Shown: positions 1 to 64,000 of the stretch, in pieces
Layout: every line of letters begins with the position of its first letter
How positions within the stretch are numbered: position 1 is the stretch's first letter
Origin: Pseudarthrobacter sp.
Lineage (GTDB): Bacteria > Actinomycetota > Actinomycetes > Actinomycetales > Micrococcaceae
DNA: 64,000 bases
Direction of reading: 5' to 3'
Assembly (NCBI GenBank): GCA_031178005.1
Contig: JAPSJV010000001.1
Location: forward strand, 186,001 to 250,000
Position numbers and translations under genes: made by a program
Notes under the pieces: model-generated
Database searches by the model: none
What the model was told of the DNA's origin: nothing
The model's input: only the letters and a program-made list of their open reading frames with translations

Positions 1-651
1 CATGTCCAGGATGACGACGGCGCGGGCTTCGAGGCGCAGCCAACCGCGCTGGACGAACTCGGCAAGGGCCTTGTTCACGGTCTCGCGGGAAGCGCCTACC
101 AGCTGGGCCAGTTCTTCCTGCGTGAGCTCGTGGGCCACTAGGACGCCATCCGTTGCAGGACGGCCAAAGCGGTCTGCCAGGTCCAGCAGCGCCTTGGCCA
201 CACGGCCGGGGACGTCGGAGAAGACGAGGTCGGACAGCGAGTCGTTGGTGCGGCGGAGGCGGCGGGCCAGTGCCTGCAGCAGCTGGGCGGATACCTCCGG
301 GCGGGTACGCAGCAGGGTGTTCAGGCTTTCGTTACGGAGGCCGGCGAGGCGGGTCTCCGAGACTGCGGTAGCAGTTGCAGTGCGGGGGCTCGGATCAAAC
401 AGTGCCATCTCGCCGAATAGCTCGCCCGGGCCGAGGATGGCCAGCAGGGACTCGCGTCCGTCCGGAGAGGTGCGGCCGAGCTTTACCTTGCCGGAGACGA
501 TGAAGTAGAGCTGGTCGCCCTGGTCGCCTTCACGGAAAACCGATGCACCGCGCGAAAGGTCCACCTCTGTCAGCTCATCTGTCAGCAGACGGAACGCTTC
601 GTCGTCGAGCGTGGCGAAAAGGGGCGCTCGGCGCAGTACCTCGATGTCCAT
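1..651 (-). CDS. Crp/Fnr-family transcriptional regulator (3' end truncated by window edge)
   Basis: Reverse-strand translation MDIEVLRRAPLFATLDDEAFRLLTDELTEVDLSRGASVFREGDQGDQLYFIVSGKVKLGR...ELTQEELAQLVGASRETVNKALAEF: cyclic-nucleotide-binding domain plus Crp HTH. Not in the supplied ORF list because it runs off the edge. Confidence 0.9.
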   Translation of the reverse strand, partial: MDIEVLRRAPLFATLDDEAFRLLTDELTEVDLSRGASVFREGDQGDQLYFIVSGKVKLGRTSPDGRESLLAILGPGELFGEMALFDPSPRTATATAVSETRLAGLRNESLNTLLRTRPEVSAQLLQALARRLRRTNDSLSDLVFSDVPGRVAKALLDLADRFGRPATDGVLVAHELTQEELAQLVGASRETVNKALAEFVQRGWLRLEARAVVILDM

Positions 652-832
652 GAAATCTCCTGAATTGATATGTCGGCTGTGACGCTTGTGCCATTGTTTC
701 AGAATTTTCAAGTGTCTGTGACGTAGTTGGCACGCGAAACGCCCATGAACGGGCTCCCGGACCCCTTATTTGGGGCAGATTGTCAGCCTTCAACATTAGA
801 ATTGGGTCTTGACCCCTTTGTGAGGAGCCTTT

Positions 833-2014
833 GTGTTTGGCCTGACCCTTCTGGACCTGGCGTTGATCCTGGCCCTGATTTCCTATCTTTTTTACGGCCT
901 GCGCAACGGTTTTTTGGTCACACTCGGCGGGATAGCCGGTTTCGCTGCCGGCGCCGTGGCCGCATTCCTCGCCATCCCGCTGGTCAGCAGCCTGGTCCCG
1001 GACAGCAACTGGCGGCTGACCGCCATCGTCGCTGCCGCCGTCGTGCTGGTGGTCATGGGTCATGGCCTGGGGACCATGATCGGGCGGAAAATCCGCGGAG
1101 CCGTGCGGATCCAGCCGCTCCGCGCCATTGACCGGCTGGTAGGCGGCGTGGTGAATGTGGTGGTGTCCGCGCTGGTGATGTCCATGTTGTCCTTCAGCGT
1201 CAGCACCCTGGGCGTGCCTTTTCTGTCACAGCAGCTCGCAGAATCCAAAGTCATCCGCTTCATAGATACGGCTACTCCCACACCCGTCAAAACCACCATG
1301 GCGCAACTTCGCTCAGTGGTCATCGGGGACGGAATTCCCACCCTGATCGGGATCGGGCAGGGGCAGCCGGCCGTGGTTCCGGATGCCAGCACCGATACCC
1401 CCGCATTGAACCAGGCAGCCCGTTCCGTGCTCAAAATCACGGGTACGGCGTTCCAGTGCGGCCAGAACCAGACCGGTTCCGGCTTTGTGGTGGCTGAGGG
1501 GAAAGTCGTCACCAACGCACATGTTGTTGCGGGCGTGTCGCAGCCGGTCGTGGAGATTCCCGGGGTTGGAGCGCTGCCCGGATCGGTGGTGCACTTCGAC
1601 ACCGTGAACGACCTCGCGGTCATCGCCGTCGCTGGCTTGCCGGCCGATCCGCTGACCCTGGACGGGAACCTTCCTCCCGGCTCGACGGCCGCGTTCTCCG
1701 GCTACCCGCACGGCGGCCCGTTCCAGGCCCAGCCCGCCAGCGTCCAGGACATTGTCACGGTCCTCGTGCCGGACATCTACGGCAACAACGCCGCCCCGCA
1801 GGAGGTTTACCGCATTGCCGGTAACGTGCAGCCGGGAAATTCCGGCGGCCCGTTGCTGACCATGGACGGCGCTGTTGCCGGGGTGGTCTTCGCCAAGACC
1901 ACGTCCAACGAAGAGCAAGGCTTTGCCATCACCATGGCGGACCTGGGTCCACTTGCGGCGCAGGCTCCCTCCCTGAATGCCGCTGTTGCTCCGGGGCCGT
2001 GCATCCAGAAGTAG
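833..2014 (+). CDS. MarP-like membrane serine protease (CvpA-type TM domain + trypsin-like protease)
   Basis: N-terminal CvpA-like TM segments; protease motifs TNAHVV, DLAVI and GNSGGPLL. Confidence 0.88.
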   Translation: MFGLTLLDLALILALISYLFYGLRNGFLVTLGGIAGFAAGAVAAFLAIPLVSSLVPDSNWRLTAIVAAAVVLVVMGHGLGTMIGRKIRGAVRIQPLRAIDRLVGGVVNVVVSALVMSMLSFSVSTLGVPFLSQQLAESKVIRFIDTATPTPVKTTMAQLRSVVIGDGIPTLIGIGQGQPAVVPDASTDTPALNQAARSVLKITGTAFQCGQNQTGSGFVVAEGKVVTNAHVVAGVSQPVVEIPGVGALPGSVVHFDTVNDLAVIAVAGLPADPLTLDGNLPPGSTAAFSGYPHGGPFQAQPASVQDIVTVLVPDIYGNNAAPQEVYRIAGNVQPGNSGGPLLTMDGAVAGVVFAKTTSNEEQGFAITMADLGPLAAQAPSLNAAVAPGPCIQK

Positions 2015-2195
2015 GGCATCCAGGCGCAGGAAAGTGGCCCGCTTTGCGTGACTTTTGCAGCCGGGCCGGTGGCTGAACCGCGCAAAGCCGGGGCGCGGAG
2101 AACCTGCACGGGCTAAAAATCACGCAATTGCGTAGATGAAGCTTTCTTCATCCCCGTTTCATGATGGCCTCATCCGGGCCTGCAACCATAAACAC

Positions 2196-2567
2196 ATGCA
2201 AATGTTCCGACGCGTACTCCTCCTGGCCGCGGTCCTCCTCGTTCCGGTGCTGCTCACCCTGGCTGGATCCCTGCTGGCTGCTCCGGCCGGGCCTGCGCAG
2301 ATTGATTCGCGGCCCGTGGAGCTGGGCAACGGTCCGGACGGCAAGCCCGCGCCGGGGATGGAACCCACGACGGCGGGTCCAACCACCGGGCCAACACCGG
2401 CCCCGGTGCCGGAGACGCCCACTCCTCCTGCTCAGGAAACCCCAGCTCCCGTACCGCCTTCTCCGGAAAATGTGGCTCCTCCCGCCCCGGCACCAGTGCA
2501 GCCGGCACCTGCGCCTCCGGTTGTGGTTGACGACGACGATGCAGACGACAGCGGGGATGACGACTGA
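2196..2567 (+). CDS. Small secreted Pro-rich protein with Asp-rich C-terminal tail
   Basis: MQMFRRVLLLAAVLLVPVLLTLAGSLLAA signal/TM, Pro/Thr-rich middle, terminal VVVDDDDADDSGDDD; stop overlaps the next start (ATGA-type). Confidence 0.7.
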   Translation: MQMFRRVLLLAAVLLVPVLLTLAGSLLAAPAGPAQIDSRPVELGNGPDGKPAPGMEPTTAGPTTGPTPAPVPETPTPPAQETPAPVPPSPENVAPPAPAPVQPAPAPPVVVDDDDADDSGDDD

Positions 2568-4258
2568 TGAATCCGGACACGAAGGCCTCCCGAACGAACG
2601 ACGCGACAACCGTCCCGGCAACTGCAGCAACAACGGCAGAGGCAACTGCCACTCCACCGGTCACCCTGCCGGCGCCCCCGGACCGCAGCCCGCGCGGACA
2701 CCGCACCAAGGGCCGGCTGGGATCCAGGGTTCCTGCCCGGTGGCGGATCGCCGCCTGGATCCTGCTGACAACGGCGTTGACGCTGCTGGCCGTGATGTTG
2801 ACCATGCGCTCGCTCCTGCTCAACGGTGCAACGCATGCGGCACATCAGGACCTGGCCCAGGAGCTTGAAGAGTTCCGCGCCTTTGCGAAGGAGGGCAAGG
2901 ATCCGACGACGGCCAAGCCGTTTACGTCGATCGAGAAAATGCTGGAGATTTACCTCAGCCGCCAGTCAGCGGCCAATGGTGAAGTGATCCTTGGCGCTGT
3001 TGGCCAACGTGTGATGTACACGCCCACCGGGGCGCTGGGTACTGCCGATGCAATGCACCAGTTGCCCCACGACGCGGCACTGCTGGACCGGATCCGGCAG
3101 GACCCGGCAGCGTCCGGGGTGGCGCACACAAGCGCCGGGGAAATGCACTGGGTCAAGCTGGCCGTGGTGTCCGGACCTGACACCGGCTACCTGATCATGG
3201 GCGACTATATGGCGCCGCGGGAAGCCGAGGTGACCGGCACCGTCCTGACCATCTTCTTTGTGTCCCTGGGTGGACTGCTGGTGACGGCGGGCATGGCCTG
3301 GCTGGTTGCCGGGCAGATACTGCAGCCGGTGCGGGCGGTACGGGAAGTCGCGGAGGACATCTCGGAGTCGGACCTGACCTCCCGTGTCCCGGTCCGCGGA
3401 AACGACGACATTTCGGCACTGGCAGTCACCTTCAACACCATGCTGGACCGGCTCGAGACCGCCTACCGTACCCAGCGGGCCTTCGTTGATGACGCGTCCC
3501 ATGAACTCCGCACCCCCATCACCGTGATCAGGGGCCACCTGGAACTGATGGAGGACAACGCCGTCGACCGTCAGCGCACCCTGGCCCTGGTGGATGATGA
3601 ACTGGCCCGGATGGGACGGATCGTCTCCGATCTGCTGCTGCTGGCCAAGGTTGACCGGCCGGGCTTCAGCCAGCCGAAACCCACCGAGGCCGCCACCCTG
3701 CTGCTTGATATTGAAGCGAAAGCCCAGGTGCTGGGCAGCCGCGGCTGGCCCATTCTGGAGATTGCCGAGGGCACCATCAACGTCGACGCCCAACGGATCA
3801 CGCAGGCCGTGCTGCAACTGGCCACCAACGCCTGCCAGTTCTCTCCGGAAGGCAGTGTTGTGAGCCTGGGTTCAAGGTTCGACGGCGGAGGCCCGGGCCG
3901 GGAGTTTACCGTCTGGGTTTCGGACCAGGGAAAGGGTGTGGACGAAGAAGAAGCTGCCCGCATCTTCGGCCGGTTCCATCGCGGCCGGGCTGCCCATGAT
4001 GAGGACAGGGTAAGGCCGGGCGCCGGCCTGGGATTGGCCATAGTCCGCAGTATCGCCGAGGCCCACCACGGCTCCGCCTGGGTTCGCAGCAGCGCGGGGA
4101 ACGGAGCCACGTTCGGCATCAGCATCCCGGCGCCGGAGCAGGAAACCCCGGACACTTCAAAACCGGGCGCGGAAAGCAGCAACGACGCCGATCCCGCCCG
4201 CCACGACAGAATCCACACCGACAGGACAAACACGCCATCAAAGGAGCATTCCGAATGA
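2567..4258 (+). CDS. Two-component sensor histidine kinase
   Basis: Two TM segments, HAMP, H-box DDASHELRTPITVIRGHLE, ATPase motifs GLGLAIVRSIAEAHHG. Confidence 0.93.
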   Translation: MNPDTKASRTNDATTVPATAATTAEATATPPVTLPAPPDRSPRGHRTKGRLGSRVPARWRIAAWILLTTALTLLAVMLTMRSLLLNGATHAAHQDLAQELEEFRAFAKEGKDPTTAKPFTSIEKMLEIYLSRQSAANGEVILGAVGQRVMYTPTGALGTADAMHQLPHDAALLDRIRQDPAASGVAHTSAGEMHWVKLAVVSGPDTGYLIMGDYMAPREAEVTGTVLTIFFVSLGGLLVTAGMAWLVAGQILQPVRAVREVAEDISESDLTSRVPVRGNDDISALAVTFNTMLDRLETAYRTQRAFVDDASHELRTPITVIRGHLELMEDNAVDRQRTLALVDDELARMGRIVSDLLLLAKVDRPGFSQPKPTEAATLLLDIEAKAQVLGSRGWPILEIAEGTINVDAQRITQAVLQLATNACQFSPEGSVVSLGSRFDGGGPGREFTVWVSDQGKGVDEEEAARIFGRFHRGRAAHDEDRVRPGAGLGLAIVRSIAEAHHGSAWVRSSAGNGATFGISIPAPEQETPDTSKPGAESSNDADPARHDRIHTDRTNTPSKEHSE

Positions 4259-4914
4259 GCCGGATCCTGATTGCCGAGGACGATCGGCGCATTGCGGACT
4301 TCGTCGAGAAGGGCCTCCGCGCCGGCGGCTACTCGTGCCTGGTGGTGGACGACGGAGCCAGTGCGCTCCTGCTGGCCCGGTCCGGTGAATTCGACATGCT
4401 GATCCTGGACATCGGCTTGCCCACCCTCAGTGGATTTGAAGTCCTGGAACGGCTCCGGGGCGAGGGCTCCAAGACGCCCGTTATTGTCCTGACCGCCAGC
4501 GACTCCGTGGCGGATACGGTGTACGGACTTGAAAGCGGCGCCAATGATTACATGACCAAGCCGTTCCAGTTCGCTGAACTCCTGGCGCGGATCAGGCTGC
4601 GCCTCAACGACGACACGGACACCGGTCCGGTGCTCACGCTCAGCCATGGGGACCTGGTGCTGGACCTGCGAAGCCGCAGGGTCCATCACGGTGACGAGGT
4701 TGCCGACCTGACGGCCCGGGAGTTCTCGCTGCTGGAAGTCTTCCTCCGCCATCCGCGCCAGGTGCTCAGCCGGGAACAGCTGATCTCCCACGCCTGGAAC
4801 ATGGACTTCGATCCGGCGTCGAACGTGGTGGACGTGTACGTGCGCGCGCTCCGTGCCAAGATCGGCGCTGAACGCCTGGAGACGGTGCGCGGCGCGGGAT
4901 ACCGGCTGCAATGA
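4255..4914 (+). CDS. OmpR/PhoB-family response regulator
   Basis: Receiver domain (LIAEDDRRIADFVEKGL, LDIGLP, TA, K) and winged-helix C-terminus; 4-bp overlap with the kinase. Confidence 0.94.
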   Translation: MSRILIAEDDRRIADFVEKGLRAGGYSCLVVDDGASALLLARSGEFDMLILDIGLPTLSGFEVLERLRGEGSKTPVIVLTASDSVADTVYGLESGANDYMTKPFQFAELLARIRLRLNDDTDTGPVLTLSHGDLVLDLRSRRVHHGDEVADLTAREFSLLEVFLRHPRQVLSREQLISHAWNMDFDPASNVVDVYVRALRAKIGAERLETVRGAGYRLQ

Positions 4915-6422
4915 GGGAGGTCATTTACCGCGCCTCGCCGCAAAAGCAGGCACTCCCGGAACCCGGCCCAAGGTTCCTGGGCATCCTGAGCCCGGCAGGC
5001 GCCGTCGGACTCCTGGCCTCCCTGGCGATGATGGCTGCCCTGGCCGTCAACGCCGCCAACAACTGGGGACTGGGCAGCGAAGCCGCCCTGACGCTGTGCA
5101 TCTTCATCGCGGCAGTGTGGCTCTGGGTGTTCTCGAAAGTGGAGGACACCTACGTGGCCTTGGGTGCCGCCGTCGCCCTGGTGGTGACCGGGACCCTGCC
5201 CACGGAGAGTCTCTTTGCGGCCTTGGGGGAAGACACCATCTGGCTGCTGATGGCCGCGTTTGTAATCGCCAGCGCCGTCGCGTCCACCGGGCTCGCGGCC
5301 CGTGGAGCCGCTTTTGTGGTGTCCGGAGCACGTTCGGCCAGGCAGCTGGCGCATCTGTCCTGCCTGGGGCTGGTGGTCACGGCGTTCGCCATTCCGGCGA
5401 CGTCCGGCCGGGCCGCCCTGGTGCTGCCCATTTTCCTCTCCCTCCGCAACGCCCTGAGGGACCGGCCGGCAGTGGTCAGGATGCTGGCCATTCTGTTCCC
5501 CACGGTGATCCTGCTCTCCGCAGTCAGTTCCTTCCTGGGTGCAGGCGCCCACCTGATCACCAGCCAGGTCCTGGAATCGGCAGGTTTTGCCGGCTTCGAC
5601 TTCGCCTCCTGGCTGCTGCTGGGACTGCCGCTGGCGCTGGTGGCATCGTTCCTCGCCACCGAGCTGGTGGTCCGGCTGTTCACGTCCGGTGAAGACCGGG
5701 CCGAGCCGCTGAAGGTGGATCTGGCCACCCTGCAGCAAGGCAGCAGGACGCCGATCACCGGGCCGCTGGACCTTGATGAGCAGCGCTCGCTGCTGCTGCT
5801 GAGCGCTGTGGTGACGTTGTGGTGCACCGAGCCCATCCACGGGCTGGACCCGGCCGTGGTGGCGCTGATCGGGGCCCTGGTGGTGTCCTTGCCGGCCTAC
5901 GGGTCCGTGAAGTTGGGGGCGGCGCTGAAGAAGGTGCCCTGGTCCATGCTGCTGTTTATGGCGGCAACCCTGGCGCTGGGCTCAAGCCTGGTGACATCCG
6001 GGGCGGCAGCATGGCTCGCGTCCTCGCTCCTGGGCCCGGTGGGGTTCCTGGGGGCCGCAAAGCCGTACGTGTTCGTCGTGGTGGTGGTGCTGGTTTCCAC
6101 GGCCGCGCACCTGGTGATCCAGTCACGCTCGGCCCGGTCCGCGGTGCTGATTCCCATTGTGGTGGCTTCCGCCGCGCCGATGGGGGTGGATCCCATGGCG
6201 GCGGCTTTTGCCTCCACCGCCGCCGCCGGTTTCTGCCATACCCTCACCAGCTCCGCGAAACCGGTGGCTATCTTCGCCGAGACGGACGGCACCGCCAACT
6301 ACGACCCCGCCGACCTGCTCCGCCTCTCCGCCTGGCTGGCGCCGCTGAGTGCCGCCGTCGTCCTGCTTTTCAGTTTTCTGGTGTGGCCCGTCCTGGGCCT
6401 GCCACTGTTCACCACCCGCTGA
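4911..6422 (+). CDS. SLC13/DASS-family anion (dicarboxylate-like) transporter
   Basis: Multi-TM protein with DASS-like motifs; overlaps the response regulator by 4 bp. Confidence 0.8.
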   Translation: MREVIYRASPQKQALPEPGPRFLGILSPAGAVGLLASLAMMAALAVNAANNWGLGSEAALTLCIFIAAVWLWVFSKVEDTYVALGAAVALVVTGTLPTESLFAALGEDTIWLLMAAFVIASAVASTGLAARGAAFVVSGARSARQLAHLSCLGLVVTAFAIPATSGRAALVLPIFLSLRNALRDRPAVVRMLAILFPTVILLSAVSSFLGAGAHLITSQVLESAGFAGFDFASWLLLGLPLALVASFLATELVVRLFTSGEDRAEPLKVDLATLQQGSRTPITGPLDLDEQRSLLLLSAVVTLWCTEPIHGLDPAVVALIGALVVSLPAYGSVKLGAALKKVPWSMLLFMAATLALGSSLVTSGAAAWLASSLLGPVGFLGAAKPYVFVVVVVLVSTAAHLVIQSRSARSAVLIPIVVASAAPMGVDPMAAAFASTAAAGFCHTLTSSAKPVAIFAETDGTANYDPADLLRLSAWLAPLSAAVVLLFSFLVWPVLGLPLFTTR

Positions 6423-6447
6423 CGCGGGATTACGAAAAAGGTGTCCC

Positions 6448-7653
6448 ATGGTTATGTCCATCCCGCAACGGATCCTCGTCGCTCCGTCCGGATTCAAGGA
6501 AAGCCTGGACGCTGCAGAAGTGGCAGCAGCCATCTCCGCCGGCATCCGAAGGGTGATTCCCGGCGTCCGGATCAACGCAGTTCCCATGGCCGACGGCGGT
6601 GAAGGCACCGCGAAGGCGCTGGCCTCCGCTACCGGCGGACGCATCATCGCCACCCGGGTTACCGGACCGGTCGGACAGCTGGTGGACTCGCATTATGCGG
6701 TGCTGGGACGGGTTGAGAGGCCTACCGCCGTGGTGGAAATGGCAGCGGCAGCGGGCCTTCGCCTGGTGCCGGCGGGGCTTCGCAATCCCGGACTCACCAC
6801 CACCCGCGGTGTGGGGGAGCTGATCCTCGCCGCATTGGATCAGGGCGTGGAGAGGATCGTCGTGGGGTGCGGGGATTCGGGAACGTCCGACGGCGGTGCG
6901 GGCGCCCTGCGTGCCCTGGGCGCCAGGATCACGGATCACCACGGGCAGGACTTGCCGGAGGGGGGCGCCGCGCTTGCCGATGCAGCCGGAATCGACCTCA
7001 GCGGCCTGGACCCCCGGCTGGCAGGCTGCAACATCGAGCTGGCCGTGAATCCCTACAACGTGCTGTGCGGCCCCCAGGGTGTAGCCCGGGTGTTCGGTCC
7101 GCAGAAGGGCGCCAGCCCGGAGCAGGTGGAGGTGCTGTCCCGGGGCCTGGACCGGTGGGCCGCGTTGCTGGCCCAGGCAACCGGCATTCCGGAGGAGTCC
7201 CTGCGCACGGGGACCGGCACAGGCGCTTCCGGCGGGCTGGGTGCGGGACTGGCGGCCATTGGCGCCCGGCTGGTTCCCAGGTTTGAGCTGCTGCTTGATT
7301 CCGGACTGGCAGGGATCGACCTGGACGGGGCCATCCGGTGCGCGGACCTGGTGGTTACGGCTGAAGGCGCCATCGACTTCCAGACACCGCGCGGCAAGGT
7401 CCCGGCAGAGGTAGCCCACCGCGCCCAGGATGCGGGTGTGCCTGTCCTGGCGTTCGCCGGGTCCATCGGCAAGGACGCAGGAGATGTCCATTCCGCAGGG
7501 ATAGACGCCATCGCCGGAATTATCCCCATCCCGATGGACCTTGACCGGGCCGTCGCCGAAGGTGCCATGCTGCTGCGGGACGCGACGGAACGGACGTTCC
7601 GGGTGCTGCTGCTGGGATCGGCCATCTCGTCCCGGCTGGGCTCGGCAGCTTAG
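6448..7653 (+). CDS. Glycerate kinase
   Basis: ILVAPSGFKESLDAAEVAAAISAGIRR...PMADGGEGTAKAL...GCGDSGTSDGGAG: glycerate kinase type-1 signature. Confidence 0.93.
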   Translation: MVMSIPQRILVAPSGFKESLDAAEVAAAISAGIRRVIPGVRINAVPMADGGEGTAKALASATGGRIIATRVTGPVGQLVDSHYAVLGRVERPTAVVEMAAAAGLRLVPAGLRNPGLTTTRGVGELILAALDQGVERIVVGCGDSGTSDGGAGALRALGARITDHHGQDLPEGGAALADAAGIDLSGLDPRLAGCNIELAVNPYNVLCGPQGVARVFGPQKGASPEQVEVLSRGLDRWAALLAQATGIPEESLRTGTGTGASGGLGAGLAAIGARLVPRFELLLDSGLAGIDLDGAIRCADLVVTAEGAIDFQTPRGKVPAEVAHRAQDAGVPVLAFAGSIGKDAGDVHSAGIDAIAGIIPIPMDLDRAVAEGAMLLRDATERTFRVLLLGSAISSRLGSAA

Positions 7654-7669
7654 CGGGCCCTCATCAGGG

Positions 7670-8146
7670 TTACTTCCGGGTGGCCAGGAAATCGATGGCC
7701 AACTTGTAGCCCTGCACGCCCGCGCCCACGATGACCGCGGTGCACACGGGGGAGAGATAGGAATGGTGCCGGAATTCCTCGCGCCGGTGCACGTTGGTGA
7801 TGTGGACCTCGACGGCGGGGAGTTCCACGGCGGCCAACGCGTCACGCAAGGCCACTGAGGTGTGTGTGTAGGCACCGGCGTTGATGACGATTCCCATCGA
7901 CGTGCCCTTGGCTGCGTGGATGGCGTCGATGAGGTCGCCTTCATGGTTGGACTGGACACAGTCCACGGTGAGGCCGTGAGCGGCGGCAGCCTGGATGGCT
8001 AGCTGCTCAACGTCCGCCAAAGTCGCCGTCCCGTACTTATCCGGCTCGCGGGTGCCCAACAGGTTCAGGTTGGGGCCGTTGATGACCAGGATGGAGCCGC
8101 TGCCGGCTTCGGCAGAGGAGGACGCGGTGGCGGGAGCATCAGTCAT
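7670..8146 (-). CDS. aroQ: Type II 3-dehydroquinate dehydratase
   Basis: [21 protein letters not shown]...[15 protein letters not shown]...[17 protein letters not shown]...[20 protein letters not shown]. Confidence 0.96.
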
Positions 8147-8219
8147 AGGTGCAAATCTATCGGTTGCGCGGCCCGCCGGGCATTCCATGAAGAATGTCCG
8201 GCGGGCCGCGGCGTCCCGG

Positions 8220-10385
8220 TCAGGCGTTGCTGAATTTGAGCAGGATGGCGTGCTCGGGGTTGAGGATGGGCATGGGAAGCCCCACTTCGGCCAGGAAACG
8301 GCCGCTGGCCTGTGCCCCCTCTGCGAGCCAGGCCGGCGGCTGGATCTGCGTGAAAGTATGCGCATAATCAGCGTCGGCCGGGCCGGGGAAAATAGCTTCC
8401 ACCCGGTAATGACGGTCCGGGACGAGGCCCGGAATGGCGATCCGGCCCGGCTGCTCCGCGAACGACGTGCGGGTACTGACCAAGGCGAACAGCGCCGCCG
8501 TCGTGCCCTCCTCCACTGAAGTTCCCACCGCGCCGTGCAGCATCAGGGAAGGATCTCCGACGTCGGCACGCACCATCCGCCCGGTGTGCAGGAGGCCGCG
8601 GTGTTCCTTGTAGAGCCCGATGAACCGCTTGAGTTCCTCCCGCTCGGCGCCGCTGACCTGACGGATGTCCCATTCCATGCCGAAGTGGCCAAACAGCGCT
8701 GTAATGGCGCGGAAGGACAGATCGTGGGTGCGCGCCGTGGTGTGGGACGTGGTGGGTCCGATGTGCGAGCCCACCAGTTCCGGCGGAACCACAAGGCCCG
8801 TCCAGCGCTGGATGGACTGCCGTTCCAAGGCGTCGTTGCAGTCCGAGGCCCAGATCCGGTCCGTGCGTTCCAGGATGCCCAGGTCTACCCGGGCACCGCC
8901 TGAGGAGCAGGACTCGATCTCGACGGCGGGGTGGGCCTTTTTCAGCTCGTCGAACAGCCGGTAGGCGGCCAGGGTCTGGGCATGGACCGACGGGCGGCCT
9001 GCGTGGCCGTGTTCGGTCAGGTCCCGGTTCTGGTCCCACTTGAGGTAGCTGATGTTGTTGTCCCGCAGCAGGGCATCGATCTGGCCAAAAATGTACTGCC
9101 AGGCTTCCGGGTTGACCAGGTCGATGATGTGCTGGTTGCGCCACTCCAGGGGCAGCCGGCCGCCGTCCTTGTGGGACAGTGCGGAGGGGCTGACGATCCA
9201 GTCCGGGTGGGCGCGGGCAACCTCGGAGTCCAGGTTCACCATTTCCGGCTCCACCCAGAGGCCGAACTCCATACCGCGGGAGGTCACTGCCTCAATCAGC
9301 GGGGCCAGCCCATTGGGCCAGAGATCCTCGTCCACGTACCAGTCGCCCAGCCCGGCACGATCGTCCCGACGGCCACGGAACCAGCCATCGTCCAGCACAA
9401 AGCGTTCCACGCCCAAGTCCGCCGCGGATTGCGCCAGCCCGATCAGTGACTCCAGGTTGTGGTCGAAGTAGACGGCTTCCCAGGTGTTCAGCACCACCGG
9501 CCGCGGCTTGGAGTTGTTGACGTGCTGCGGCCGGGACCGGAACCAGCTGTAGAACGACTCACTGATGCCGTCCAGTCCGCGGTCCGAATATGCCGCGAAC
9601 AGAGCCGGAGTGGTGTAGCTGGCGCCGGGAGCAAGGATGACTTCAGAGGAACCCAGCAGCTCGGAGCCGCCCACCATGGTCCGGCCGTCCGCCAGGGTGT
9701 CGGCGAACTGTTCGTGGTCCCCGCTCCAGGCCAGGTGCGTGGCCCACACTTTGCCGTGCCGGTTGCCGAAGCCCTCCGTGCCCGCCGCGAGCAGCAGCGA
9801 CGAATCGTGTCCGGTGCGGCCGTGGCGCCCGGAACGGACCCAGGTGCCCTGATGGAGGGGCCGGCGCTGAGGGTGGTTTTCACGGCACCAGCGTCCGGTC
9901 AGGTCAAGGAGTTCGACGGCGGCCGGAGCCACCGGCAGCACGGTCGCCAGTTCGTCGAGCTGGTATGGAGAAGACCCGTGGTTGGTGAGGGTGTGGCGCA
10001 GCTCCAGCAGACCGCCGTCGTGCAGTGCGATGTCCGTCGAAACGGTAACGCCGGCGTCCGGATCCGCCTGGACGATGATGGCGGCGTTGCCCTTGACCTG
10101 GACCTCGGTAACGCGGAGCCGGACGGAGAAGTCGTAGCCGGCCACGCCGTCTACGATCCGCTGCCCGCGCAGTGCGGGGCGGCCCCGCCAGGAGGAGGAG
10201 GCCTGGGGGAGCAGCCCGGCGGGAACGCGCGCGTCGATCGCCGAATGCGGGACCGGCTCCACCAGGATGCCCAGGTCCGGGAGGACGGCTCCCAGGTCGG
10301 CACCCCAGTGGATGACCTCGGCCTCGCCGTTGTCGAAGCCGATCACCAGGCTGGTGGCGGCGTGTCGGAGGTGGAGCGGATCCAT
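8220..10385 (-). CDS. Alpha-galactosidase, GH36 family
   Basis: [61 protein letters not shown]36 catalytic motifs. Confidence 0.95.
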
Positions 10386-10477
10386 GAAGTGGCCCTTTCA
10401 GGGTGGAAGTTTTGGGTGAAGACAGGGGTCAGGCTGCGCACCGGGGCCGGAGCTTCGGTGTGCAGCCTGAAAGAGTG

Positions 10478-11824
10478 CTACTCGAAGAGCGCGTTGACCT
10501 GCTCATTCGCTGCAGTCAGGGAACTTGCCGGTGCCTTGCCGGAAATGACCGCGTCCATGGCGGGCTTCATGATGCCGCTGACTTTGGCGGCGTTGTCCGT
10601 AATCGGGAGCATAAAGGTGGTCTTCTCCTCCACGTGCTGGGTGAAGGCGCTGACGTCAACACCCTTCGCGGCAAAGGCCTCGGCGGCCTTGTCCGAGGAA
10701 GTCTTGATGGCGGGGAAAACCACGGCCTTGGACGCTACAACGTCCTGGCAGGCAGCGGAACCGAGGTACTCCACCCACTTGATGGCGGCGTCCTTCTTCT
10801 TGGTGCCGGCCCACACCGAGTCAGCCAGGCCGTTGAACATGGAGGCGTTCTTGCCGTCAGCACCCGTGGGGGTGGGCGCAATCCCGAGGTCCAGGCCCTT
10901 GTAACCCGTGTACTGGCCGATCATCCAGGAACCATGGGAGTTGATGGCGGCTTTGCCGGCGCCGAAGCTGTCTGCGGCGTTGGCGCCCACCGTGGTTTCC
11001 AGCTTGGGCATGTAGCCCTTCTCCGTCAGGCTTGCCCACCAGGCGATGGTGTCCTGGACGCGCTGGTCATCGTAGTTGTAGTGCGTTCCCCATGGGTTCT
11101 TATCGGTGGTGGTCCAACCGGTGGTGGCGGACAGGTAGCTCCACTGGGTCTGTCCGGCGTTTTCGGCATCGGAGTTGGGCAGGCCCAGGCCGTAGACGGC
11201 GACGTTGTCCTTGTCGAAGCCGGGCTCGTCGCCGCGCTTGCCGTTCTTGTCCACTGTGAGGCGGGCGATGGCCTGTTCATACGAGCCGCCGTCTTCCGGG
11301 TTCCAGGTCAGAGAACCCATCTGCTCAGGGGTGAGGCCGGCCTCGGTCGCCATCGTCTTGTTGTAGAAGAGGGCCACGGTGTCCCAGTCCTTGGGCAGAC
11401 CGTAACGCTTGCCGTCCTGGCCCACCCAGAGATCGGCCAGGCCCTCGTTGTACTGCGAAAGGTCAACGTTGTCCTGCGCGACGGCGTCATCCAGGGCCAC
11501 CAGCTGCTTGGTCTTGAGGAAGTCCGGGTACTTGGCGAGGTGGTTGGTGAAGACGTCCGGGGCGGTGCCGGAGGCCATGCCGTTGTTGATCTTGCCCCAG
11601 TAGTCGTCCCAGCCGGTCTGCGTGACCTTGACGGTGATGTCCGGGTTGGCCTTAGTGAAGTCCGCTGCGCATTCCTGGTAAGCGGGCAGCTGGTTGGCGT
11701 CCCAAAGCCAGTAGTTGATCTCGCCCTTGGCCGAATCACCGCCCCCTGTGCTTCCGCCTCCGCAGGCGGTGAGGGCCAGGACTGCTGCTGCGGCGACGGC
11801 GCCGAATGCCTTTTTGTTCATCAT
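10478..11824 (-). CDS. ABC transporter sugar-binding lipoprotein
   Basis: Lipobox VLALTACGGG; type-1 extracellular solute-binding protein; adjacent to two permeases. Confidence 0.93.
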   Translation of the reverse strand: MMNKKAFGAVAAAAVLALTACGGGSTGGGDSAKGEINYWLWDANQLPAYQECAADFTKANPDITVKVTQTGWDDYWGKINNGMASGTAPDVFTNHLAKYPDFLKTKQLVALDDAVAQDNVDLSQYNEGLADLWVGQDGKRYGLPKDWDTVALFYNKTMATEAGLTPEQMGSLTWNPEDGGSYEQAIARLTVDKNGKRGDEPGFDKDNVAVYGLGLPNSDAENAGQTQWSYLSATTGWTTTDKNPWGTHYNYDDQRVQDTIAWWASLTEKGYMPKLETTVGANAADSFGAGKAAINSHGSWMIGQYTGYKGLDLGIAPTPTGADGKNASMFNGLADSVWAGTKKKDAAIKWVEYLGSAACQDVVASKAVVFPAIKTSSDKAAEAFAAKGVDVSAFTQHVEEKTTFMLPITDNAAKVSGIMKPAMDAVISGKAPASSLTAANEQVNALFE

Positions 11825-11878
11825 GATGGTCCTTTCAAGAAACGTGCGACGGTGCTTGTTGAGGGGGTGCAGGAAGTA

Positions 11879-12841
11879 CTACTTGGTGCCGTTGAAGCCG
11901 ATGGAGTTGACGATCTTCTTGCCGAAGATGGCGAAAAGGATCAGGACGGGAGTGGCGGAGACCAGCGTGGCGGCCATGAGGCCTGACCAGTCAGGTGCGC
12001 CCTGGGGTGATTGGGATTTGAAGACGCCCAGCCCGACAGTGAGGACCCGGGATTCTTCGGAGGTTCCCACCAGCAGCGGCCAGAAGTATTCGTTCCACTG
12101 GCCCATGAAGGTCAGGAGGGCCAGGGTGGCGATGGGGGCGGCCGCGTTGGGCATCACGATCTGGAAGAAGATCCGCCAGTGCTTGGCGCCGTCGAGCATT
12201 GCCGCTTCTTCAACTTCACGGGACATGTTCAGGAAGAACTGGCGCATGAAGAAGATGGCGAACGGGGTCATAAACAGATAGGGCAGCACCAGGCCGAGCA
12301 TTGAGTTCAGCAGGCCCAGGTTCTTGATCAGCAGGAAGTTGGGCAGTGCCGTGAAGATCGGCGGGACCAGCATGGTGGCCAGGAACAGCGAGAAGACGGC
12401 GTTGCGGCCCTTCCAGTGCAGCCGCGAGAAGGCGTAAGCCGCCATGGAACTGAAAAACACGGCGCAGGCGGTGGTGATGCTGGAGAACACCAGCGAGTTG
12501 CCCAGGTACTGCCAGAAGTTGATGGAGGCGCCCGAACCGCCGTCGGCAATTGCCTCGGCCGCCGTCTGCAGGCCGAAGACCCGTTTGAAGGCGTTGAGGC
12601 TGAAGTCTGCCGGGAGCAGGCTGGCGGAGTTGGCGGCAAGGGAGCCGTTGGTGGACAGTGCCGTGCGCAGTACCCAGTAGAACGGCAGGATGCTGACGGC
12701 GATTGCCAGGCCCAGCAGGACCCAGGCGATGGTGCGGCGCCAGTTGAACGGACGGGTTCCGCCGGGGTGCCGGCGCAAATCCTGGAGAGGACGACGCCGG
12801 GTGGCCGGTTGTGAAGGCACGGGGGCTTTTGTGGTGGTCAT
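11879..12841 (-). CDS. Carbohydrate ABC transporter permease (MalG-like)
   Basis: Multi-TM with EAAMLDGAKHWRIFFQIVMPNAAAPI (EAA motif). Confidence 0.94.
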   Translation of the reverse strand: MTTTKAPVPSQPATRRRPLQDLRRHPGGTRPFNWRRTIAWVLLGLAIAVSILPFYWVLRTALSTNGSLAANSASLLPADFSLNAFKRVFGLQTAAEAIADGGSGASINFWQYLGNSLVFSSITTACAVFFSSMAAYAFSRLHWKGRNAVFSLFLATMLVPPIFTALPNFLLIKNLGLLNSMLGLVLPYLFMTPFAIFFMRQFFLNMSREVEEAAMLDGAKHWRIFFQIVMPNAAAPIATLALLTFMGQWNEYFWPLLVGTSEESRVLTVGLGVFKSQSPQGAPDWSGLMAATLVSATPVLILFAIFGKKIVNSIGFNGTK

Positions 12842-12851
12842 TGGAGTGTCC

Positions 12852-13793
12852 TTAGTCCAGGTCCGACTGGTTGCCGCGGAGGAACTTCATCTGGATGAAG
12901 GCCACCAGGGCAAGGATGAGGAAGAGGATGACGGCCAGGGCCGAGCCGTAGCCGAAGTCCTGTTCGTTGAAGGCGCGCTGGTAGATGTAGAACTGCAGAA
13001 CGCGGGTTGCGTTGACGGGTCCGCCGGCGGTGGTGACGGCCACGGTGTCGAACACCTGGAAGGAACCGATCACGGTCACCACCAGCACCAGGACCAGGAC
13101 GGGCCGCAGCAGGGGAAGCGTGATGCGCCGGAAAGTGCTGAATGCCTTGGAACCGTCGATGCTGGCCGCTTCGTAGACGCTGTGCGGGATGGCCTGCAGG
13201 CCGGCGAAGATCAGCAGAGCCGTGTAGCCCATGTGCCGCCAGGTGTTGATCAGCGCCTGGGTGGGAATGGCCCATTGTTCGCTTCCGAAGAAGGCCACGC
13301 GTGGCAATCCGATCCACTCGATGAGCTGGTTGACGATGCCGATCTGGTAGTCAAGCATCCAGAACCACAACAGGGCCGCAATAACGTTGGCCATCAGGTA
13401 CGGCATCAGCAGCGCGCCCCGGATGATGGTGGATTTGGCTACCCGGTGCATCAGGATGGCCAGCCCCAAGGCCAGCGTGGTTTGCAGGGCGATGTTTATG
13501 ATCACGTACTGGCCGGTGACGCCCAGGGCATTCCAGAACAGCGGGTCCTGGGAGATGCGTTCGTAGTTCCTGGTGCCGATCCACTCGGGCTCGCCCAGGA
13601 TGCTGTATTCGGTGAAGCTCAGGTAGATGCCGCGGATGGTGGGCACCAGGTAGAAGAGCACAAACCCGATCAGGGCCGGGGCGATGAAGAGGAGGGCGAC
13701 TTTCAGGTCACCCCGTTTGCGGGGACCGCCGCGGCCGGCCGGCATTCCGGAACCGAGCGGGGCAGGTCTTTCGTGCTTGGCAAGGGTGGTCAT
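12852..13793 (-). CDS. Carbohydrate ABC transporter permease (MalF-like)
   Basis: MTTLAKHERPAPLG...; EAA motif YEAASIDGSKAFSTFRRITLPLLRPV. Start trimmed from the supplied ORF. Confidence 0.92.
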   Translation of the reverse strand: MTTLAKHERPAPLGSGMPAGRGGPRKRGDLKVALLFIAPALIGFVLFYLVPTIRGIYLSFTEYSILGEPEWIGTRNYERISQDPLFWNALGVTGQYVIINIALQTTLALGLAILMHRVAKSTIIRGALLMPYLMANVIAALLWFWMLDYQIGIVNQLIEWIGLPRVAFFGSEQWAIPTQALINTWRHMGYTALLIFAGLQAIPHSVYEAASIDGSKAFSTFRRITLPLLRPVLVLVLVVTVIGSFQVFDTVAVTTAGGPVNATRVLQFYIYQRAFNEQDFGYGSALAVILFLILALVAFIQMKFLRGNQSDLD

Positions 13794-13845
13794 CGTCGAC
13801 CCTTCCTGACTGTGATGTGGGTAACAGGAGCAACTTGCGAAGAAA

Positions 13846-13937
13846 TCTACACGAGTAGAAGCGGGTAGCGCAAGTGCTATTTTTAACCATGCGTACATGG
13901 CCTTTAGTCCAAGTATTTGACTATTGACTCGAGTAGA
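13846..13937. promoter_or_regulatory. Two candidate LacI-family operator sites between divergent sugar genes
   Basis: Dyad TCTACACGAGTAGA (13846..13859) and related TTGACTCGAGTAGA (13924..13937), 78 bp apart, in the divergent intergenic region. Confidence 0.5.
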
Positions 13938-14010
13938 TCCGAAATGAAACACTTGGATTTCTGAAGGAGAACGCTTGCCCGTGCTCCCTCTCCGGCGAGG
14001 AAGGTAACCA

Positions 14011-15213
14011 ATGACGTTTTCAATCGGTGTAGTAGGCGCAGGCCAGTTTGGCGGACAATTTGCCCACCTTTTCAACCTGCACCCCGGTGTCAGCTCGGTC
14101 TATGCCGTGGACGAGCTTCCGGAGCGGGCAGCGGAGGCGGCGGGACGTTATGGGCTCGCGGGCGTCAAGGGCAGCTTCGACGAGCTCCTCGCCTCCGATG
14201 TTGATGCGGTTGCCATTTTTACCCAGCGCTGGACCCACGGCCCGCTGGTGGAGAGTGCGCTCCGGGCCGGAAAGCATGTCTACTCGGCGGTTCCCATGGC
14301 CGTTTCCGAGGAAGAGATCGGGCGGATCATTGATGCCGTGCGGGAGACCGGGAACGTCTACATGATGGGGGAGACCAGTTACTACAACCCTGCCACCGTC
14401 TTCGCCCGTGAGCAGCACGCCGCGGGCCGGTTCGGCAGGGTCTTCTACGCGGAGGGCGACTACGTCCACGACATGGATCTGGGCTTCTATGATGCCTATC
14501 AGTACAGCGGCGGTGAGCGCTGGAAGGAGACGGCCAGCTACCCTCCCATGCTGTACCCCACCCATGCCATCGGCGGTGTCCTGGGTGCCATGCCCTCGCA
14601 TGCCGTGAGCGTCAGCTGCATCGGCGTCAAGGACCACCTGGATGACGGTGTTTTTGACAAGGACGTCAGCATGTTCGGCAACGACTTCTCCAATGCCACG
14701 GCGCTCTTTGAACTGAACGACGGCGGCGCGATGCGGACCAACGAGATGCGCCGGGTGGGCTACCCGTCCCACATCCGTGAGTCCAGGTTCCGCTTCTTCG
14801 GTACCGATGCGAGCTTTGAACAGCTAGCCAGGGTCACGGTCTGGCAGGACAAAACCAGTGTCCAGGACATCTCCGAGCAAATGGAAACCCGGCCGAGCAT
14901 CCCCTTGGACGACCCGTCGCTGGCCAATGTAGCTCCCGAACTCAGGGACGCCTTTGTCTCCGGGCTCGCCCCGGTCCACAACGCGGACCGGCTGCCGGAA
15001 GAATTCCGCGGCGCCCCCAACGGCCACGAGGGCAGCCACCATTTCCTGGTGGACGACTTCGTTACCGCCGTCAACAACCGTGCACTCCCGCCGGTTAACG
15101 CCTGGGTGGCCGCCCGGTTCACCATGCCCGGCATCGTGGCACACGAGTCTGCCCTTCGCGGAGGTGAGCGGCTGCCAATCCGCGACTTCGGCGATGCCCC
15201 GTCCGTCGGGTAG
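14011..15213 (+). CDS. Gfo/Idh/MocA-family oxidoreductase
   Basis: MTFSIGVVGAGQFGGQFAHLF Rossmann N-terminus; AGKHVYSAVPMA motif. Confidence 0.9.
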   Translation: MTFSIGVVGAGQFGGQFAHLFNLHPGVSSVYAVDELPERAAEAAGRYGLAGVKGSFDELLASDVDAVAIFTQRWTHGPLVESALRAGKHVYSAVPMAVSEEEIGRIIDAVRETGNVYMMGETSYYNPATVFAREQHAAGRFGRVFYAEGDYVHDMDLGFYDAYQYSGGERWKETASYPPMLYPTHAIGGVLGAMPSHAVSVSCIGVKDHLDDGVFDKDVSMFGNDFSNATALFELNDGGAMRTNEMRRVGYPSHIRESRFRFFGTDASFEQLARVTVWQDKTSVQDISEQMETRPSIPLDDPSLANVAPELRDAFVSGLAPVHNADRLPEEFRGAPNGHEGSHHFLVDDFVTAVNNRALPPVNAWVAARFTMPGIVAHESALRGGERLPIRDFGDAPSVG

Positions 15214-15218
15214 CTAGC

Positions 15219-16271
15219 ATGGTCTCCATGACTTCTACGGCCCCGGTGGCTTCCCACGGTCCTGTGACCCGCAAGGACGTGGCCCGCTACGCCGGCGTCA
15301 GCACCGCCGTGGTAAGTTATGTGGTGAACGGCGGGCCTAAGAGGGTGGCTCCCGCCACGGAAGCCAAGGTGCAGGACGCCATCCGGGTGCTGGGTTACCG
15401 GCCCAATGCAGCGGCACGGGCGTTGAAGCTGGGTTCCAGTGAGACGCTGGGGCTGATCATCCCGGACAACAGCAACCCGTTTTTCTCGCTTCTGGCCCAT
15501 GCCGTGGAAGATGCAGCGGCTGAGCTGGGCTTTGCCCTGCTACTGACCAACTCCGGGGGAAGCCTGACAAAGGAGCGGCGCCACATCCGCAACCTCGCGG
15601 CCAGGCAGGTGGATGGGGTCTTCCTGGCCAGCGTGCTGTTTGAACCGGACCTCGAGGACCTCGCCAAGGCGGACATCCCCTGCGTGCTGCTGAACAACGA
15701 CCGCGAGACCGAAGGCTTCAACAGCATCGGCGTGGACCTGGCCGCGGGCGCCCGGACGGCAGTGGAACACCTGCTCTGGCATGGGCATACCAGGATTGGC
15801 CTGGCCATGGGCACCAATGTTTCCAACGACATCGACGGGCGTGAACTGGGCTGGCGGGAAGCGCTTCGCGATGCGGGCGTTGCCGAAGGGCCGATCATCC
15901 ACAGCGACTTCACCAGGCTCGGTGGATACCTGGCGGGGCAGCGGCTCCTTGCCGGTCCGGACAGGCCCACCGCCATTTTCGCCAGCTCGGACATGCAGGC
16001 CATCGGCATCCTGCGCGCCATCCACGAAGCCGGGCTCGCCGTACCCGGTGACATCGCCGTGACGTCCTTCGACGGTGTTGCCGACGCCGAGTACTCGTGG
16101 CCGGCGCTGACCACCGTGGAACAGCCTGTGCGTGCCATGGCAGCAGCCGCGGTTACCGCGTTGGTGGGTGCGGCACGGCATGAACCTGCGCAGCATCGGA
16201 TTTTCCCCACTGCCCTGCACGTCCGGCAGTCCTGTGGCTGCCCTGACGGAAACGCGCCGCAAGGAGCCTAG
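15219..16271 (+). CDS. LacI-family transcriptional regulator
   Basis: TRKDVARYAGVSTAVVSYVVNGGPKRV HTH plus periplasmic-binding-like effector domain. Confidence 0.94.
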   Translation: MVSMTSTAPVASHGPVTRKDVARYAGVSTAVVSYVVNGGPKRVAPATEAKVQDAIRVLGYRPNAAARALKLGSSETLGLIIPDNSNPFFSLLAHAVEDAAAELGFALLLTNSGGSLTKERRHIRNLAARQVDGVFLASVLFEPDLEDLAKADIPCVLLNNDRETEGFNSIGVDLAAGARTAVEHLLWHGHTRIGLAMGTNVSNDIDGRELGWREALRDAGVAEGPIIHSDFTRLGGYLAGQRLLAGPDRPTAIFASSDMQAIGILRAIHEAGLAVPGDIAVTSFDGVADAEYSWPALTTVEQPVRAMAAAAVTALVGAARHEPAQHRIFPTALHVRQSCGCPDGNAPQGA

Positions 16272-17056
16272 AGGCCGGCGATCCGGAGCTTGCTGACCCG
16301 CTCGCCCAGGACCCGCTGTGCCTCGGAGCTGAGTCCTGCATCGCTGATCACTTCGTCCGCGTCTTCCAGATCGCCGATGCTGCTCATGCCCAGCGTGCCC
16401 CATTTGCTGTGGTCTGCCAGGACCACCACCTTGCGTGCGGTGGCCACAAACGCCCTGTTCGTTTCGGCCTCGAGGATGTTGGGCGTAGTGAAACCTGCCT
16501 TCTCATCCATGCCGTGCACGCCCAGGAACAACACGTCAAGGTGCAGCTGCTTCAGCGCTGCGGTGGCAATCGGCCCCACCAGTGCATCCGACGGCGTGCG
16601 CTCGCCGCCGGTCAGGATCACGGTGGAGGAGAACCGGGCGGCCCCTGCTGACGATCCGTGGTGAAAGAGATCGGCGATCCGGATGGAGTTGGTGACCACC
16701 GTGATCCGTGGGCCGTGGACCAGCTGCGCGGCCAGGGCCCAGGTTGTGGTGCCGGCGCTGAGGCCCACGGCCATGCCCTCCTGAACCAAAGCAGCAGCTT
16801 CTCCGGCGATTGCCCGCTTCTCAGCGGTGAGCTGTGTGGACTTAAGCTCAAAGCCGGGCTCGTGGGTGCTGGCCCCGCCCGGCAGCTTGGCGCCGCCATG
16901 GATACGCTCCACCTGCCCGGCTTCTTCCAGGAGCTCGATGTCCCGCCGGATGGTCATCAACGAAACGCCCAGCTGCTGGGCGAGGTCGGATACCCGGACC
17001 ACCCTTTCCCGCTGGACAGCGTCCACAATGACCTGGTGTCGAGCGGCAGGGAGCAT
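16268..17056 (-). CDS. DeoR-family transcriptional regulator
   Basis: RHQVIVDAVQRERVVRVSDLAQQLGVSLMTIRRDIELLEEAGQVERIHGGA: DeoR signature. Confidence 0.94.
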   Translation of the reverse strand: MLPAARHQVIVDAVQRERVVRVSDLAQQLGVSLMTIRRDIELLEEAGQVERIHGGAKLPGGASTHEPGFELKSTQLTAEKRAIAGEAAALVQEGMAVGLSAGTTTWALAAQLVHGPRITVVTNSIRIADLFHHGSSAGAARFSSTVILTGGERTPSDALVGPIATAALKQLHLDVLFLGVHGMDEKAGFTTPNILEAETNRAFVATARKVVVLADHSKWGTLGMSSIGDLEDADEVISDAGLSSEAQRVLGERVSKLRIAGL

Positions 17057-17169
17057 CGGGGCGGTTCCTTCGATAGTGAGGCAGGACTGACCCCAGCATA
17101 CGGCGACGGCGGCCCCTGCCGTGGTTGGTGGGCGCCGCCGTCGTACGTTTGTTGCTGTTTGTTCCGGCC

Positions 17170-19197
<2,028 letters not shown>

Positions 19198-19636
19198 AGT
19201 GAACCTCATCATTCGTCGTTCTGTGCCACCTCAGAGTGCCCGGTGTCCGCGCTGCTGCTGGCCTTTGGTAGCGGCACTCCATTGGACTGCGCCATCGGGC
19301 TGCGGCACGGACACGGCACCCACTGGGAGCTGTTCCTTTGACAGACTATCGCCTGCGACACACGGCGCTGTGCCGCTGGTCACATCCGGCGCCATGAGCG
19401 GCATTTATTTAGCGCTGAATGGTGACGCAAACCGGTGATGGCACGGGACTGGGCGTACCCGCGGCGGACCGACAGCGCCCTGCTTGCCCGGTGCCGGCGG
19501 CCGGTTCCCGGCTAGTGATCGTCATGGGGGTTGGCTAGGCTGAGATGGAATTGTGATTTTGTGGCACGGTCTTGTGGCGCTCGCAGTAACGCCCCACAAA
19601 TCCTGCACCTGCAGCCGCCACGTTAAGGAGAACCAA

Positions 19637-20938
19637 ATGAACAAGCAAAGCCCGGCCCAGCCCGAAGGCCTCCAGGACAGCAAGGCAGGCTCCCCGACTT
19701 CCGCTGCCGCCACCTCAGGTAACTCCCGCTCCCAGTTCCAGGCAGTGCTGGGCCCTTTCACTGTCCGGGACCTCACAGTCTTTGGCGCCGGGCTCGTGCT
19801 CTTTGCCGCTTCACTCCTCCCGCTGTTCGCGGAAACCTACAACCTCTGGAACCTGGGCAGCTTGTTCTCGCTGGCGCTCGGTATCCTGCTTCCGCTGATA
19901 GTTGTGGCGCTCTTCGTGGCCCGCCGGCTGACTCCGCAGACCGGACTGCGCATCGGCTCGCTGTCCGTCGACCAGTTCGCGTCCGTGACGGCGTCTTACA
20001 CGCTGGGGTTCTTCTTCCTGGCCGCGGCCGCTTCCTTTGCACCTACGCTCCTTCTGGGTCTTCTCGGCGCCTTGGTGTTCTTTGCCGCCACGGTTCTGGG
20101 CCGCTTCCTGCCCTTCTTTTCAGGTGATTTCCTGAACCGTGCAGAGGTCCCCGCCCACGTGGTGGCCCGTGATTCCGCGGTGCCTGCAGCCAAGCCCAAC
20201 GCGCCCAAACCGGCTAAGCCGGATGCCGCGACTGCTGGTCCGGATGCTGATGCGGCTTCAGCCACCAGCGGTCCTGCCAGTACCTGGAAGGCCGCCGCCG
20301 CCAAAACCGCCGCCGCCGTGGCTGCCGTAACGGGAAAGAACGACGCCGACAAGGCTGCTGGTTCCGACGCTGCTGGTTCTGAGGCTGCGAAGCGCGATTC
20401 CGTCACCTCGAGCGCTTCACAGTCCGACGCCGGGATCCCGGCGGGATCGGCTGCCGCACCTTCTTCTTCGGCTGCGCCCGCCGGGCCGGCTTCCTCGGCG
20501 ACCACCGGCGCAGCAGCCGCAGGTGCCGCCGCCCCGGCACCCACGATGGCTTCCGCCGTCGTACCTCCCCGGTCCGAAGAGGAGAAGAACACCGCAGCTG
20601 CAACCGCCGATGCCACGCGGCAGGCCGGGCCGGACCAGGGCTCGGCAACGCCGGCAACCACCGTCAACCCCCAGGTCCGTCGCCAGGACCCAATCGGCGC
20701 CACCGTGGATCCCGCCAGCCGTGCGGAACCCGACCAGCAGCCCGCATACGAGGCCTTTTGGTTCGCCGTAGCGCAGCCGCGCACGGCAGTTGATCCGCGG
20801 ACCGGGTCGCCGGCCTTCGTGATTGAGCCGGGCGGCTGGGTGCTGGCGCTGGAGGACCGCGGGCACGAGTTCCTCGTCCAGCACACGGATGGACGCGTCG
20901 GCGTCCTGCGCGACCTTAGCAATATCGAGCGGGGCTAA
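19637..20938 (+). CDS. Membrane protein with long Ala/Pro-rich linker and conserved-looking C-terminal segment
   Basis: TM segments near the N-terminus, low-complexity A/P/S linker, folded-looking C-terminus FWFAVAQPRTAVDPRTGSPAFVIEPGGWVLALEDRG. Confidence 0.75.
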   Translation: MNKQSPAQPEGLQDSKAGSPTSAAATSGNSRSQFQAVLGPFTVRDLTVFGAGLVLFAASLLPLFAETYNLWNLGSLFSLALGILLPLIVVALFVARRLTPQTGLRIGSLSVDQFASVTASYTLGFFFLAAAASFAPTLLLGLLGALVFFAATVLGRFLPFFSGDFLNRAEVPAHVVARDSAVPAAKPNAPKPAKPDAATAGPDADAASATSGPASTWKAAAAKTAAAVAAVTGKNDADKAAGSDAAGSEAAKRDSVTSSASQSDAGIPAGSAAAPSSSAAPAGPASSATTGAAAAGAAAPAPTMASAVVPPRSEEEKNTAAATADATRQAGPDQGSATPATTVNPQVRRQDPIGATVDPASRAEPDQQPAYEAFWFAVAQPRTAVDPRTGSPAFVIEPGGWVLALEDRGHEFLVQHTDGRVGVLRDLSNIERG

Positions 20939-20945
20939 TAACGCC

Positions 20946-21815
20946 ATGGCCACGACCGGGCAGGGGAATTCAAGGCCCTCCAAGGAGCGCGCACAGGAGG
21001 AGCCATCGACGGAACCGATACCAAAGGCGGTCCCGGGGGAATCCCTGCTCGCGCTCAAACGGCGGGCCAGGCGGATCAACAGGGAACTGGGCATGGCCTA
21101 TCCCTACGCGCATGCAGAGCTGGATTTCAGCAACGCGTTCGAATTGCTGGTGGCTACGGTCTTGTCGGCGCAGACCACGGATGTGCTGATCAACAAGATC
21201 ACGCCGCTGCTGTTCGCAAAGTATCCGGATGCCCGGCATCTGGCGGACGCTGACCCGGCCGACCTTGAAGAGATTCTGCGGCCCACAGGGTTTTTCCGGG
21301 CCAAGTCCCGGAACATCCTGGCACTGGCCAACCGGCTGGTTGATGAGTACGACGGCCAGGTCCCGGGCAAATTGGCGGACCTGGTGACGCTCCCAGGCGT
21401 CGGGCGCAAGACGGCGAACGTGGTGCTGGGCAACGCTTTCGGGATTCCCGGCATCACTGTGGATACACACTTCGGACGCCTGGCCCGCCGCTTCGGCTGG
21501 ACTGCGTCCGAGGATCCGGTCCGCATCGAAGCGGAAGTCGGTGCGCTTTTTGAGCCCAAGGACTGGACCATGCTGTCCCACCGTGTGGTGTTCCACGGCC
21601 GCCGGGTCTGCCACTCGCGCCGGCCTGCCTGCGGCGCTTGCCCCGTGGCCAACTGGTGCCCCAGCTATGGAATGGGCGAGACAGATCCCGTAAAAGCCGC
21701 GAAGCTGCTCAAATACGAGCTGGCGCCCGGCAACGAAGCGCTCCTGGCCCAATTGCTGGCCGAGACGCACCGAGCGGCTGAAATCCGGATGGCATCGCAG
21801 AAGCAGAACAGATGA
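20946..21815 (+). CDS. nth: Endonuclease III
   Basis: LVATVLSAQTTD, LPGVGRKTANVVLGNAFG, VDTHFGRLARRFGW, C-X6-C-X2-C-X5-C Fe-S cluster (CHSRRPACGACPVANWC). Confidence 0.96.
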   Translation: MATTGQGNSRPSKERAQEEPSTEPIPKAVPGESLLALKRRARRINRELGMAYPYAHAELDFSNAFELLVATVLSAQTTDVLINKITPLLFAKYPDARHLADADPADLEEILRPTGFFRAKSRNILALANRLVDEYDGQVPGKLADLVTLPGVGRKTANVVLGNAFGIPGITVDTHFGRLARRFGWTASEDPVRIEAEVGALFEPKDWTMLSHRVVFHGRRVCHSRRPACGACPVANWCPSYGMGETDPVKAAKLLKYELAPGNEALLAQLLAETHRAAEIRMASQKQNR

Positions 21816-22495
21816 ATGCCCGGGAAGACCTCCTGAACCTGGTGGCCGCCCACGAATCCGGCAACGGAGCAGCCGGACACCCGCACCTTGACCCGAAGGC
21901 CCTCGACGCTGCGGCCGCGCGGCGGGCAGCGGTCCTGGTTCTTTTCGGCGTCCTTGATGATGTGCCTGCCCAGTCCGATAAACCATACGCGTCGGCTGAC
22001 CTGGATGTGTTGCTTCTTGAACGGGCCCACACCCTCAATTCGCACCCTGGCGAGGTGGCTTTCCCTGGCGGTGGCATCGATTCCGAGGGAGAGGGGGCGG
22101 CTGAAGCAGCCCTCCGGGAGGCCGAAGAGGAGACCGGGCTGGACCGCACCGGCGTCGAAATCCTGGGTGTGCTGCCCGAGCTGGGGCTGATCCGCAGCAA
22201 TTTCCTGGTGCGTCCGGTCCTGGCCTGGTGGGCGTCACCCTCACCGGTCCGCGTGGTGGACTATGGCGAATCCGCCCAGGTTTTCCGTGTTCCCGTCCGG
22301 GACCTGCTGGACCCGGCGAACAGGGTCACTGCCACCATTACGGCCTTTGGCCAGACCCACAAGAGCCCTGGATTCCTGGTCCGGGACGTGCTGGTGTGGG
22401 GGTTTACGGGCCTGATCCTCGACGGACTGTTCGACCAGCTGGGGTGGACCGTGCCCTGGGACCATGGCCGGGAGTACAAGATTTCCCGGCACTAG
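21812..22495 (+). CDS. NUDIX hydrolase (CoA pyrophosphatase-like)
   Basis: GEVAFPGGGIDSEGEGAAEAALREAEEETGL Nudix box; 4-bp overlap with nth. Confidence 0.9.
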   Translation: MNAREDLLNLVAAHESGNGAAGHPHLDPKALDAAAARRAAVLVLFGVLDDVPAQSDKPYASADLDVLLLERAHTLNSHPGEVAFPGGGIDSEGEGAAEAALREAEEETGLDRTGVEILGVLPELGLIRSNFLVRPVLAWWASPSPVRVVDYGESAQVFRVPVRDLLDPANRVTATITAFGQTHKSPGFLVRDVLVWGFTGLILDGLFDQLGWTVPWDHGREYKISRH

Positions 22496-22538
22496 TTATT
22501 GCGTTGGGCGCAGTTATTGGTTCGGGCCCGGGTATTTT

Positions 22539-23534
22539 CTACTTCCGCAGTACGGCTTCCGGCGCAGGCACCGGTGTCTGTCCTGCCGTCCGATAGAAAC
22601 TGACTTCGGCTTGCTCTGCCTTGGCCTTGTGGACTGCTGCCAGTGCTGCTGCGTCCGCGGGATCCAGGGCATGACGCTCCGCAGCCGCAGCCAGCCAGGA
22701 CCTGGCCAGCACGGCGTCGTGCTGCTCACCCAGGAGTCGTTGTTGGATGGTGGCGGGTTCCAGGATGGCTGCTGCCGTTTCAGGGAAGGCCGGTGCCACG
22801 GCATCTGTGGCGTAGCGCAGCTCCTTCAATGCCTTCCTGGTGTTGTGCAGGGCGGCGTGGTGTTCCTCCGCGCCAGCCTCCGCCATGGTCAGCTGAAATC
22901 CGCTCCGGACTGCCAACCAGCTGGCCTGAAGTGCTGTCCGGGCCTTCTTCCGTCCCGTTTTTATGCCGGGATGCCTGTCGAGGGCCTGCTTCAGGTTGTG
23001 GATGGAGCAGCGGTAACCGGCGGTTGCTGGTTCCGTGGGAGCCTGCCCGGCCTGCCCGGCCTGCCCGGCCTGCCCGGCCTGCCCGGCCTGCCCGGCCTGC
23101 CCGGCCTGCCCGGCCTGCCCGGCCTGCCCGGCCTGCCCGGCCTGCCCGGCCTGCCCGGCCTGCCCGGCCTGCGCCGAAGAGTGCACGTCCAGGGCACGAA
23201 TAAGGCCCCGGATGGCGGCAGGCCGGCGCCATTCCGCCCCTTCGTCCATGGCACGTTCCAGGCTCATGGCCAGCACATGGGCGTCCCGTGATTCGCCCAG
23301 CCGGCGGGCAAGCTCCTTCAGGCTCTCCCGGTCCTTGCGGGGAAGCTTTGGCAGCAGGTCCTTGTAGACACGGGCCGCCGACCTGAAACGCCGCAGAGCC
23401 TGCCGGGCGTCATGAATGGCCTGGGGGTCTGCAGACAGGGCAGGATCCAGCTGCTCATCGATCCGGCTCAGCTGCGTATGGAGGTACTCATGCAGGACGG
23501 CGCCTGGCTTGGAAGCGGACTTATTTGGCGGCAT
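22539..23534 (-). CDS. CHAD-domain protein with internal (AGQ)n tandem repeat
   Basis: IHDARQALRRFRSAARVYKDLLP and HNTRKALKELRYATD CHAD histidine helices; repeat in the middle of the protein. Confidence 0.85.
   Translation of the reverse strand: MPPNKSASKPGAVLHEYLHTQLSRIDEQLDPALSADPQAIHDARQALRRFRSAARVYKDLLPKLPRKDRESLKELARRLGESRDAHVLAMSLERAMDEGAEWRRPAAIRGLIRALDVHSSAQAGQAGQAGQAGQAGQAGQAGQAGQAGQAGQAGQAGQAGQAGQAPTEPATAGYRCSIHNLKQALDRHPGIKTGRKKARTALQASWLAVRSGFQLTMAEAGAEEHHAALHNTRKALKELRYATDAVAPAFPETAAAILEPATIQQRLLGEQHDAVLARSWLAAAAERHALDPADAAALAAVHKAKAEQAEVSFYRTAGQTPVPAPEAVLRK
23041..23172. repeat. Perfect 9-bp tandem repeat (GCCTGCCCG)x14 plus 6-bp partial
   Basis: Counted directly: 14 perfect 9-bp units at 23041..23166, then GCCTGC. 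In-frame in the CHAD gene as (AGQ)n. Confidence 0.97.
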
Positions 23535-25257
23535 CGTAAGAATCCACCACCGCAACGCTGACCGGGAATTCCACGGGAATCCGGCCAAAGAGGAGCTCCT
23601 TGGCCGAGTTTGCGGCGTCTTCGATGGCCGCAATGCAGGAGGGGACCGCGGCCACCGGCGCATGCACCATCACCTCATCATGGAGGAAGAACACCAGCTC
23701 GCCCGTGGTCGAACCGCCGGCACCTAGGGCGCGCAGCCGCCGTCGTAATTCCGCCAACCAGCAGGACGCCCAGTCCGCAGCTGATCCCTGCACCACGAAA
23801 TTCCGGGTAAACCTGCCGCGCGAGCGCGCGATGGATTCGGCCCTGCGCTGCTCCTCGGCCGACGTCGAACGCTGGCTTCGGTACCACGCCTCGGATGGCG
23901 GCGGGGTGCTCCTGCCCAGGCGGGTGCTGACGGTCCGCCCTGCTTCACCGTCACGTGCAGCCCGTTCCACATACTCGACGGCGCGCGGATAGGTCCGCGC
24001 GAGCTGCGGCATCAGGCGTCCGGACTCGCCCGTGGTTGCGCCGTAGATAGCGCCGAGCAGCGAGATTTTTGCCTTGGCCCGGTCGCCGCCGAAACCCTGG
24101 GCCGCGATGCCTGCGTACAGGTCCTTGTCCCGCGCCGCCTCCGCCATCTTGGTGTCCTGTGCCAAGGCAACCAGGACCCGGGGCTCCAGTTGCGCGGCAT
24201 CGGCAACAATCAGCTTGTGGCCGGGTTCGGCATGCACGGCACCGCGGATCTGGCGTGGAATCTGCAACGCGCCGCCGCCGCGCGAAGCCCAGCGGCCGGA
24301 GACCACCCCGCCTACAACGTATTCAGGACGGAACCTGCCGTCCTCCACCCAGGCGTCCAGCCATGCCCAGCCGTTGGCCGTGTGCAGCCGCGAGAGTTTC
24401 TTGTACTGCAGCAACGGTTCGATGGCCGGATGATCCGATTCCTGCAGCTCCCATTGCCGGGTGGATTTCACCTCGATGCCGTTGCGGTGCAGGGCCCGGA
24501 TCAGGTCCTGGGGCGAATCGGGGTTGAGCTGGGGCGAGCCGAGCAACGTCCGCAGCTGGTTGCCAAGCGCTTCCAGCTTCGCCGGCCGCTGGCCATTGGC
24601 AGGCCTGGGGCCCAGGAAGTCCTCCAGGATGCTGCCGTGGAGTTCCTCCCGCCAAGGCACGCCGGCGTGCTGCATTTCGGCCGCAATCATGGCCGAGGCG
24701 GACTCGGCCGCGAGCAGGAGCTGGAGCCGGTGCCGCTGGTTTCCTTCGAGGGGTACCTCGGCCACCGCCTGCTGCTGCGCGGCGAACTCACTGCGCAGGT
24801 CTTTCAGGCCCAGCCTGGTACCGTTCGCTCCACTCGTTCCGGCGGTGCGGTGGGGAGCATCGAACAAGGCGCCCTGGTCAGCGGGCGGCGGAGGTGGCCG
24901 GAGCACGCGTGGCGGCTCGGACAGGCCGTCATCAGCCGGGAGCCGTTCACTGGATTGCGCGTAGTCGGTATGGATAGTGAACTCGGAGAACGCCAGGATG
25001 TTGCCGCAGAGCGTGAGGTCGTGGCAGCGTTCGAGGTCGATGCCGGACGCCAGCATCTGCGGGTACCAGTCCTGGGTTCGGTTCCAGACCCAACGGGGGC
25101 GCGTGCTGCTGCCGGCGTTTTCCAGGCCGCGGACGACTGCGGGGAGTTCCTGCGCGCGGACCACCCGCGGTTCGGGCCGGTCCGGGTGGGGATCACCGGA
25201 TGCAGTGAGTGCCTGCAGGGCCGCCCCGTCGGGGTGGGAGGCGAGTAGCAGGTACAT
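23521..25257 (-). CDS. Bifunctional 3'-5' exonuclease/DNA polymerase (PolA-like, family A)
   Basis: Family-A polymerase motifs: VVSGRWASRGGGALQIPRQIRGAVHAEPGHKLIVADAAQLEPRVLVALAQD, SLLGAIYGATTG, FFLHDEVMVHAP. Confidence 0.9.
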   Translation of the reverse strand: MYLLLASHPDGAALQALTASGDPHPDRPEPRVVRAQELPAVVRGLENAGSSTRPRWVWNRTQDWYPQMLASGIDLERCHDLTLCGNILAFSEFTIHTDYAQSSERLPADDGLSEPPRVLRPPPPPADQGALFDAPHRTAGTSGANGTRLGLKDLRSEFAAQQQAVAEVPLEGNQRHRLQLLLAAESASAMIAAEMQHAGVPWREELHGSILEDFLGPRPANGQRPAKLEALGNQLRTLLGSPQLNPDSPQDLIRALHRNGIEVKSTRQWELQESDHPAIEPLLQYKKLSRLHTANGWAWLDAWVEDGRFRPEYVVGGVVSGRWASRGGGALQIPRQIRGAVHAEPGHKLIVADAAQLEPRVLVALAQDTKMAEAARDKDLYAGIAAQGFGGDRAKAKISLLGAIYGATTGESGRLMPQLARTYPRAVEYVERAARDGEAGRTVSTRLGRSTPPPSEAWYRSQRSTSAEEQRRAESIARSRGRFTRNFVVQGSAADWASCWLAELRRRLRALGAGGSTTGELVFFLHDEVMVHAPVAAVPSCIAAIEDAANSAKELLFGRIPVEFPVSVAVVDSYDAAK

Positions 25258-25462
25258 GCCTCAATTCTGCCCGCTCGGAGGGGAAGGTCAGTACCGGCAG
25301 TTTGCGTATGTGGACAGTTGCCCTGTTCTGGGGCGTTGTTGAGGAGTTTTCCGTGCCCAGTACTCCTCCACAAGGCTCTGGCGCGAGACATTATTATCAG
25401 CCTTTTCCACATAGCGCAGCCCTGGTCTTCTGCGTTCCGAGGCGATCCGTCACAGTGGCTGC

Positions 25463-26674
25463 ATGAACAGGCACCAGCGATCACCGGACGCTTCCGATCT
25501 CCAGGCAGCCCACCTGCCCTTGTCCGGACCAACGCATCCGGACGTCCGCGCAGGTGCTGATTCGCGCGGGAACCCGGGCTCAATGGTGGACCGGCCGGAC
25601 GAGTCCTGGCTCCCTGGCGGCCCCGGGGAGATCCTGCTGGTGACGGCCTTTGATTTCCTCCGTCATGAGGTGGCCCGCATCGTCGCCGCAGCCGGTGGGC
25701 AGTTGCGCTGTGTGGATGACGCAGGCCAGGCGGCCCCCTTCTGGGATTCCGCTGAGGCGGTGCTGGTGGGGAGTGATATTACGGAACTCCCGGGCCGGCG
25801 CCGCGCTCCGGCTGTCCTGGTGGGAACCAATGGTGAGGGGGACAGCTTGTGGCATCTGGCAGCCTCGTTGGGAGCCGAACGCGTTGCGGTGCTCCCTGAT
25901 GCTGCGGGATGGCTCGCCGAGCACCTCGCGCGGTCACGGTCACCGGAAGCAGGCGGCCTGGTTGTTGGTGTGACGGGAGGCTGCGGCGGAGCCGGCGCCA
26001 GCACCGCTGCCATCTGGCTGTGCCAGGCTGCCGCTGGACTTGGGGCCAGCACGCTCCTGATCGATGGTGATCCGTGGGGAGGCGGGCTGGAACTGGCCCT
26101 GGCGGCTGAGGAATCGCCGGGACTGCGGTGGCCGGGGCTCGCGGAAGCCAGCGGAAGCATCGACCCGGAACAATTGCGGCAGTCCCTGCCTACAGCCGGG
26201 GGATTCTCGTTCCTTTCGTGGCCCGGCAGCCGGGACCGGCCGGCGGCAGTTCCCAGCGCCACCCTGGCAGGGGTCATGGATGCGGCCAGGCGCGGATATG
26301 AGGTGGTAGTTGTGGATTTAGGCCGGGCGGCGGAACCGGTCCAACAATTCGCGTGGGACTGCGACCGCATGCTGATCGTAATCCCGCCCCGTCTGAAGGC
26401 GGCAGTTGCTGCTGCCCGCCTGGTACAGGAGCTCCCGCCGATAGAAACGGGCCTGCTGGTCCGAGGCCGGGCAAAGGCGGGGCTCGACGCCGCCCTGATC
26501 TCCGAGGCAGTGCGCTTGCCCATCCACGGCTACATCCCGGAACTCCGTGGCACCGCGGCTGCCACTGAATCGGGCAACCTGCTGGAGCTTGGCAAGCGGC
26601 GGAACGTCCGGCGCTTTGCCGCTGGCGTTCTGGATGCAGTGGACGATGTCCTCCTGCCGGCGGACATGTCATGA
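25463..26674 (+). CDS. Septum site-determining/CpaE-like ATPase-family protein (Tad locus Ssd)
   Basis: CpaE/MinD-like: VVGVTGGCGGAGASTAAIWLCQAAAGLGASTLLIDGDPWGGGLEL; directly upstream of tadA. Confidence 0.85.
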   Translation: MNRHQRSPDASDLQAAHLPLSGPTHPDVRAGADSRGNPGSMVDRPDESWLPGGPGEILLVTAFDFLRHEVARIVAAAGGQLRCVDDAGQAAPFWDSAEAVLVGSDITELPGRRRAPAVLVGTNGEGDSLWHLAASLGAERVAVLPDAAGWLAEHLARSRSPEAGGLVVGVTGGCGGAGASTAAIWLCQAAAGLGASTLLIDGDPWGGGLELALAAEESPGLRWPGLAEASGSIDPEQLRQSLPTAGGFSFLSWPGSRDRPAAVPSATLAGVMDAARRGYEVVVVDLGRAAEPVQQFAWDCDRMLIVIPPRLKAAVAAARLVQELPPIETGLLVRGRAKAGLDAALISEAVRLPIHGYIPELRGTAAATESGNLLELGKRRNVRRFAAGVLDAVDDVLLPADMS

Positions 26675-27996
26675 AAAGCGTGCCTCCCGGCCGGCGGCGG
26701 AAGGACATTACGGGCACCGGGTCCGGCAGTCCGCGCCTGGCTGTAGCGGAATCAGGCAGGCCACCCGTTGGCGGCCCCGGCACTAGCGGTAGCTCCCGGC
26801 TGGCAGAACCGGGACGCGGTGGCACCGCCACCATGGATCCCAGTCTTCTCGCAACAGTCCGCGAGTCAGTTATGGCGGGGGAAGGGCCGGTGACTCCCTC
26901 CAAAGTGGCAGCGGCGGTGCAGGCAACAGGGCGGCTGCTGGGAACCGCCGGATCGCTGGCCACGGCCGAACGGCTCAGCGCCGAGCTCAATGGTCTGGGC
27001 CCTCTCCAGGAGTTGACCCGGGACGAAACCGTGACTGACATCTTTGTGAACGCTCCTGACTCGGTTTGGGTAGATCGCGGTTCGGGACTGGAACGTACCG
27101 GCATTGTGTTTGCAGGGGAATCCCATGTGCGTGCCCTCGCCGCCAGGCTGGTCGCGGCGGGAGGACGCAGGCTTGATGACGGCTCGCCGTGCGTGGATGT
27201 CCGGTTGGATGCCGGCTACCGTGTCCACGCCGTCCTGCCGCCTATCTCCACCGCCGGCACGCTGCTTAGCGTAAGGATCCGTCGGGAGCAGGTATTTTCC
27301 CTGGACGAGCTACGGCGTAAAGGGATGTTCGGTGAAGTCATCCAGGACATTCTGCGGTGTCTCATCGAACGAAAGCTGAGCTTCCTGATCAGTGGTGCCA
27401 CCGGTTCGGGCAAAACCACCCTGCTCTCCACACTGCTGGGGCTGTGTCCACCCGGCGAGCGGCTTGTCCTCATTGAAGACGCGGCCGAGCTCAACCCGGT
27501 CCACCCGCACGTTGTAGCGTTGGAGACCCGCCACGGAAACCTCGAAGGCGGGGGAAGCGTAGACCTGGCGGAGCTGGTCAGGCAGGCGTTGCGGATGCGG
27601 CCGGACCGGCTGCTGGTCGGCGAATGCAGGGGTGCCGAGGTCCGGGAACTGCTCGCCGCCATGAATACCGGCCATACCGGCGGCGGCGGAACCATTCACG
27701 CCAATACCGCTACGGCAGTCCCGGCACGCCTCACTGCCCTGGGCGCGTTGGCCGGGATGGACCATACGGCTGTGCGTCTTCAGACGGCCAGCGCCCTGGA
27801 TGCCGTGATCCATGTCGAACGGACTGCACGCGGCCGTCGCCTCAGCTGCATCGGTTCAGTGATGGACCACGACGGCAACCTGGCCGTGGTGCCCGCCGTG
27901 GACATCATTGACGGGGCGCTGCGTATGGGCCCCGCGTGGAGCGCCTTGGCGCTGCGTCTGGGGATGGATCCGGATGTTCTGGGAGTGCACTCATGA
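26671..27996 (+). CDS. tadA: TadA-family secretion ATPase
   Basis: Walker A ISGATGSGKTTLLSTLLGL, VLIEDAAELNP, RPDRLLVGECRGAEVRELLAAMNTGHTGGGGTIHAN. Confidence 0.95.
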   Translation: MKSVPPGRRRKDITGTGSGSPRLAVAESGRPPVGGPGTSGSSRLAEPGRGGTATMDPSLLATVRESVMAGEGPVTPSKVAAAVQATGRLLGTAGSLATAERLSAELNGLGPLQELTRDETVTDIFVNAPDSVWVDRGSGLERTGIVFAGESHVRALAARLVAAGGRRLDDGSPCVDVRLDAGYRVHAVLPPISTAGTLLSVRIRREQVFSLDELRRKGMFGEVIQDILRCLIERKLSFLISGATGSGKTTLLSTLLGLCPPGERLVLIEDAAELNPVHPHVVALETRHGNLEGGGSVDLAELVRQALRMRPDRLLVGECRGAEVRELLAAMNTGHTGGGGTIHANTATAVPARLTALGALAGMDHTAVRLQTASALDAVIHVERTARGRRLSCIGSVMDHDGNLAVVPAVDIIDGALRMGPAWSALALRLGMDPDVLGVHS

Positions 27997-28883
27997 CAGG
28001 GCTCTTCCCGACGCTGCTCACCGGACTGCTGGTGCTGGCCGCTGTCCTCCTGCTGGCGCCCCGGCACAGTGTGACCACACGGCTTTGGCGTTTGCTCGGT
28101 CGCGGCGGGCTGGAAAGTACGCGCCGTCCTCCTTCCGGTTCTCAGGCTACCGGGATTGAACGACGCGGCGGATGGCCCGGCATCATCCCGGCCCTGTCAT
28201 CCCGGATAAGCGTCGTCCGGGCAAGGACCGGGAACGGGCCACAGAATGCGATGACGCTGGCTGTGCAGCAAATGGCAGCCCTCCTCAAGGGCGGCCGCAG
28301 CCAGGGGCGTCTTTGGGAAGAACTGATGCTGGTCCATGCAAGCCCGTCCACCGGTTCTCCATCCGGGGCGCCGGGATTTTTCCGGGCCGGGCAGCGCCCG
28401 GAAACCGGCCGGGTCTTGGGCAGGGCTTCGCTGGACGTGGTGGCCGCGGCGAGGGGAGCCTCAACACTTGGCCTTCCCGTCTCCACAGCGATCAGGAGCG
28501 CTGCGCTCCGGGGGTCCTTTCTGACGGACAGCCGTGAGCGCCGCGTATGGTTCGACGTCGCCGCCTGCCTGGACGTTGCCGACGCCAGCGGCTGCCCGCT
28601 CGCCGATGTCCTCACCCGGTTGGCGGCCCAGCTTGAAGTAGAAGATGATGCCGAGGCCGCCAGGCAAACGGCGCTCGCCGGACCCAAGAGCACCGTAACG
28701 CTCCTGAGTTGGCTGCCGCTGACTGGACTCGGCCTTGGCGTCGCACTGGGTGTGGACCCATTGGCCATGCTGCTGGGCACACCTATCGGCTTCGCTGCAC
28801 TTGTGGCAGGCGTCGTGCTGACGCTTGCTGGACGGCTATGGTCGGCCAGGCTGGTTCGATCCGCGGCCGTGGGTCCGGCATGA
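27993..28883 (+). CDS. TadB-like type II secretion F-family membrane protein
   Basis: TM protein following tadA; T2SSF-like helical domain; ATGA-type overlap with tadA. Confidence 0.82.
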   Translation: MTGLFPTLLTGLLVLAAVLLLAPRHSVTTRLWRLLGRGGLESTRRPPSGSQATGIERRGGWPGIIPALSSRISVVRARTGNGPQNAMTLAVQQMAALLKGGRSQGRLWEELMLVHASPSTGSPSGAPGFFRAGQRPETGRVLGRASLDVVAAARGASTLGLPVSTAIRSAALRGSFLTDSRERRVWFDVAACLDVADASGCPLADVLTRLAAQLEVEDDAEAARQTALAGPKSTVTLLSWLPLTGLGLGVALGVDPLAMLLGTPIGFAALVAGVVLTLAGRLWSARLVRSAAVGPA

Positions 28884-28917
28884 GACCCGCGGGCTGGAGG
28901 AGAAAGGTCATGGCGGC

Positions 28918-29571
28918 ATGGGCTGGCTGATGCCGGAACTGATGATCGGGCTGGTCCTGGCAGCAGCTGCGGTACTCGCGTTCCCGGCTGGTACCGCGCC
29001 TGCACGGAGGCTGCACCGGCTGACCGGGCGCCCGCAGGGGCAGCCTGGCTCCGGGATCTCTGGACCTCGTGGACGCCCGGGTAGAGGGCTGTTTCCGGGT
29101 GCCAAGCGGAAAGAAGAGCCCTACGGCAGCCCGCAGGGATTGCGTGACCCTGCGATGGTGCTGGAGTTGGTAGCGGCAATGCTCGAATCCGGTTCCGGTC
29201 TTGGGCGGGCACTGGACCTGGTAGCTGCGGCTTCCTCTGACCACATAAGGACACCGCTCAGGCCAGTCGTTGCCGCAATGGCTATTGGCGCTGACTGGGA
29301 TACCGCGTGGCAGTCCAGCAGCACACCCCACCCGGACGTCCTGCTGCTCCGGGATGCCCTGGGCTTCGCTGCTTATACCGGTGCGCCATCGGCATCGATC
29401 TTGTATGCACAAGCGGCACGCATCCGACGGGACAGGTTCCGTCAGGCCGAAAAACGTGCTGCATCACTGGGCGTCAAGCTGGTGATCCCGTTGGGGCTGT
29501 GTTCCCTGCCGGCCTTTATATGCCTTGGAGTGGTTCCTGTACTGCTAGCCCTGGTGCCATCCGGGGGCTGA
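28918..29571 (+). CDS. TadC-like type II secretion F-family membrane protein
   Basis: MVLELVAAMLESGSGLGRALDLVAAAS...FRQAEKRAASLGVKLVIPLGLCSLPAFICLGVVPVLLAL. Confidence 0.87.
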   Translation: MGWLMPELMIGLVLAAAAVLAFPAGTAPARRLHRLTGRPQGQPGSGISGPRGRPGRGLFPGAKRKEEPYGSPQGLRDPAMVLELVAAMLESGSGLGRALDLVAAASSDHIRTPLRPVVAAMAIGADWDTAWQSSSTPHPDVLLLRDALGFAAYTGAPSASILYAQAARIRRDRFRQAEKRAASLGVKLVIPLGLCSLPAFICLGVVPVLLALVPSGG

Positions 29572-29710
29572 ACTACCCCGCACCGGTCCTCCACAACGGC
29601 GGATTTGGCCAGGTTATCCACTTGGCAGAATCCGCAGCTTACGGAGGTCCGTCCGGGCGGGAAGAGTCGGACTTACCCGGTAAAACCGCCGGTCAACGAA
29701 AGGAAAAGCA

Positions 29711-30091
29711 ATGTCAGCACAACCTACAGCGCCCGCTGGAACCACGCCGGCACGGGCTGGCCGTGCGGCTCAGGCTGCCGCCCTTGAAACGGTGGGGAAC
29801 GGTCCGCTTCCCGACGAAGGTCTGGCAGAGGTCATCGAGCTCTACCCGGTCCCTCAGGACGACTTCGACCTCCTGGACTTCGATCCGGGCGTTGAAGCCG
29901 GTTTTCCTGGTGGTGCTGCCCAAGACCGGACCAAGCCAACATGGCGCAGGAGCAACCGACTGGCCATCTTGCGGCTCAAGCTCAAGTACTTTGGACGGCT
30001 GCGGCTGATGGCTTCGGAGGCAGGCATGGCCACGGCCGAATATGCCATCGCCACCTTCATAGCAGTCCCGCTGGGTCGTAAGTTGTGCTAG
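29711..30091 (+). pseudogene. 5' fragment of DUF4244-type small pilin-like gene, interrupted by the integrated element
   Basis: ...LRLMASEAGMATAEYAIATF then element-derived IAVPLGRKLC*. The missing C-terminal TM half lies at 39174..39284. Confidence 0.9.
30050..30077. other. attL-like junction: GCCACCTT core plus P' arm GTCCCGCTGGGTC
   Basis: Core 30050..30057; arm 30065..30077, the exact reverse complement of 39160..39172. Confidence 0.85.
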
Positions 30092-30285
30092 CTGCGTCCG
30101 AGCAGTCGGGAAGGGTCAACGAAGACGGAGTAGCCGCTCAACTGTTCTTGGTCATCGAGTTCGATCGGCAATGGGCTGGTGAGATCAGCGTTCGACATCT
30201 CGGCCACTTGGACGAACGCTTTCAGGTCAGCCAGCGTCACTTCGGTGGTCAGTTCCAGGGTGATCTTCACGGAGAGGTTAGTCAT
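30088..30285 (-). CDS. Small hypothetical protein (65 aa)
   Basis: MTNLSVKITLELTTEVTLADLKAFVQVAEMSNADLTSPLPIELDDQEQLSGYSVFVDPSRLLGRS; stop is 10 bp from the att arm. Confidence 0.6.
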   Translation of the reverse strand: MTNLSVKITLELTTEVTLADLKAFVQVAEMSNADLTSPLPIELDDQEQLSGYSVFVDPSRLLGRS

Positions 30286-30314
30286 GGCCTCAGTATTGCA
30301 GGCTGAGCAGACAG

Positions 30315-30340
30315 GTTGCGCGGCACTCAAACCTAGTGGT
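30315..30340. repeat. 26-bp imperfect direct repeat, copy 1
   Basis: GTTGCGCGGCACTCAAACCTAGTGGT; matches 33155..33180 at 23/26 positions. Confidence 0.8.
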
Positions 30341-30592
30341 CCCATTGATTTGAAAGCCAGGGCACCTAGCCCGGTCAGGCCAGCCGCAAGGGTCCGTCTC
30401 CGGTCAAAGTCCCCGCCAGTTGCTTTCCGGCAGTCGAAGTTCCCCGCCAGCTGAGGAACCAACGCACCGGCAGATGAGGACCCGCAAGGGCAAGTCCGCC
30501 AAAGGGAGCGAAGGTCAAGGCCCGCAAGTCCTTTCGAGCCGTAGAACGGACGCACCGCGTCCAACCATCTACGCTCTCGAAAGGAGCACCCA

Positions 30593-31765
30593 ATGTTTGA
30601 CGACGCAACAATCGACAACCTGGCCCAGGCCCGCCTCATCCTCGGGGGAGCCATAAAGAGTGGCCGTCCGCTCACCCCCGAGCAACAGCTCATTGTGGAC
30701 AACGCCAAGAGCATGGGCGAAGACGTGGCCCGGAGGCTGGAGCGCGAGCAGCGCGGAAGTGAACTGCTCAAGGCCATCGGCGGTGGCCCCGCGCCGGACC
30801 TCGTGCGGAGTCCGAACGGCGGCTACTACGAGGATTACAGCGGTGCCAACAGCGGTCAGGTCGAGTACCTGGACTTCGGCTCCAAGGCGTTTGGCCGGAA
30901 GATTGCCGAGTCCATCAAGCCTGCCGGATCGAAAGCACTGATCACCACTGGTTCGCAGATCGTGGATACCCCTTTGATCGTCGCCAACCCGATGACTCTG
31001 GCAAGGCCGCTACAGAGCTTCCTGGAAGCCCTGCCGGTAGTGCGACGGGCTGCGGTCTACTCAATTCTTCGGCAGGTCACGCGAACTCCCAATGCCGGTG
31101 TTGTCGCCCCAGGCGCAACCAAGCCTGTTTCGGCAATGACCCTGCAGAGCTTCGAGAAGCGGCTCAAGATCGTCGCCACCCTCTCGGAGCCGGTGAACCG
31201 CTACGACCTGGAAGACTTCACCAACCTTGGTTTGTTCGTCCAGTCCGAGCTGCAGTACGCAATCCAGCTCGAAATCGAGGACCAGGTCCTGAACGGCACC
31301 GGCACCGGCGAGAACTTCGAAGGTCTCGCCAACACCTCCGGCATCCAGCTCTACACGGCACCCGCTGGCCAGGTCGATGACCTGGTCTCAATCCGCAAGG
31401 CGCTGTCGATCTTCGACAACAGCGGCGAGACGGCCAACGTCGTGATCCTCAACCCGACCGACTGGGAAGGAATCGTCACCAAGCGCAACAGCTCCGGTGC
31501 ATTCGACCTCGGAACGGCAGTCAATGAAGAGACCCGGAGGGTATGGGGTAAGCCAGTAGCCCTATCCGGACTGGTACCCAGTAATACGGCATGGGTATTG
31601 GGGGAGGGGTCCGCCAACATCAGTACAGACGGACGGACGCACTTGGACTGGGACGCTTCAACCGGCTTCGCAACCAACACGCTGCAGGCTCGTGTAGAGA
31701 CGCGGGCGGAAGTGGACGTGGTTCGCCCGTCCGCAATCGTGAAGGCGACGTTCGTCGACGCCTAA
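30593..31765 (+). CDS. HK97-fold phage major capsid protein
   Basis: Typical MCP body (SEPVNRYDLEDFTNLGLFVQSELQYAIQLEIEDQVLNGTGTGENFEGLANTSGI...VVILNPTDWEGIVTKRN...VWGKPVALSGLVPSNTAWVLGEG) preceded by a ~100-aa charged N-terminal segment. Confidence 0.92.
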   Translation: MFDDATIDNLAQARLILGGAIKSGRPLTPEQQLIVDNAKSMGEDVARRLEREQRGSELLKAIGGGPAPDLVRSPNGGYYEDYSGANSGQVEYLDFGSKAFGRKIAESIKPAGSKALITTGSQIVDTPLIVANPMTLARPLQSFLEALPVVRRAAVYSILRQVTRTPNAGVVAPGATKPVSAMTLQSFEKRLKIVATLSEPVNRYDLEDFTNLGLFVQSELQYAIQLEIEDQVLNGTGTGENFEGLANTSGIQLYTAPAGQVDDLVSIRKALSIFDNSGETANVVILNPTDWEGIVTKRNSSGAFDLGTAVNEETRRVWGKPVALSGLVPSNTAWVLGEGSANISTDGRTHLDWDASTGFATNTLQARVETRAEVDVVRPSAIVKATFVDA

Positions 31766-31895
31766 GCAAGGAGTGGGTGGGGCCTTATGGTTCCGCTCAT
31801 GGAGTCAACCGGGGTTTTCTCATTCTTTCACCCGGAAGGCCGCGAGAGTTAGGGTTCCTTCACCTCAAAGACCGACCTGCTCCACCACAGGATGG

Positions 31896-31925
31896 CCCCG
31901 GTATCCGACCCAATCGGTACCGGGG
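31896..31925. other. Strong hairpin downstream of the capsid gene
   Basis: CCCCGGTATCCGA-CCCAA-TCGGTACCGGGG: 12-bp stem with a single bulged T. Confidence 0.75.
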
Positions 31926-32113
31926 TCAGTCTGTATATAAAGGGCATTGAAGCCTTGGCCGCTGGACCAGTAGAGACAGGGTTACCTGATAAGTGTCCTC
32001 CCCCCGTCCGAAGAATAGGGGGATCATACGCGTGTTCGTATGCGCGTGAGGGGCTATAGAACGGCTGTTTTATTTCTCTCGTCAATGTCAGGCCTCTGTG
32101 GAATGCTTGGCTC

Positions 32114-32692
32114 ATGACTCAAATCGAAGACGCTTTGGCGAAAGCCACCGAACTAACAAATGCACAACGCGTGAAAACAGAAGCAGCACTTGATGTGTTC
32201 GCTCCTAAAATGGGCGAGGCGCTCGGGCGGTGGGCTTCAGACGGAGTGGAGCAGCACCTGACTCAACGTCCCCATTTGGTGACTAAAATTGAGGACGATT
32301 CAGAGCTGTCACGGATAAAGCGGGAACTCAACGAGTTGCTGGCAACCTGGCCCGGAAAAGTGAAGGCTTCTTTGCTGAATCTGGGTCTAATGTCTGAGAA
32401 TCTACAGAGTAAGTGGACGGCTGGCCTGCTGGGGATTATCTATTCAGCTACAAATGATTTGACCCGTGAAGCCGAACAATTCTTTGCCGAAGCCTTTGGC
32501 GAATACCCGAAACTGAGCCTCAAACGACCATCAGATGGGGACTTTCCGCCCAGCGTTGGGAATATAGTGCAGGGGGCCTGGGAAGACTTTGCGCACGAGC
32601 ACTCAAACCTAATGGAGATGGCCGAAGAGCAGCGCAAGTGGGCTAGGAAAGTTAGTGGACAGGAAGCAGCATCGCGGTGGGGTCAGGCCTAG
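32114..32692 (+). CDS. Hypothetical protein (192 aa), satellite accessory gene
   Basis: Helical charged protein MTQIEDALAKATELTNAQRVKTEAALDVFAPKMGEALGRW...; more AT-rich than neighbours; no family recognised. Confidence 0.65.
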   Translation: MTQIEDALAKATELTNAQRVKTEAALDVFAPKMGEALGRWASDGVEQHLTQRPHLVTKIEDDSELSRIKRELNELLATWPGKVKASLLNLGLMSENLQSKWTAGLLGIIYSATNDLTREAEQFFAEAFGEYPKLSLKRPSDGDFPPSVGNIVQGAWEDFAHEHSNLMEMAEEQRKWARKVSGQEAASRWGQA

Positions 32693-32813
32693 CTCCCGAC
32701 TGAGGGTAGTTGTAAGGCGGCTAAACCTCGTGCTCCAATTTTCGGGACGAGGTCTTCAGCCCTCAGCCCGTTGTGCGGCCTCGTCACTTCCAGTTGCATT
32801 GGGCTGCAGCTAC

Positions 32814-32847
32814 AGAAGACCCTCGGTGGAAACGCCGGGGGTCTTCT
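32814..32847. terminator. 15-bp stem with GAAA tetraloop, terminator-like
   Basis: AGAAGACCCTCGGTG-GAAA-CGCCGGGGGTCTTCT; all 15 positions pair allowing G-U. Confidence 0.65.
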
Positions 32848-33083
32848 GCTGTTCCTGGCCTCGCGTCGGCCCGTCTTGGTACTTCCCGTGACCTCGCGTG
32901 GCTGGCAGGTCTACGAATACCGGCGCGGTCCTTCCGATTCAAGGGAGGGCCGTCCGGAGCTTGGCTGGCCACCCTCACCGGCAGGGCATCGGGCGTGCGC
33001 ACGCGAGATCCGGTGGTTGTGTGGCTGGCAAAGCCAGTGTTCTGATGGTCCAGGGGATTGGTACCCCCCATCCTTGGAGGATT

Positions 33084-33111
33084 CGAGGCCCTTGCTCCGG
33101 CAGGGGCCTCG
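33084..33111. other. 12-bp stem with UNCG-type (TCCG) tetraloop
   Basis: CGAGGCCCTTGC-TCCG-GCAGGGGCCTCG; one G-U pair. Confidence 0.65.
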
Positions 33112-33154
33112 GTCGTGCCAGAACCGGTCTTCCACGCTGAGAAGCACCCCGGTA

Positions 33155-33180
33155 GTTGCGCCGAACCCAAACCTAGTGGT
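33155..33180. repeat. 26-bp imperfect direct repeat, copy 2
   Basis: GTTGCGCCGAACCCAAACCTAGTGGT; see 30315..30340. Confidence 0.8.
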
Positions 33181-33367
33181 GAAATGGGTCTCGACGGGCG
33201 ATCCCCTCACTACGGTGGGCAGGAGCCAAGGCTTTACAAGCTGAACTAGAAAAGGCGTCGGTACCGGGGAAGCTCCGGGGGTTTCGCAATACCTGCGAAC
33301 TATCCCCGTTGAGCGCAAGATGCCCGGGGGGACCCCGCAGGAGTTTCCTCCAAGGAGACCACCCCTG

Positions 33368-33475
33368 ATGGTTACCATCGAAGAGCGCCGGATTCCGGAC
33401 GCCAATTTCCAACGCCTGCTCATCCTGCTGTTCGGCAGCGCCCAGGCTTCACAGACCCCTGGGGAGGTGAAGTAA
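33368..33475 (+). CDS. Small hypothetical protein (35 aa)
   Basis: MVTIEERRIPDANFQRLLILLFGSAQASQTPGEVK preceded by an AAGGAG-type RBS; stop adjoins the next ATG (TAAATG). Confidence 0.5.
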   Translation: MVTIEERRIPDANFQRLLILLFGSAQASQTPGEVK

Positions 33476-33700
33476 ATGGGCACGAACTACACCATCCCAG
33501 CCGAGCAGCGAGCCAAGATTGCCGCCAGCGTCAAGAAAGCTAACGCCGACAACCCTGAGTTGAGCCGTGCAAAATCGCAGCGCCAGCGGGGCAAGCCGTC
33601 CCGGGGTGGTCACACCACCTCACACACGAAGCGCGGAGTCTCTAAGCCCGAGACGTGCGTCTTCTGCCGTGAAGAGCAGGAAAGTGGCCAGCATGGTTAA
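33476..33700 (+). CDS. Small basic hypothetical protein (74 aa) with C-X2-C
   Basis: MGTNYTIPAEQRAKIAASVKKANADNPELSRAKSQRQRGKPSRGGHTTSHTKRGVSKPETCVFCREEQESGQHG; directly precedes prim-pol. Confidence 0.6.
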   Translation: MGTNYTIPAEQRAKIAASVKKANADNPELSRAKSQRQRGKPSRGGHTTSHTKRGVSKPETCVFCREEQESGQHG

Positions 33701-35567
33701 GGTCAGCCAGAAGGGCGACGCCAAGGAACGGGTCAGGCAGGCCGCGCTCGCCGCAGCCCAGGCAGGCTACCCAGTATTCCCAATCCGCCTCTGGCGGGAT
33801 GAAGAGGGGAAGCTGCAGAAGACACCGCTTGTGAAGTGGACCCAGGAATCCACCACGGACCCGGATCACCTGCTCAAAATCTGGTCATTCAAGGCCAACG
33901 CCTACGGCATCGACACCGGCAAGGCAGGGTTGGCGCTGGTGGACCTGGACACTCACAACGGCCAGGACGGACCCGGGCAGTGGGCAAAGCTGCTGCCGGA
34001 CGCTCCGCAAACGTTGACCGTCCAGACTGCCTCCGGTGGCCAGCACGTCTATTACCGGGACCCGTCCGGCGAAATCCGCAACAGCGCCAGTGTCCTGGCT
34101 GACGGCGTCGATATTCGGGGCAATGGCGGTCTCGTTGTCGGCCCAGGGTCCGAGTTCGACGGCCTGACCTACCGGACGAGCGACGGAGGACCGCTTCCGC
34201 CAATCGAGGAACTCCCGGAGGCCCCAGAGGCCCTGCGGGCACTTCTGAAGTCACGGGCAACGGCACCGAAGCCCGAGAAGGCCGCTTCTGGTCTGCCGCT
34301 GGGGGAGACGGGCCAGGGCACGGCGCTGGTCCGCGAACTGTTGGCGGTCGTCAACGCCGAAGGCGGCACCCGGAACCACCAGCTCAACAAATCCGCGTTC
34401 GCACTCGGGCAGATCGTCGCGGGAGGTGGGCTTAGTGAATCGGTGGTCCGGGGAGCGCTGGAAGAAGCAGGCCGACAGGCCGGACTGGATGAGTTCGAAA
34501 TCCCCAAGTCGATCGATTCGGGCCTGCTCTCCGGAGCAGACAGCCCGCGCAACATCGAGCGCACGCCGGAAGACCTGTTCACCGGCCTTGACCTTGCCGA
34601 CTGGTTCAGCACGGATCATCCGGCACCGCCTCGGTTCGGACTGGGAAACCTGATCTATGAGGGATCGGTCCACATCATCGCCGGGGAACCCGCCTCGGGT
34701 AAATCGGTGCTCTGCTACCAGTGGGCCATCGATTCGATGAGGGCAGGCAAACGGGCCATCCTCCTGGACGAGGAAGCCGGACCGCGAGACGCACTCGGCA
34801 AGCTCGTGGCCCTCGGTGCCAGCACCGAGCTGCTGAAAGACCGGCTCACCTATCTCGCGCCGAGCGGACGGAACCTGGACAAGCTCACCGCCCAATTCCA
34901 CGCGCTGTTTTCCTCCGGCGATGTCGGCGTGGTGGTGGTGGACAGCCTGGGTGCAGCGCTGGCGATCGCCGGGAGGCCCGAGAACGACAACGGGGAGGTG
35001 GGCAGCTTCCTTACCTCGGTGGTTCTGCCGCTGGCTGAGAAGTACGGCGTTACGGTCCTGCTGATCGACCACAAGACGAAGGGGGACACCGGACGGTACA
35101 GCCGGGGAGCGTCGATCAAACTCCAGCTCACGGCGGTGCAGCTCGCGGTAGTAGCCACCCAACCCTTTAGCAAGTCGAAGGACGGGGTGATGACCATCGA
35201 GTGCAACAAGAACCGTTTCGGTGACTACGCCGAGGGGGACCGCTGGAAAGTGGATGTGATGACCGGCAACGGCAAGATCCTGCTGGACGTGGAGGAATAC
35301 ACCCAGGCAGACGAGACCGAGGCATTCATCAAGTCCGAACTGGTGCAGGCAGTGGCTGGCCACTACCGCAGCGTCCACCCGAGGACGTTCGCGCTCCGCA
35401 AGCTGCACAAGGTTGAGGCGATCAAACAGCATGGCTCGAAGCAGAAGATCGAGACCGTCGTCAAGTGGCTCGTGGCCCAGGGCGTACTGACCAGGAGCGG
35501 TCCCAGCAGCCCCTTGCAGTGGGTGTCCGGACAGACCGTCCTGGACCTGTCCGAGGTGTCCTCGTGA
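33693..35567 (+). CDS. Bifunctional primase/polymerase with RepA-like AAA ATPase domain
   Basis: N-terminal prim-pol (YGIDTGKAGLALVDLDTHNG, TASGGQHVYYRDP); C-terminal Walker A IIAGEPASGKSVLCYQWAID, VVVVDSLGAALAIAG. Start trimmed to MVKVSQKGD. Confidence 0.88.
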   Translation: MVKVSQKGDAKERVRQAALAAAQAGYPVFPIRLWRDEEGKLQKTPLVKWTQESTTDPDHLLKIWSFKANAYGIDTGKAGLALVDLDTHNGQDGPGQWAKLLPDAPQTLTVQTASGGQHVYYRDPSGEIRNSASVLADGVDIRGNGGLVVGPGSEFDGLTYRTSDGGPLPPIEELPEAPEALRALLKSRATAPKPEKAASGLPLGETGQGTALVRELLAVVNAEGGTRNHQLNKSAFALGQIVAGGGLSESVVRGALEEAGRQAGLDEFEIPKSIDSGLLSGADSPRNIERTPEDLFTGLDLADWFSTDHPAPPRFGLGNLIYEGSVHIIAGEPASGKSVLCYQWAIDSMRAGKRAILLDEEAGPRDALGKLVALGASTELLKDRLTYLAPSGRNLDKLTAQFHALFSSGDVGVVVVDSLGAALAIAGRPENDNGEVGSFLTSVVLPLAEKYGVTVLLIDHKTKGDTGRYSRGASIKLQLTAVQLAVVATQPFSKSKDGVMTIECNKNRFGDYAEGDRWKVDVMTGNGKILLDVEEYTQADETEAFIKSELVQAVAGHYRSVHPRTFALRKLHKVEAIKQHGSKQKIETVVKWLVAQGVLTRSGPSSPLQWVSGQTVLDLSEVSS

Positions 35568-35580
35568 AGGCCCCGAAAAC

Positions 35581-35770
35581 GTCCCGGGACGCCCGCCTCT
35601 CGGGACATATCTGCCGGGACGGTCTCGGACGCCGAACGTCCCGGTCCTGCCGGGACGTTTTCACCCCGTCCTTCCGGGCCGGAAGCCCCAGCGTCCCGAA
35701 CGTCCCGAAGCGTCCCGGGACGGTCTCCCCTGTACCGTCCCGACGTCCCGGACCCTTTAGGGGCCGGGAC
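35581..35770. repeat. Cluster of GTCCCG/CGGGAC motifs, candidate replication-initiator binding region
   Basis: 7 GTCCCG and 6 CGGGAC occurrences counted in ~190 bp immediately after prim-pol, in the non-coding gap 35568..35884. Confidence 0.7.
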
Positions 35771-35884
35771 GGTAGGACGGGGATACCCCGGAGCGGGTGC
35801 GTCCTGGTGGTTGCGGAGTCTGTCGGACTCCGTTGCCTCGGGGGCGCATCCGCGACTCCGGACCACACCGCGAAGGAATTAGAA

Positions 35885-36076
35885 ATGGGCAACAAAGCCA
35901 AGAACAAGCGGACGGCTCGTGAGATGGAGCTTCGTCAGCGACTCAACGGTGTCCGCAGCCGACGCCAACAGGCGGAAGCCATCGGACAAGCCCTGGACGC
36001 TCTGCGCTCAGGTCTCGAATGGGAAGACGTCGAAATCACTACCCGCATGGAAAGCGAAGGAATTAGTCATGTCTGA
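35885..36076 (+). CDS. Small hypothetical protein (63 aa)
   Basis: MGNKAKNKRTAREMELRQRLNGVRSRRQQAEAIGQALDALRSGLEWEDVEITTRMESEGISHV; overlaps the next start. Confidence 0.6.
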   Translation: MGNKAKNKRTAREMELRQRLNGVRSRRQQAEAIGQALDALRSGLEWEDVEITTRMESEGISHV

Positions 36077-36350
36077 CAAGGAAACTGCAGTCGGGTTCGT
36101 GTCGTGGTTCTTGTCCCAGCCCCGGGGCAGCGTCGCTAGCAGAGTGCGCCTGCTGCTCCACGCGGACCTCGCAGCGGCCAAGGTGGCTTCCGTTCCCACC
36201 AGCCTGCGAGAGGTCAAGGAATGGGCCAAGGATCGCCCGGAGTCGCCACCCGAGCTGCACGAGTGGCTGGCCCAATCCATCCAGGAATGGAAGCAGTGGC
36301 TGAACGTTACGCCTGCCTCAACGTCAGACGGAACGGGTGAATCAAAGTGA
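36069..36350 (+). CDS. Small hypothetical protein (93 aa)
   Basis: MSDKETAVGFVSWFLSQPRGSVASRVRLLLHADLAAAKVAS...; overlaps upstream and downstream small ORFs. Confidence 0.6.
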   Translation: MSDKETAVGFVSWFLSQPRGSVASRVRLLLHADLAAAKVASVPTSLREVKEWAKDRPESPPELHEWLAQSIQEWKQWLNVTPASTSDGTGESK

Positions 36351-36607
36351 GCCGGATTGAATTTGACCTGACCATCAAGGACCACACCAGGGCCGCACGG
36401 TTGATGCTGGCGACCGTCAAGGGTGACTCGGTGGCGGTGGCTGAAGTGATGGACGAAGTGACCCGAGAACAGGAGGGCGGTGCCGTGAATGCTCTGATTC
36501 TGGCCTTGACCGATTTCAGTGTTCGAGTGGTCGGCGCGGTAACCGGTGATAAGGCCCAGGAGCAGTTGGAGGCAACATTGCTGTCGCTTCTGGACGACGA
36601 GGACTAA
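36347..36607 (+). CDS. Small hypothetical protein (86 aa)
   Basis: GTG start, 4-bp overlap with the upstream ORF; MSRIEFDLTIKDHTRAARLMLATVKGDSVAVAEVMDEV... Confidence 0.6.
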   Translation: MSRIEFDLTIKDHTRAARLMLATVKGDSVAVAEVMDEVTREQEGGAVNALILALTDFSVRVVGAVTGDKAQEQLEATLLSLLDDED

Positions 36608-36634
36608 TCGAGGTTGTAGGAGGGTGGGGCTGGT

Positions 36635-36823
36635 TCACATCAGGCCCACCCTCCGCTTCAACCAGCGATCAAATCGCTTCGGAAATGAGCGGATGAATTT
36701 GATGACCATGAAGCCCAGGGCGGTTGCAACAAGCACCACCAAAGGCCCAACAATGTTTGCGCCGAGCGGCGTCTGGCTCCAGGCGAAGAAGCCGTTTATG
36801 AGTGCGAAGAGGTCCATAGCCAA
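36635..36823 (-). CDS. Small single-TM protein (62 aa)
   Basis: MAMDLFALINGFFAWSQTPLGANIVGPLVVLVATALGFMVIKFIRSFPKRFDRWLKRRVGLM: TM helix plus basic tail. Confidence 0.5.
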   Translation of the reverse strand: MAMDLFALINGFFAWSQTPLGANIVGPLVVLVATALGFMVIKFIRSFPKRFDRWLKRRVGLM

Positions 36824-36873
36824 GAACGTAGCCCGAAGACTAGGGATTCACCTAGGCCGGGGCACTCAAGACC

Positions 36874-37030
36874 TGTGGATAACCTGTGGATTAAGTGTGC
36901 ATATTTGTGCGCAACCTGTTAGCTGGCCTGTGGATAACAAAATCACTTTCGGTCTCGCCCTGCTCTCACCTGCGGAAACGCTTCAGACACAGTGTGTGTT
37001 AAATAGTTTTTCCACAGAGCTTCATCCACA
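36874..37030. promoter_or_regulatory. DnaA-box-like cluster, candidate origin
   Basis: TGTGGATAA (36874..36882), TGTGGATTA (36885..36893), TGTGGATAA (36929..36937), TTTTCCACA (37008..37016), TCATCCACA (37022..37030) in a non-coding AT-richer stretch. Confidence 0.65.
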
Positions 37031-37143
37031 GCTTGAAACACGCGCTCGGGCGTGGCCTGTGGGTACTTGTGAGTAGAAATTTGAGCGTGTTTTGATGGAA
37101 TTTTTTCCTTGACAGCCAGTCAAATAACCACGAGGAGCCAACA

Positions 37144-37551
37144 ATGACGAAGAACCAGACCCCCAAGGCCGAGACAGCCACCGTGCAGTGCACCTGCGGC
37201 TGTGGCGAGGCCACTCAGAGCGCTAAGAGCCTCTACCGCCCAGGTCACGACGCCCGCCACGCTGGGCTGGTGGCCCGGGACCTCGTCGCTTCCCGAGTCC
37301 AAGGCCATGAACGCCAGTACAGCGAGGAAGACCTCGGCTCCGACGCTCTCCGGGCGAAGGCCCTCAAAATGGCCGACCGGCTCGCCGCCAAGGCCCAGGC
37401 GCAGGCTGACCGCGCAGCCGCCAAGGGCAGCAAGTGGACCGAGGCCGAACCGGTGAAGCGGGGCCGCTGGACCTATCCCACCCGGACCAACGGCAAGATC
37501 ACCCAGGTTAACGACCGGCGCGACGGCTCAGGCACCTGGGCCGCACTCTAA
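37144..37551 (+). CDS. Small protein with Cys/His cluster upstream of the integrase
   Basis: MTKNQTPKAETATVQCTCGCGEATQSAKSLYRPGHDARHAGLVARDLVA...; CxCGCG...GHDARH putative metal-binding motif. Confidence 0.65.
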   Translation: MTKNQTPKAETATVQCTCGCGEATQSAKSLYRPGHDARHAGLVARDLVASRVQGHERQYSEEDLGSDALRAKALKMADRLAAKAQAQADRAAAKGSKWTEAEPVKRGRWTYPTRTNGKITQVNDRRDGSGTWAAL

Positions 37552-37603
37552 CCAACATCAGCCAGCCCCGGTGACAGCCGGGGCGACGCTGTAGGAGAAC
37601 GCA

Positions 37604-39157
37604 ATGAAGGCAGCATGGTACGGGCGAGTCAGCTCCGCAGGCCAAGTGGATCACGGCAGTTCCCTGCAAACCCAGCAGGAGCAATGCGAAGCCACCATCA
37701 AGGCCCGGGGCTGGACCCAGGTAGGCAAGTTCGTGGACGAAGGTCTCAGCGGGGCCAAGGACGACCGCCCGCGCTGGCAGGCGCTCCTGGCCGCATGCCG
37801 ATCCGGCGAAATCCAAGCCGTGGTCGTGGCGTCCCTGGACCGAATGAGCCGCAACGCCGCGCACGCCATCACCATCACCTCGGAGCTGGAACGGCTCGGG
37901 GTAACCCTGGTCGTCATCCGGGAACAGATTGATCTCTCCACGCCCTCAGGCCGGATGATGCGCACCATGTTGGCAGGCGTGGCCGAGATGGAACGGGACC
38001 TCATCCGCGAGCGCTCCGTCGCCGGTCAGCGAGCCAAAGTCGCCCGCGCTGCATGGCCGGGTGGTCAGCCCAGCTACGGCTGGCGGTTGGACGGCAAGGG
38101 CAAAGACGCCCGACCCGTCCCGGACCCTGCGGAGCGTGATGCACTGGCGTACATGGTGAAGTCCGCACTCGCAGGCCACACCACTGGGGACATCGCCCGT
38201 GAACTGAACCGCCAGGGCATTCCCACGCGGTCTGGTGCCGACTGGTCCCACACCGTCATCCGACGCATGCTCCGGAACCCCGCACTCACCACCGGTGAGC
38301 ATCGATGGGGCTTTATCGGCAAGATGGGCACCCGTTACACCAAGACCCAAACCGACGCCCGCACAGGCAAGCCCAGGCACGGCGATCCGGTGATTCTTGA
38401 ACTCCCTGAGCCACCCCTGGACCAAGCCACCTTCGACGCGCTGCAACAGGTCCTGGACTCCGCTCCCAGGTCCGGTCTGCGGCAGGACAACCAGCAGCGG
38501 CAATGGCTCTCAACCCGGATCCACGGCACGTGTGGCAGGCACTATCTCGGCGTCCTGGTCTTGGAGCGCAACGGCATCCGCCGACCCATCTACCGTCCCG
38601 AGTGCAAGCGCAGGCCAAAGGACGGCCAGCCACCATGCACCTGCCGACAGATCGACGTAGCCAAACTTGATGCCGCAGTCTGGGCCGAAGTCGTCGGCGT
38701 ACTGGGGGACCGTGAGCGGTTGCTGAAGCTGGCCGCAGAGTGGACCCGGCAGGGGGTCACGAGCGAAGCTGACAGCCGCGAGCTGGAGCGGCTGGGGGAG
38801 CAGGCGGGGAAGCTCGCCCGCGCCATCGAGCGGGCCACGGACGAGGCATTCATGGCCGACGATCCGGAGAGCCTGCTACTACGGGTTGCCAAGTACCGCA
38901 CCCAGCTCGCGGACGTAAAGACCAAGCTGGAGGCGCTGCAGACGGCAGGCCCCGGCGCACGTGGGAACGCCCGACAGCTCACCGAACTGGCCGAACTCGC
39001 TGACCGGGCAGCGGAGCGGCTGCAGCACTTGACGGAGGCCGAACGGCTGGAACTGGCGGAGTTGCTGGATCTACGGGTGGAGGTCTCCGGGCCAATGGTG
39101 GGTGGCCTGCCCGAATCGGTGACCGTTCGCGGGGTCCTGGACCCTCGGATGGAGTAG
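37604..39157 (+). CDS. Large serine recombinase (site-specific integrase)
   Basis: Resolvase domain AAWYGRVSSAGQVDHGSSLQTQQEQC...VVASLDRMSRNAAHA, recombinase domain, zinc ribbon CGRHYLGVLVLERNGIRRPIYRPECKRRPKDGQPPCTC, coiled-coil C-terminus. Confidence 0.95.
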   Translation: MKAAWYGRVSSAGQVDHGSSLQTQQEQCEATIKARGWTQVGKFVDEGLSGAKDDRPRWQALLAACRSGEIQAVVVASLDRMSRNAAHAITITSELERLGVTLVVIREQIDLSTPSGRMMRTMLAGVAEMERDLIRERSVAGQRAKVARAAWPGGQPSYGWRLDGKGKDARPVPDPAERDALAYMVKSALAGHTTGDIARELNRQGIPTRSGADWSHTVIRRMLRNPALTTGEHRWGFIGKMGTRYTKTQTDARTGKPRHGDPVILELPEPPLDQATFDALQQVLDSAPRSGLRQDNQQRQWLSTRIHGTCGRHYLGVLVLERNGIRRPIYRPECKRRPKDGQPPCTCRQIDVAKLDAAVWAEVVGVLGDRERLLKLAAEWTRQGVTSEADSRELERLGEQAGKLARAIERATDEAFMADDPESLLLRVAKYRTQLADVKTKLEALQTAGPGARGNARQLTELAELADRAAERLQHLTEAERLELAELLDLRVEVSGPMVGGLPESVTVRGVLDPRME

Positions 39158-39159
39158 CA

Positions 39160-39181
39160 GACCCAGCGGGACAGCCACCTT
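39160..39181. other. attR-like junction: P arm GACCCAGCGGGAC plus GCCACCTT core
   Basis: Arm 39160..39172, core 39174..39181; followed by the DUF4244 3' end. Confidence 0.85.
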
Positions 39182-39284
39182 GGCTGCAGTCGGGTTCGCC
39201 GGTGTGCTGGTGTTCCTGCTCCGCAGCGAGGAAGTACGCGGCTTCCTGCTCAACCTCATCCGGACGGCTCTGGCCCTTCCATGA
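39174..39284 (+). pseudogene. 3' fragment of the DUF4244-type gene (C-terminal TM half)
   Basis: GCC ACC TTG GCT GCA GTC GGG ... reads ATLAAVGFAGVLVFLLRSEEVRGFLLNLIRTALALP*; continues the frame of 29711..30057. Confidence 0.9.
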
Positions 39285-39817
39285 GCCAGCGGGATGGCGG
39301 GAAGGTCAACGGCAGGGGCCTCCGGCTTCGGCTTCAGAACGGCCGGGGAAGGGCCGTCCCGAAGCGCGAAGCACGGGGACAGGAACTCCTGGACTCTGGG
39401 GCCGGAGGCGGCAAGGCTTCAGTGGCGGGATCTTGTGGACGACCCCGTGGACTCTGTGGATCCCGTGGGGCCGTGACAGCCGAATTTGCCGTTGTCCTTC
39501 CCGCAGTCCTGTTCCTGCTGGCTCTGCTCTTGGCCGGTGCCGCCGCCGGAGTGACCCAGCTTCGGTTGGAGGGGGCAGCACGCGCCGGTGCCCGCGAGCT
39601 GGTGCGAGGCGAAGACCCCGGAATGGTGACAGAAACTGTCCAAAGGCTTGCCGGTACAACAGCCGCCACAGCCGTTTCCTCAGACGGAAGCTGGTCTACC
39701 GTGACAGTCTCGGGCCGTGCCGGTGGTCCCTTGGGAGGTTTGGTCCCCTGGACACTGACGGCAACAGCGACGGCCAGGACTGAGGCAGCGTCACTGTCTT
39801 GGCAGCCCGCGGGGTGA
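39281..39817 (+). CDS. TadE-like pseudopilin-family protein
   Basis: GAVTAEFAVVLPAVLFLLALLLAGAAAGVTQLRLEGAARAGARE; ATG overlaps the DUF4244 stop (ATGA). Confidence 0.85.
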   Translation: MSQRDGGKVNGRGLRLRLQNGRGRAVPKREARGQELLDSGAGGGKASVAGSCGRPRGLCGSRGAVTAEFAVVLPAVLFLLALLLAGAAAGVTQLRLEGAARAGARELVRGEDPGMVTETVQRLAGTTAATAVSSDGSWSTVTVSGRAGGPLGGLVPWTLTATATARTEAASLSWQPAG

Positions 39818-40182
39818 TTCAGTTGAAGCCAAGCAACCGCGAGAGGGGCTCAGGCACAATTCTTGCCGCCGGACTGGGGATGGTCCTGATCCTGCTCCTG
39901 TCGATGCTGCTGGTGTTGGCCCAGGCTTCGGTCATGGCAGGAAGGGCGGCCGCAGCGGCAGACCTTGCCGCACTGGCCGCGGCGGACGCGTGGCGCGGGC
40001 TTACTTCCGGCGAGCCATGTGCCGTGGCCGGGGAAATCGCGGCAAGACACCAGGCACAGGTAGTTGAGTGCAGCACCATGCCCGACCTCTCAGTGGAAGT
40101 CCGGGTCCAGCTCAACACCCCAGCCGTTGTGGGCCCGGCGGCCGCCTCGTCCAGGGCAGGGCCGCCACCTGGATCGGAGTAA
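39799..40182 (+). CDS. TadE/TadG-like protein of the secretion/helicase neighbourhood
   Basis: RGSGTILAAGLGMVLILLLSMLLVLAQASVMAGRAAAAADLAALAAADAW. Confidence 0.8.
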   Translation: MAARGVIQLKPSNRERGSGTILAAGLGMVLILLLSMLLVLAQASVMAGRAAAAADLAALAAADAWRGLTSGEPCAVAGEIAARHQAQVVECSTMPDLSVEVRVQLNTPAVVGPAAASSRAGPPPGSE

Positions 40183-40189
40183 ACGGAGG

Positions 40190-42631
40190 TTAACCCGCCA
40201 GCTGACGGGCCACCCGGGCTATGTTGGCTGCAGCATTTCCTGCACCATCGAGATCGCCATTCTCGGTTCCGCCGTCCGCCGGACCAGCGTCCCTTGCATC
40301 CCGCAGCAGCACGTTCAGAAGGGTCACGGCAGCATCCTTGTCCAGCGGGTTGTTCTTGTTGCCGCACTTGGGGGACTGGACACAGGACGGACAGCCGGAT
40401 TCGCACTCGCAGGCCTTGATGGCATCTCGGGTTGCGGCCAGCCAGGTCCGGGCCTTGTCGAAGCCTCGCTCTGCAAAGCCTGCACCGCCCGGATGTCCGT
40501 CGTACACGAAGATGGTGGGCACACCGGTGTCGGCATGCAGGGCTGTGGAGACTCCGCCGATGTCCCAGCGGTCGCTGGAAGCAACCAGCGGAAGCAGGCC
40601 AATGGCAGCATGCTCGGCCGCATGCAGGGCACCGGGGAATTGCGCTTCAATCAGCCCGGCCCCGGCGAGGGACTGGTTGTCCACCACAAACCAGACCGCC
40701 TTGGTGAACAGGTCACGGGCGCCAAGCTGCAAGGGCTCCTCACCGAGGACTTCGTTGGAAACCAGGGCTTTACGTTGGAAGGAGACGACTTGGGTAGTCA
40801 CACGCACGTCGCCAAAATGAACACTGATATCGCCCCACTGCGCAGTCCGCAGGGTCTCGATCACTTCGATCTGGGTGACGTCCCGTGCCGTGGTGTAGTA
40901 GTCGGGATTGGCGCGCCGGGCAACAACGCAGTGGTCGTCCTCGTTGAGTTCCTCCACTACGTACGTGTCGCCCTGATGCACATAAATCGCGCCGGCATGG
41001 GCCTGGTAGTGGGTCTGTGGGGAGTCCATGGTGCCCAGCAGCGAACCGGTGTCTGCGTCCACGATGCTTACCGGCCCGCCGCCGTCGGCCCGCAGATTCA
41101 CCATCCCGGCCGCGCTCTGCGGGTGGGTCCAGAACCATCCGGCAGGCCGCCTCCGCAAATACCCCTGGGCCACCAGCTGATCCAGAAGGCGTTCAGATGT
41201 TGGCCCGAACAGGTCCAATTCACCAACGCCGAGCGGCAACTCCGCAGCGGCCGCGCAGAGGTGCGGGCCCAGGACATAGGGATTGCCCGGGTCAAAGACG
41301 GTGGCCTCAACGGAGACGTCAAAGATGGCCTCCGGATGGTTCACCAGGTAGGTGTCCAGGGGATCGTCGCTGGCCACAAACGCGGCTATGGCGTCCTGCC
41401 CTGCCCTGCCGGCACGGCCAATCTGCTGGAAGAGGGAGGCCCGCGTGCCCGGCCAGCCGGCTACAAGCACTGCGTCCAGGCCCGAGATGTCGATGCCGAG
41501 CTCCAACGCGGAGGTGCTGGACACTCCCAGCAGCTCGCCGGAACGCAGCGCACGTTCCAGTTCCCGGCGTTCCTCCGGAAGGTACCCGGAACGGTAGGCA
41601 GCGATGCGCTGCGGCAGGCTGGGGTCAACCTCGTCCAGGAGCCGGCGCGTGATGGTGGAGATGGTCTCGGCGCCGCGGCGGGACTTGATGAAGGCGATGG
41701 TCCTGATCCGGGCAGACACCAGGTTGGCCAGCAGATCGGCGGTTTCGGCGATGGCCGTCCGGCGGGCGGGCGCGCCGTTCTCGCCTTTGAGTTCCAAGAG
41801 CGCGGGCTCCCAGAGGGCAACCGTCGTGGATCCGTGCGGCGACGTATCCTCGGAGACCGCCCGGACGGGTGCACCGATGAGCCGGCCGAAGGACTTATCC
41901 GGTTCCGAGGCTGTGGCGGACGCGGCAATGAACACAGGTTCAGGCAGGGACTGGCCCGCGCCGTAGTAGGCGCAGATCCGCCGCAACCGGCGCATCAGGT
42001 TGGCCACGTGGGAACCAAAAACCCCGCGGTAACTGTGCGCCTCGTCGATGATGACGTACCGGAGCCGGCGGAAGAAGCTGGCCCACCAGGCATGGTTCGG
42101 CAGGATCCCGAAGTGCAGCATGTCCGGGTTGGCCAGGATGAAGTTGGCATGGTCGCGGATCCAGCGCCGGGATGCGGGGTCGGTATCGCCGTCGTAGGTT
42201 TCCGCCCGTACGGTGGGCAGCTTCAAGGCCCGGATGGCTGCCAGCTGGTCAGCGGCCAGGGCTTTGGTGGGGGAGAGATACAAGGTGACGGCGCCATCGT
42301 CGTGGATCTTTCCCGGATCGGAAAGGACACGAAGTTCGGAACGGTGGATCGCATCAAGGGCTGGCAGTTGATAGGCCAGGGATTTACCCGACGCAGTCCC
42401 GGTGGCGATCACTACATGCTCGCCCGAATGTGCCAGGCGGGCGGCTTCGATCTGGTGCCGGTAGGGCTCCTGGATGCCCAGCGAGCGGTATGCATCCACA
42501 ACATCCGGGTGCGCCCACTCGGGCCAAGCCTCATGAATTGCCTGGCGTGCAGGGATGACATGGACATGACGGAGCTGCTCCGGATCCGGGCCGCGGCCCA
42601 GCAGGGGAATCAACGAGTCATGGGGGTTCAC
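40190..42631 (-). CDS. DEAD/DEAH-box helicase with C-terminal DUF1998-type region
   Basis: VIATGTASGKSLAYQLPALDAI, VIIDEAHSYRGVFGSHVANLMRRL, GRAGRAGQ, C-terminal CESGCPSCVQSPKCGN cysteines. Confidence 0.93.
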   Translation of the reverse strand: MNPHDSLIPLLGRGPDPEQLRHVHVIPARQAIHEAWPEWAHPDVVDAYRSLGIQEPYRHQIEAARLAHSGEHVVIATGTASGKSLAYQLPALDAIHRSELRVLSDPGKIHDDGAVTLYLSPTKALAADQLAAIRALKLPTVRAETYDGDTDPASRRWIRDHANFILANPDMLHFGILPNHAWWASFFRRLRYVIIDEAHSYRGVFGSHVANLMRRLRRICAYYGAGQSLPEPVFIAASATASEPDKSFGRLIGAPVRAVSEDTSPHGSTTVALWEPALLELKGENGAPARRTAIAETADLLANLVSARIRTIAFIKSRRGAETISTITRRLLDEVDPSLPQRIAAYRSGYLPEERRELERALRSGELLGVSSTSALELGIDISGLDAVLVAGWPGTRASLFQQIGRAGRAGQDAIAAFVASDDPLDTYLVNHPEAIFDVSVEATVFDPGNPYVLGPHLCAAAAELPLGVGELDLFGPTSERLLDQLVAQGYLRRRPAGWFWTHPQSAAGMVNLRADGGGPVSIVDADTGSLLGTMDSPQTHYQAHAGAIYVHQGDTYVVEELNEDDHCVVARRANPDYYTTARDVTQIEVIETLRTAQWGDISVHFGDVRVTTQVVSFQRKALVSNEVLGEEPLQLGARDLFTKAVWFVVDNQSLAGAGLIEAQFPGALHAAEHAAIGLLPLVASSDRWDIGGVSTALHADTGVPTIFVYDGHPGGAGFAERGFDKARTWLAATRDAIKACECESGCPSCVQSPKCGNKNNPLDKDAAVTLLNVLLRDARDAGPADGGTENGDLDGAGNAAANIARVARQLAG

Positions 42632-42695
42632 CCCAACATTCTTTCATCCGTGCGCCCGCCGCGGGTCACCGTCGCCAAACAGGCGCCGGGTTGTG

Positions 42696-43394
42696 TCAGG
42701 CCACCGAGAGGTCCGCGCCGGTTTCAGCTCCGGACACGGACATCATGAGCACCTGGCAAACCTTCTTCCAACCAAGGTGCGAGTACAGCTTTTGGCCGTC
42801 GAGGGAAGCAAGGAGCAGTCCGTCCTCCACATCCTGCCCGAGGGCCTGCGCGGCGAGGGCCTTCATGATGAAGCTGCCCAGGCCGCGACGCTGGAAGGCA
42901 GGCTCGGTAACGATCTTGTCGAACACGGCAGTCCGGTCCACCACATACACCTGCCCGCTGGCCGCAACCACACTGCCGGACCGGACGACGGCGTGGTGGA
43001 CGCCGTCGAGCTCGGTGGTTTCCAGGGTGAGGTCATCGTCAGCCAGCCAGGGATCTTCGGTGTCCTGGGTGGACATGTCCACGATCATCATGGTTTGGGA
43101 CGCGGAGGCCATCTTCAGTCCGTGTTCCTGGGCGAGGAAGCTGTACCGGGCGACGTCGGTGCTCAGCACTGTCAGCAGCCGGGTTGGCGCCTCGGCTGTC
43201 TTTGCGGCCAGGGCTGCGAACTCAGCGTCCGAAGGATCATGGGCAAAGTACTCCCAGTCCTGGGTGGAATCGTGGCGCAGCGCGGCCGGGAAACGTCCTT
43301 CAGTGGAAACTTCGTATCCGCGGCAGCCGGCCCAACCGGCCACCCAGACTTCCAGAAGGTGGGTCACATCTTCAACCATGGTCTCGGGAGTCAT
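42696..43394 (-). CDS. GNAT-family N-acetyltransferase
   Basis: KIVTEPAFQRRGLGSFIMKALAAQALGQDVEDGLLLASLDGQKLYSHLGWKKV. Start trimmed to MTPETMVED. Confidence 0.88.
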   Translation of the reverse strand: MTPETMVEDVTHLLEVWVAGWAGCRGYEVSTEGRFPAALRHDSTQDWEYFAHDPSDAEFAALAAKTAEAPTRLLTVLSTDVARYSFLAQEHGLKMASASQTMMIVDMSTQDTEDPWLADDDLTLETTELDGVHHAVVRSGSVVAASGQVYVVDRTAVFDKIVTEPAFQRRGLGSFIMKALAAQALGQDVEDGLLLASLDGQKLYSHLGWKKVCQVLMMSVSGAETGADLSVA

Positions 43395-43499
43395 GAATCG
43401 AGCGTATTGCAGGCCGTCAGCAAGCAACAGGGCCGGGAGGCCGGAAAGCGGCTTGCTTATTGAATTGTGATGAGATGTGGCGCCAGTACCCTTAAAGGT

Positions 43500-44399
43500 G
43501 TGAACAAGATTGTGCTCTTCTATGGGTTTACCCCGCTTGCCGACCCCGACGCCGTGCGTCTTTGGCAGCGTGCCCTCTGCGAAAAGCTGGGCCTGCGGGG
43601 CCGGATCCTGATTTCCAAGCACGGTATCAACGCCACTGTTGGCGGCGAAATCCGGGCGGTCAAGGAGTACGTAAAATCCACCCGCGAATACCCGGGCTTC
43701 CATGGGATCGACGTGAAATGGTCCGACGGCGGTGCGGAGGACTTCCCGCGGCTGAGCGTAAAGGCGCGGGATGAGATTGTGTCCTTCGGCGCACCGGGGG
43801 AACTCGCCGTTGATGAAAACGGCGTGGTCGGCGGTGGCACCCACCTTCAGCCCGAGGAACTCCACGAACTGGTGGAGGCCAAGAAGCAGGATGGCGAGGA
43901 CGTGGTGTTTTTCGATGGCCGGAATGCCTTCGAAGCCCAGATCGGCCGGTTCAAGGACGCGATCGTGCCGGACGTTGCCACCACCCATGATTTCATCAAG
44001 GAACTGGACTCCGGCAAGTACGACGACCTCAAGGACAAGCCCATAGTCACCTACTGCACAGGCGGAATCCGCTGTGAAGTCCTGTCCAGCCTGATGGTGA
44101 ACCGGGGCTTTAAAGAGGTCTACCAGCTGGACGGCGGAATTGTCCGTTATGGGGAGACCTTCCGCGACAAGGGCCTTTGGGAAGGTTCGCTCTACGTGTT
44201 CGACAAGCGGATGCACCTCGAATTCAGCGACGAGGCAAAGGTGATTGGCGAATGCGTGCGCTGCACAGCACCCACCAGCAAGTTTGAAAACTGCTCGAAC
44301 CCCAGCTGCCGCAACCTCACGCTCTACTGCTCGGAATGCGCCGCGAGCCCGGAGACACTGCGTTGCCCTGAAGGCTGCGCAGCAGCCTTGCCGGGGTGA
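43500..44399 (+). CDS. TrhO-type tRNA uridine hydroxylase (rhodanese-domain protein)
   Basis: GTG start; [64 protein letters not shown]. Confidence 0.9.
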
Positions 44400-44402
44400 C
44401 TG

Positions 44403-44978
44403 CTAAAGCAGGATCAGACGGTAGGCCACATTTGCGTCCTCATCGGCATGGACGTGCAGCGACAGCACCACGTCCTCCGAAAGCTGAAGTACATTAACCC
44501 GTGCCGGACCACACAACAGCCTGAGATCAATCAGGGCTGATTCCACGCTCCGCACCAGAAAATCAACACGCCGCACACTCCTGCACGCCAATGTCAGCGA
44601 ATAGGTTCCCGCCGGCAGTGGGCCGGTTTCCTCCCTGCGATCCTCTCCTGCTTCGAGCCTGGCAAGGCTGCGGTAGACCACTTCGCCTGCTGCGTCCGGC
44701 ATGATTTCCTCTGCCCAGGACTGCATCTCCTCGGTAGGAAGGGCGGGCGGTCCGCGCCGGCGGACCTGGGGCTCCACTGCGGCCGGGGCTGTGGTGGCTG
44801 CAACCTCAGGCTGGGACCAATCGTCCTCATAGGTATATTCGCACCCGGCCAGAGAGGGCAGTGCAAGAACCATGGCGAGAACGACGGCGGAAGCTCGGCG
44901 AGGTGCCGCGCACGCGGGATCCGGCGGGCGTACTTCAGCCCGCCGGGGGCCGCTCCACCGCGCCTTCACAGACGGCAT
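44403..44978 (-). CDS. Putative lipoprotein, member of a tandem paralog array
   Basis: Lipobox LPSLAGCEYTYEDD; GTYSLTLACRSVRRVDFLV. Confidence 0.7.
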   Translation of the reverse strand: MPSVKARWSGPRRAEVRPPDPACAAPRRASAVVLAMVLALPSLAGCEYTYEDDWSQPEVAATTAPAAVEPQVRRRGPPALPTEEMQSWAEEIMPDAAGEVVYRSLARLEAGEDRREETGPLPAGTYSLTLACRSVRRVDFLVRSVESALIDLRLLCGPARVNVLQLSEDVVLSLHVHADEDANVAYRLILL

Positions 44979-45098
44979 ACCCCGACTGTATGCCTGCGGG
45001 GACACCGGCACCAGAGGCAGGCCCGAGTGCAGGCGCGGTCACCCGACTGGCTGGCAGTTAACGCACTGAAAACGGGTTTTGGGAGCGTTGAGTGCGAG

Positions 45099-45686
45099 TC
45101 ACTTGGGGGCGGGGGTGGCTGTCCCGGGCGGGGCCTTAAGCAACCGGACTCCGCCTACGCCATAGAGCGACTCCATCGGCTGCAACGAAATTGTCGCGTG
45201 CCCCGGGACGAGGTCAATCAGTGTTTCGGTGGCCTCGCCGCACGCGACTCTAATCATTGTGGCGACGGAAGCCTCGCCGTGTTTCTGATGGACGCGAGCC
45301 ATTACCTCCCCGTCGGGGCTGCAAGCAGTAATCACCACGTATTGCCCGGCCTCCGTGATATCGAAGGCGAAAGAAGCCGTCTGGCTGCGCCGCAGAGTCA
45401 TGTGGTCCGAACTGCCGGAAAGGGCCTTCGCCGGAATGGGCCCAAGCAGCGCCTCGACGGCTGCCGTCAACTCGGCGTTCTTCGCCTCAAGGGCCAGCCT
45501 TGATTCCCTGGAATTGACCGGTTCCCATGTGGGCGTAGGCGTGGCGGTGGGCAATGGTTCCAGATCCGCGTACTCGCAGCCAGCCAGTCCGCCAACAACC
45601 AGGCAGCCCAACGTAAGCATTACCGCAGAGCGGAAGGGCCAGCGAAAAGGTGCTTCCCGCCGTCGAACTTTTCCCCCGAAAGTCAT
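45099..45686 (-). CDS. Putative lipoprotein, tandem paralog
   Basis: MTFGGKVRRREAP...VGGLAGCEYADLEPLPTATPTPT. Confidence 0.75.
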   Translation of the reverse strand: MTFGGKVRRREAPFRWPFRSAVMLTLGCLVVGGLAGCEYADLEPLPTATPTPTWEPVNSRESRLALEAKNAELTAAVEALLGPIPAKALSGSSDHMTLRRSQTASFAFDITEAGQYVVITACSPDGEVMARVHQKHGEASVATMIRVACGEATETLIDLVPGHATISLQPMESLYGVGGVRLLKAPPGTATPAPK

Positions 45687-45695
45687 GGGCAGAGC

Positions 45696-46283
45696 CTAGC
45701 GTGCGGGCTGCTGGGCCGTTTCGGCAGCGGGAGAAACGCCGGGCGGCAAGAGAAATATTGCTCCCCTGGAAACATCTGGTTGGGTCGGCTTCAGGTTGAT
45801 CGACACCCATCCCGTGCCGAGCTGGACCGGCGTTTGAGCCCGTTCGCCACAGGGAACGACGGCAGTCACCTCGGGACCCGACTCCGGATAGATGGTCAAC
45901 GTTGCCTGGCCGGAGGGGCTGCAGGCGGTGAGGACAGAGTACTGCCCGGACTCGGTCACGGTGGCGCCTATGCCCATGCCGCTACCGGACCGCATTCCGC
46001 CGGTGCCCCCGTTCAGGTGTTCCGGCAGCACGCCGAGCTGCTTCTCCACATCGGCGGTCAATTCGGCGAGGCGGGCGTCGAAGGCAGCCTGCTCCTCCGG
46101 TGACCGTTGAACGTCCACCGGAGGCGTGGGCGTCGGCGTCACGGCGGGCAACGGCTCAAGCGGCGCGTACTCGCAGCCAACCAGTCCGGCCGAAAGCAAA
46201 CAGCCCAGGCCCAGTACCGCCGCAAAGCGGCTGCGCCCCCGCAAAAGTGCCTGCCGCCGTCGAACATTTTCCCCAAAAGTCAT
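45696..46283 (-). CDS. Putative lipoprotein, tandem paralog
   Basis: MTFGENVRRRQAL...SAGLVGCEYAPLEPLPAVTPTPT; clearly similar to 45099..45686. Confidence 0.75.
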   Translation of the reverse strand: MTFGENVRRRQALLRGRSRFAAVLGLGCLLSAGLVGCEYAPLEPLPAVTPTPTPPVDVQRSPEEQAAFDARLAELTADVEKQLGVLPEHLNGGTGGMRSGSGMGIGATVTESGQYSVLTACSPSGQATLTIYPESGPEVTAVVPCGERAQTPVQLGTGWVSINLKPTQPDVSRGAIFLLPPGVSPAAETAQQPAR

Positions 46284-46292
46284 GGGCCGAGC

Positions 46293-46739
46293 CTAGCCTG
46301 CCGGCAGCAGCCGGTACGCGTAGAGGGTGGGCGCGTCCACGCTGGAGACGCTGAATTCCACGGGACCGCCGGGTACGTCCAGCTTGGCGGTTTCGCGCGT
46401 CCCGTAGCACGCGGCACCCAGGTCCAGGACCTCTTTCCCGGCCACGGAAACTGCCAGGAACGCCTTGCCGCCGCCCTCGCACACCAACGTCAGCGAGTAT
46501 GTTCCTGCGGCTACTTCGGACGTGATGGCCGTGGGTTCGGCGTCCATCAACCGGCCCGACTCCTCAACTACGGCGTCCCCGGCCGCCGGGCTGGGTGAGG
46601 GGAGCGCGGTTGCCTGCCATTCCGGCACGTCTGCGTCCTCGATCGACACGCGGGGTGTGCACGCCGTCCCGGAGAGTACGACGGCGGCAGCAGCGGCCAG
46701 TGCCAGGGCGCGCCGCAGCGCGGGACGGGGGAGAGTCAT
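46293..46739 (-). CDS. Putative lipoprotein, more divergent paralog
   Basis: VVLSGTACTPRVSIED lipobox; AAGTYSLTLVCEGGGKAFLAVSVAGKEVLDLGAACYG shared with 44403..44978. Confidence 0.7.
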   Translation of the reverse strand: MTLPRPALRRALALAAAAAVVLSGTACTPRVSIEDADVPEWQATALPSPSPAAGDAVVEESGRLMDAEPTAITSEVAAGTYSLTLVCEGGGKAFLAVSVAGKEVLDLGAACYGTRETAKLDVPGGPVEFSVSSVDAPTLYAYRLLPAG

Positions 46740-46810
46740 GCCTCCAATTTACCCGCCGGGAACCGCTGCTACGGCCAGGAGGGCGGTACCTGCGGAAGGA
46801 GGATAGGCCC

Positions 46811-46860
46811 TTGACCTTGACGCAACGTCAACCTTTAGAGTCAAGATAACGGCCCGGACA
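46811..46860 (+). promoter_or_regulatory. MerR-type operator/promoter
   Basis: Perfect dyad TTGACGCAACGTCAA (46817..46831) upstream of a MerR gene, overlapping a TTGACC -35-like hexamer. Confidence 0.6.
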
Positions 46861-46889
46861 GCGGGCCGGAATGTACGGAAGGAACGATC

Positions 46890-47648
46890 GTGGACTGGTC
46901 CATCCAGGAGATTGCCAAGATCACCGGAACCACCAGCCGCACCCTGCGCCATTACGACGACGTGGGGCTGCTCAAGCCCAGCCGAGTCGGCTACAACGGC
47001 TACCGCTACTACAACCAGGATGCCCTGGTGCAACTGCAGCGGATCCTGCTGCTGCGCGGCCTGGGCCTGGGATTGCCGGTGATCGCCGAAGTCCTGCGGA
47101 ACGAGCAGGACGCGGCCAAGGCGCTGACCGGCCACCTGGACTGGCTGCGCCGGGAGCAGGTTCGGCTCGGAGTGCAGATCGCCTCCGTGCAACAGACATT
47201 AAAAGCAGTCAAAGAAGGAGGGAACATCATGGCAGAAAACATGTTCAACGGTTTCGACCACACCCAATACAAGGACGAGGTGGAGGAACGCTGGGGCAAG
47301 GACGCGTACGCATCCGGTGACAAGTGGTGGCGCAGCATGACCGCTGCCGAGCAGGCCGAGTGGAAGGCTCGCGTCGGCCAGCTGAACAGCGACTGGATCG
47401 CGGCTGCAGAATCAGGTGTGGCGCCGGACAGCGATGCAGCACAGGCGCTAGCCAAGCGCCACGTGGAATGGCTCACCGGTGTCCCGGGCACACCTGCATC
47501 GCAGAACGGTGGGGACGTCAAGGGCTACGTGACCGGGCTCGGCGAAATGTACGTTGCCGATCCGCGCTTCGGCGCCAACTACGGCGGCCAGCAAGGTGCT
47601 GAGTTTGTCCGCGACGCCCTGCACATCTACGCGGACGCCAACCTGTAA
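46890..47648 (+). CDS. MerR-family regulator with TipAS effector domain (TipAL-like)
   Basis: WSIQEIAKITGTTSRTLRHYDDVGLLKPSRVGYNGYRYYNQD MerR HTH; C-terminal TipAS-like domain. Confidence 0.92.
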   Translation: MDWSIQEIAKITGTTSRTLRHYDDVGLLKPSRVGYNGYRYYNQDALVQLQRILLLRGLGLGLPVIAEVLRNEQDAAKALTGHLDWLRREQVRLGVQIASVQQTLKAVKEGGNIMAENMFNGFDHTQYKDEVEERWGKDAYASGDKWWRSMTAAEQAEWKARVGQLNSDWIAAAESGVAPDSDAAQALAKRHVEWLTGVPGTPASQNGGDVKGYVTGLGEMYVADPRFGANYGGQQGAEFVRDALHIYADANL

Positions 47649-47711
47649 GTCGTGCTGAGTTCCGGGAACCTGCGCGGGAAGGGAGTCGCCGGGCCGGAAT
47701 AGACTTGCCCG

Positions 47712-49430
47712 GTGACTTCCTCCACCCTCTTCACCACCGGCAATACGGCAGACGCGCCCCGCAGCGACCTCCCGCACCTCCTCACCGCGCTCGCCTCGGA
47801 CCTCCGTTCGATCGGCTACACGCTGGACGGGGTGGCGGAGTTGCTGGGTGCTTCCGCGTTCGCGGCGCTCGACCGGGACCAACTGATCCCGGCGCTGCTG
47901 GCCACCGAGGAAGCGGAGGCTGATGTTGCAGGTGCGGAAGGCGGCACTGAGCCGGGCGAACGACGCAAGGGCCTTGCCGCCGTCGTCCGTCTTTGGCTTC
48001 TGGCGGTGCCGCAGCCGGGGGAGAAGCTCGACGCCGTCCTGCCCGCCATCCGCACGGAAGGACTCGTGGAGCTGCGGCTGATTGAGCCCGACGACGACGG
48101 CGGCTACCGTGCCGCCGCCGATCTGCGGCCCTACGGCTGGCAGGGTGAGCCGGGGAGCCAGGGTGAACCGGACGACGTCGAGATCTGGGTGGCGAGCGAC
48201 CTCGCCGCGCACCAGCGGCCGGGCGTCCTGCGACACGACCACGTCCTGGGAATCGGCCAGGCTTCCACCACGCTGGTGCAGACCACCATCAGGCGCGAAG
48301 TGGACCGGGCGCTGGACCTTGGCACAGGCTGCGGGATCCAGTCGTTCCACCTGTTGGACCATGCGCAGCACGTCACGGCAACGGACATTTCCGAGCGGGC
48401 ACTGGCGTTCACCCGCTTTAACATGCTGCTCAACGCGGATGCCCTGGGCCTGGACCCGGAACGGTTGGAGGAGCGGGTAAGCCTGCGGCTCGGCTCGCTC
48501 CTGGAGCCTGTGGAGGGGGAGTTGTTCGACCTCGTGGTCTCCAACCCGCCTTTCGTCATTACTCCCAGGACTGCCGGAGAAGATGCGGCGGACCAGTTCA
48601 CCTACCGCGACGGCGGCCTGCCCGGGGACGAGATCGTGGCCACGCTGATCGAGTTGCTGCCCAACGTCCTGGCACCAGGCGGAACGGCGCAGCTGCTGGG
48701 CAACTGGGAAATCACCGACGGCTGGGAATGGCACGAACGGCCGGAATCCTGGCTCCCGGACAACGCCGAAGCCTGGTTCATCCAGCGTGAGCAGGTCGGC
48801 CCGGAACAGTACGCCGAAACCTGGCTGCAGGATTCCTCCGAGTCGCGGAACCGCGAGTCCTATAAGGACTCCTACGCCGCATACCTGCGGGACTTTGCGT
48901 CGCGGAATGTGACGGGCATCGGCTTTGGCATGGTGTTCCTGCGCAAGCCCGCCGACCAGAGGCGTACCCTAACTCCAGCCGCACCCGCGACCACAACCAA
49001 CCTCCTTCGTCGGTTTGAGGAAATCACGTACCCCATCGAGCAGCCGGTCGGACCGCACCTGGGTGCCGCCGTCGAACGCTTCGACTGGCTGGCCGGGCAC
49101 AGCCTGGAACATGCGCACCTGCTGGTAGCGGAAGACGTTACCGAGGAACGCCACCAGCGCCCTGGAGCGGAGCATCCCGGCGTCATACTGCTGCGGCAGG
49201 GCGCGGGACTGCGGCGGACCAATCTGCTGAGTACCGAGCTGGCCGGATTTGTGTCCGCCTGCGACGGGGAGCTCTCCGTCCGGCAGATCATCGGCGCACT
49301 GGAAGCCCTGCTGGGAGGCGGGGAAGGGTTCGACGGCGGGACGTTCCGAGAGGGCCTGCTGCGGGATGTCCGCAACCTCGTGGCGGATGGATTCCTGCTT
49401 CCGGATCCGGCCAACGAGGAGCAGTCCTGA
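47712..49430 (+). CDS. Class I SAM-dependent methyltransferase
   Basis: ALDLGTGCGIQSFHLLDHAQHVTATDISERALAFTRFN; DLVVSNPPFVI. Confidence 0.9.
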   Translation: MTSSTLFTTGNTADAPRSDLPHLLTALASDLRSIGYTLDGVAELLGASAFAALDRDQLIPALLATEEAEADVAGAEGGTEPGERRKGLAAVVRLWLLAVPQPGEKLDAVLPAIRTEGLVELRLIEPDDDGGYRAAADLRPYGWQGEPGSQGEPDDVEIWVASDLAAHQRPGVLRHDHVLGIGQASTTLVQTTIRREVDRALDLGTGCGIQSFHLLDHAQHVTATDISERALAFTRFNMLLNADALGLDPERLEERVSLRLGSLLEPVEGELFDLVVSNPPFVITPRTAGEDAADQFTYRDGGLPGDEIVATLIELLPNVLAPGGTAQLLGNWEITDGWEWHERPESWLPDNAEAWFIQREQVGPEQYAETWLQDSSESRNRESYKDSYAAYLRDFASRNVTGIGFGMVFLRKPADQRRTLTPAAPATTTNLLRRFEEITYPIEQPVGPHLGAAVERFDWLAGHSLEHAHLLVAEDVTEERHQRPGAEHPGVILLRQGAGLRRTNLLSTELAGFVSACDGELSVRQIIGALEALLGGGEGFDGGTFREGLLRDVRNLVADGFLLPDPANEEQS

Positions 49431-49532
49431 GCCCCGGCATTTCCACACCGAATGCGCACGATTGTCCAAAATATGGTGAACTAGGCCAGTATGGGCTGAT
49501 CCGCCCGCGCAACCCTTTTCTGTAGGAGCACC

Positions 49533-52256
49533 GTGCCAAGCAAGGCCAAAACCGGCAAGAAACTCGTGATTGTGGAGTCTCCGGCCAAGAGCAAGACCAT
49601 CGCCAAGTACTTGGGCGAAGGCTTCATTGTGGAGGCCTCCATTGGTCACATCCGCGACCTGCCACAGCCGTCCGAGCTCCCCGCGGAACTGAAAAAGACG
49701 TCCGTGGGCAAGTTCGCCGTGGACATCGACAACAACTTCAAGCCGTACTACGTGGTGTCGCCGGACAAAAAGAAGAAGGTGGCCGAGCTCAAGGCCGCGC
49801 TCAAGGACGCCGACGCTCTTTACCTCGCAACTGATGGGGACCGCGAAGGAGAAGCCATCGCGTGGCACCTGCTCGAGGTGCTCAAGCCCAAGGTGCCTGT
49901 CTACCGGATGACCTTCGGCGAAATCACCAAGGAAGCCATCCACCGCGCCATGAACAACCTGCGCGATGTCGATTCGGCCCTGGTTGATGCGCAGGAAACC
50001 CGCCGTGTCTTGGACCGCCTGTACGGTTACGAGCTTTCCCCGGTGCTGTGGCGCAAGGTTGCCCGCGGCCTGTCCGCCGGCCGCGTCCAGTCAGTGGTTA
50101 CCCGCATGGTGGTGGACCGCGAACGCGAGCGGATGGCGTTCAAGGCAGCGTCCTACTGGGACCTGACCGGCCAGTTCGGTGCCGATTCCGGTTCGTTCAA
50201 AGCGAAGCTCGCTTCCGTTGACGGCGCCAAGGTTGCCTCCGGCCGCGATTTTAATGACGACGGCGTACTCACCGCCCGCAATGCCGTGCACCTCAACGAG
50301 GAACTCGCCACCTCGCTTGCCTCCGGGCTCCAGGATGCGGACTTCCGCGTCCGCTCCGTGGACACCAAGCCGTACACGCGCCGTCCTGCCGCGCCGTTCA
50401 CCACCTCCACGCTGCAGCAGGAGGCCGGCCGCAAGCTGCGCTTCTCCTCCAAGAGCACCATGCAGGTTGCCCAGCGCCTGTATGAAAACGGCTACATCAC
50501 CTATATGCGTACCGACTCCTCGGCACTGAGCAACGAGGCCGTCACCGCGGCCCGCCGCCAGGCCTCCGAGCTCTACGGTCCCGAGTACGTGCCGCAGTCA
50601 CCGCGCGTCTACGCCAACAAGGCCGCCAACGCGCAGGAAGCCCACGAGGCCATCCGCCCCGCCGGTGACTCCTTCCGCACCCCCGCCCAGGTGGCCAAGC
50701 AGCTCTCCGGCGACGAATTCCGGCTCTACGAACTGATCTGGAAGCGCACCGTCGCCTCGCAGATGGCTGATGCCAAGGGTTCGACGGCGACCATCCGCCT
50801 GGGTGCCACGGCAACAGACGGCCGCGGTGCCGAATTCTCCGCCTCCGGCACCGTCATTACCTTCCCCGGCTTCCTTGCCGCTTATGAAGAAGGCAAGGAT
50901 GAGAGCCGTGGCGACGACGACTCCGATGAGGCCCGCCGGCTGCCGAACGTGGCCAAGGATGATGCGCTGACGGCGTCGGGCATTACCGCCGTCGGGCACG
51001 AAACATCCCCGCCGCCGCGCTACACGGAAGCCTCGCTGACCGCCGAACTGGAAAAGAAGGGCATCGGTCGGCCGTCCACCTACGCCTCCACGATTTCCAC
51101 CATCCAGGACCGCGGCTACGTCCGGAAGCAGGGCTCCGCGCTGGTTCCCAGCTGGATCGCGTTCTCCGTGGTGCGCCTGCTCGAACAGCACTTCACCGAC
51201 TATGTGGACTACGAGTTCACGGCAGACATGGAAGGCGACCTGGACAAGATTGCCAACGGTGACGCCGTGGGCGCCGCCTGGCTGAAGCACTTCTACTACG
51301 GTGAAGACGCGGAGCCCGGCCTGCTGGACATCGTGAACAACCTCGGCGAAATCGACGCCCGCGAGATCAACTCCGTGCCGATCACCGAGGGCATCACGCT
51401 CCGCGTGGGTAAGTTCGGGCCGTACCTGGAAAGCTCCATCCCCACCGTTGATCCGAAGACCGGCGAGATCGTCGAATCCGCCCGCGCCAACGTTCCCGAG
51501 GACCTGGCACCGGATGAGCTCACGCCCGCCAAGGCCAAGGAACTGATGGAGACGGCGGCACCCGAGGAACGCGTGCTGGGCGCCGATCCGCACACCGGGC
51601 ACACCGTCGTGGCCAAGAACGGCCGCTACGGCGCCTACGTCACCGAGGTCATCCCGGAGATGACCGAGGAACAGCTGGCCAACCAGCCCGTCGAGTACTA
51701 CAAGAACGGCAAGCCCAAGCCGCCGAAGAAGCCCGTCAAGGCCAAACCACGCACCGGTTCGCTGTTCAAGTCCATGACCGTGGACTCTGTGACGCTGGAT
51801 GAAGCCCTTCAGCTGATGAGCCTGCCCCGCGCGCTGGGCGAGGACGCAGAAGGCAACCTCATCACGGTGCAGAACGGCCGTTTCGGTCCGTACCTGAAGA
51901 AGGGCACGGATTCCCGGTCCATCGGCACCGAAGAGGAAATCTTCACGATCACGCTGGATCAGGCCCTCGAAATCTACTCCCAGCCCAAGCAGCGCGGTGC
52001 CCGTGCCGCCGTGCCGCCGCTGGCCGAGTTCGGTCCGGACCCGGTCTCGGAGAAGAACATCGTGGTGAAGGAAGGCCGCTTCGGCCCGTACATCACCGAC
52101 GGCGTCACCAACATCACGGTGCCGCGCTCCACGTCCCTGGAGGAGCTGACCCGCGAGCAGGCCATCGAACTGCTGGCCGAGAAGCGCGCCAAGGGCCCGG
52201 TCAAGCGCACCACCACACGCAAGGCACCGGCCCGGAAGACTGCGGCGAAGAAGTAG
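49533..52256 (+). CDS. topA: DNA topoisomerase I
   Basis: KLVIVESPAKSKTIAKYLGEGFIVEASIGHIRDLPQ, LATDGDREGEAIAWHL, YITYMRTDSSALS, GRPSTYASTISTIQDRGYV, repeated C-terminal domains. Confidence 0.97.
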   Translation: MPSKAKTGKKLVIVESPAKSKTIAKYLGEGFIVEASIGHIRDLPQPSELPAELKKTSVGKFAVDIDNNFKPYYVVSPDKKKKVAELKAALKDADALYLATDGDREGEAIAWHLLEVLKPKVPVYRMTFGEITKEAIHRAMNNLRDVDSALVDAQETRRVLDRLYGYELSPVLWRKVARGLSAGRVQSVVTRMVVDRERERMAFKAASYWDLTGQFGADSGSFKAKLASVDGAKVASGRDFNDDGVLTARNAVHLNEELATSLASGLQDADFRVRSVDTKPYTRRPAAPFTTSTLQQEAGRKLRFSSKSTMQVAQRLYENGYITYMRTDSSALSNEAVTAARRQASELYGPEYVPQSPRVYANKAANAQEAHEAIRPAGDSFRTPAQVAKQLSGDEFRLYELIWKRTVASQMADAKGSTATIRLGATATDGRGAEFSASGTVITFPGFLAAYEEGKDESRGDDDSDEARRLPNVAKDDALTASGITAVGHETSPPPRYTEASLTAELEKKGIGRPSTYASTISTIQDRGYVRKQGSALVPSWIAFSVVRLLEQHFTDYVDYEFTADMEGDLDKIANGDAVGAAWLKHFYYGEDAEPGLLDIVNNLGEIDAREINSVPITEGITLRVGKFGPYLESSIPTVDPKTGEIVESARANVPEDLAPDELTPAKAKELMETAAPEERVLGADPHTGHTVVAKNGRYGAYVTEVIPEMTEEQLANQPVEYYKNGKPKPPKKPVKAKPRTGSLFKSMTVDSVTLDEALQLMSLPRALGEDAEGNLITVQNGRFGPYLKKGTDSRSIGTEEEIFTITLDQALEIYSQPKQRGARAAVPPLAEFGPDPVSEKNIVVKEGRFGPYITDGVTNITVPRSTSLEELTREQAIELLAEKRAKGPVKRTTTRKAPARKTAAKK

Positions 52257-52266
52257 GGCCGGTTCC

Positions 52267-52288
52267 GGTGGTTGAGCTTGTCGAAACC
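52267..52288 (+). repeat. Single copy of dispersed intergenic repeat GGTGGTTGAGCTTGTCGAAACC
   Basis: Between co-directional topA and the SseB-like gene; same motif at 54888..54960 and 59945..60070. Confidence 0.85.
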
Positions 52289-52312
52289 AGCGCAACGTGA
52301 TCGGGTAGATGT

Positions 52313-52741
52313 ATGACTGAACAGCCAGCACACATCGATTCCACACCCCTGAACGAGCTTGAGGAGAAGCTTGCCTTGGGCGACCAGCCCGGCGGCAGCC
52401 CCGTGGACGTGATCCTCGCGTTCCTCAACAGCGAGGTCTACGTCGTCAGCGGGGACGGCATCGAAGGTGCCGATTCCGAGGTGCAGCCGCTGGTCCTGGC
52501 CAACGCCGACGGCGATCCCGTCCTGGCAGTGTTCTCGCACCCCAGCCGCGTGGATGAGCCGTACCTCGAAGCCGCTCCGAACATCCTGGGCACCCAGGGC
52601 GCTGCCATCATCGCCAATATCGGTGATGAGCTGGGTATGGTGATCAACCCGGGTGCGGCTTACGGCTTCGAGATCAACCCTGAAGGCATCGCCAACATCA
52701 AGCGCGACTTCAAGCGCACGGACGACGACGCAGCCGAATAA
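52313..52741 (+). CDS. SseB-family-like protein
   Basis: LEEKLALGDQPGGSPVDVILAFLNSEVYVVSG...AYGFEINPEGIANIKRDF. Confidence 0.7.
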   Translation: MTEQPAHIDSTPLNELEEKLALGDQPGGSPVDVILAFLNSEVYVVSGDGIEGADSEVQPLVLANADGDPVLAVFSHPSRVDEPYLEAAPNILGTQGAAIIANIGDELGMVINPGAAYGFEINPEGIANIKRDFKRTDDDAAE

Positions 52742-52817
52742 GTCCCGTACATAGCCTGGGCAGTGGATTCGGCTGCCCCGGTTATGTCAGGCGCGGACGG
52801 ACCGCAATAATGGCACC

Positions 52818-53825
52818 ATGCGTCTAGGCGTCCTCGATATAGGGTCCAATACTGTCCACCTGCTCCTTGTGGACGCCCACCCCGGTGCCAAACCGGCGGC
52901 GTTCGCGTCCCATAAGCGTCCGCTGTCCCTGGTGCAGTATCTCGACGGCGACGGCAACATCAGCGATGCCGGCCAGCAGGAACTCATCGAGTTTGTCCTG
53001 GAAGCCTGGGAATTTGCCGCCAAGCACAAGGCAGAAGACCTGCTGGCCTTTTGTACATCGGCCATCCGCGAAGCCACCAACGGGCTTGAGGTGCTGGCCA
53101 GGGTCAAGCACGAAACCACAGTGACCCTGCAGGAACTCAGCGGCAGCGATGAAGCATCCATGACCTTTTTCGCGGTCCGCCGTTGGTATGGCTGGGGCGC
53201 TGGACCCATCCTGGACCTGGACATCGGTGGCGGTTCATTTGAAATGGCTTTCGGGGAGGATGAGCTGCCCGCGCTGGCTACCTCGGTACCGCTTGGCGCA
53301 AGCCGCCTCACCAGGGACTGGCTGGAGCAGGACCCGCCCACCGCCCGCAGTGTCAAGGAGCTACGCCGCTACATCGCGGCTACGCTCAAGCCCGCTGTCC
53401 GCCAGTTTGAGGCCCTGGGCAGGCCCAACCTGACCGCAGGGACCTCCAAGACGTTCCGGTCGCTGGCCCGGATCGCCGGTGCCGCGCCAAGCGCGGCCGG
53501 GCCCTACGTCCGCCGTGAGCTGCGGGCCACGGACCTTGGCATCTGGACCCAGCGGATTTCTGCAATGACGGTGGAGGACCGGCTGTACCTGCCTGGTGTT
53601 TCCGAGGCCCGCGCCAAGCAGCTGCTGGCCGGCGCCTTAGTGGCAGAAGCCGCGCTGGAGCAGTTCAACCTCAAGAAGATCCGGATCTGTCCGTGGGCCC
53701 TTCGTGAAGGCCTCATCCTGCGCCGGCTGGACCAGCTGGTGTTTGACGGACCGCTTGGGCCGGCGCCGCACGTAATACCTTCCGTAACAAATCTGTCCAG
53801 TGTCGCCGACGGATTGGCCGGTTAA
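52818..53825 (+). CDS. Ppx/GppA-family phosphatase
   Basis: RLGVLDIGSNTVHLLLVDA, DIGGGSFEMAFG, LGASRLTRD. Confidence 0.92.
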   Translation: MRLGVLDIGSNTVHLLLVDAHPGAKPAAFASHKRPLSLVQYLDGDGNISDAGQQELIEFVLEAWEFAAKHKAEDLLAFCTSAIREATNGLEVLARVKHETTVTLQELSGSDEASMTFFAVRRWYGWGAGPILDLDIGGGSFEMAFGEDELPALATSVPLGASRLTRDWLEQDPPTARSVKELRRYIAATLKPAVRQFEALGRPNLTAGTSKTFRSLARIAGAAPSAAGPYVRRELRATDLGIWTQRISAMTVEDRLYLPGVSEARAKQLLAGALVAEAALEQFNLKKIRICPWALREGLILRRLDQLVFDGPLGPAPHVIPSVTNLSSVADGLAG

Positions 53826-54045
53826 AAGAGTTGGCACCGGCGGACCGCTGCAGGGAAATGGGGGAAAACCCGCTGCAGCCCACCGGTGCCTGGCAAACAT
53901 CCCCATGCTTGCCTCATCACTCGCACCCTCAATGAGGTACTAACTACGTTAGGCAGTGAAGATGTGCATTGCCTTGGGTAAGGATGGGAGCTTGCTGTGA
54001 ATCCCGGATTCCTCAGCTCTTGCGGCCAACTGCCATGATGGAACC

Positions 54046-54879
54046 ATGAGCAACCGAATCGCATTCCTTGGCTGTGGATCCATGAACGAGGCCATTCTTG
54101 GCGGGCTGCTGGAGGGTGGTGCGGATCCGGCAGACATCGTTGCCACCGTCCGCCGCGCTGAACGTGCCGCGGAACTCGCGGAGCGCCATCCCGGCATCAT
54201 GGCCATAGCCGGGGCCGAGGAACCGGACAATAACAAACAGGCAGCCACCGGCTCCGCCGTCGTCATCCTTGGCGTGAAGCCCGTGGGCATCGCAGAACTG
54301 GCCCGGGAAATCAGCAGTTCCCTCGCGCCGACCACAGTAGTGGTCAGCGTTGCCGCGGCAGTATCCATTGCCCAGTTGGAAGCAGCCCTGCCCGCCGGCC
54401 AGCCTGTGATCCGTTCCATGCCGAACACTCCCGCAAGGCTGGGCCGTGGCGTCATCTCGGTATCTCCAGGCACCCACTGCACCCCGGCGCAACTGCAGCA
54501 CGTCAAGGACGTCCTGGCGGCCGCGGGCAAGGTTGTTGAGGTTCCGGAGGAGCAGGTCGACGCTCTGTCCGCGATCAGCGGCTCAGGGCCCGCCTACGCC
54601 TTCTACCTGGCCGAGGCAATGGCCGCGGCCGGCGTTGAGCTGGGCCTGGACCCTGAACTGTCGTTGCTGCTGGCCCGCGAAACCGTGGCCGGTGCAGGTT
54701 TTATGCTGGCCGAGCCCGGTGCCGATCCCACCGCGCTGCGCGTTGCAGTCAGCAGCCCCAACGGCACTACCGAACGGGCCATCGCAACGTTTGACGAGCG
54801 CGGCATCCCGGCCATAATCGCTGCCGGGGCCAAGGCCGCAGCGGACAGGGCGGCGGAGATCACCAAGCAGCTGGGCTAA
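54046..54879 (+). CDS. proC: Pyrroline-5-carboxylate reductase
   Basis: IAFLGCGSMNEAILGGLL, VIRSMPNTPARLGRGVIS, ISGSGPAYAFYLAEAM. Confidence 0.95.
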   Translation: MSNRIAFLGCGSMNEAILGGLLEGGADPADIVATVRRAERAAELAERHPGIMAIAGAEEPDNNKQAATGSAVVILGVKPVGIAELAREISSSLAPTTVVVSVAAAVSIAQLEAALPAGQPVIRSMPNTPARLGRGVISVSPGTHCTPAQLQHVKDVLAAAGKVVEVPEEQVDALSAISGSGPAYAFYLAEAMAAAGVELGLDPELSLLLARETVAGAGFMLAEPGADPTALRVAVSSPNGTTERAIATFDERGIPAIIAAGAKAAADRAAEITKQLG

Positions 54880-54887
54880 CCGTCGCT

Positions 54888-54960
54888 GGTGGTTGAGCTT
54901 GTCGCTGGTGGTTGAGCTTGTCGAAACCCGACAAGCTCAGTTTCGACAAGCTCAACCACC
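54888..54960. repeat. Array of GGTGGTTGAGCTTGTCG(AAACC) copies, inverted, between convergent genes
   Basis: Two forward copies followed by reverse copies (GACAAGCTCAG, TTTCGACAAGCTCAACCACC); forms a long palindrome. Confidence 0.9.
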
Positions 54961-54965
54961 AGTTG

Positions 54966-55652
54966 TTACGGCCTGGCCGCGAACCGTTCCAGGAGGTCCA
55001 CATGGCCGGACACAATCAGCATGTCGCGGGCGGACACCTTGGTTTCCGGCCGGGCATAGGTGAAGTCCTCGCCCGGTGATTTCACACCCACGATGGTGAT
55101 GCCGTATTTGCTGCGCACCTTGGATTCCTCAAGGGTGAAGCCTACGGTTTCGCGTGGCGGATACATTTTCACGATGGCAAAGTCGTCGTCGAACTCGATG
55201 AAGTCCAGCATCCGGCCGGAAACCAGGTGCGCCGCCCGGACGCCGGCATCGGCCTCAGGATAAATGACGTGGTTGGCTCCGATCCGGGTGAGGATTTTGC
55301 CGTGCGAGGGCGTAATGGCCTTAACCCACAAGTGCTCGATGCCCAGATCCACCAGGTTCACGGTGATCAGCACCGAGGATTCGATGGACGTGCCCACCCC
55401 AACCACTGCGGAACTGAACTCCTGCGCACCCAGCTGGCGGAGTGCGTCCATGTTGGTGGCGTCGGCCTCAACGACGTGGGTGAGTTGCGGGGCCCATTTT
55501 TGCACCAGCGCACGGTCCCGCTCAATGGCCAGGACCTCGCGGCCCTGCTTCACCAGCTGCTCGGCTGTGGCCGACCCGAACCGGCCCAGGCCAATGACCA
55601 GGACGGGGGCGTTGTGGGCTGGCCGGTTGACCGCCCCTGATGAACTAGCCAA
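54966..55652 (-). CDS. TrkA/KtrA-family potassium uptake NAD-binding protein
   Basis: VLVIGLGRFGSATAEQLVKQGREVLAIERD RCK-N plus TrkA-C; TTG start overlapping the trkH-like stop. Confidence 0.9.
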   Translation of the reverse strand: MASSSGAVNRPAHNAPVLVIGLGRFGSATAEQLVKQGREVLAIERDRALVQKWAPQLTHVVEADATNMDALRQLGAQEFSSAVVGVGTSIESSVLITVNLVDLGIEHLWVKAITPSHGKILTRIGANHVIYPEADAGVRAAHLVSGRMLDFIEFDDDFAIVKMYPPRETVGFTLEESKVRSKYGITIVGVKSPGEDFTYARPETKVSARDMLIVSGHVDLLERFAARP

Positions 55653-57078
55653 TGATGGGCCTCTCTTCGGGATAACTGAATAGTTGGCTGCGCTGGCGCA
55701 AGGCCAGCGCCGCCGCGAGCGTAACCGTGCCGACCCGGCCCATGAACATGAGGGCCGAGAGGACGTACGCTCCGGCCGGTGGTGCCTCCGCACTGAGGTT
55801 GGTACTCAGGCCGCAGGTGGCAAAAGCGGAAATTGCTTCGAACAGCACCCGGTCCAGGGGTTCACCCGTAATGGACAGCAAAAGGAACGAACCAACTGAT
55901 ACCAGCGTAGCGCCGGCGACGATGACCGAGATGGCCACACGCATGGCCCCTTGGGGAATGGTGCGGCCATGGACCTTGACGTCCGCGTCGCCGCGAGCCT
56001 CGGCAGCAATGGCCAGGAACATGATGGCGATCGTGGTGACCTTGATGCCGCCGGCCGTGGATGCGGAACCGCCACCCGCGAACATCAGGGCGTCGCTCAA
56101 CAACATGGTGGTGGATTCCATGTGGTTCTGGTCTACAAGATTGAACCCACCGGACCGGAGATTAACCGATGCGAAGACAGAATGCAGCAGCTTATCTCCG
56201 AAGGCAAGGCCGCCGATGGTGCGGGTGTTGTCCCACTCCATCATGGCCCACAGCACGCTTCCCGCCGCGAAGAGGATGAGGGAGACCTCAATGGTCAGCT
56301 TGGTGTGGAGGTTCCATCTCTTCCAGTTGAGTCCGTTTTGCTGCAGGACCATAACCACTGGAAAGCCGAGGCTTCCCAGGAATACGCCCACCATGATTGG
56401 AACGAGGATCCACAGGTCATTCTCGAACGGAACGATGCCGTCCGCATGCGCCGTGAAGCCGGCGTTGTTGAAGGAAGAAATGGCGTAAAACAAACCATGC
56501 CAGACGGCGCCACCAATGCTCTCGCCCCGGACAAGGAAACGGGGTATCAGCACCAGGGCAAGCCCGGCCTCAATCACTACGGAGGTGGTGATGACGATCC
56601 GCAGCAGGGTGCCCACCTCGCCCAGGCGCCCGGCCGTGTTCATCGATTGAGCGGCAATAATCTTGCCGCGCACGCCCAGCCGCTTGCTCACCATCAAGGC
56701 CAGGAGCGAGGCAAGGGTCAACGTTCCCAGGCCACCAACGAAGATGGCGATCAGGATGACCAGTTGTCCAAAGAAGGACCAATGCAGCGCCGTGCTGACC
56801 ACGGTCAAACCAGTCACACAGACTGCTGATACTGCAGTAAACATGGCCTGGTGGAGCGGGGTAACCTGACCGTCGGCCGATGCGGCCGGAAGGGACAGTA
56901 AGGCGGTGAACAGCAACACCACAACGGCGAACACCGTCAGGGCAAGCCGGGCGGGTGAAGTGTTGGCGATGTCGTCGACGAAGTTCCGCAGCCGCGGAAA
57001 GATGCCGAGGCCTTCCCGCTCAGGTTCCGCGGGATGCCAGCGGGCCGGGCTCCGGGGCGCTGACTGGCGTTCCGTCAT
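55645..57078 (-). CDS. TrkH/KtrB-family potassium transporter
   Basis: SAVCVTGLTVVSTALHWSFFGQLVILIAIFVGGLGTLTLA, SSFNNAGFTA, GGGSASTAGGIKVTT, AFATCGLST. Confidence 0.93.
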   Translation of the reverse strand: MTERQSAPRSPARWHPAEPEREGLGIFPRLRNFVDDIANTSPARLALTVFAVVVLLFTALLSLPAASADGQVTPLHQAMFTAVSAVCVTGLTVVSTALHWSFFGQLVILIAIFVGGLGTLTLASLLALMVSKRLGVRGKIIAAQSMNTAGRLGEVGTLLRIVITTSVVIEAGLALVLIPRFLVRGESIGGAVWHGLFYAISSFNNAGFTAHADGIVPFENDLWILVPIMVGVFLGSLGFPVVMVLQQNGLNWKRWNLHTKLTIEVSLILFAAGSVLWAMMEWDNTRTIGGLAFGDKLLHSVFASVNLRSGGFNLVDQNHMESTTMLLSDALMFAGGGSASTAGGIKVTTIAIMFLAIAAEARGDADVKVHGRTIPQGAMRVAISVIVAGATLVSVGSFLLLSITGEPLDRVLFEAISAFATCGLSTNLSAEAPPAGAYVLSALMFMGRVGTVTLAAALALRQRSQLFSYPEERPIIG

Positions 57079-57177
57079 GTGTGGCTTTCGTCGGTAGAAA
57101 CTGTTCCCTCAGTAGTAAACCACTAAAACACGCACCGGGCCGGGCTTAGGCGGCACGCCTCAGGTAGCCTGTCCCTG

Positions 57178-58389
57178 ATGACTTTCCTGCCAGGGCTCAG
57201 CAAACCGACCCCACCGACGACGGTGGTGTGGGATCCGTCGCTGATGGCATACAACTTCGGCCCCACTCATCCCATGTCTCCGGTACGGCTGGACCTGACC
57301 GCCCGGCTGGCCCGCAGCCTCGGCCTGCTGGACCTGGAACATGTCCGGGTGGAGGCACCCGAGGTGGCTGCCGACGTCGAACTTAAGACTGTCCACAGCA
57401 GCGAGTTCATCGACGCCGTCCGCCGGGTCAGCATTGATCCCACCCTTCCTGACGAAGAGCACGGGCTGGGCACGGAGGATGACCCCGCGTTCGAAGGCAT
57501 GCATGAAGCCTCGGCCAGGCTGGCCGGCGGATCGCTGCTGGCGGCCTCGGCAATCCTGGACGGCAGCGCACTTCACGCGGTGAATTTCGCGGGCGGCATG
57601 CACCATGCGGCCCGGGGGAAGGCCAGCGGCTTCTGCATCTACAACGACGCCGCGCTGGCCATCCAGAAACTGCTCGACGGCGGCATCACCCGGGTGGCAT
57701 ATATCGACGTCGATGCGCACCATGGTGACGGCACCGAAAGCATTTTCTGGGACGACCCCCGTGTCCTCACGATTTCCCTGCACGAATCCGGGGTGAGCCT
57801 GTTCCCCGGCACGGGCTTTGCCGACGAGACCGGCGGGCCGCTTGCCCAAGGCAGCGCCGTTAACGTTGCCCTGCCCGCCGGAACCAGCGATGCCGGTTGG
57901 CTGAGGGCCTTCCACGCCGTTGTGCCGCAGCTGGTGGGTGCCTTTGCCCCGGAGGTAATCGTGAGCCAGCACGGCTGCGATTCGCACCGGCTGGACCCTC
58001 TGACGCACTTGAATATCAGCGTGGACGGCCAGCGCGAAGCCGTTACTGCAATTGGCCAACTGGCTGAGCGCTACTGCGAGGGGCGCTGGATTTCGACCGG
58101 CGGCGGCGGATACCACGTCACCGGGGTGGTCCCCAGATCCTGGAGCCACCTGATCGCGATTGCGGCGGGCCGGCCCGTCCCGCTGAAAACTCCAGTACCG
58201 GAGGACTGGCGGCGCTACGTCGAGGAGAAATTCGGGGCCGAAACACCGGCCCTGATGGGAGATGACGTGGAGCTGTGGTGGCGTTCCTGGGAAGTCGGCT
58301 TCGACCCCAACGACGCCATTGACCGGACCGTGATGGCCACCCGGAAGGCAGTATTCCCCTTCCACGGGCTGGACCCCTGGTACGACTAG
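57178..58389 (+). CDS. acuC: Acetoin utilization AcuC-like histone deacetylase family protein
   Basis: NFGPTHPMSPVRLDLTARL, GGMHHAARGKASGFCIYNDAALAI, AYIDVDAHHGDGTESIFWDD, QHGCDSH. Confidence 0.93.
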   Translation: MTFLPGLSKPTPPTTVVWDPSLMAYNFGPTHPMSPVRLDLTARLARSLGLLDLEHVRVEAPEVAADVELKTVHSSEFIDAVRRVSIDPTLPDEEHGLGTEDDPAFEGMHEASARLAGGSLLAASAILDGSALHAVNFAGGMHHAARGKASGFCIYNDAALAIQKLLDGGITRVAYIDVDAHHGDGTESIFWDDPRVLTISLHESGVSLFPGTGFADETGGPLAQGSAVNVALPAGTSDAGWLRAFHAVVPQLVGAFAPEVIVSQHGCDSHRLDPLTHLNISVDGQREAVTAIGQLAERYCEGRWISTGGGGYHVTGVVPRSWSHLIAIAAGRPVPLKTPVPEDWRRYVEEKFGAETPALMGDDVELWWRSWEVGFDPNDAIDRTVMATRKAVFPFHGLDPWYD

Positions 58390-58500
58390 GGCGGGACGGG
58401 ATACCTGGGGTCAACGGCCTTGCCCGGGTGGCGGTTCTGCAGCATGACCACGAATCCATGGTCGAGAAATATTTGCATTTCCTCCCCTCGAGCCAGCGAT

Positions 58501-58544
58501 AACAAAAAGAAATGCTGCCTGCCGGTGTAGTCGGCAGGCAGCAT
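58501..58544 (-). terminator. Rho-independent terminator for the minus-strand gene 58616..59083
   Basis: Perfect 13-bp stem ATGCTGCCTGCCG / CGGCAGGCAGCAT with a 7-nt loop (58512..58544), then TTTCTTTTTG on the minus strand. Confidence 0.92.
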
Positions 58545-58615
58545 CTTCCACTTTTGAGGCGACCGCCAGCACGTGTCTCTATTGGAAGGCGGTTTACTGG
58601 CAATCAAGTCGGAAA

Positions 58616-59083
58616 TTAATGGAATTGCACCGTAATCGGTGAATAGCCACTGCCGCTGTTGGCATACACATAGCCGTTGTCGGTTGACCAAAAGGAGAGT
58701 TGTGCGCTGGTGTACAGGGAAGTCAGGACGTTTCCGTTGAGCGTCCAGCCGCGGGCCCCGTTCCAGTTGTAGAAGCCCACGTTGTTATTCCTATCGCTGA
58801 CCGAGAGGTACCGGGACGTGTCTGCGGCGTTGCGATAGTAGAGGACCTGTTTGTAAACGTAGGCCTCAAGCGACACTGCGGCGTTCTGTGTTGCGATGCA
58901 CCACTGGCTGGAGTCTTGCCCCAGCCAGCCGATGGAGGCCCCGTTTACGAAGAGTTCGACCGTCTGGGCGGCTCCGACCGTGGCCGCTGCAACAGCTTCC
59001 ACGTCCGGTTCGGACTCGATCTGGGACTGGTCAAACTGGTCCGCGAAGGACCCGGTGGGGATTTCAGGCGCGTCAATTGTCAT
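58616..59083 (-). CDS. Hypothetical protein, beta-rich (155 aa), probably horizontally acquired
   Basis: MTIDAPEIPTGSFADQFDQSQIESEPDVEAVAAATVGAAQTVELFVNGASIGWLG...YLSVSDRNNNVGFYNWNGARGWTLNG...; AT-rich upstream region and its own terminator. Confidence 0.75.
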   Translation of the reverse strand: MTIDAPEIPTGSFADQFDQSQIESEPDVEAVAAATVGAAQTVELFVNGASIGWLGQDSSQWCIATQNAAVSLEAYVYKQVLYYRNAADTSRYLSVSDRNNNVGFYNWNGARGWTLNGNVLTSLYTSAQLSFWSTDNGYVYANSGSGYSPITVQFH

Positions 59084-59459
59084 GATTGTCTCCTTGTTTG
59101 GTCACATCCAGAAAATGCACTGGCGGCCTGCCCCCACAGCTCGTCAAAACAATTATGACTATTGTTGACTAATTAACTTTATAAATAACGAGAGCAGTTA
59201 ATCTCCAATACAGCTTGATAGTGGCAGTTGACGTCCGGCACGTCAATAGCCTCCCGCATGCATTCTGAAACGGAGCCAGGAGACTGGAAGCGCGGTCCTT
59301 CCTACCGCCGGGGATTCCTTGCAACTTTGCTGCGGGAAACGCCGCTCCGCGGTCAGGATGGCAGCCGCGATCGACTTCCCATCCGGCTTGGAGTTCCTTG
59401 GTTAGGCCCTCCAAAGGCTATGGATGCCTTTTGGCGTATATGTCGCTAGGGTGGAGGGC

Positions 59460-59936
59460 ATGGTGACAGACGACGTATTTGCCGTCATTGCGGAAGGAAC
59501 CAGGAGAGACATCTTGGTTTCTTTGCGCTCGGGGGACAAAGCTGTGGGGGAGTTGGTTGCGGAGCTGCAGGCAAGCCAACCCACGATTTCCAAGCATTTG
59601 AAGGTGCTCCGCGAAGCGGAGCTGGTAACCATGCGTGCCCAAGGCCAGAAGCGGTATTACGCACTGAACACCGCCCCGCTGGAGGGCATCGCGCACTGGC
59701 TCGGCGCCTTCGACGTCGCTGCCGCTGATAGGGCACCCCAGGCCACCACGGCCGGGCCCGCCGATGTCCTGGCCCGCGAAAACGCTGAGCTGAGTCCCGC
59801 CGTCGTGCTGTCCGGAGGTCCGCAGTCCGCCACGGACGACACCGTGCCCCAGCAGATCGGCCGCTCCGTGGGCCGCGCCGCCACCAAAGCCGCGGACCTC
59901 TTCGCCAACCTGCCAAAGTTCGGCCGGAAGAAGTAG
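59460..59936 (+). CDS. ArsR-type winged-helix transcriptional regulator
   Basis: MVTDDVFAVIAEGTRRDILVSLRSGDKAVGELVAELQASQPTISKHLKVLREAELVTMRAQGQKRYYAL. Confidence 0.92.
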   Translation: MVTDDVFAVIAEGTRRDILVSLRSGDKAVGELVAELQASQPTISKHLKVLREAELVTMRAQGQKRYYALNTAPLEGIAHWLGAFDVAAADRAPQATTAGPADVLARENAELSPAVVLSGGPQSATDDTVPQQIGRSVGRAATKAADLFANLPKFGRKK

Positions 59937-59944
59937 CTTCCCCC

Positions 59945-60070
59945 GGTGGTCGAGCGTGTCGAAATCTGGATCTCGACAGGCTCGATCACCGAACTTCTGG
60001 TGGTTGAGCTTGTCGAAACCGGGATCTCGACAGGCTCGATCGCCGGGATCTCGACAGGCTCGATCACCGA
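59945..60070. repeat. Cluster of about five alternating-orientation copies of GGTGRTYGAGCNTGTCGARAYC
   Basis: Forward copies at ~59945 and ~59999; reverse copies (GATCTCGACAGGCTCGATCACCG type) at ~59969, ~60023 and ~60047. Lies between convergent genes. Confidence 0.88.
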
Positions 60071-60081
60071 GCGATCGCCGG

Positions 60082-61419
60082 TTACTTGTCCAGCAGGCGC
60101 ACGTGCTCCGGGGTCAGCTCGGAGATCTTGCTGACGCCCAGGAGCGCCATGGTGCGTGCCATGTCCTTCTCGAGGATCTGCAGGGTGCGGTCCACGCCGG
60201 CCCGGCCGCCGGCCATCAGGCCGTAGAGGTAGGCGCGTCCGATCAGCGTGAAGTCAGCGCCCAAGGCCAGCGCCGCCACGATGTCCGCCCCGCTCATGAT
60301 GCCCGTATCGAGGATGATGGCGGCGTCGCTGTTATCGGCGGTGAACGCTTCCTTGACTTCCGGCAGCAGGTGGAAGGGGATGGGCGCGCGGTCCAGTTGG
60401 CGGCCACCGTGGTTGGACAGCACCACACCGTCGGCACCGTGGTCAACCACACGACGGGCGTCCTCAACGGTCTGGATGCCCTTGACTACCAGCTTGCCCT
60501 TCCAGGTTTCGCGGAGCCAGTCCAGGTCATCGAAGGTCAGGGTGGGATCGAACATCGAATTGATCAGGTCGGCCACCGTGCCCGTGTAACGGGACAGGGA
60601 GGCGAAGGTGAGCGGCTCGTGGGTGAGGAAGTTGAACCACCAGGCCGGGCGGTAGGAAGCGTCCAGCACGGTCTTCAGGGTCAGCGCCGGCGGGATGGTC
60701 ATGCCATTGCGTACGTCGCGCAGGCGGGCACCGGCGACGGCGGTGTCCACGGTGACCATCAGGGTGTCGTTGCCTGCCTTGGCTGCCCGTTCGATCAGTT
60801 CCAGCGAACGGTCGCGGTCCGTCCACAGGTACAGCTGGAACCAGTTGCGGCCGTTGGGCGCTGCCGCCGCAACATCTTCGATGGAGGCCGTGCCCATGGT
60901 GGACAGGGTGTAGGGGATGCCCGCGGCTTCGGCGGCCTGCGAGCCGGCGTATTCCCCCTCGGACTGCATCATCCGGGTGAAGCCGGTGGGAGCTATGCCC
61001 ACGGGCAGGCGGGACGGCTTGCCAAGAATGTCGGTGCTCAGGTCGATGCTGGAGACATTGCGGAGGATGCCGGGGCGGAACTCGATGTCCAGGAAGGCGT
61101 TGCGTGCCCGGCGGAGGGTGATCTCTTCTTCAGCCGCGCCATCCGTGTAGTCGAACGGGGCCTGCGGGGTGCGGCGCTTTGCCATGTCGCGGAGTTCCCA
61201 GATGGTGCTGGCGCGCTTGAGCCTGGCTTCCTTGCTGAACTCGGGCTTCTTGAACTGCATCAGCGGGGCAAGGTCCGAGTACTTCGGGACGCGGCGCTTG
61301 AGGGCTGCAGGAACAGTGTTCGACGCCGGTACGGCACCCGGTGCCGTCGTTGCGGGAACATCTGTGCTGCCCGGAGCCGGGGTAACTTCCGGGTTGCTCG
61401 GCTGGATGGTGTGGGTCAT
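60082..61419 (-). CDS. lldD: FMN-dependent alpha-hydroxy-acid oxidase, L-lactate dehydrogenase type
   Basis: [69 protein letters not shown]. Confidence 0.94.
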
Positions 61420-61476
61420 GGCTTCCTCCGTTGGTTCGCCGGACGGCTGATCAGCCCGAGGCTGTATTAAACACGC

Positions 61477-61517
61477 TGTGGTCTAACCACACTGTAAACG
61501 ATGTGGTCCAACCACAT
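61477..61517. promoter_or_regulatory. Twin FadR/LldR-type operators
   Basis: TGTGGTCTAACCACA (61477..61491) and ATGTGGTCCAACCACAT (61501..61517), centres 25 bp apart, between divergent lldD and the GntR gene. Confidence 0.85.
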
Positions 61518-61533
61518 CAACTATGATGTCTGG

Positions 61534-62253
61534 ATGCGTACGCACCAGCTTGTCCTGCACTGGATCGAGAACCAGCTCTCCGAGGGGCAGTTGAGCGTTG
61601 GCGGCCGTCTTCCGGCCGAACGGACACTGGCCGAACAGCTCAAGGTCTCGCGCACGTCGGTCCGGGAAGCCATCCGGATTCTGGAGGCGCTGGGGGTGGT
61701 GCGTGCCGGCGTCGGCTCGGGACCGGAGGCTGGAACCGTTGTGATTTCAGATCCGACGGCGGCACTTGGCTCCACGCTCCGGCTGCACGTTGCCACCCAG
61801 CACCTGCCGGTAGCGGACATCGTGGAAACCCGGGTCCTGCTCGAATCCTGGGCCGCAGCGCATGTCCGTCCGGATGCGCCGGAACTGGCCACGGCCGCCA
61901 CGCTCCTTGATGAGATGGACGCCGTCGGGCATTCCTCCGGTGATGGGGCCGCCCCGATTGATGATTTCCTTGCCCTGGATGTCCGCTTCCACCTTGCGCT
62001 GGCCGACGCCGCCGGCAACACCGTGGTCAGCGCCATGATGGGCTCATTGCGCGAGGCCATCCAGGGTTATGCAGGCAGGCTTACGGCGAACCTGCCGGAC
62101 TGGGATGCCACTGCGTCACGGCTCCGCGCCGAGCACCACGGGATCCTGGCAGCCATCCAAAACAACGACGGCGGCCGCGCGGCCGCGCTGGTGGCCGCCC
62201 ATATTGAGGGCTACTACCGCGAGGCCGGGGTAAAGCGGCCGCCCGAGGCATAA
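61534..62253 (+). CDS. FadR-subfamily GntR regulator (LldR-like)
   Basis: GGRLPAERTLAEQLKVSRTSVREAIRILEALGVVRAGVGSGPEAG; start moved from 61501 because that ATG lies inside an operator palindrome. Confidence 0.9.
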   Translation: MRTHQLVLHWIENQLSEGQLSVGGRLPAERTLAEQLKVSRTSVREAIRILEALGVVRAGVGSGPEAGTVVISDPTAALGSTLRLHVATQHLPVADIVETRVLLESWAAAHVRPDAPELATAATLLDEMDAVGHSSGDGAAPIDDFLALDVRFHLALADAAGNTVVSAMMGSLREAIQGYAGRLTANLPDWDATASRLRAEHHGILAAIQNNDGGRAAALVAAHIEGYYREAGVKRPPEA

Positions 62254-62258
62254 ACCTC

Positions 62259-62960
62259 CTAGGCGTGCGTGAGGACGGGGGCTGTGAGTCTTCCATCTCG
62301 CATGGTGGCGACAGAATCGGTCAGCGGGACAAATTCGGTGTCGTGCGTGACCATGACGGTGGCAACCATGAACTCGTCGGTGACACGGCGCAGGAGCCGG
62401 ACGATGGAGTCGCTGCGTTCGTGGTCCAGGGCCGAGGTGGGTTCGTCCACGAGCAGGACCTTGGGGCCACCCATTAGGGCGCGGGCAATGTTGACCCGCT
62501 GGCGCTGGCCACCCGAGAGTTGGTGCGGTCTCTTGTCCGCGCTGGCGCCGAGTCCGACGACGTCCAGCATTTCCGCAGCTTTGGCGCGGGCGGCTTTGAC
62601 GGATTTTCCGCGCAGGTGTTCCCCGATGATGAGTTGCTCGGCGGCGGTCAGGGATGCAAGCAGGTTCGGCTGCTGGAAGATGATCCCGATAATCTCCCGC
62701 CGCAGTGCGGTGAGGTCCTTGTCGCTTAGCCCGGTAGCGTCCGTGCCGTCAATGAGCACCAGCCCGTGAGTGGGGCGGACCAAGGTGGCCGCGGCGGCAA
62801 GGAGGCTGGATTTGCCGGAACCGGAGGGGCCGACGAGGGAGATCATCTGGCCGGCCCGAACTGTGAGGTCCACGGCGTCCAGGGCTTTGATGCTTCCCTC
62901 CCCGTCAGGGTATTCAAGGGTGACGTTGACGAGCTTCAGGTGGCTTGCGGTGGATGACAT
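62259..62960 (-). CDS. ABC transporter ATP-binding protein (LolD/MacB type)
   Basis: ISLVGPSGSGKSSLLAAAATL, LSGGQRQRVNIARALMGGPKVLLVDEPTSALD. Confidence 0.95.
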   Translation of the reverse strand: MSSTASHLKLVNVTLEYPDGEGSIKALDAVDLTVRAGQMISLVGPSGSGKSSLLAAAATLVRPTHGLVLIDGTDATGLSDKDLTALRREIIGIIFQQPNLLASLTAAEQLIIGEHLRGKSVKAARAKAAEMLDVVGLGASADKRPHQLSGGQRQRVNIARALMGGPKVLLVDEPTSALDHERSDSIVRLLRRVTDEFMVATVMVTHDTEFVPLTDSVATMRDGRLTAPVLTHA

Positions 62961-63020
62961 GGCGGTACTTCCTCTTGGAACGTGGCGAGCAGGCGGGGGA
63001 CTGTAGTGCAGTGGGGGGAA

Positions 63021-64000
63021 TCAGTTGCCGCCGAGGGCGATGAGTGCATCGACTTTGGTAACGCGTTGGACCGCCAAGGCCGCGCCGGCCAGGCCGAGGG
63101 CGACTATCCCAAGAATGGGCAGCAGCGTCGTTGCAGGGGTGACCAGGAACGGAGCCGCTTGAGCTGCAAAGATCCCGCCGAGTATGCCGAGCCCGCCGCC
63201 AAACCCGGCACCGGCGAGCAGGACGATGGCTGCCTGGGTGATGGCGTCCCGCAGGACATAGCCGCTGGAGGCTCCCATGGCTTTGAGGACCGCTATGTCG
63301 CGCGTCCGCTGGATCGTCCAGACCGTCAGGAATGCCACGATGACCAGGGCGGAGATGCCGTAGAGAAAGGCCTGCATCAGGGTCAGGGAGCCATTCTCGC
63401 TCTTATAGGATCCCAGGGCCTGGAAGGACCCGGTGCGGGAAGCACTCACCGTGTGGGCTGCCTTGTCAGCGGCGGCTTCGTCAACTGTGGCGCCGTCTTT
63501 GTAGGTAATGGCGGCGACGGTCGCAAGTTGTTCAGGGTTGGATAGGTGAGCGAGTTTTGCCCAGGTAGGAAGTGCCGTCCAGACGACGCTGGTGTGCGAA
63601 TACCACCGGTCCTCGACGACGGCGCCGACGGTCAACTCGATGCCTCCGACATTGGCTTTATCGCCCGCGTTTAGGGCCAGTGCCTTAGCGACGGTTTCAC
63701 CGATGACGACGGTATCGGCCTCGACGCGGGACGGTGCGAGGTTGCCCTCGGGTGAGACGCCGAACACGGCCACATTGGTGGTCCCGGCACCGGCTTCGGT
63801 GTCCCCGGCCAGGGCCTGGAACCGGGTCTGGCTGATGCCCAGGGCTTCGACGTTTTGGACACCGTCTTGGTGCTTCCAGCTGGCGACTTGGGCGGCCGTG
63901 ATTTCGCTTTCGGTGAAGGAGGCTTTGGCCTGGTTGGTTCCGGAGGCCCCGAAAGCGATGCTGTCCACGGCTTTGCCGGTGGTTCCGCTGGCTGCAACGG
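63021..64000 (-). CDS. ABC transporter permease (FtsX/MacB-like), 5' end beyond window
   Basis: Periplasmic domain then VIVAFLTVWTIQRTRDIAVLKAMGASSGYVLRDAITQAAIVLLAGAGFG. Confidence 0.9.
   Translation of the reverse strand, partial: VAASGTTGKAVDSIAFGASGTNQAKASFTESEITAAQVASWKHQDGVQNVEALGISQTRFQALAGDTEAGAGTTNVAVFGVSPEGNLAPSRVEADTVVIGETVAKALALNAGDKANVGGIELTVGAVVEDRWYSHTSVVWTALPTWAKLAHLSNPEQLATVAAITYKDGATVDEAAADKAAHTVSASRTGSFQALGSYKSENGSLTLMQAFLYGISALVIVAFLTVWTIQRTRDIAVLKAMGASSGYVLRDAITQAAIVLLAGAGFGGGLGILGGIFAAQAAPFLVTPATTLLPILGIVALGLAGAALAVQRVTKVDALIALGGN

Follow-up and report, generated by a model that had tools for sequence, protein, structure and literature searches.

What can one shell protein do in a mobile element in which no other gene for a phage particle is recognised? 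The question is raised by a 9,124-bp mobile element (30058-39181) in an Arthrobacter-like host, which lies within the 64,000-nucleotide stretch of DNA analysed here, referred to below as the window. We conclude, with a probability of roughly 70%, that this is an actinomycete phage satellite in integrated form, whose major capsid protein (MCP) enters the head assembly of a helper phage; its gene content and the family to which its MCP belongs indicate that it probably spreads by dressing itself in helper-phage parts. The interesting parts of this picture are the dedicated clade of lone MCPs and the divergent delta domain of the protein.

Boundaries and gene content of the element

The element splits the DUF4244 gene of a Tad-pilus locus. 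Its junctions, which an earlier note on this DNA had called precise, are exact to the base: the same 8-bp core stands at both ends (Table 1), and joining the flanks gives an intact DUF4244 protein with its frame restored (PF14029, E 3e-19), the restored gene sitting between genes of T2SSF type (TadB/TadC-like) and TadE type. In the excised form two inverted-repeat arms flank the core to make a dyad-symmetric attP, and this predicted arm-core-arm layout is as expected for a large serine integrase. The site match is kept in 144 of the 149 other sampled genomes of the host's genus (145 of 150 with the host), and most of these 144 matches run across the junction, so the uninterrupted DUF4244 gene is the normal state. 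The element thus has an integrase and att sites of its own, as is asked of a satellite.

Table 1. Features of the element and its ends, with positions in the window
Feature	Positions	Strand	Evidence or remark
attL core GCCACCTT	30050-30057		inside DUF4244 gene; same 8 bp at right end
Left half of attP dyad (inverted-repeat arm)	30062-30077		15/16 complementary to 39160-39175
Small ORF, 65 aa	30088-30285	-	accessory gene in variable left-end slot; no Pfam/PHROG/PADLOC match
HK97-fold MCP, 390 aa	30593-31765	+	PF05065, E 7.7e-19
Conserved non-coding stretch 3' of MCP gene	31766-32004		~70% identity to L002
Orphan ORF, 192 aa	32114-32692	+	no relative in 398 family genomes; missing from L002
Conserved non-coding region 5' of replication genes, ~770 bp	32706-33475		partial alignment to L002
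Short ORF (74 aa) that overlaps the replication gene	33476-33700	+	67% identity over 60 residues in L002; dN/dS 0.35
Prim-Pol/AAA_25 (RepA/KaiC-like) replication protein	33693-35567	+	PF09250, E 1e-28; PF13481, E 2e-14
Three short overlapping ORFs (63, 93, 86 aa), variable	35885-36607	+	no family match
135-aa protein with phage homologues	37144-37551	+	phrog_5390, E 1.7e-33; 90% identity in L002, dN/dS 0.11
Large serine integrase, 517 aa	37604-39157	+	Resolvase + Recombinase + Zn-ribbon, E 6e-42; PHROG integrase, E 6e-97
Right half of attP dyad	39160-39175		16-bp arm pairing with 30062-30077
attR core GCCACCTT	39174-39181		second copy of the 8-bp core

Three genes listed in the earlier note, those for an MCP, a prim-pol/RepA-like ATPase and a large serine recombinase, are all real by profile matches; among the corrections to its gene list, the minus-strand gene probably has 65 codons and the replication gene, with a frame open from 33567, has a better start at the ATG at 33693. 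Apart from the 135-aa protein of phage type, the remaining genes are small ORFs without a family match. Profile searches of the element with Pfam, PHROGs and NCBIfam, on which the absence of structural genes rests, gave no significant match to a portal, terminase, protease, head-tail/connector or tail gene, as had been claimed from reading alone, so that of a particle gene set only the MCP was found, an incompleteness typical of what is termed a satellite. Nor did profile searches of the element recognise a repressor, HTH regulator or small terminase, and a diverged packaging gene among the small ORFs could have escaped them. There was also no match between the element and Rfam or defence models.

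The stretch between the capsid and replication genes had been described as ORFans, which holds for part of it. The 192-aa ORF is indeed an orphan, and GC dips to 52% where it lies; its structure model, mainly helical with a mean confidence of 47, is too poor to interpret. It is probably recent cargo and, together with the left-end minus-strand gene, in whose place the sister element L002 carries an unrelated 288-aa minus-strand gene, it probably represents exchangeable cargo. The part at 32706-33475 is non-coding and partly conserved, with a conserved stem at 32813-32848 and a second at 33084-33111. It is a possible candidate for a replication origin or a packaging/regulatory region; iteron-like repeats were looked for in it and none were found, and it had no match in phage records. 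Further to the right, the replication gene is separated from the small ORFs by a GC-rich stretch (35568-35880) with several inverted repeats (CGTCCCGGGACG-type), which is 80% identical in L002 though apparently non-coding. The 93-aa ORF beyond it is 60% identical in L002.

The surroundings of the element (27936-40182 of the window) form a Tad-type pilus/secretion locus (TadB/C-like, DUF4244, TadE-like) beside an MrfA/HRQ1-type helicase gene. The Tad/DUF4244 locus also houses unrelated lone-MCP elements of the family, e.g. L002 and L037, and is a recurrent integration site for elements of this kind. Five further lone-MCP elements (L034, L036, L038, L046 and L059) lie near a Tad-type locus.

A conserved shell domain behind a divergent delta domain

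The MCP consists of an N-terminal delta-like helical domain (approximately residues 1-65), a linker and a shell domain. A profile of the lone-MCP clade aligns to residues 11-382 of HK97 gp5 (3qpr), delta domain included, with an E value of 2e-51. Foldseek matches the structure model to the HK97 and phiXacJX1 capsids, with encapsulins also coming up at lower scores; the model has a mean confidence of 52, adequate only for the delta helices and for fold assignment, and its confident part is the two N-terminal helices. By alignment and model, the delta domain, a built-in scaffold, is retained in the MCP of the element.

The earlier note had suggested looking for the same gene order at the same locus in related genomes, and such an element, of the same type, at the same site and in the same order, was found in Arthrobacter sp. 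9AX (L002). The replication proteins of the two are 90% and the integrases 84% identical. Nothing in the element is better conserved than the shell part of the MCP (residues 96-390), with 95% identity, a dN of 0.04 and a dS of 0.57, whereas residues 1-95 are 41% identical, with a dN of 0.74. At the DNA level, the 5' leader of the MCP gene is about 78% identical, the first 100 codons 44-51% and the shell-domain DNA 87%, so that the divergent delta stretch is bounded on both sides by conserved DNA. Other pairs of lone MCPs show the same tendency (e.g. 87% for the shell vs 45% for the delta domain). Two close pairs of phage MCPs are without such a contrast (90/80 and 86/85), and more distant pairs from complete phages have a divergent N-terminal domain too, in a milder form; because these distant pairs also show it to some degree, we regard the contrast as suggestive.

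In the HK97 prohead, it is chiefly through the scaffold domain that the shell touches the portal (PMC10275583). That a domain with this role changes fast suggests adaptation to a partner supplied by another genome, and the divergent delta domain may thus be the part that adapts the MCP to a helper. If it is indeed the helper-matching part, comparison of the window with L002 would show how a satellite capsid fits its helper. Neither a separate, long-lived clade of lone MCPs nor the contrast between delta and shell domains was found described in the open-licence literature searched.

The helper itself did not come into view. Neither a portal gene nor a helper prophage was seen in the 69%-complete assembly of the host or in the genome of the strain with L002. 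The MCP is 25-28% identical to the best MCPs of Arthrobacter, Microbacterium and Curtobacterium phages. No close relative of it was present in viral contigs or phage records; its one match among viral contigs was to a complete-phage-like contig (30%), other lone MCPs gave distant matches or none, and the Prim-Pol protein of the window had no match there. Also, no DNA common to the element and phages was found that could serve as a clue to the cos or pac site of a helper. The lack of a helper and of close relatives in viral records was counted against the satellite explanation, as was the lack of a recognisable repressor or small terminase in the element.

Known satellites and the possible use of the capsid protein

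The earlier note had treated a lone MCP as exceptional among capsid-carrying satellites. This did not stand, since capsid-like genes that lack the other head genes are known in SaPIbov5, PmCI172 and EcCICFT073 (PMC6893505), and mycobacterial islands with an integrase and an MCP, including phiRv1 and phiRv2, have been proposed as candidate PICIs (PMC10654092; gene lists in PMC3986857). With these precedents the element belongs to an already known sort of satellite. The mycobacterial candidates are, like the element, integrated, about 9-11 kb long and defined by integration machinery plus an MCP, a definition that the element fits except that its host is not a Mycobacterium; phiRv1 and some others share with it a serine integrase. 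One of them, phiBN42_1, is composed of integrase, excisionase, primase, protease and MCP (PMC10654092; PMC3986857), and several have a gene for a protease, portal, terminase or scaffold, whereas the element yielded no match to any of these.

Other satellites are set apart by the extent of their head modules. The cf-PICIs, which borrow nothing but tails, encode their own MCP, protease, portal, connectors and terminases, and the Streptomyces satellites MulchRoom and MiniFlayer have terminase, portal and scaffold genes without replication genes (PMC10690885). The element shares an MCP of its own with the cf-PICIs and, having the MCP alone, is not one of them; like MulchRoom and MiniFlayer it has an actinomycete host and its own capsid gene, but it is the reverse of these two in that replication genes are present and terminase, portal and scaffold genes were not detected. 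With P4-like satellites, which form helper-dependent particles, it has in common a replication protein of its own with primase function; P4 carries Sid and not an MCP, and the element presumably contains no P4 genes. It has the primase/replication initiator expected of PICIs (Prim-Pol + AAA_25). A divergently transcribed Stl/AlpA-type regulator was not found beside its integrase, which lies at the far right on the same strand as the rest, and the element is therefore not a PICI in the strict sense.

How such an element might use a single capsid gene can be sketched from these parts. On infection by, or induction of, a helper phage, the integrase would excise the element and the Prim-Pol/AAA protein would replicate it. 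The satellite MCP would then join head assembly with the portal, protease, terminase and tail of the helper, all particle parts except the MCP being borrowed and the delta domain acting as its helper-adapting part. The resulting particles would hold the small satellite genome and spoil heads of the helper.

Whether the MCP would replace some capsomers or build the whole shell is a choice between two about equally likely forms of this scheme, neither of which reaches even odds. In the first, proposed tentatively, the satellite MCP would take the place of part of the helper's capsomers and so redirect head size. The direct precedent is SaPIbov5, whose capsid homologue Ccm shares 24% identity with the helper MCP and by itself redirects phi12 heads, entering the helper shell only as pentamers and changing its shape, and loses its delta domain in the particle though the satellite has no protease (PMC8569155). 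Capsid-like proteins in PmCI172 and EcCICFT073 point the same way (PMC6893505). Like SaPIbov5, the element has one HK97-fold capsid homologue with a delta domain and neither protease nor portal of its own, so that the lone homologue expected of a Ccm-like redirector is present; the low identity of Ccm to its helper MCP is comparable to the 25-28% seen here, and co-assembly is thus possible. SaPIbov5 differs in its Firmicute host and its known helper and cos site. Its integrase is of the tyrosine type, whereas the element has a large serine integrase, a Prim-Pol/AAA protein and an MCP of full length. This last difference (390 aa against 355 aa in the shortened Ccm) tells against partial replacement.

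The second form, in which the satellite MCP would make a complete, perhaps small, head and take portal, protease, terminase and tail from the helper, is put forward with similar reserve. A full-length MCP that keeps its delta domain and is related throughout to gp5, combined with the fact that HK97-type MCPs such as gp5 need no separate scaffold, makes a complete satellite shell possible, and HK97 proheads without a portal exist (PMC10275583). The shell domain is, as noted, what the element conserves best, and the distance from known phage MCPs speaks against free mixing. However, Ccm, at a similar identity to its helper MCP, does mix with it and forms no shells alone (PMC8569155), and portal docking would require a fit between the delta domain of the satellite MCP and the portal of the helper. 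A bolder extension, which we think unlikely to hold in full, is that an old, dedicated actinomycete satellite-capsid lineage builds full shells from its one gene, takes the rest from helpers and switches helper by exchange of the delta domain on a lattice that hardly changes.

Very improbable, by comparison with either form of the satellite scheme, is a capsid with a role outside DNA packaging, such as an encapsulin-like compartment or a defence trigger or decoy on a mobile element. Encapsulins share the fold and appear, with lower scores, in the fold search, and two small plasmids also carry lone MCPs; however, the delta domain is retained here while encapsulins are not known to have one, phage capsids come out as the closest matches by both sequence and fold, and no cargo gene or defence-model match was found.

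A clade of lone capsid proteins in Actinomycetes

Relatives of the MCP occur in 33 of the 398 genomes of the family. A portal or protease gene stood beside the MCP only with more distant relatives; in genomes with closer ones the portal, judged with one portal family (PF04860), was absent or located elsewhere in the genome. The 114 genes around 24 lone MCPs include primases, AAA ATPases/helicases, D5_N proteins, HTH and WhiB regulators, HNH nucleases, restriction proteins and one small-terminase match, and the 25 commonest of their 31 Pfam families contain no portal, TerL, protease or tail. PHROGs comparison of neighbour genes covers the 25 commonest of 113 families, and rarer structural matches are possible.

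In the MCP tree, 23 chromosomal lone MCPs and two plasmid MCPs form one group (support 100/99), separate from the MCPs of phages and complete prophages, with two changes of label between lone and head-module vs 14 in shuffles. L064 is classed as lone on its locus, which has an integrase and no portal, the portal of that genome being on another contig. In a class-wide sample the same type of lone MCP was also present outside this family of actinomycetes: the eight highest-ranking places are without a nearby portal and have a tyrosine or serine integrase within about 6 kb, and MCPs inside complete prophages come lower in the list. From these sequences, the lone MCPs are an old, long-lived and widespread clade carried only by stripped-down elements.

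The least probable reading of all, a prophage remnant stripped of everything but its MCP, has in its favour the small size of the element and the existence of decayed copies elsewhere (G292 and the second G341 copy carry stops), and was rejected because the frames are intact and under purifying selection (against L002, the MCP has a dN/dS of 0.19, the integrase one of 0.18 and the replication protein one of 0.11), the gene order is kept in L002, and a deep lone-MCP clade would require the identical loss repeatedly. A decayed MCP without homologues in a like architecture, which the earlier note had named as the counter-case to its proposal, was not what we encountered; its central description, a satellite-like mobile element with a lone intact HK97-type MCP, is borne out by the intact frames, by L002 and by the many portal-less relatives elsewhere.

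Actinobacterial lone capsid genes have so far been listed as candidate PICIs or prophage remnants. A separate and diverse MCP clade under purifying selection argues that having the MCP as sole particle gene is a stable strategy, and the same reasoning may bear on elements of the phiRv1/phiRv2 type.

A second, small and separate lone group (L055, L061 and L063) falls within the phage MCPs, which suggests at least two origins of the lone state. The two plasmid members of the main clade belong to small plasmids of actinobacteria, namely pWTY27 and a plasmid of Rhodococcus pyridinivorans. On the first, a Streptomyces plasmid (L068), the lone MCP (10642-12102) is accompanied by the conjugative genes traA/traB, a Prim-Pol gene and a recombinase. 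The second (L067, NZ_CP096036, positions 1526-2143 and 7805-8971; 13.6 kb) contains repeated protein accessions and has the appearance of two tandem copies of a lone-MCP element of about 6.8 kb with a tyrosine-type integrase, which may reflect either a duplication made in assembly or a satellite excised as a circular dimer.
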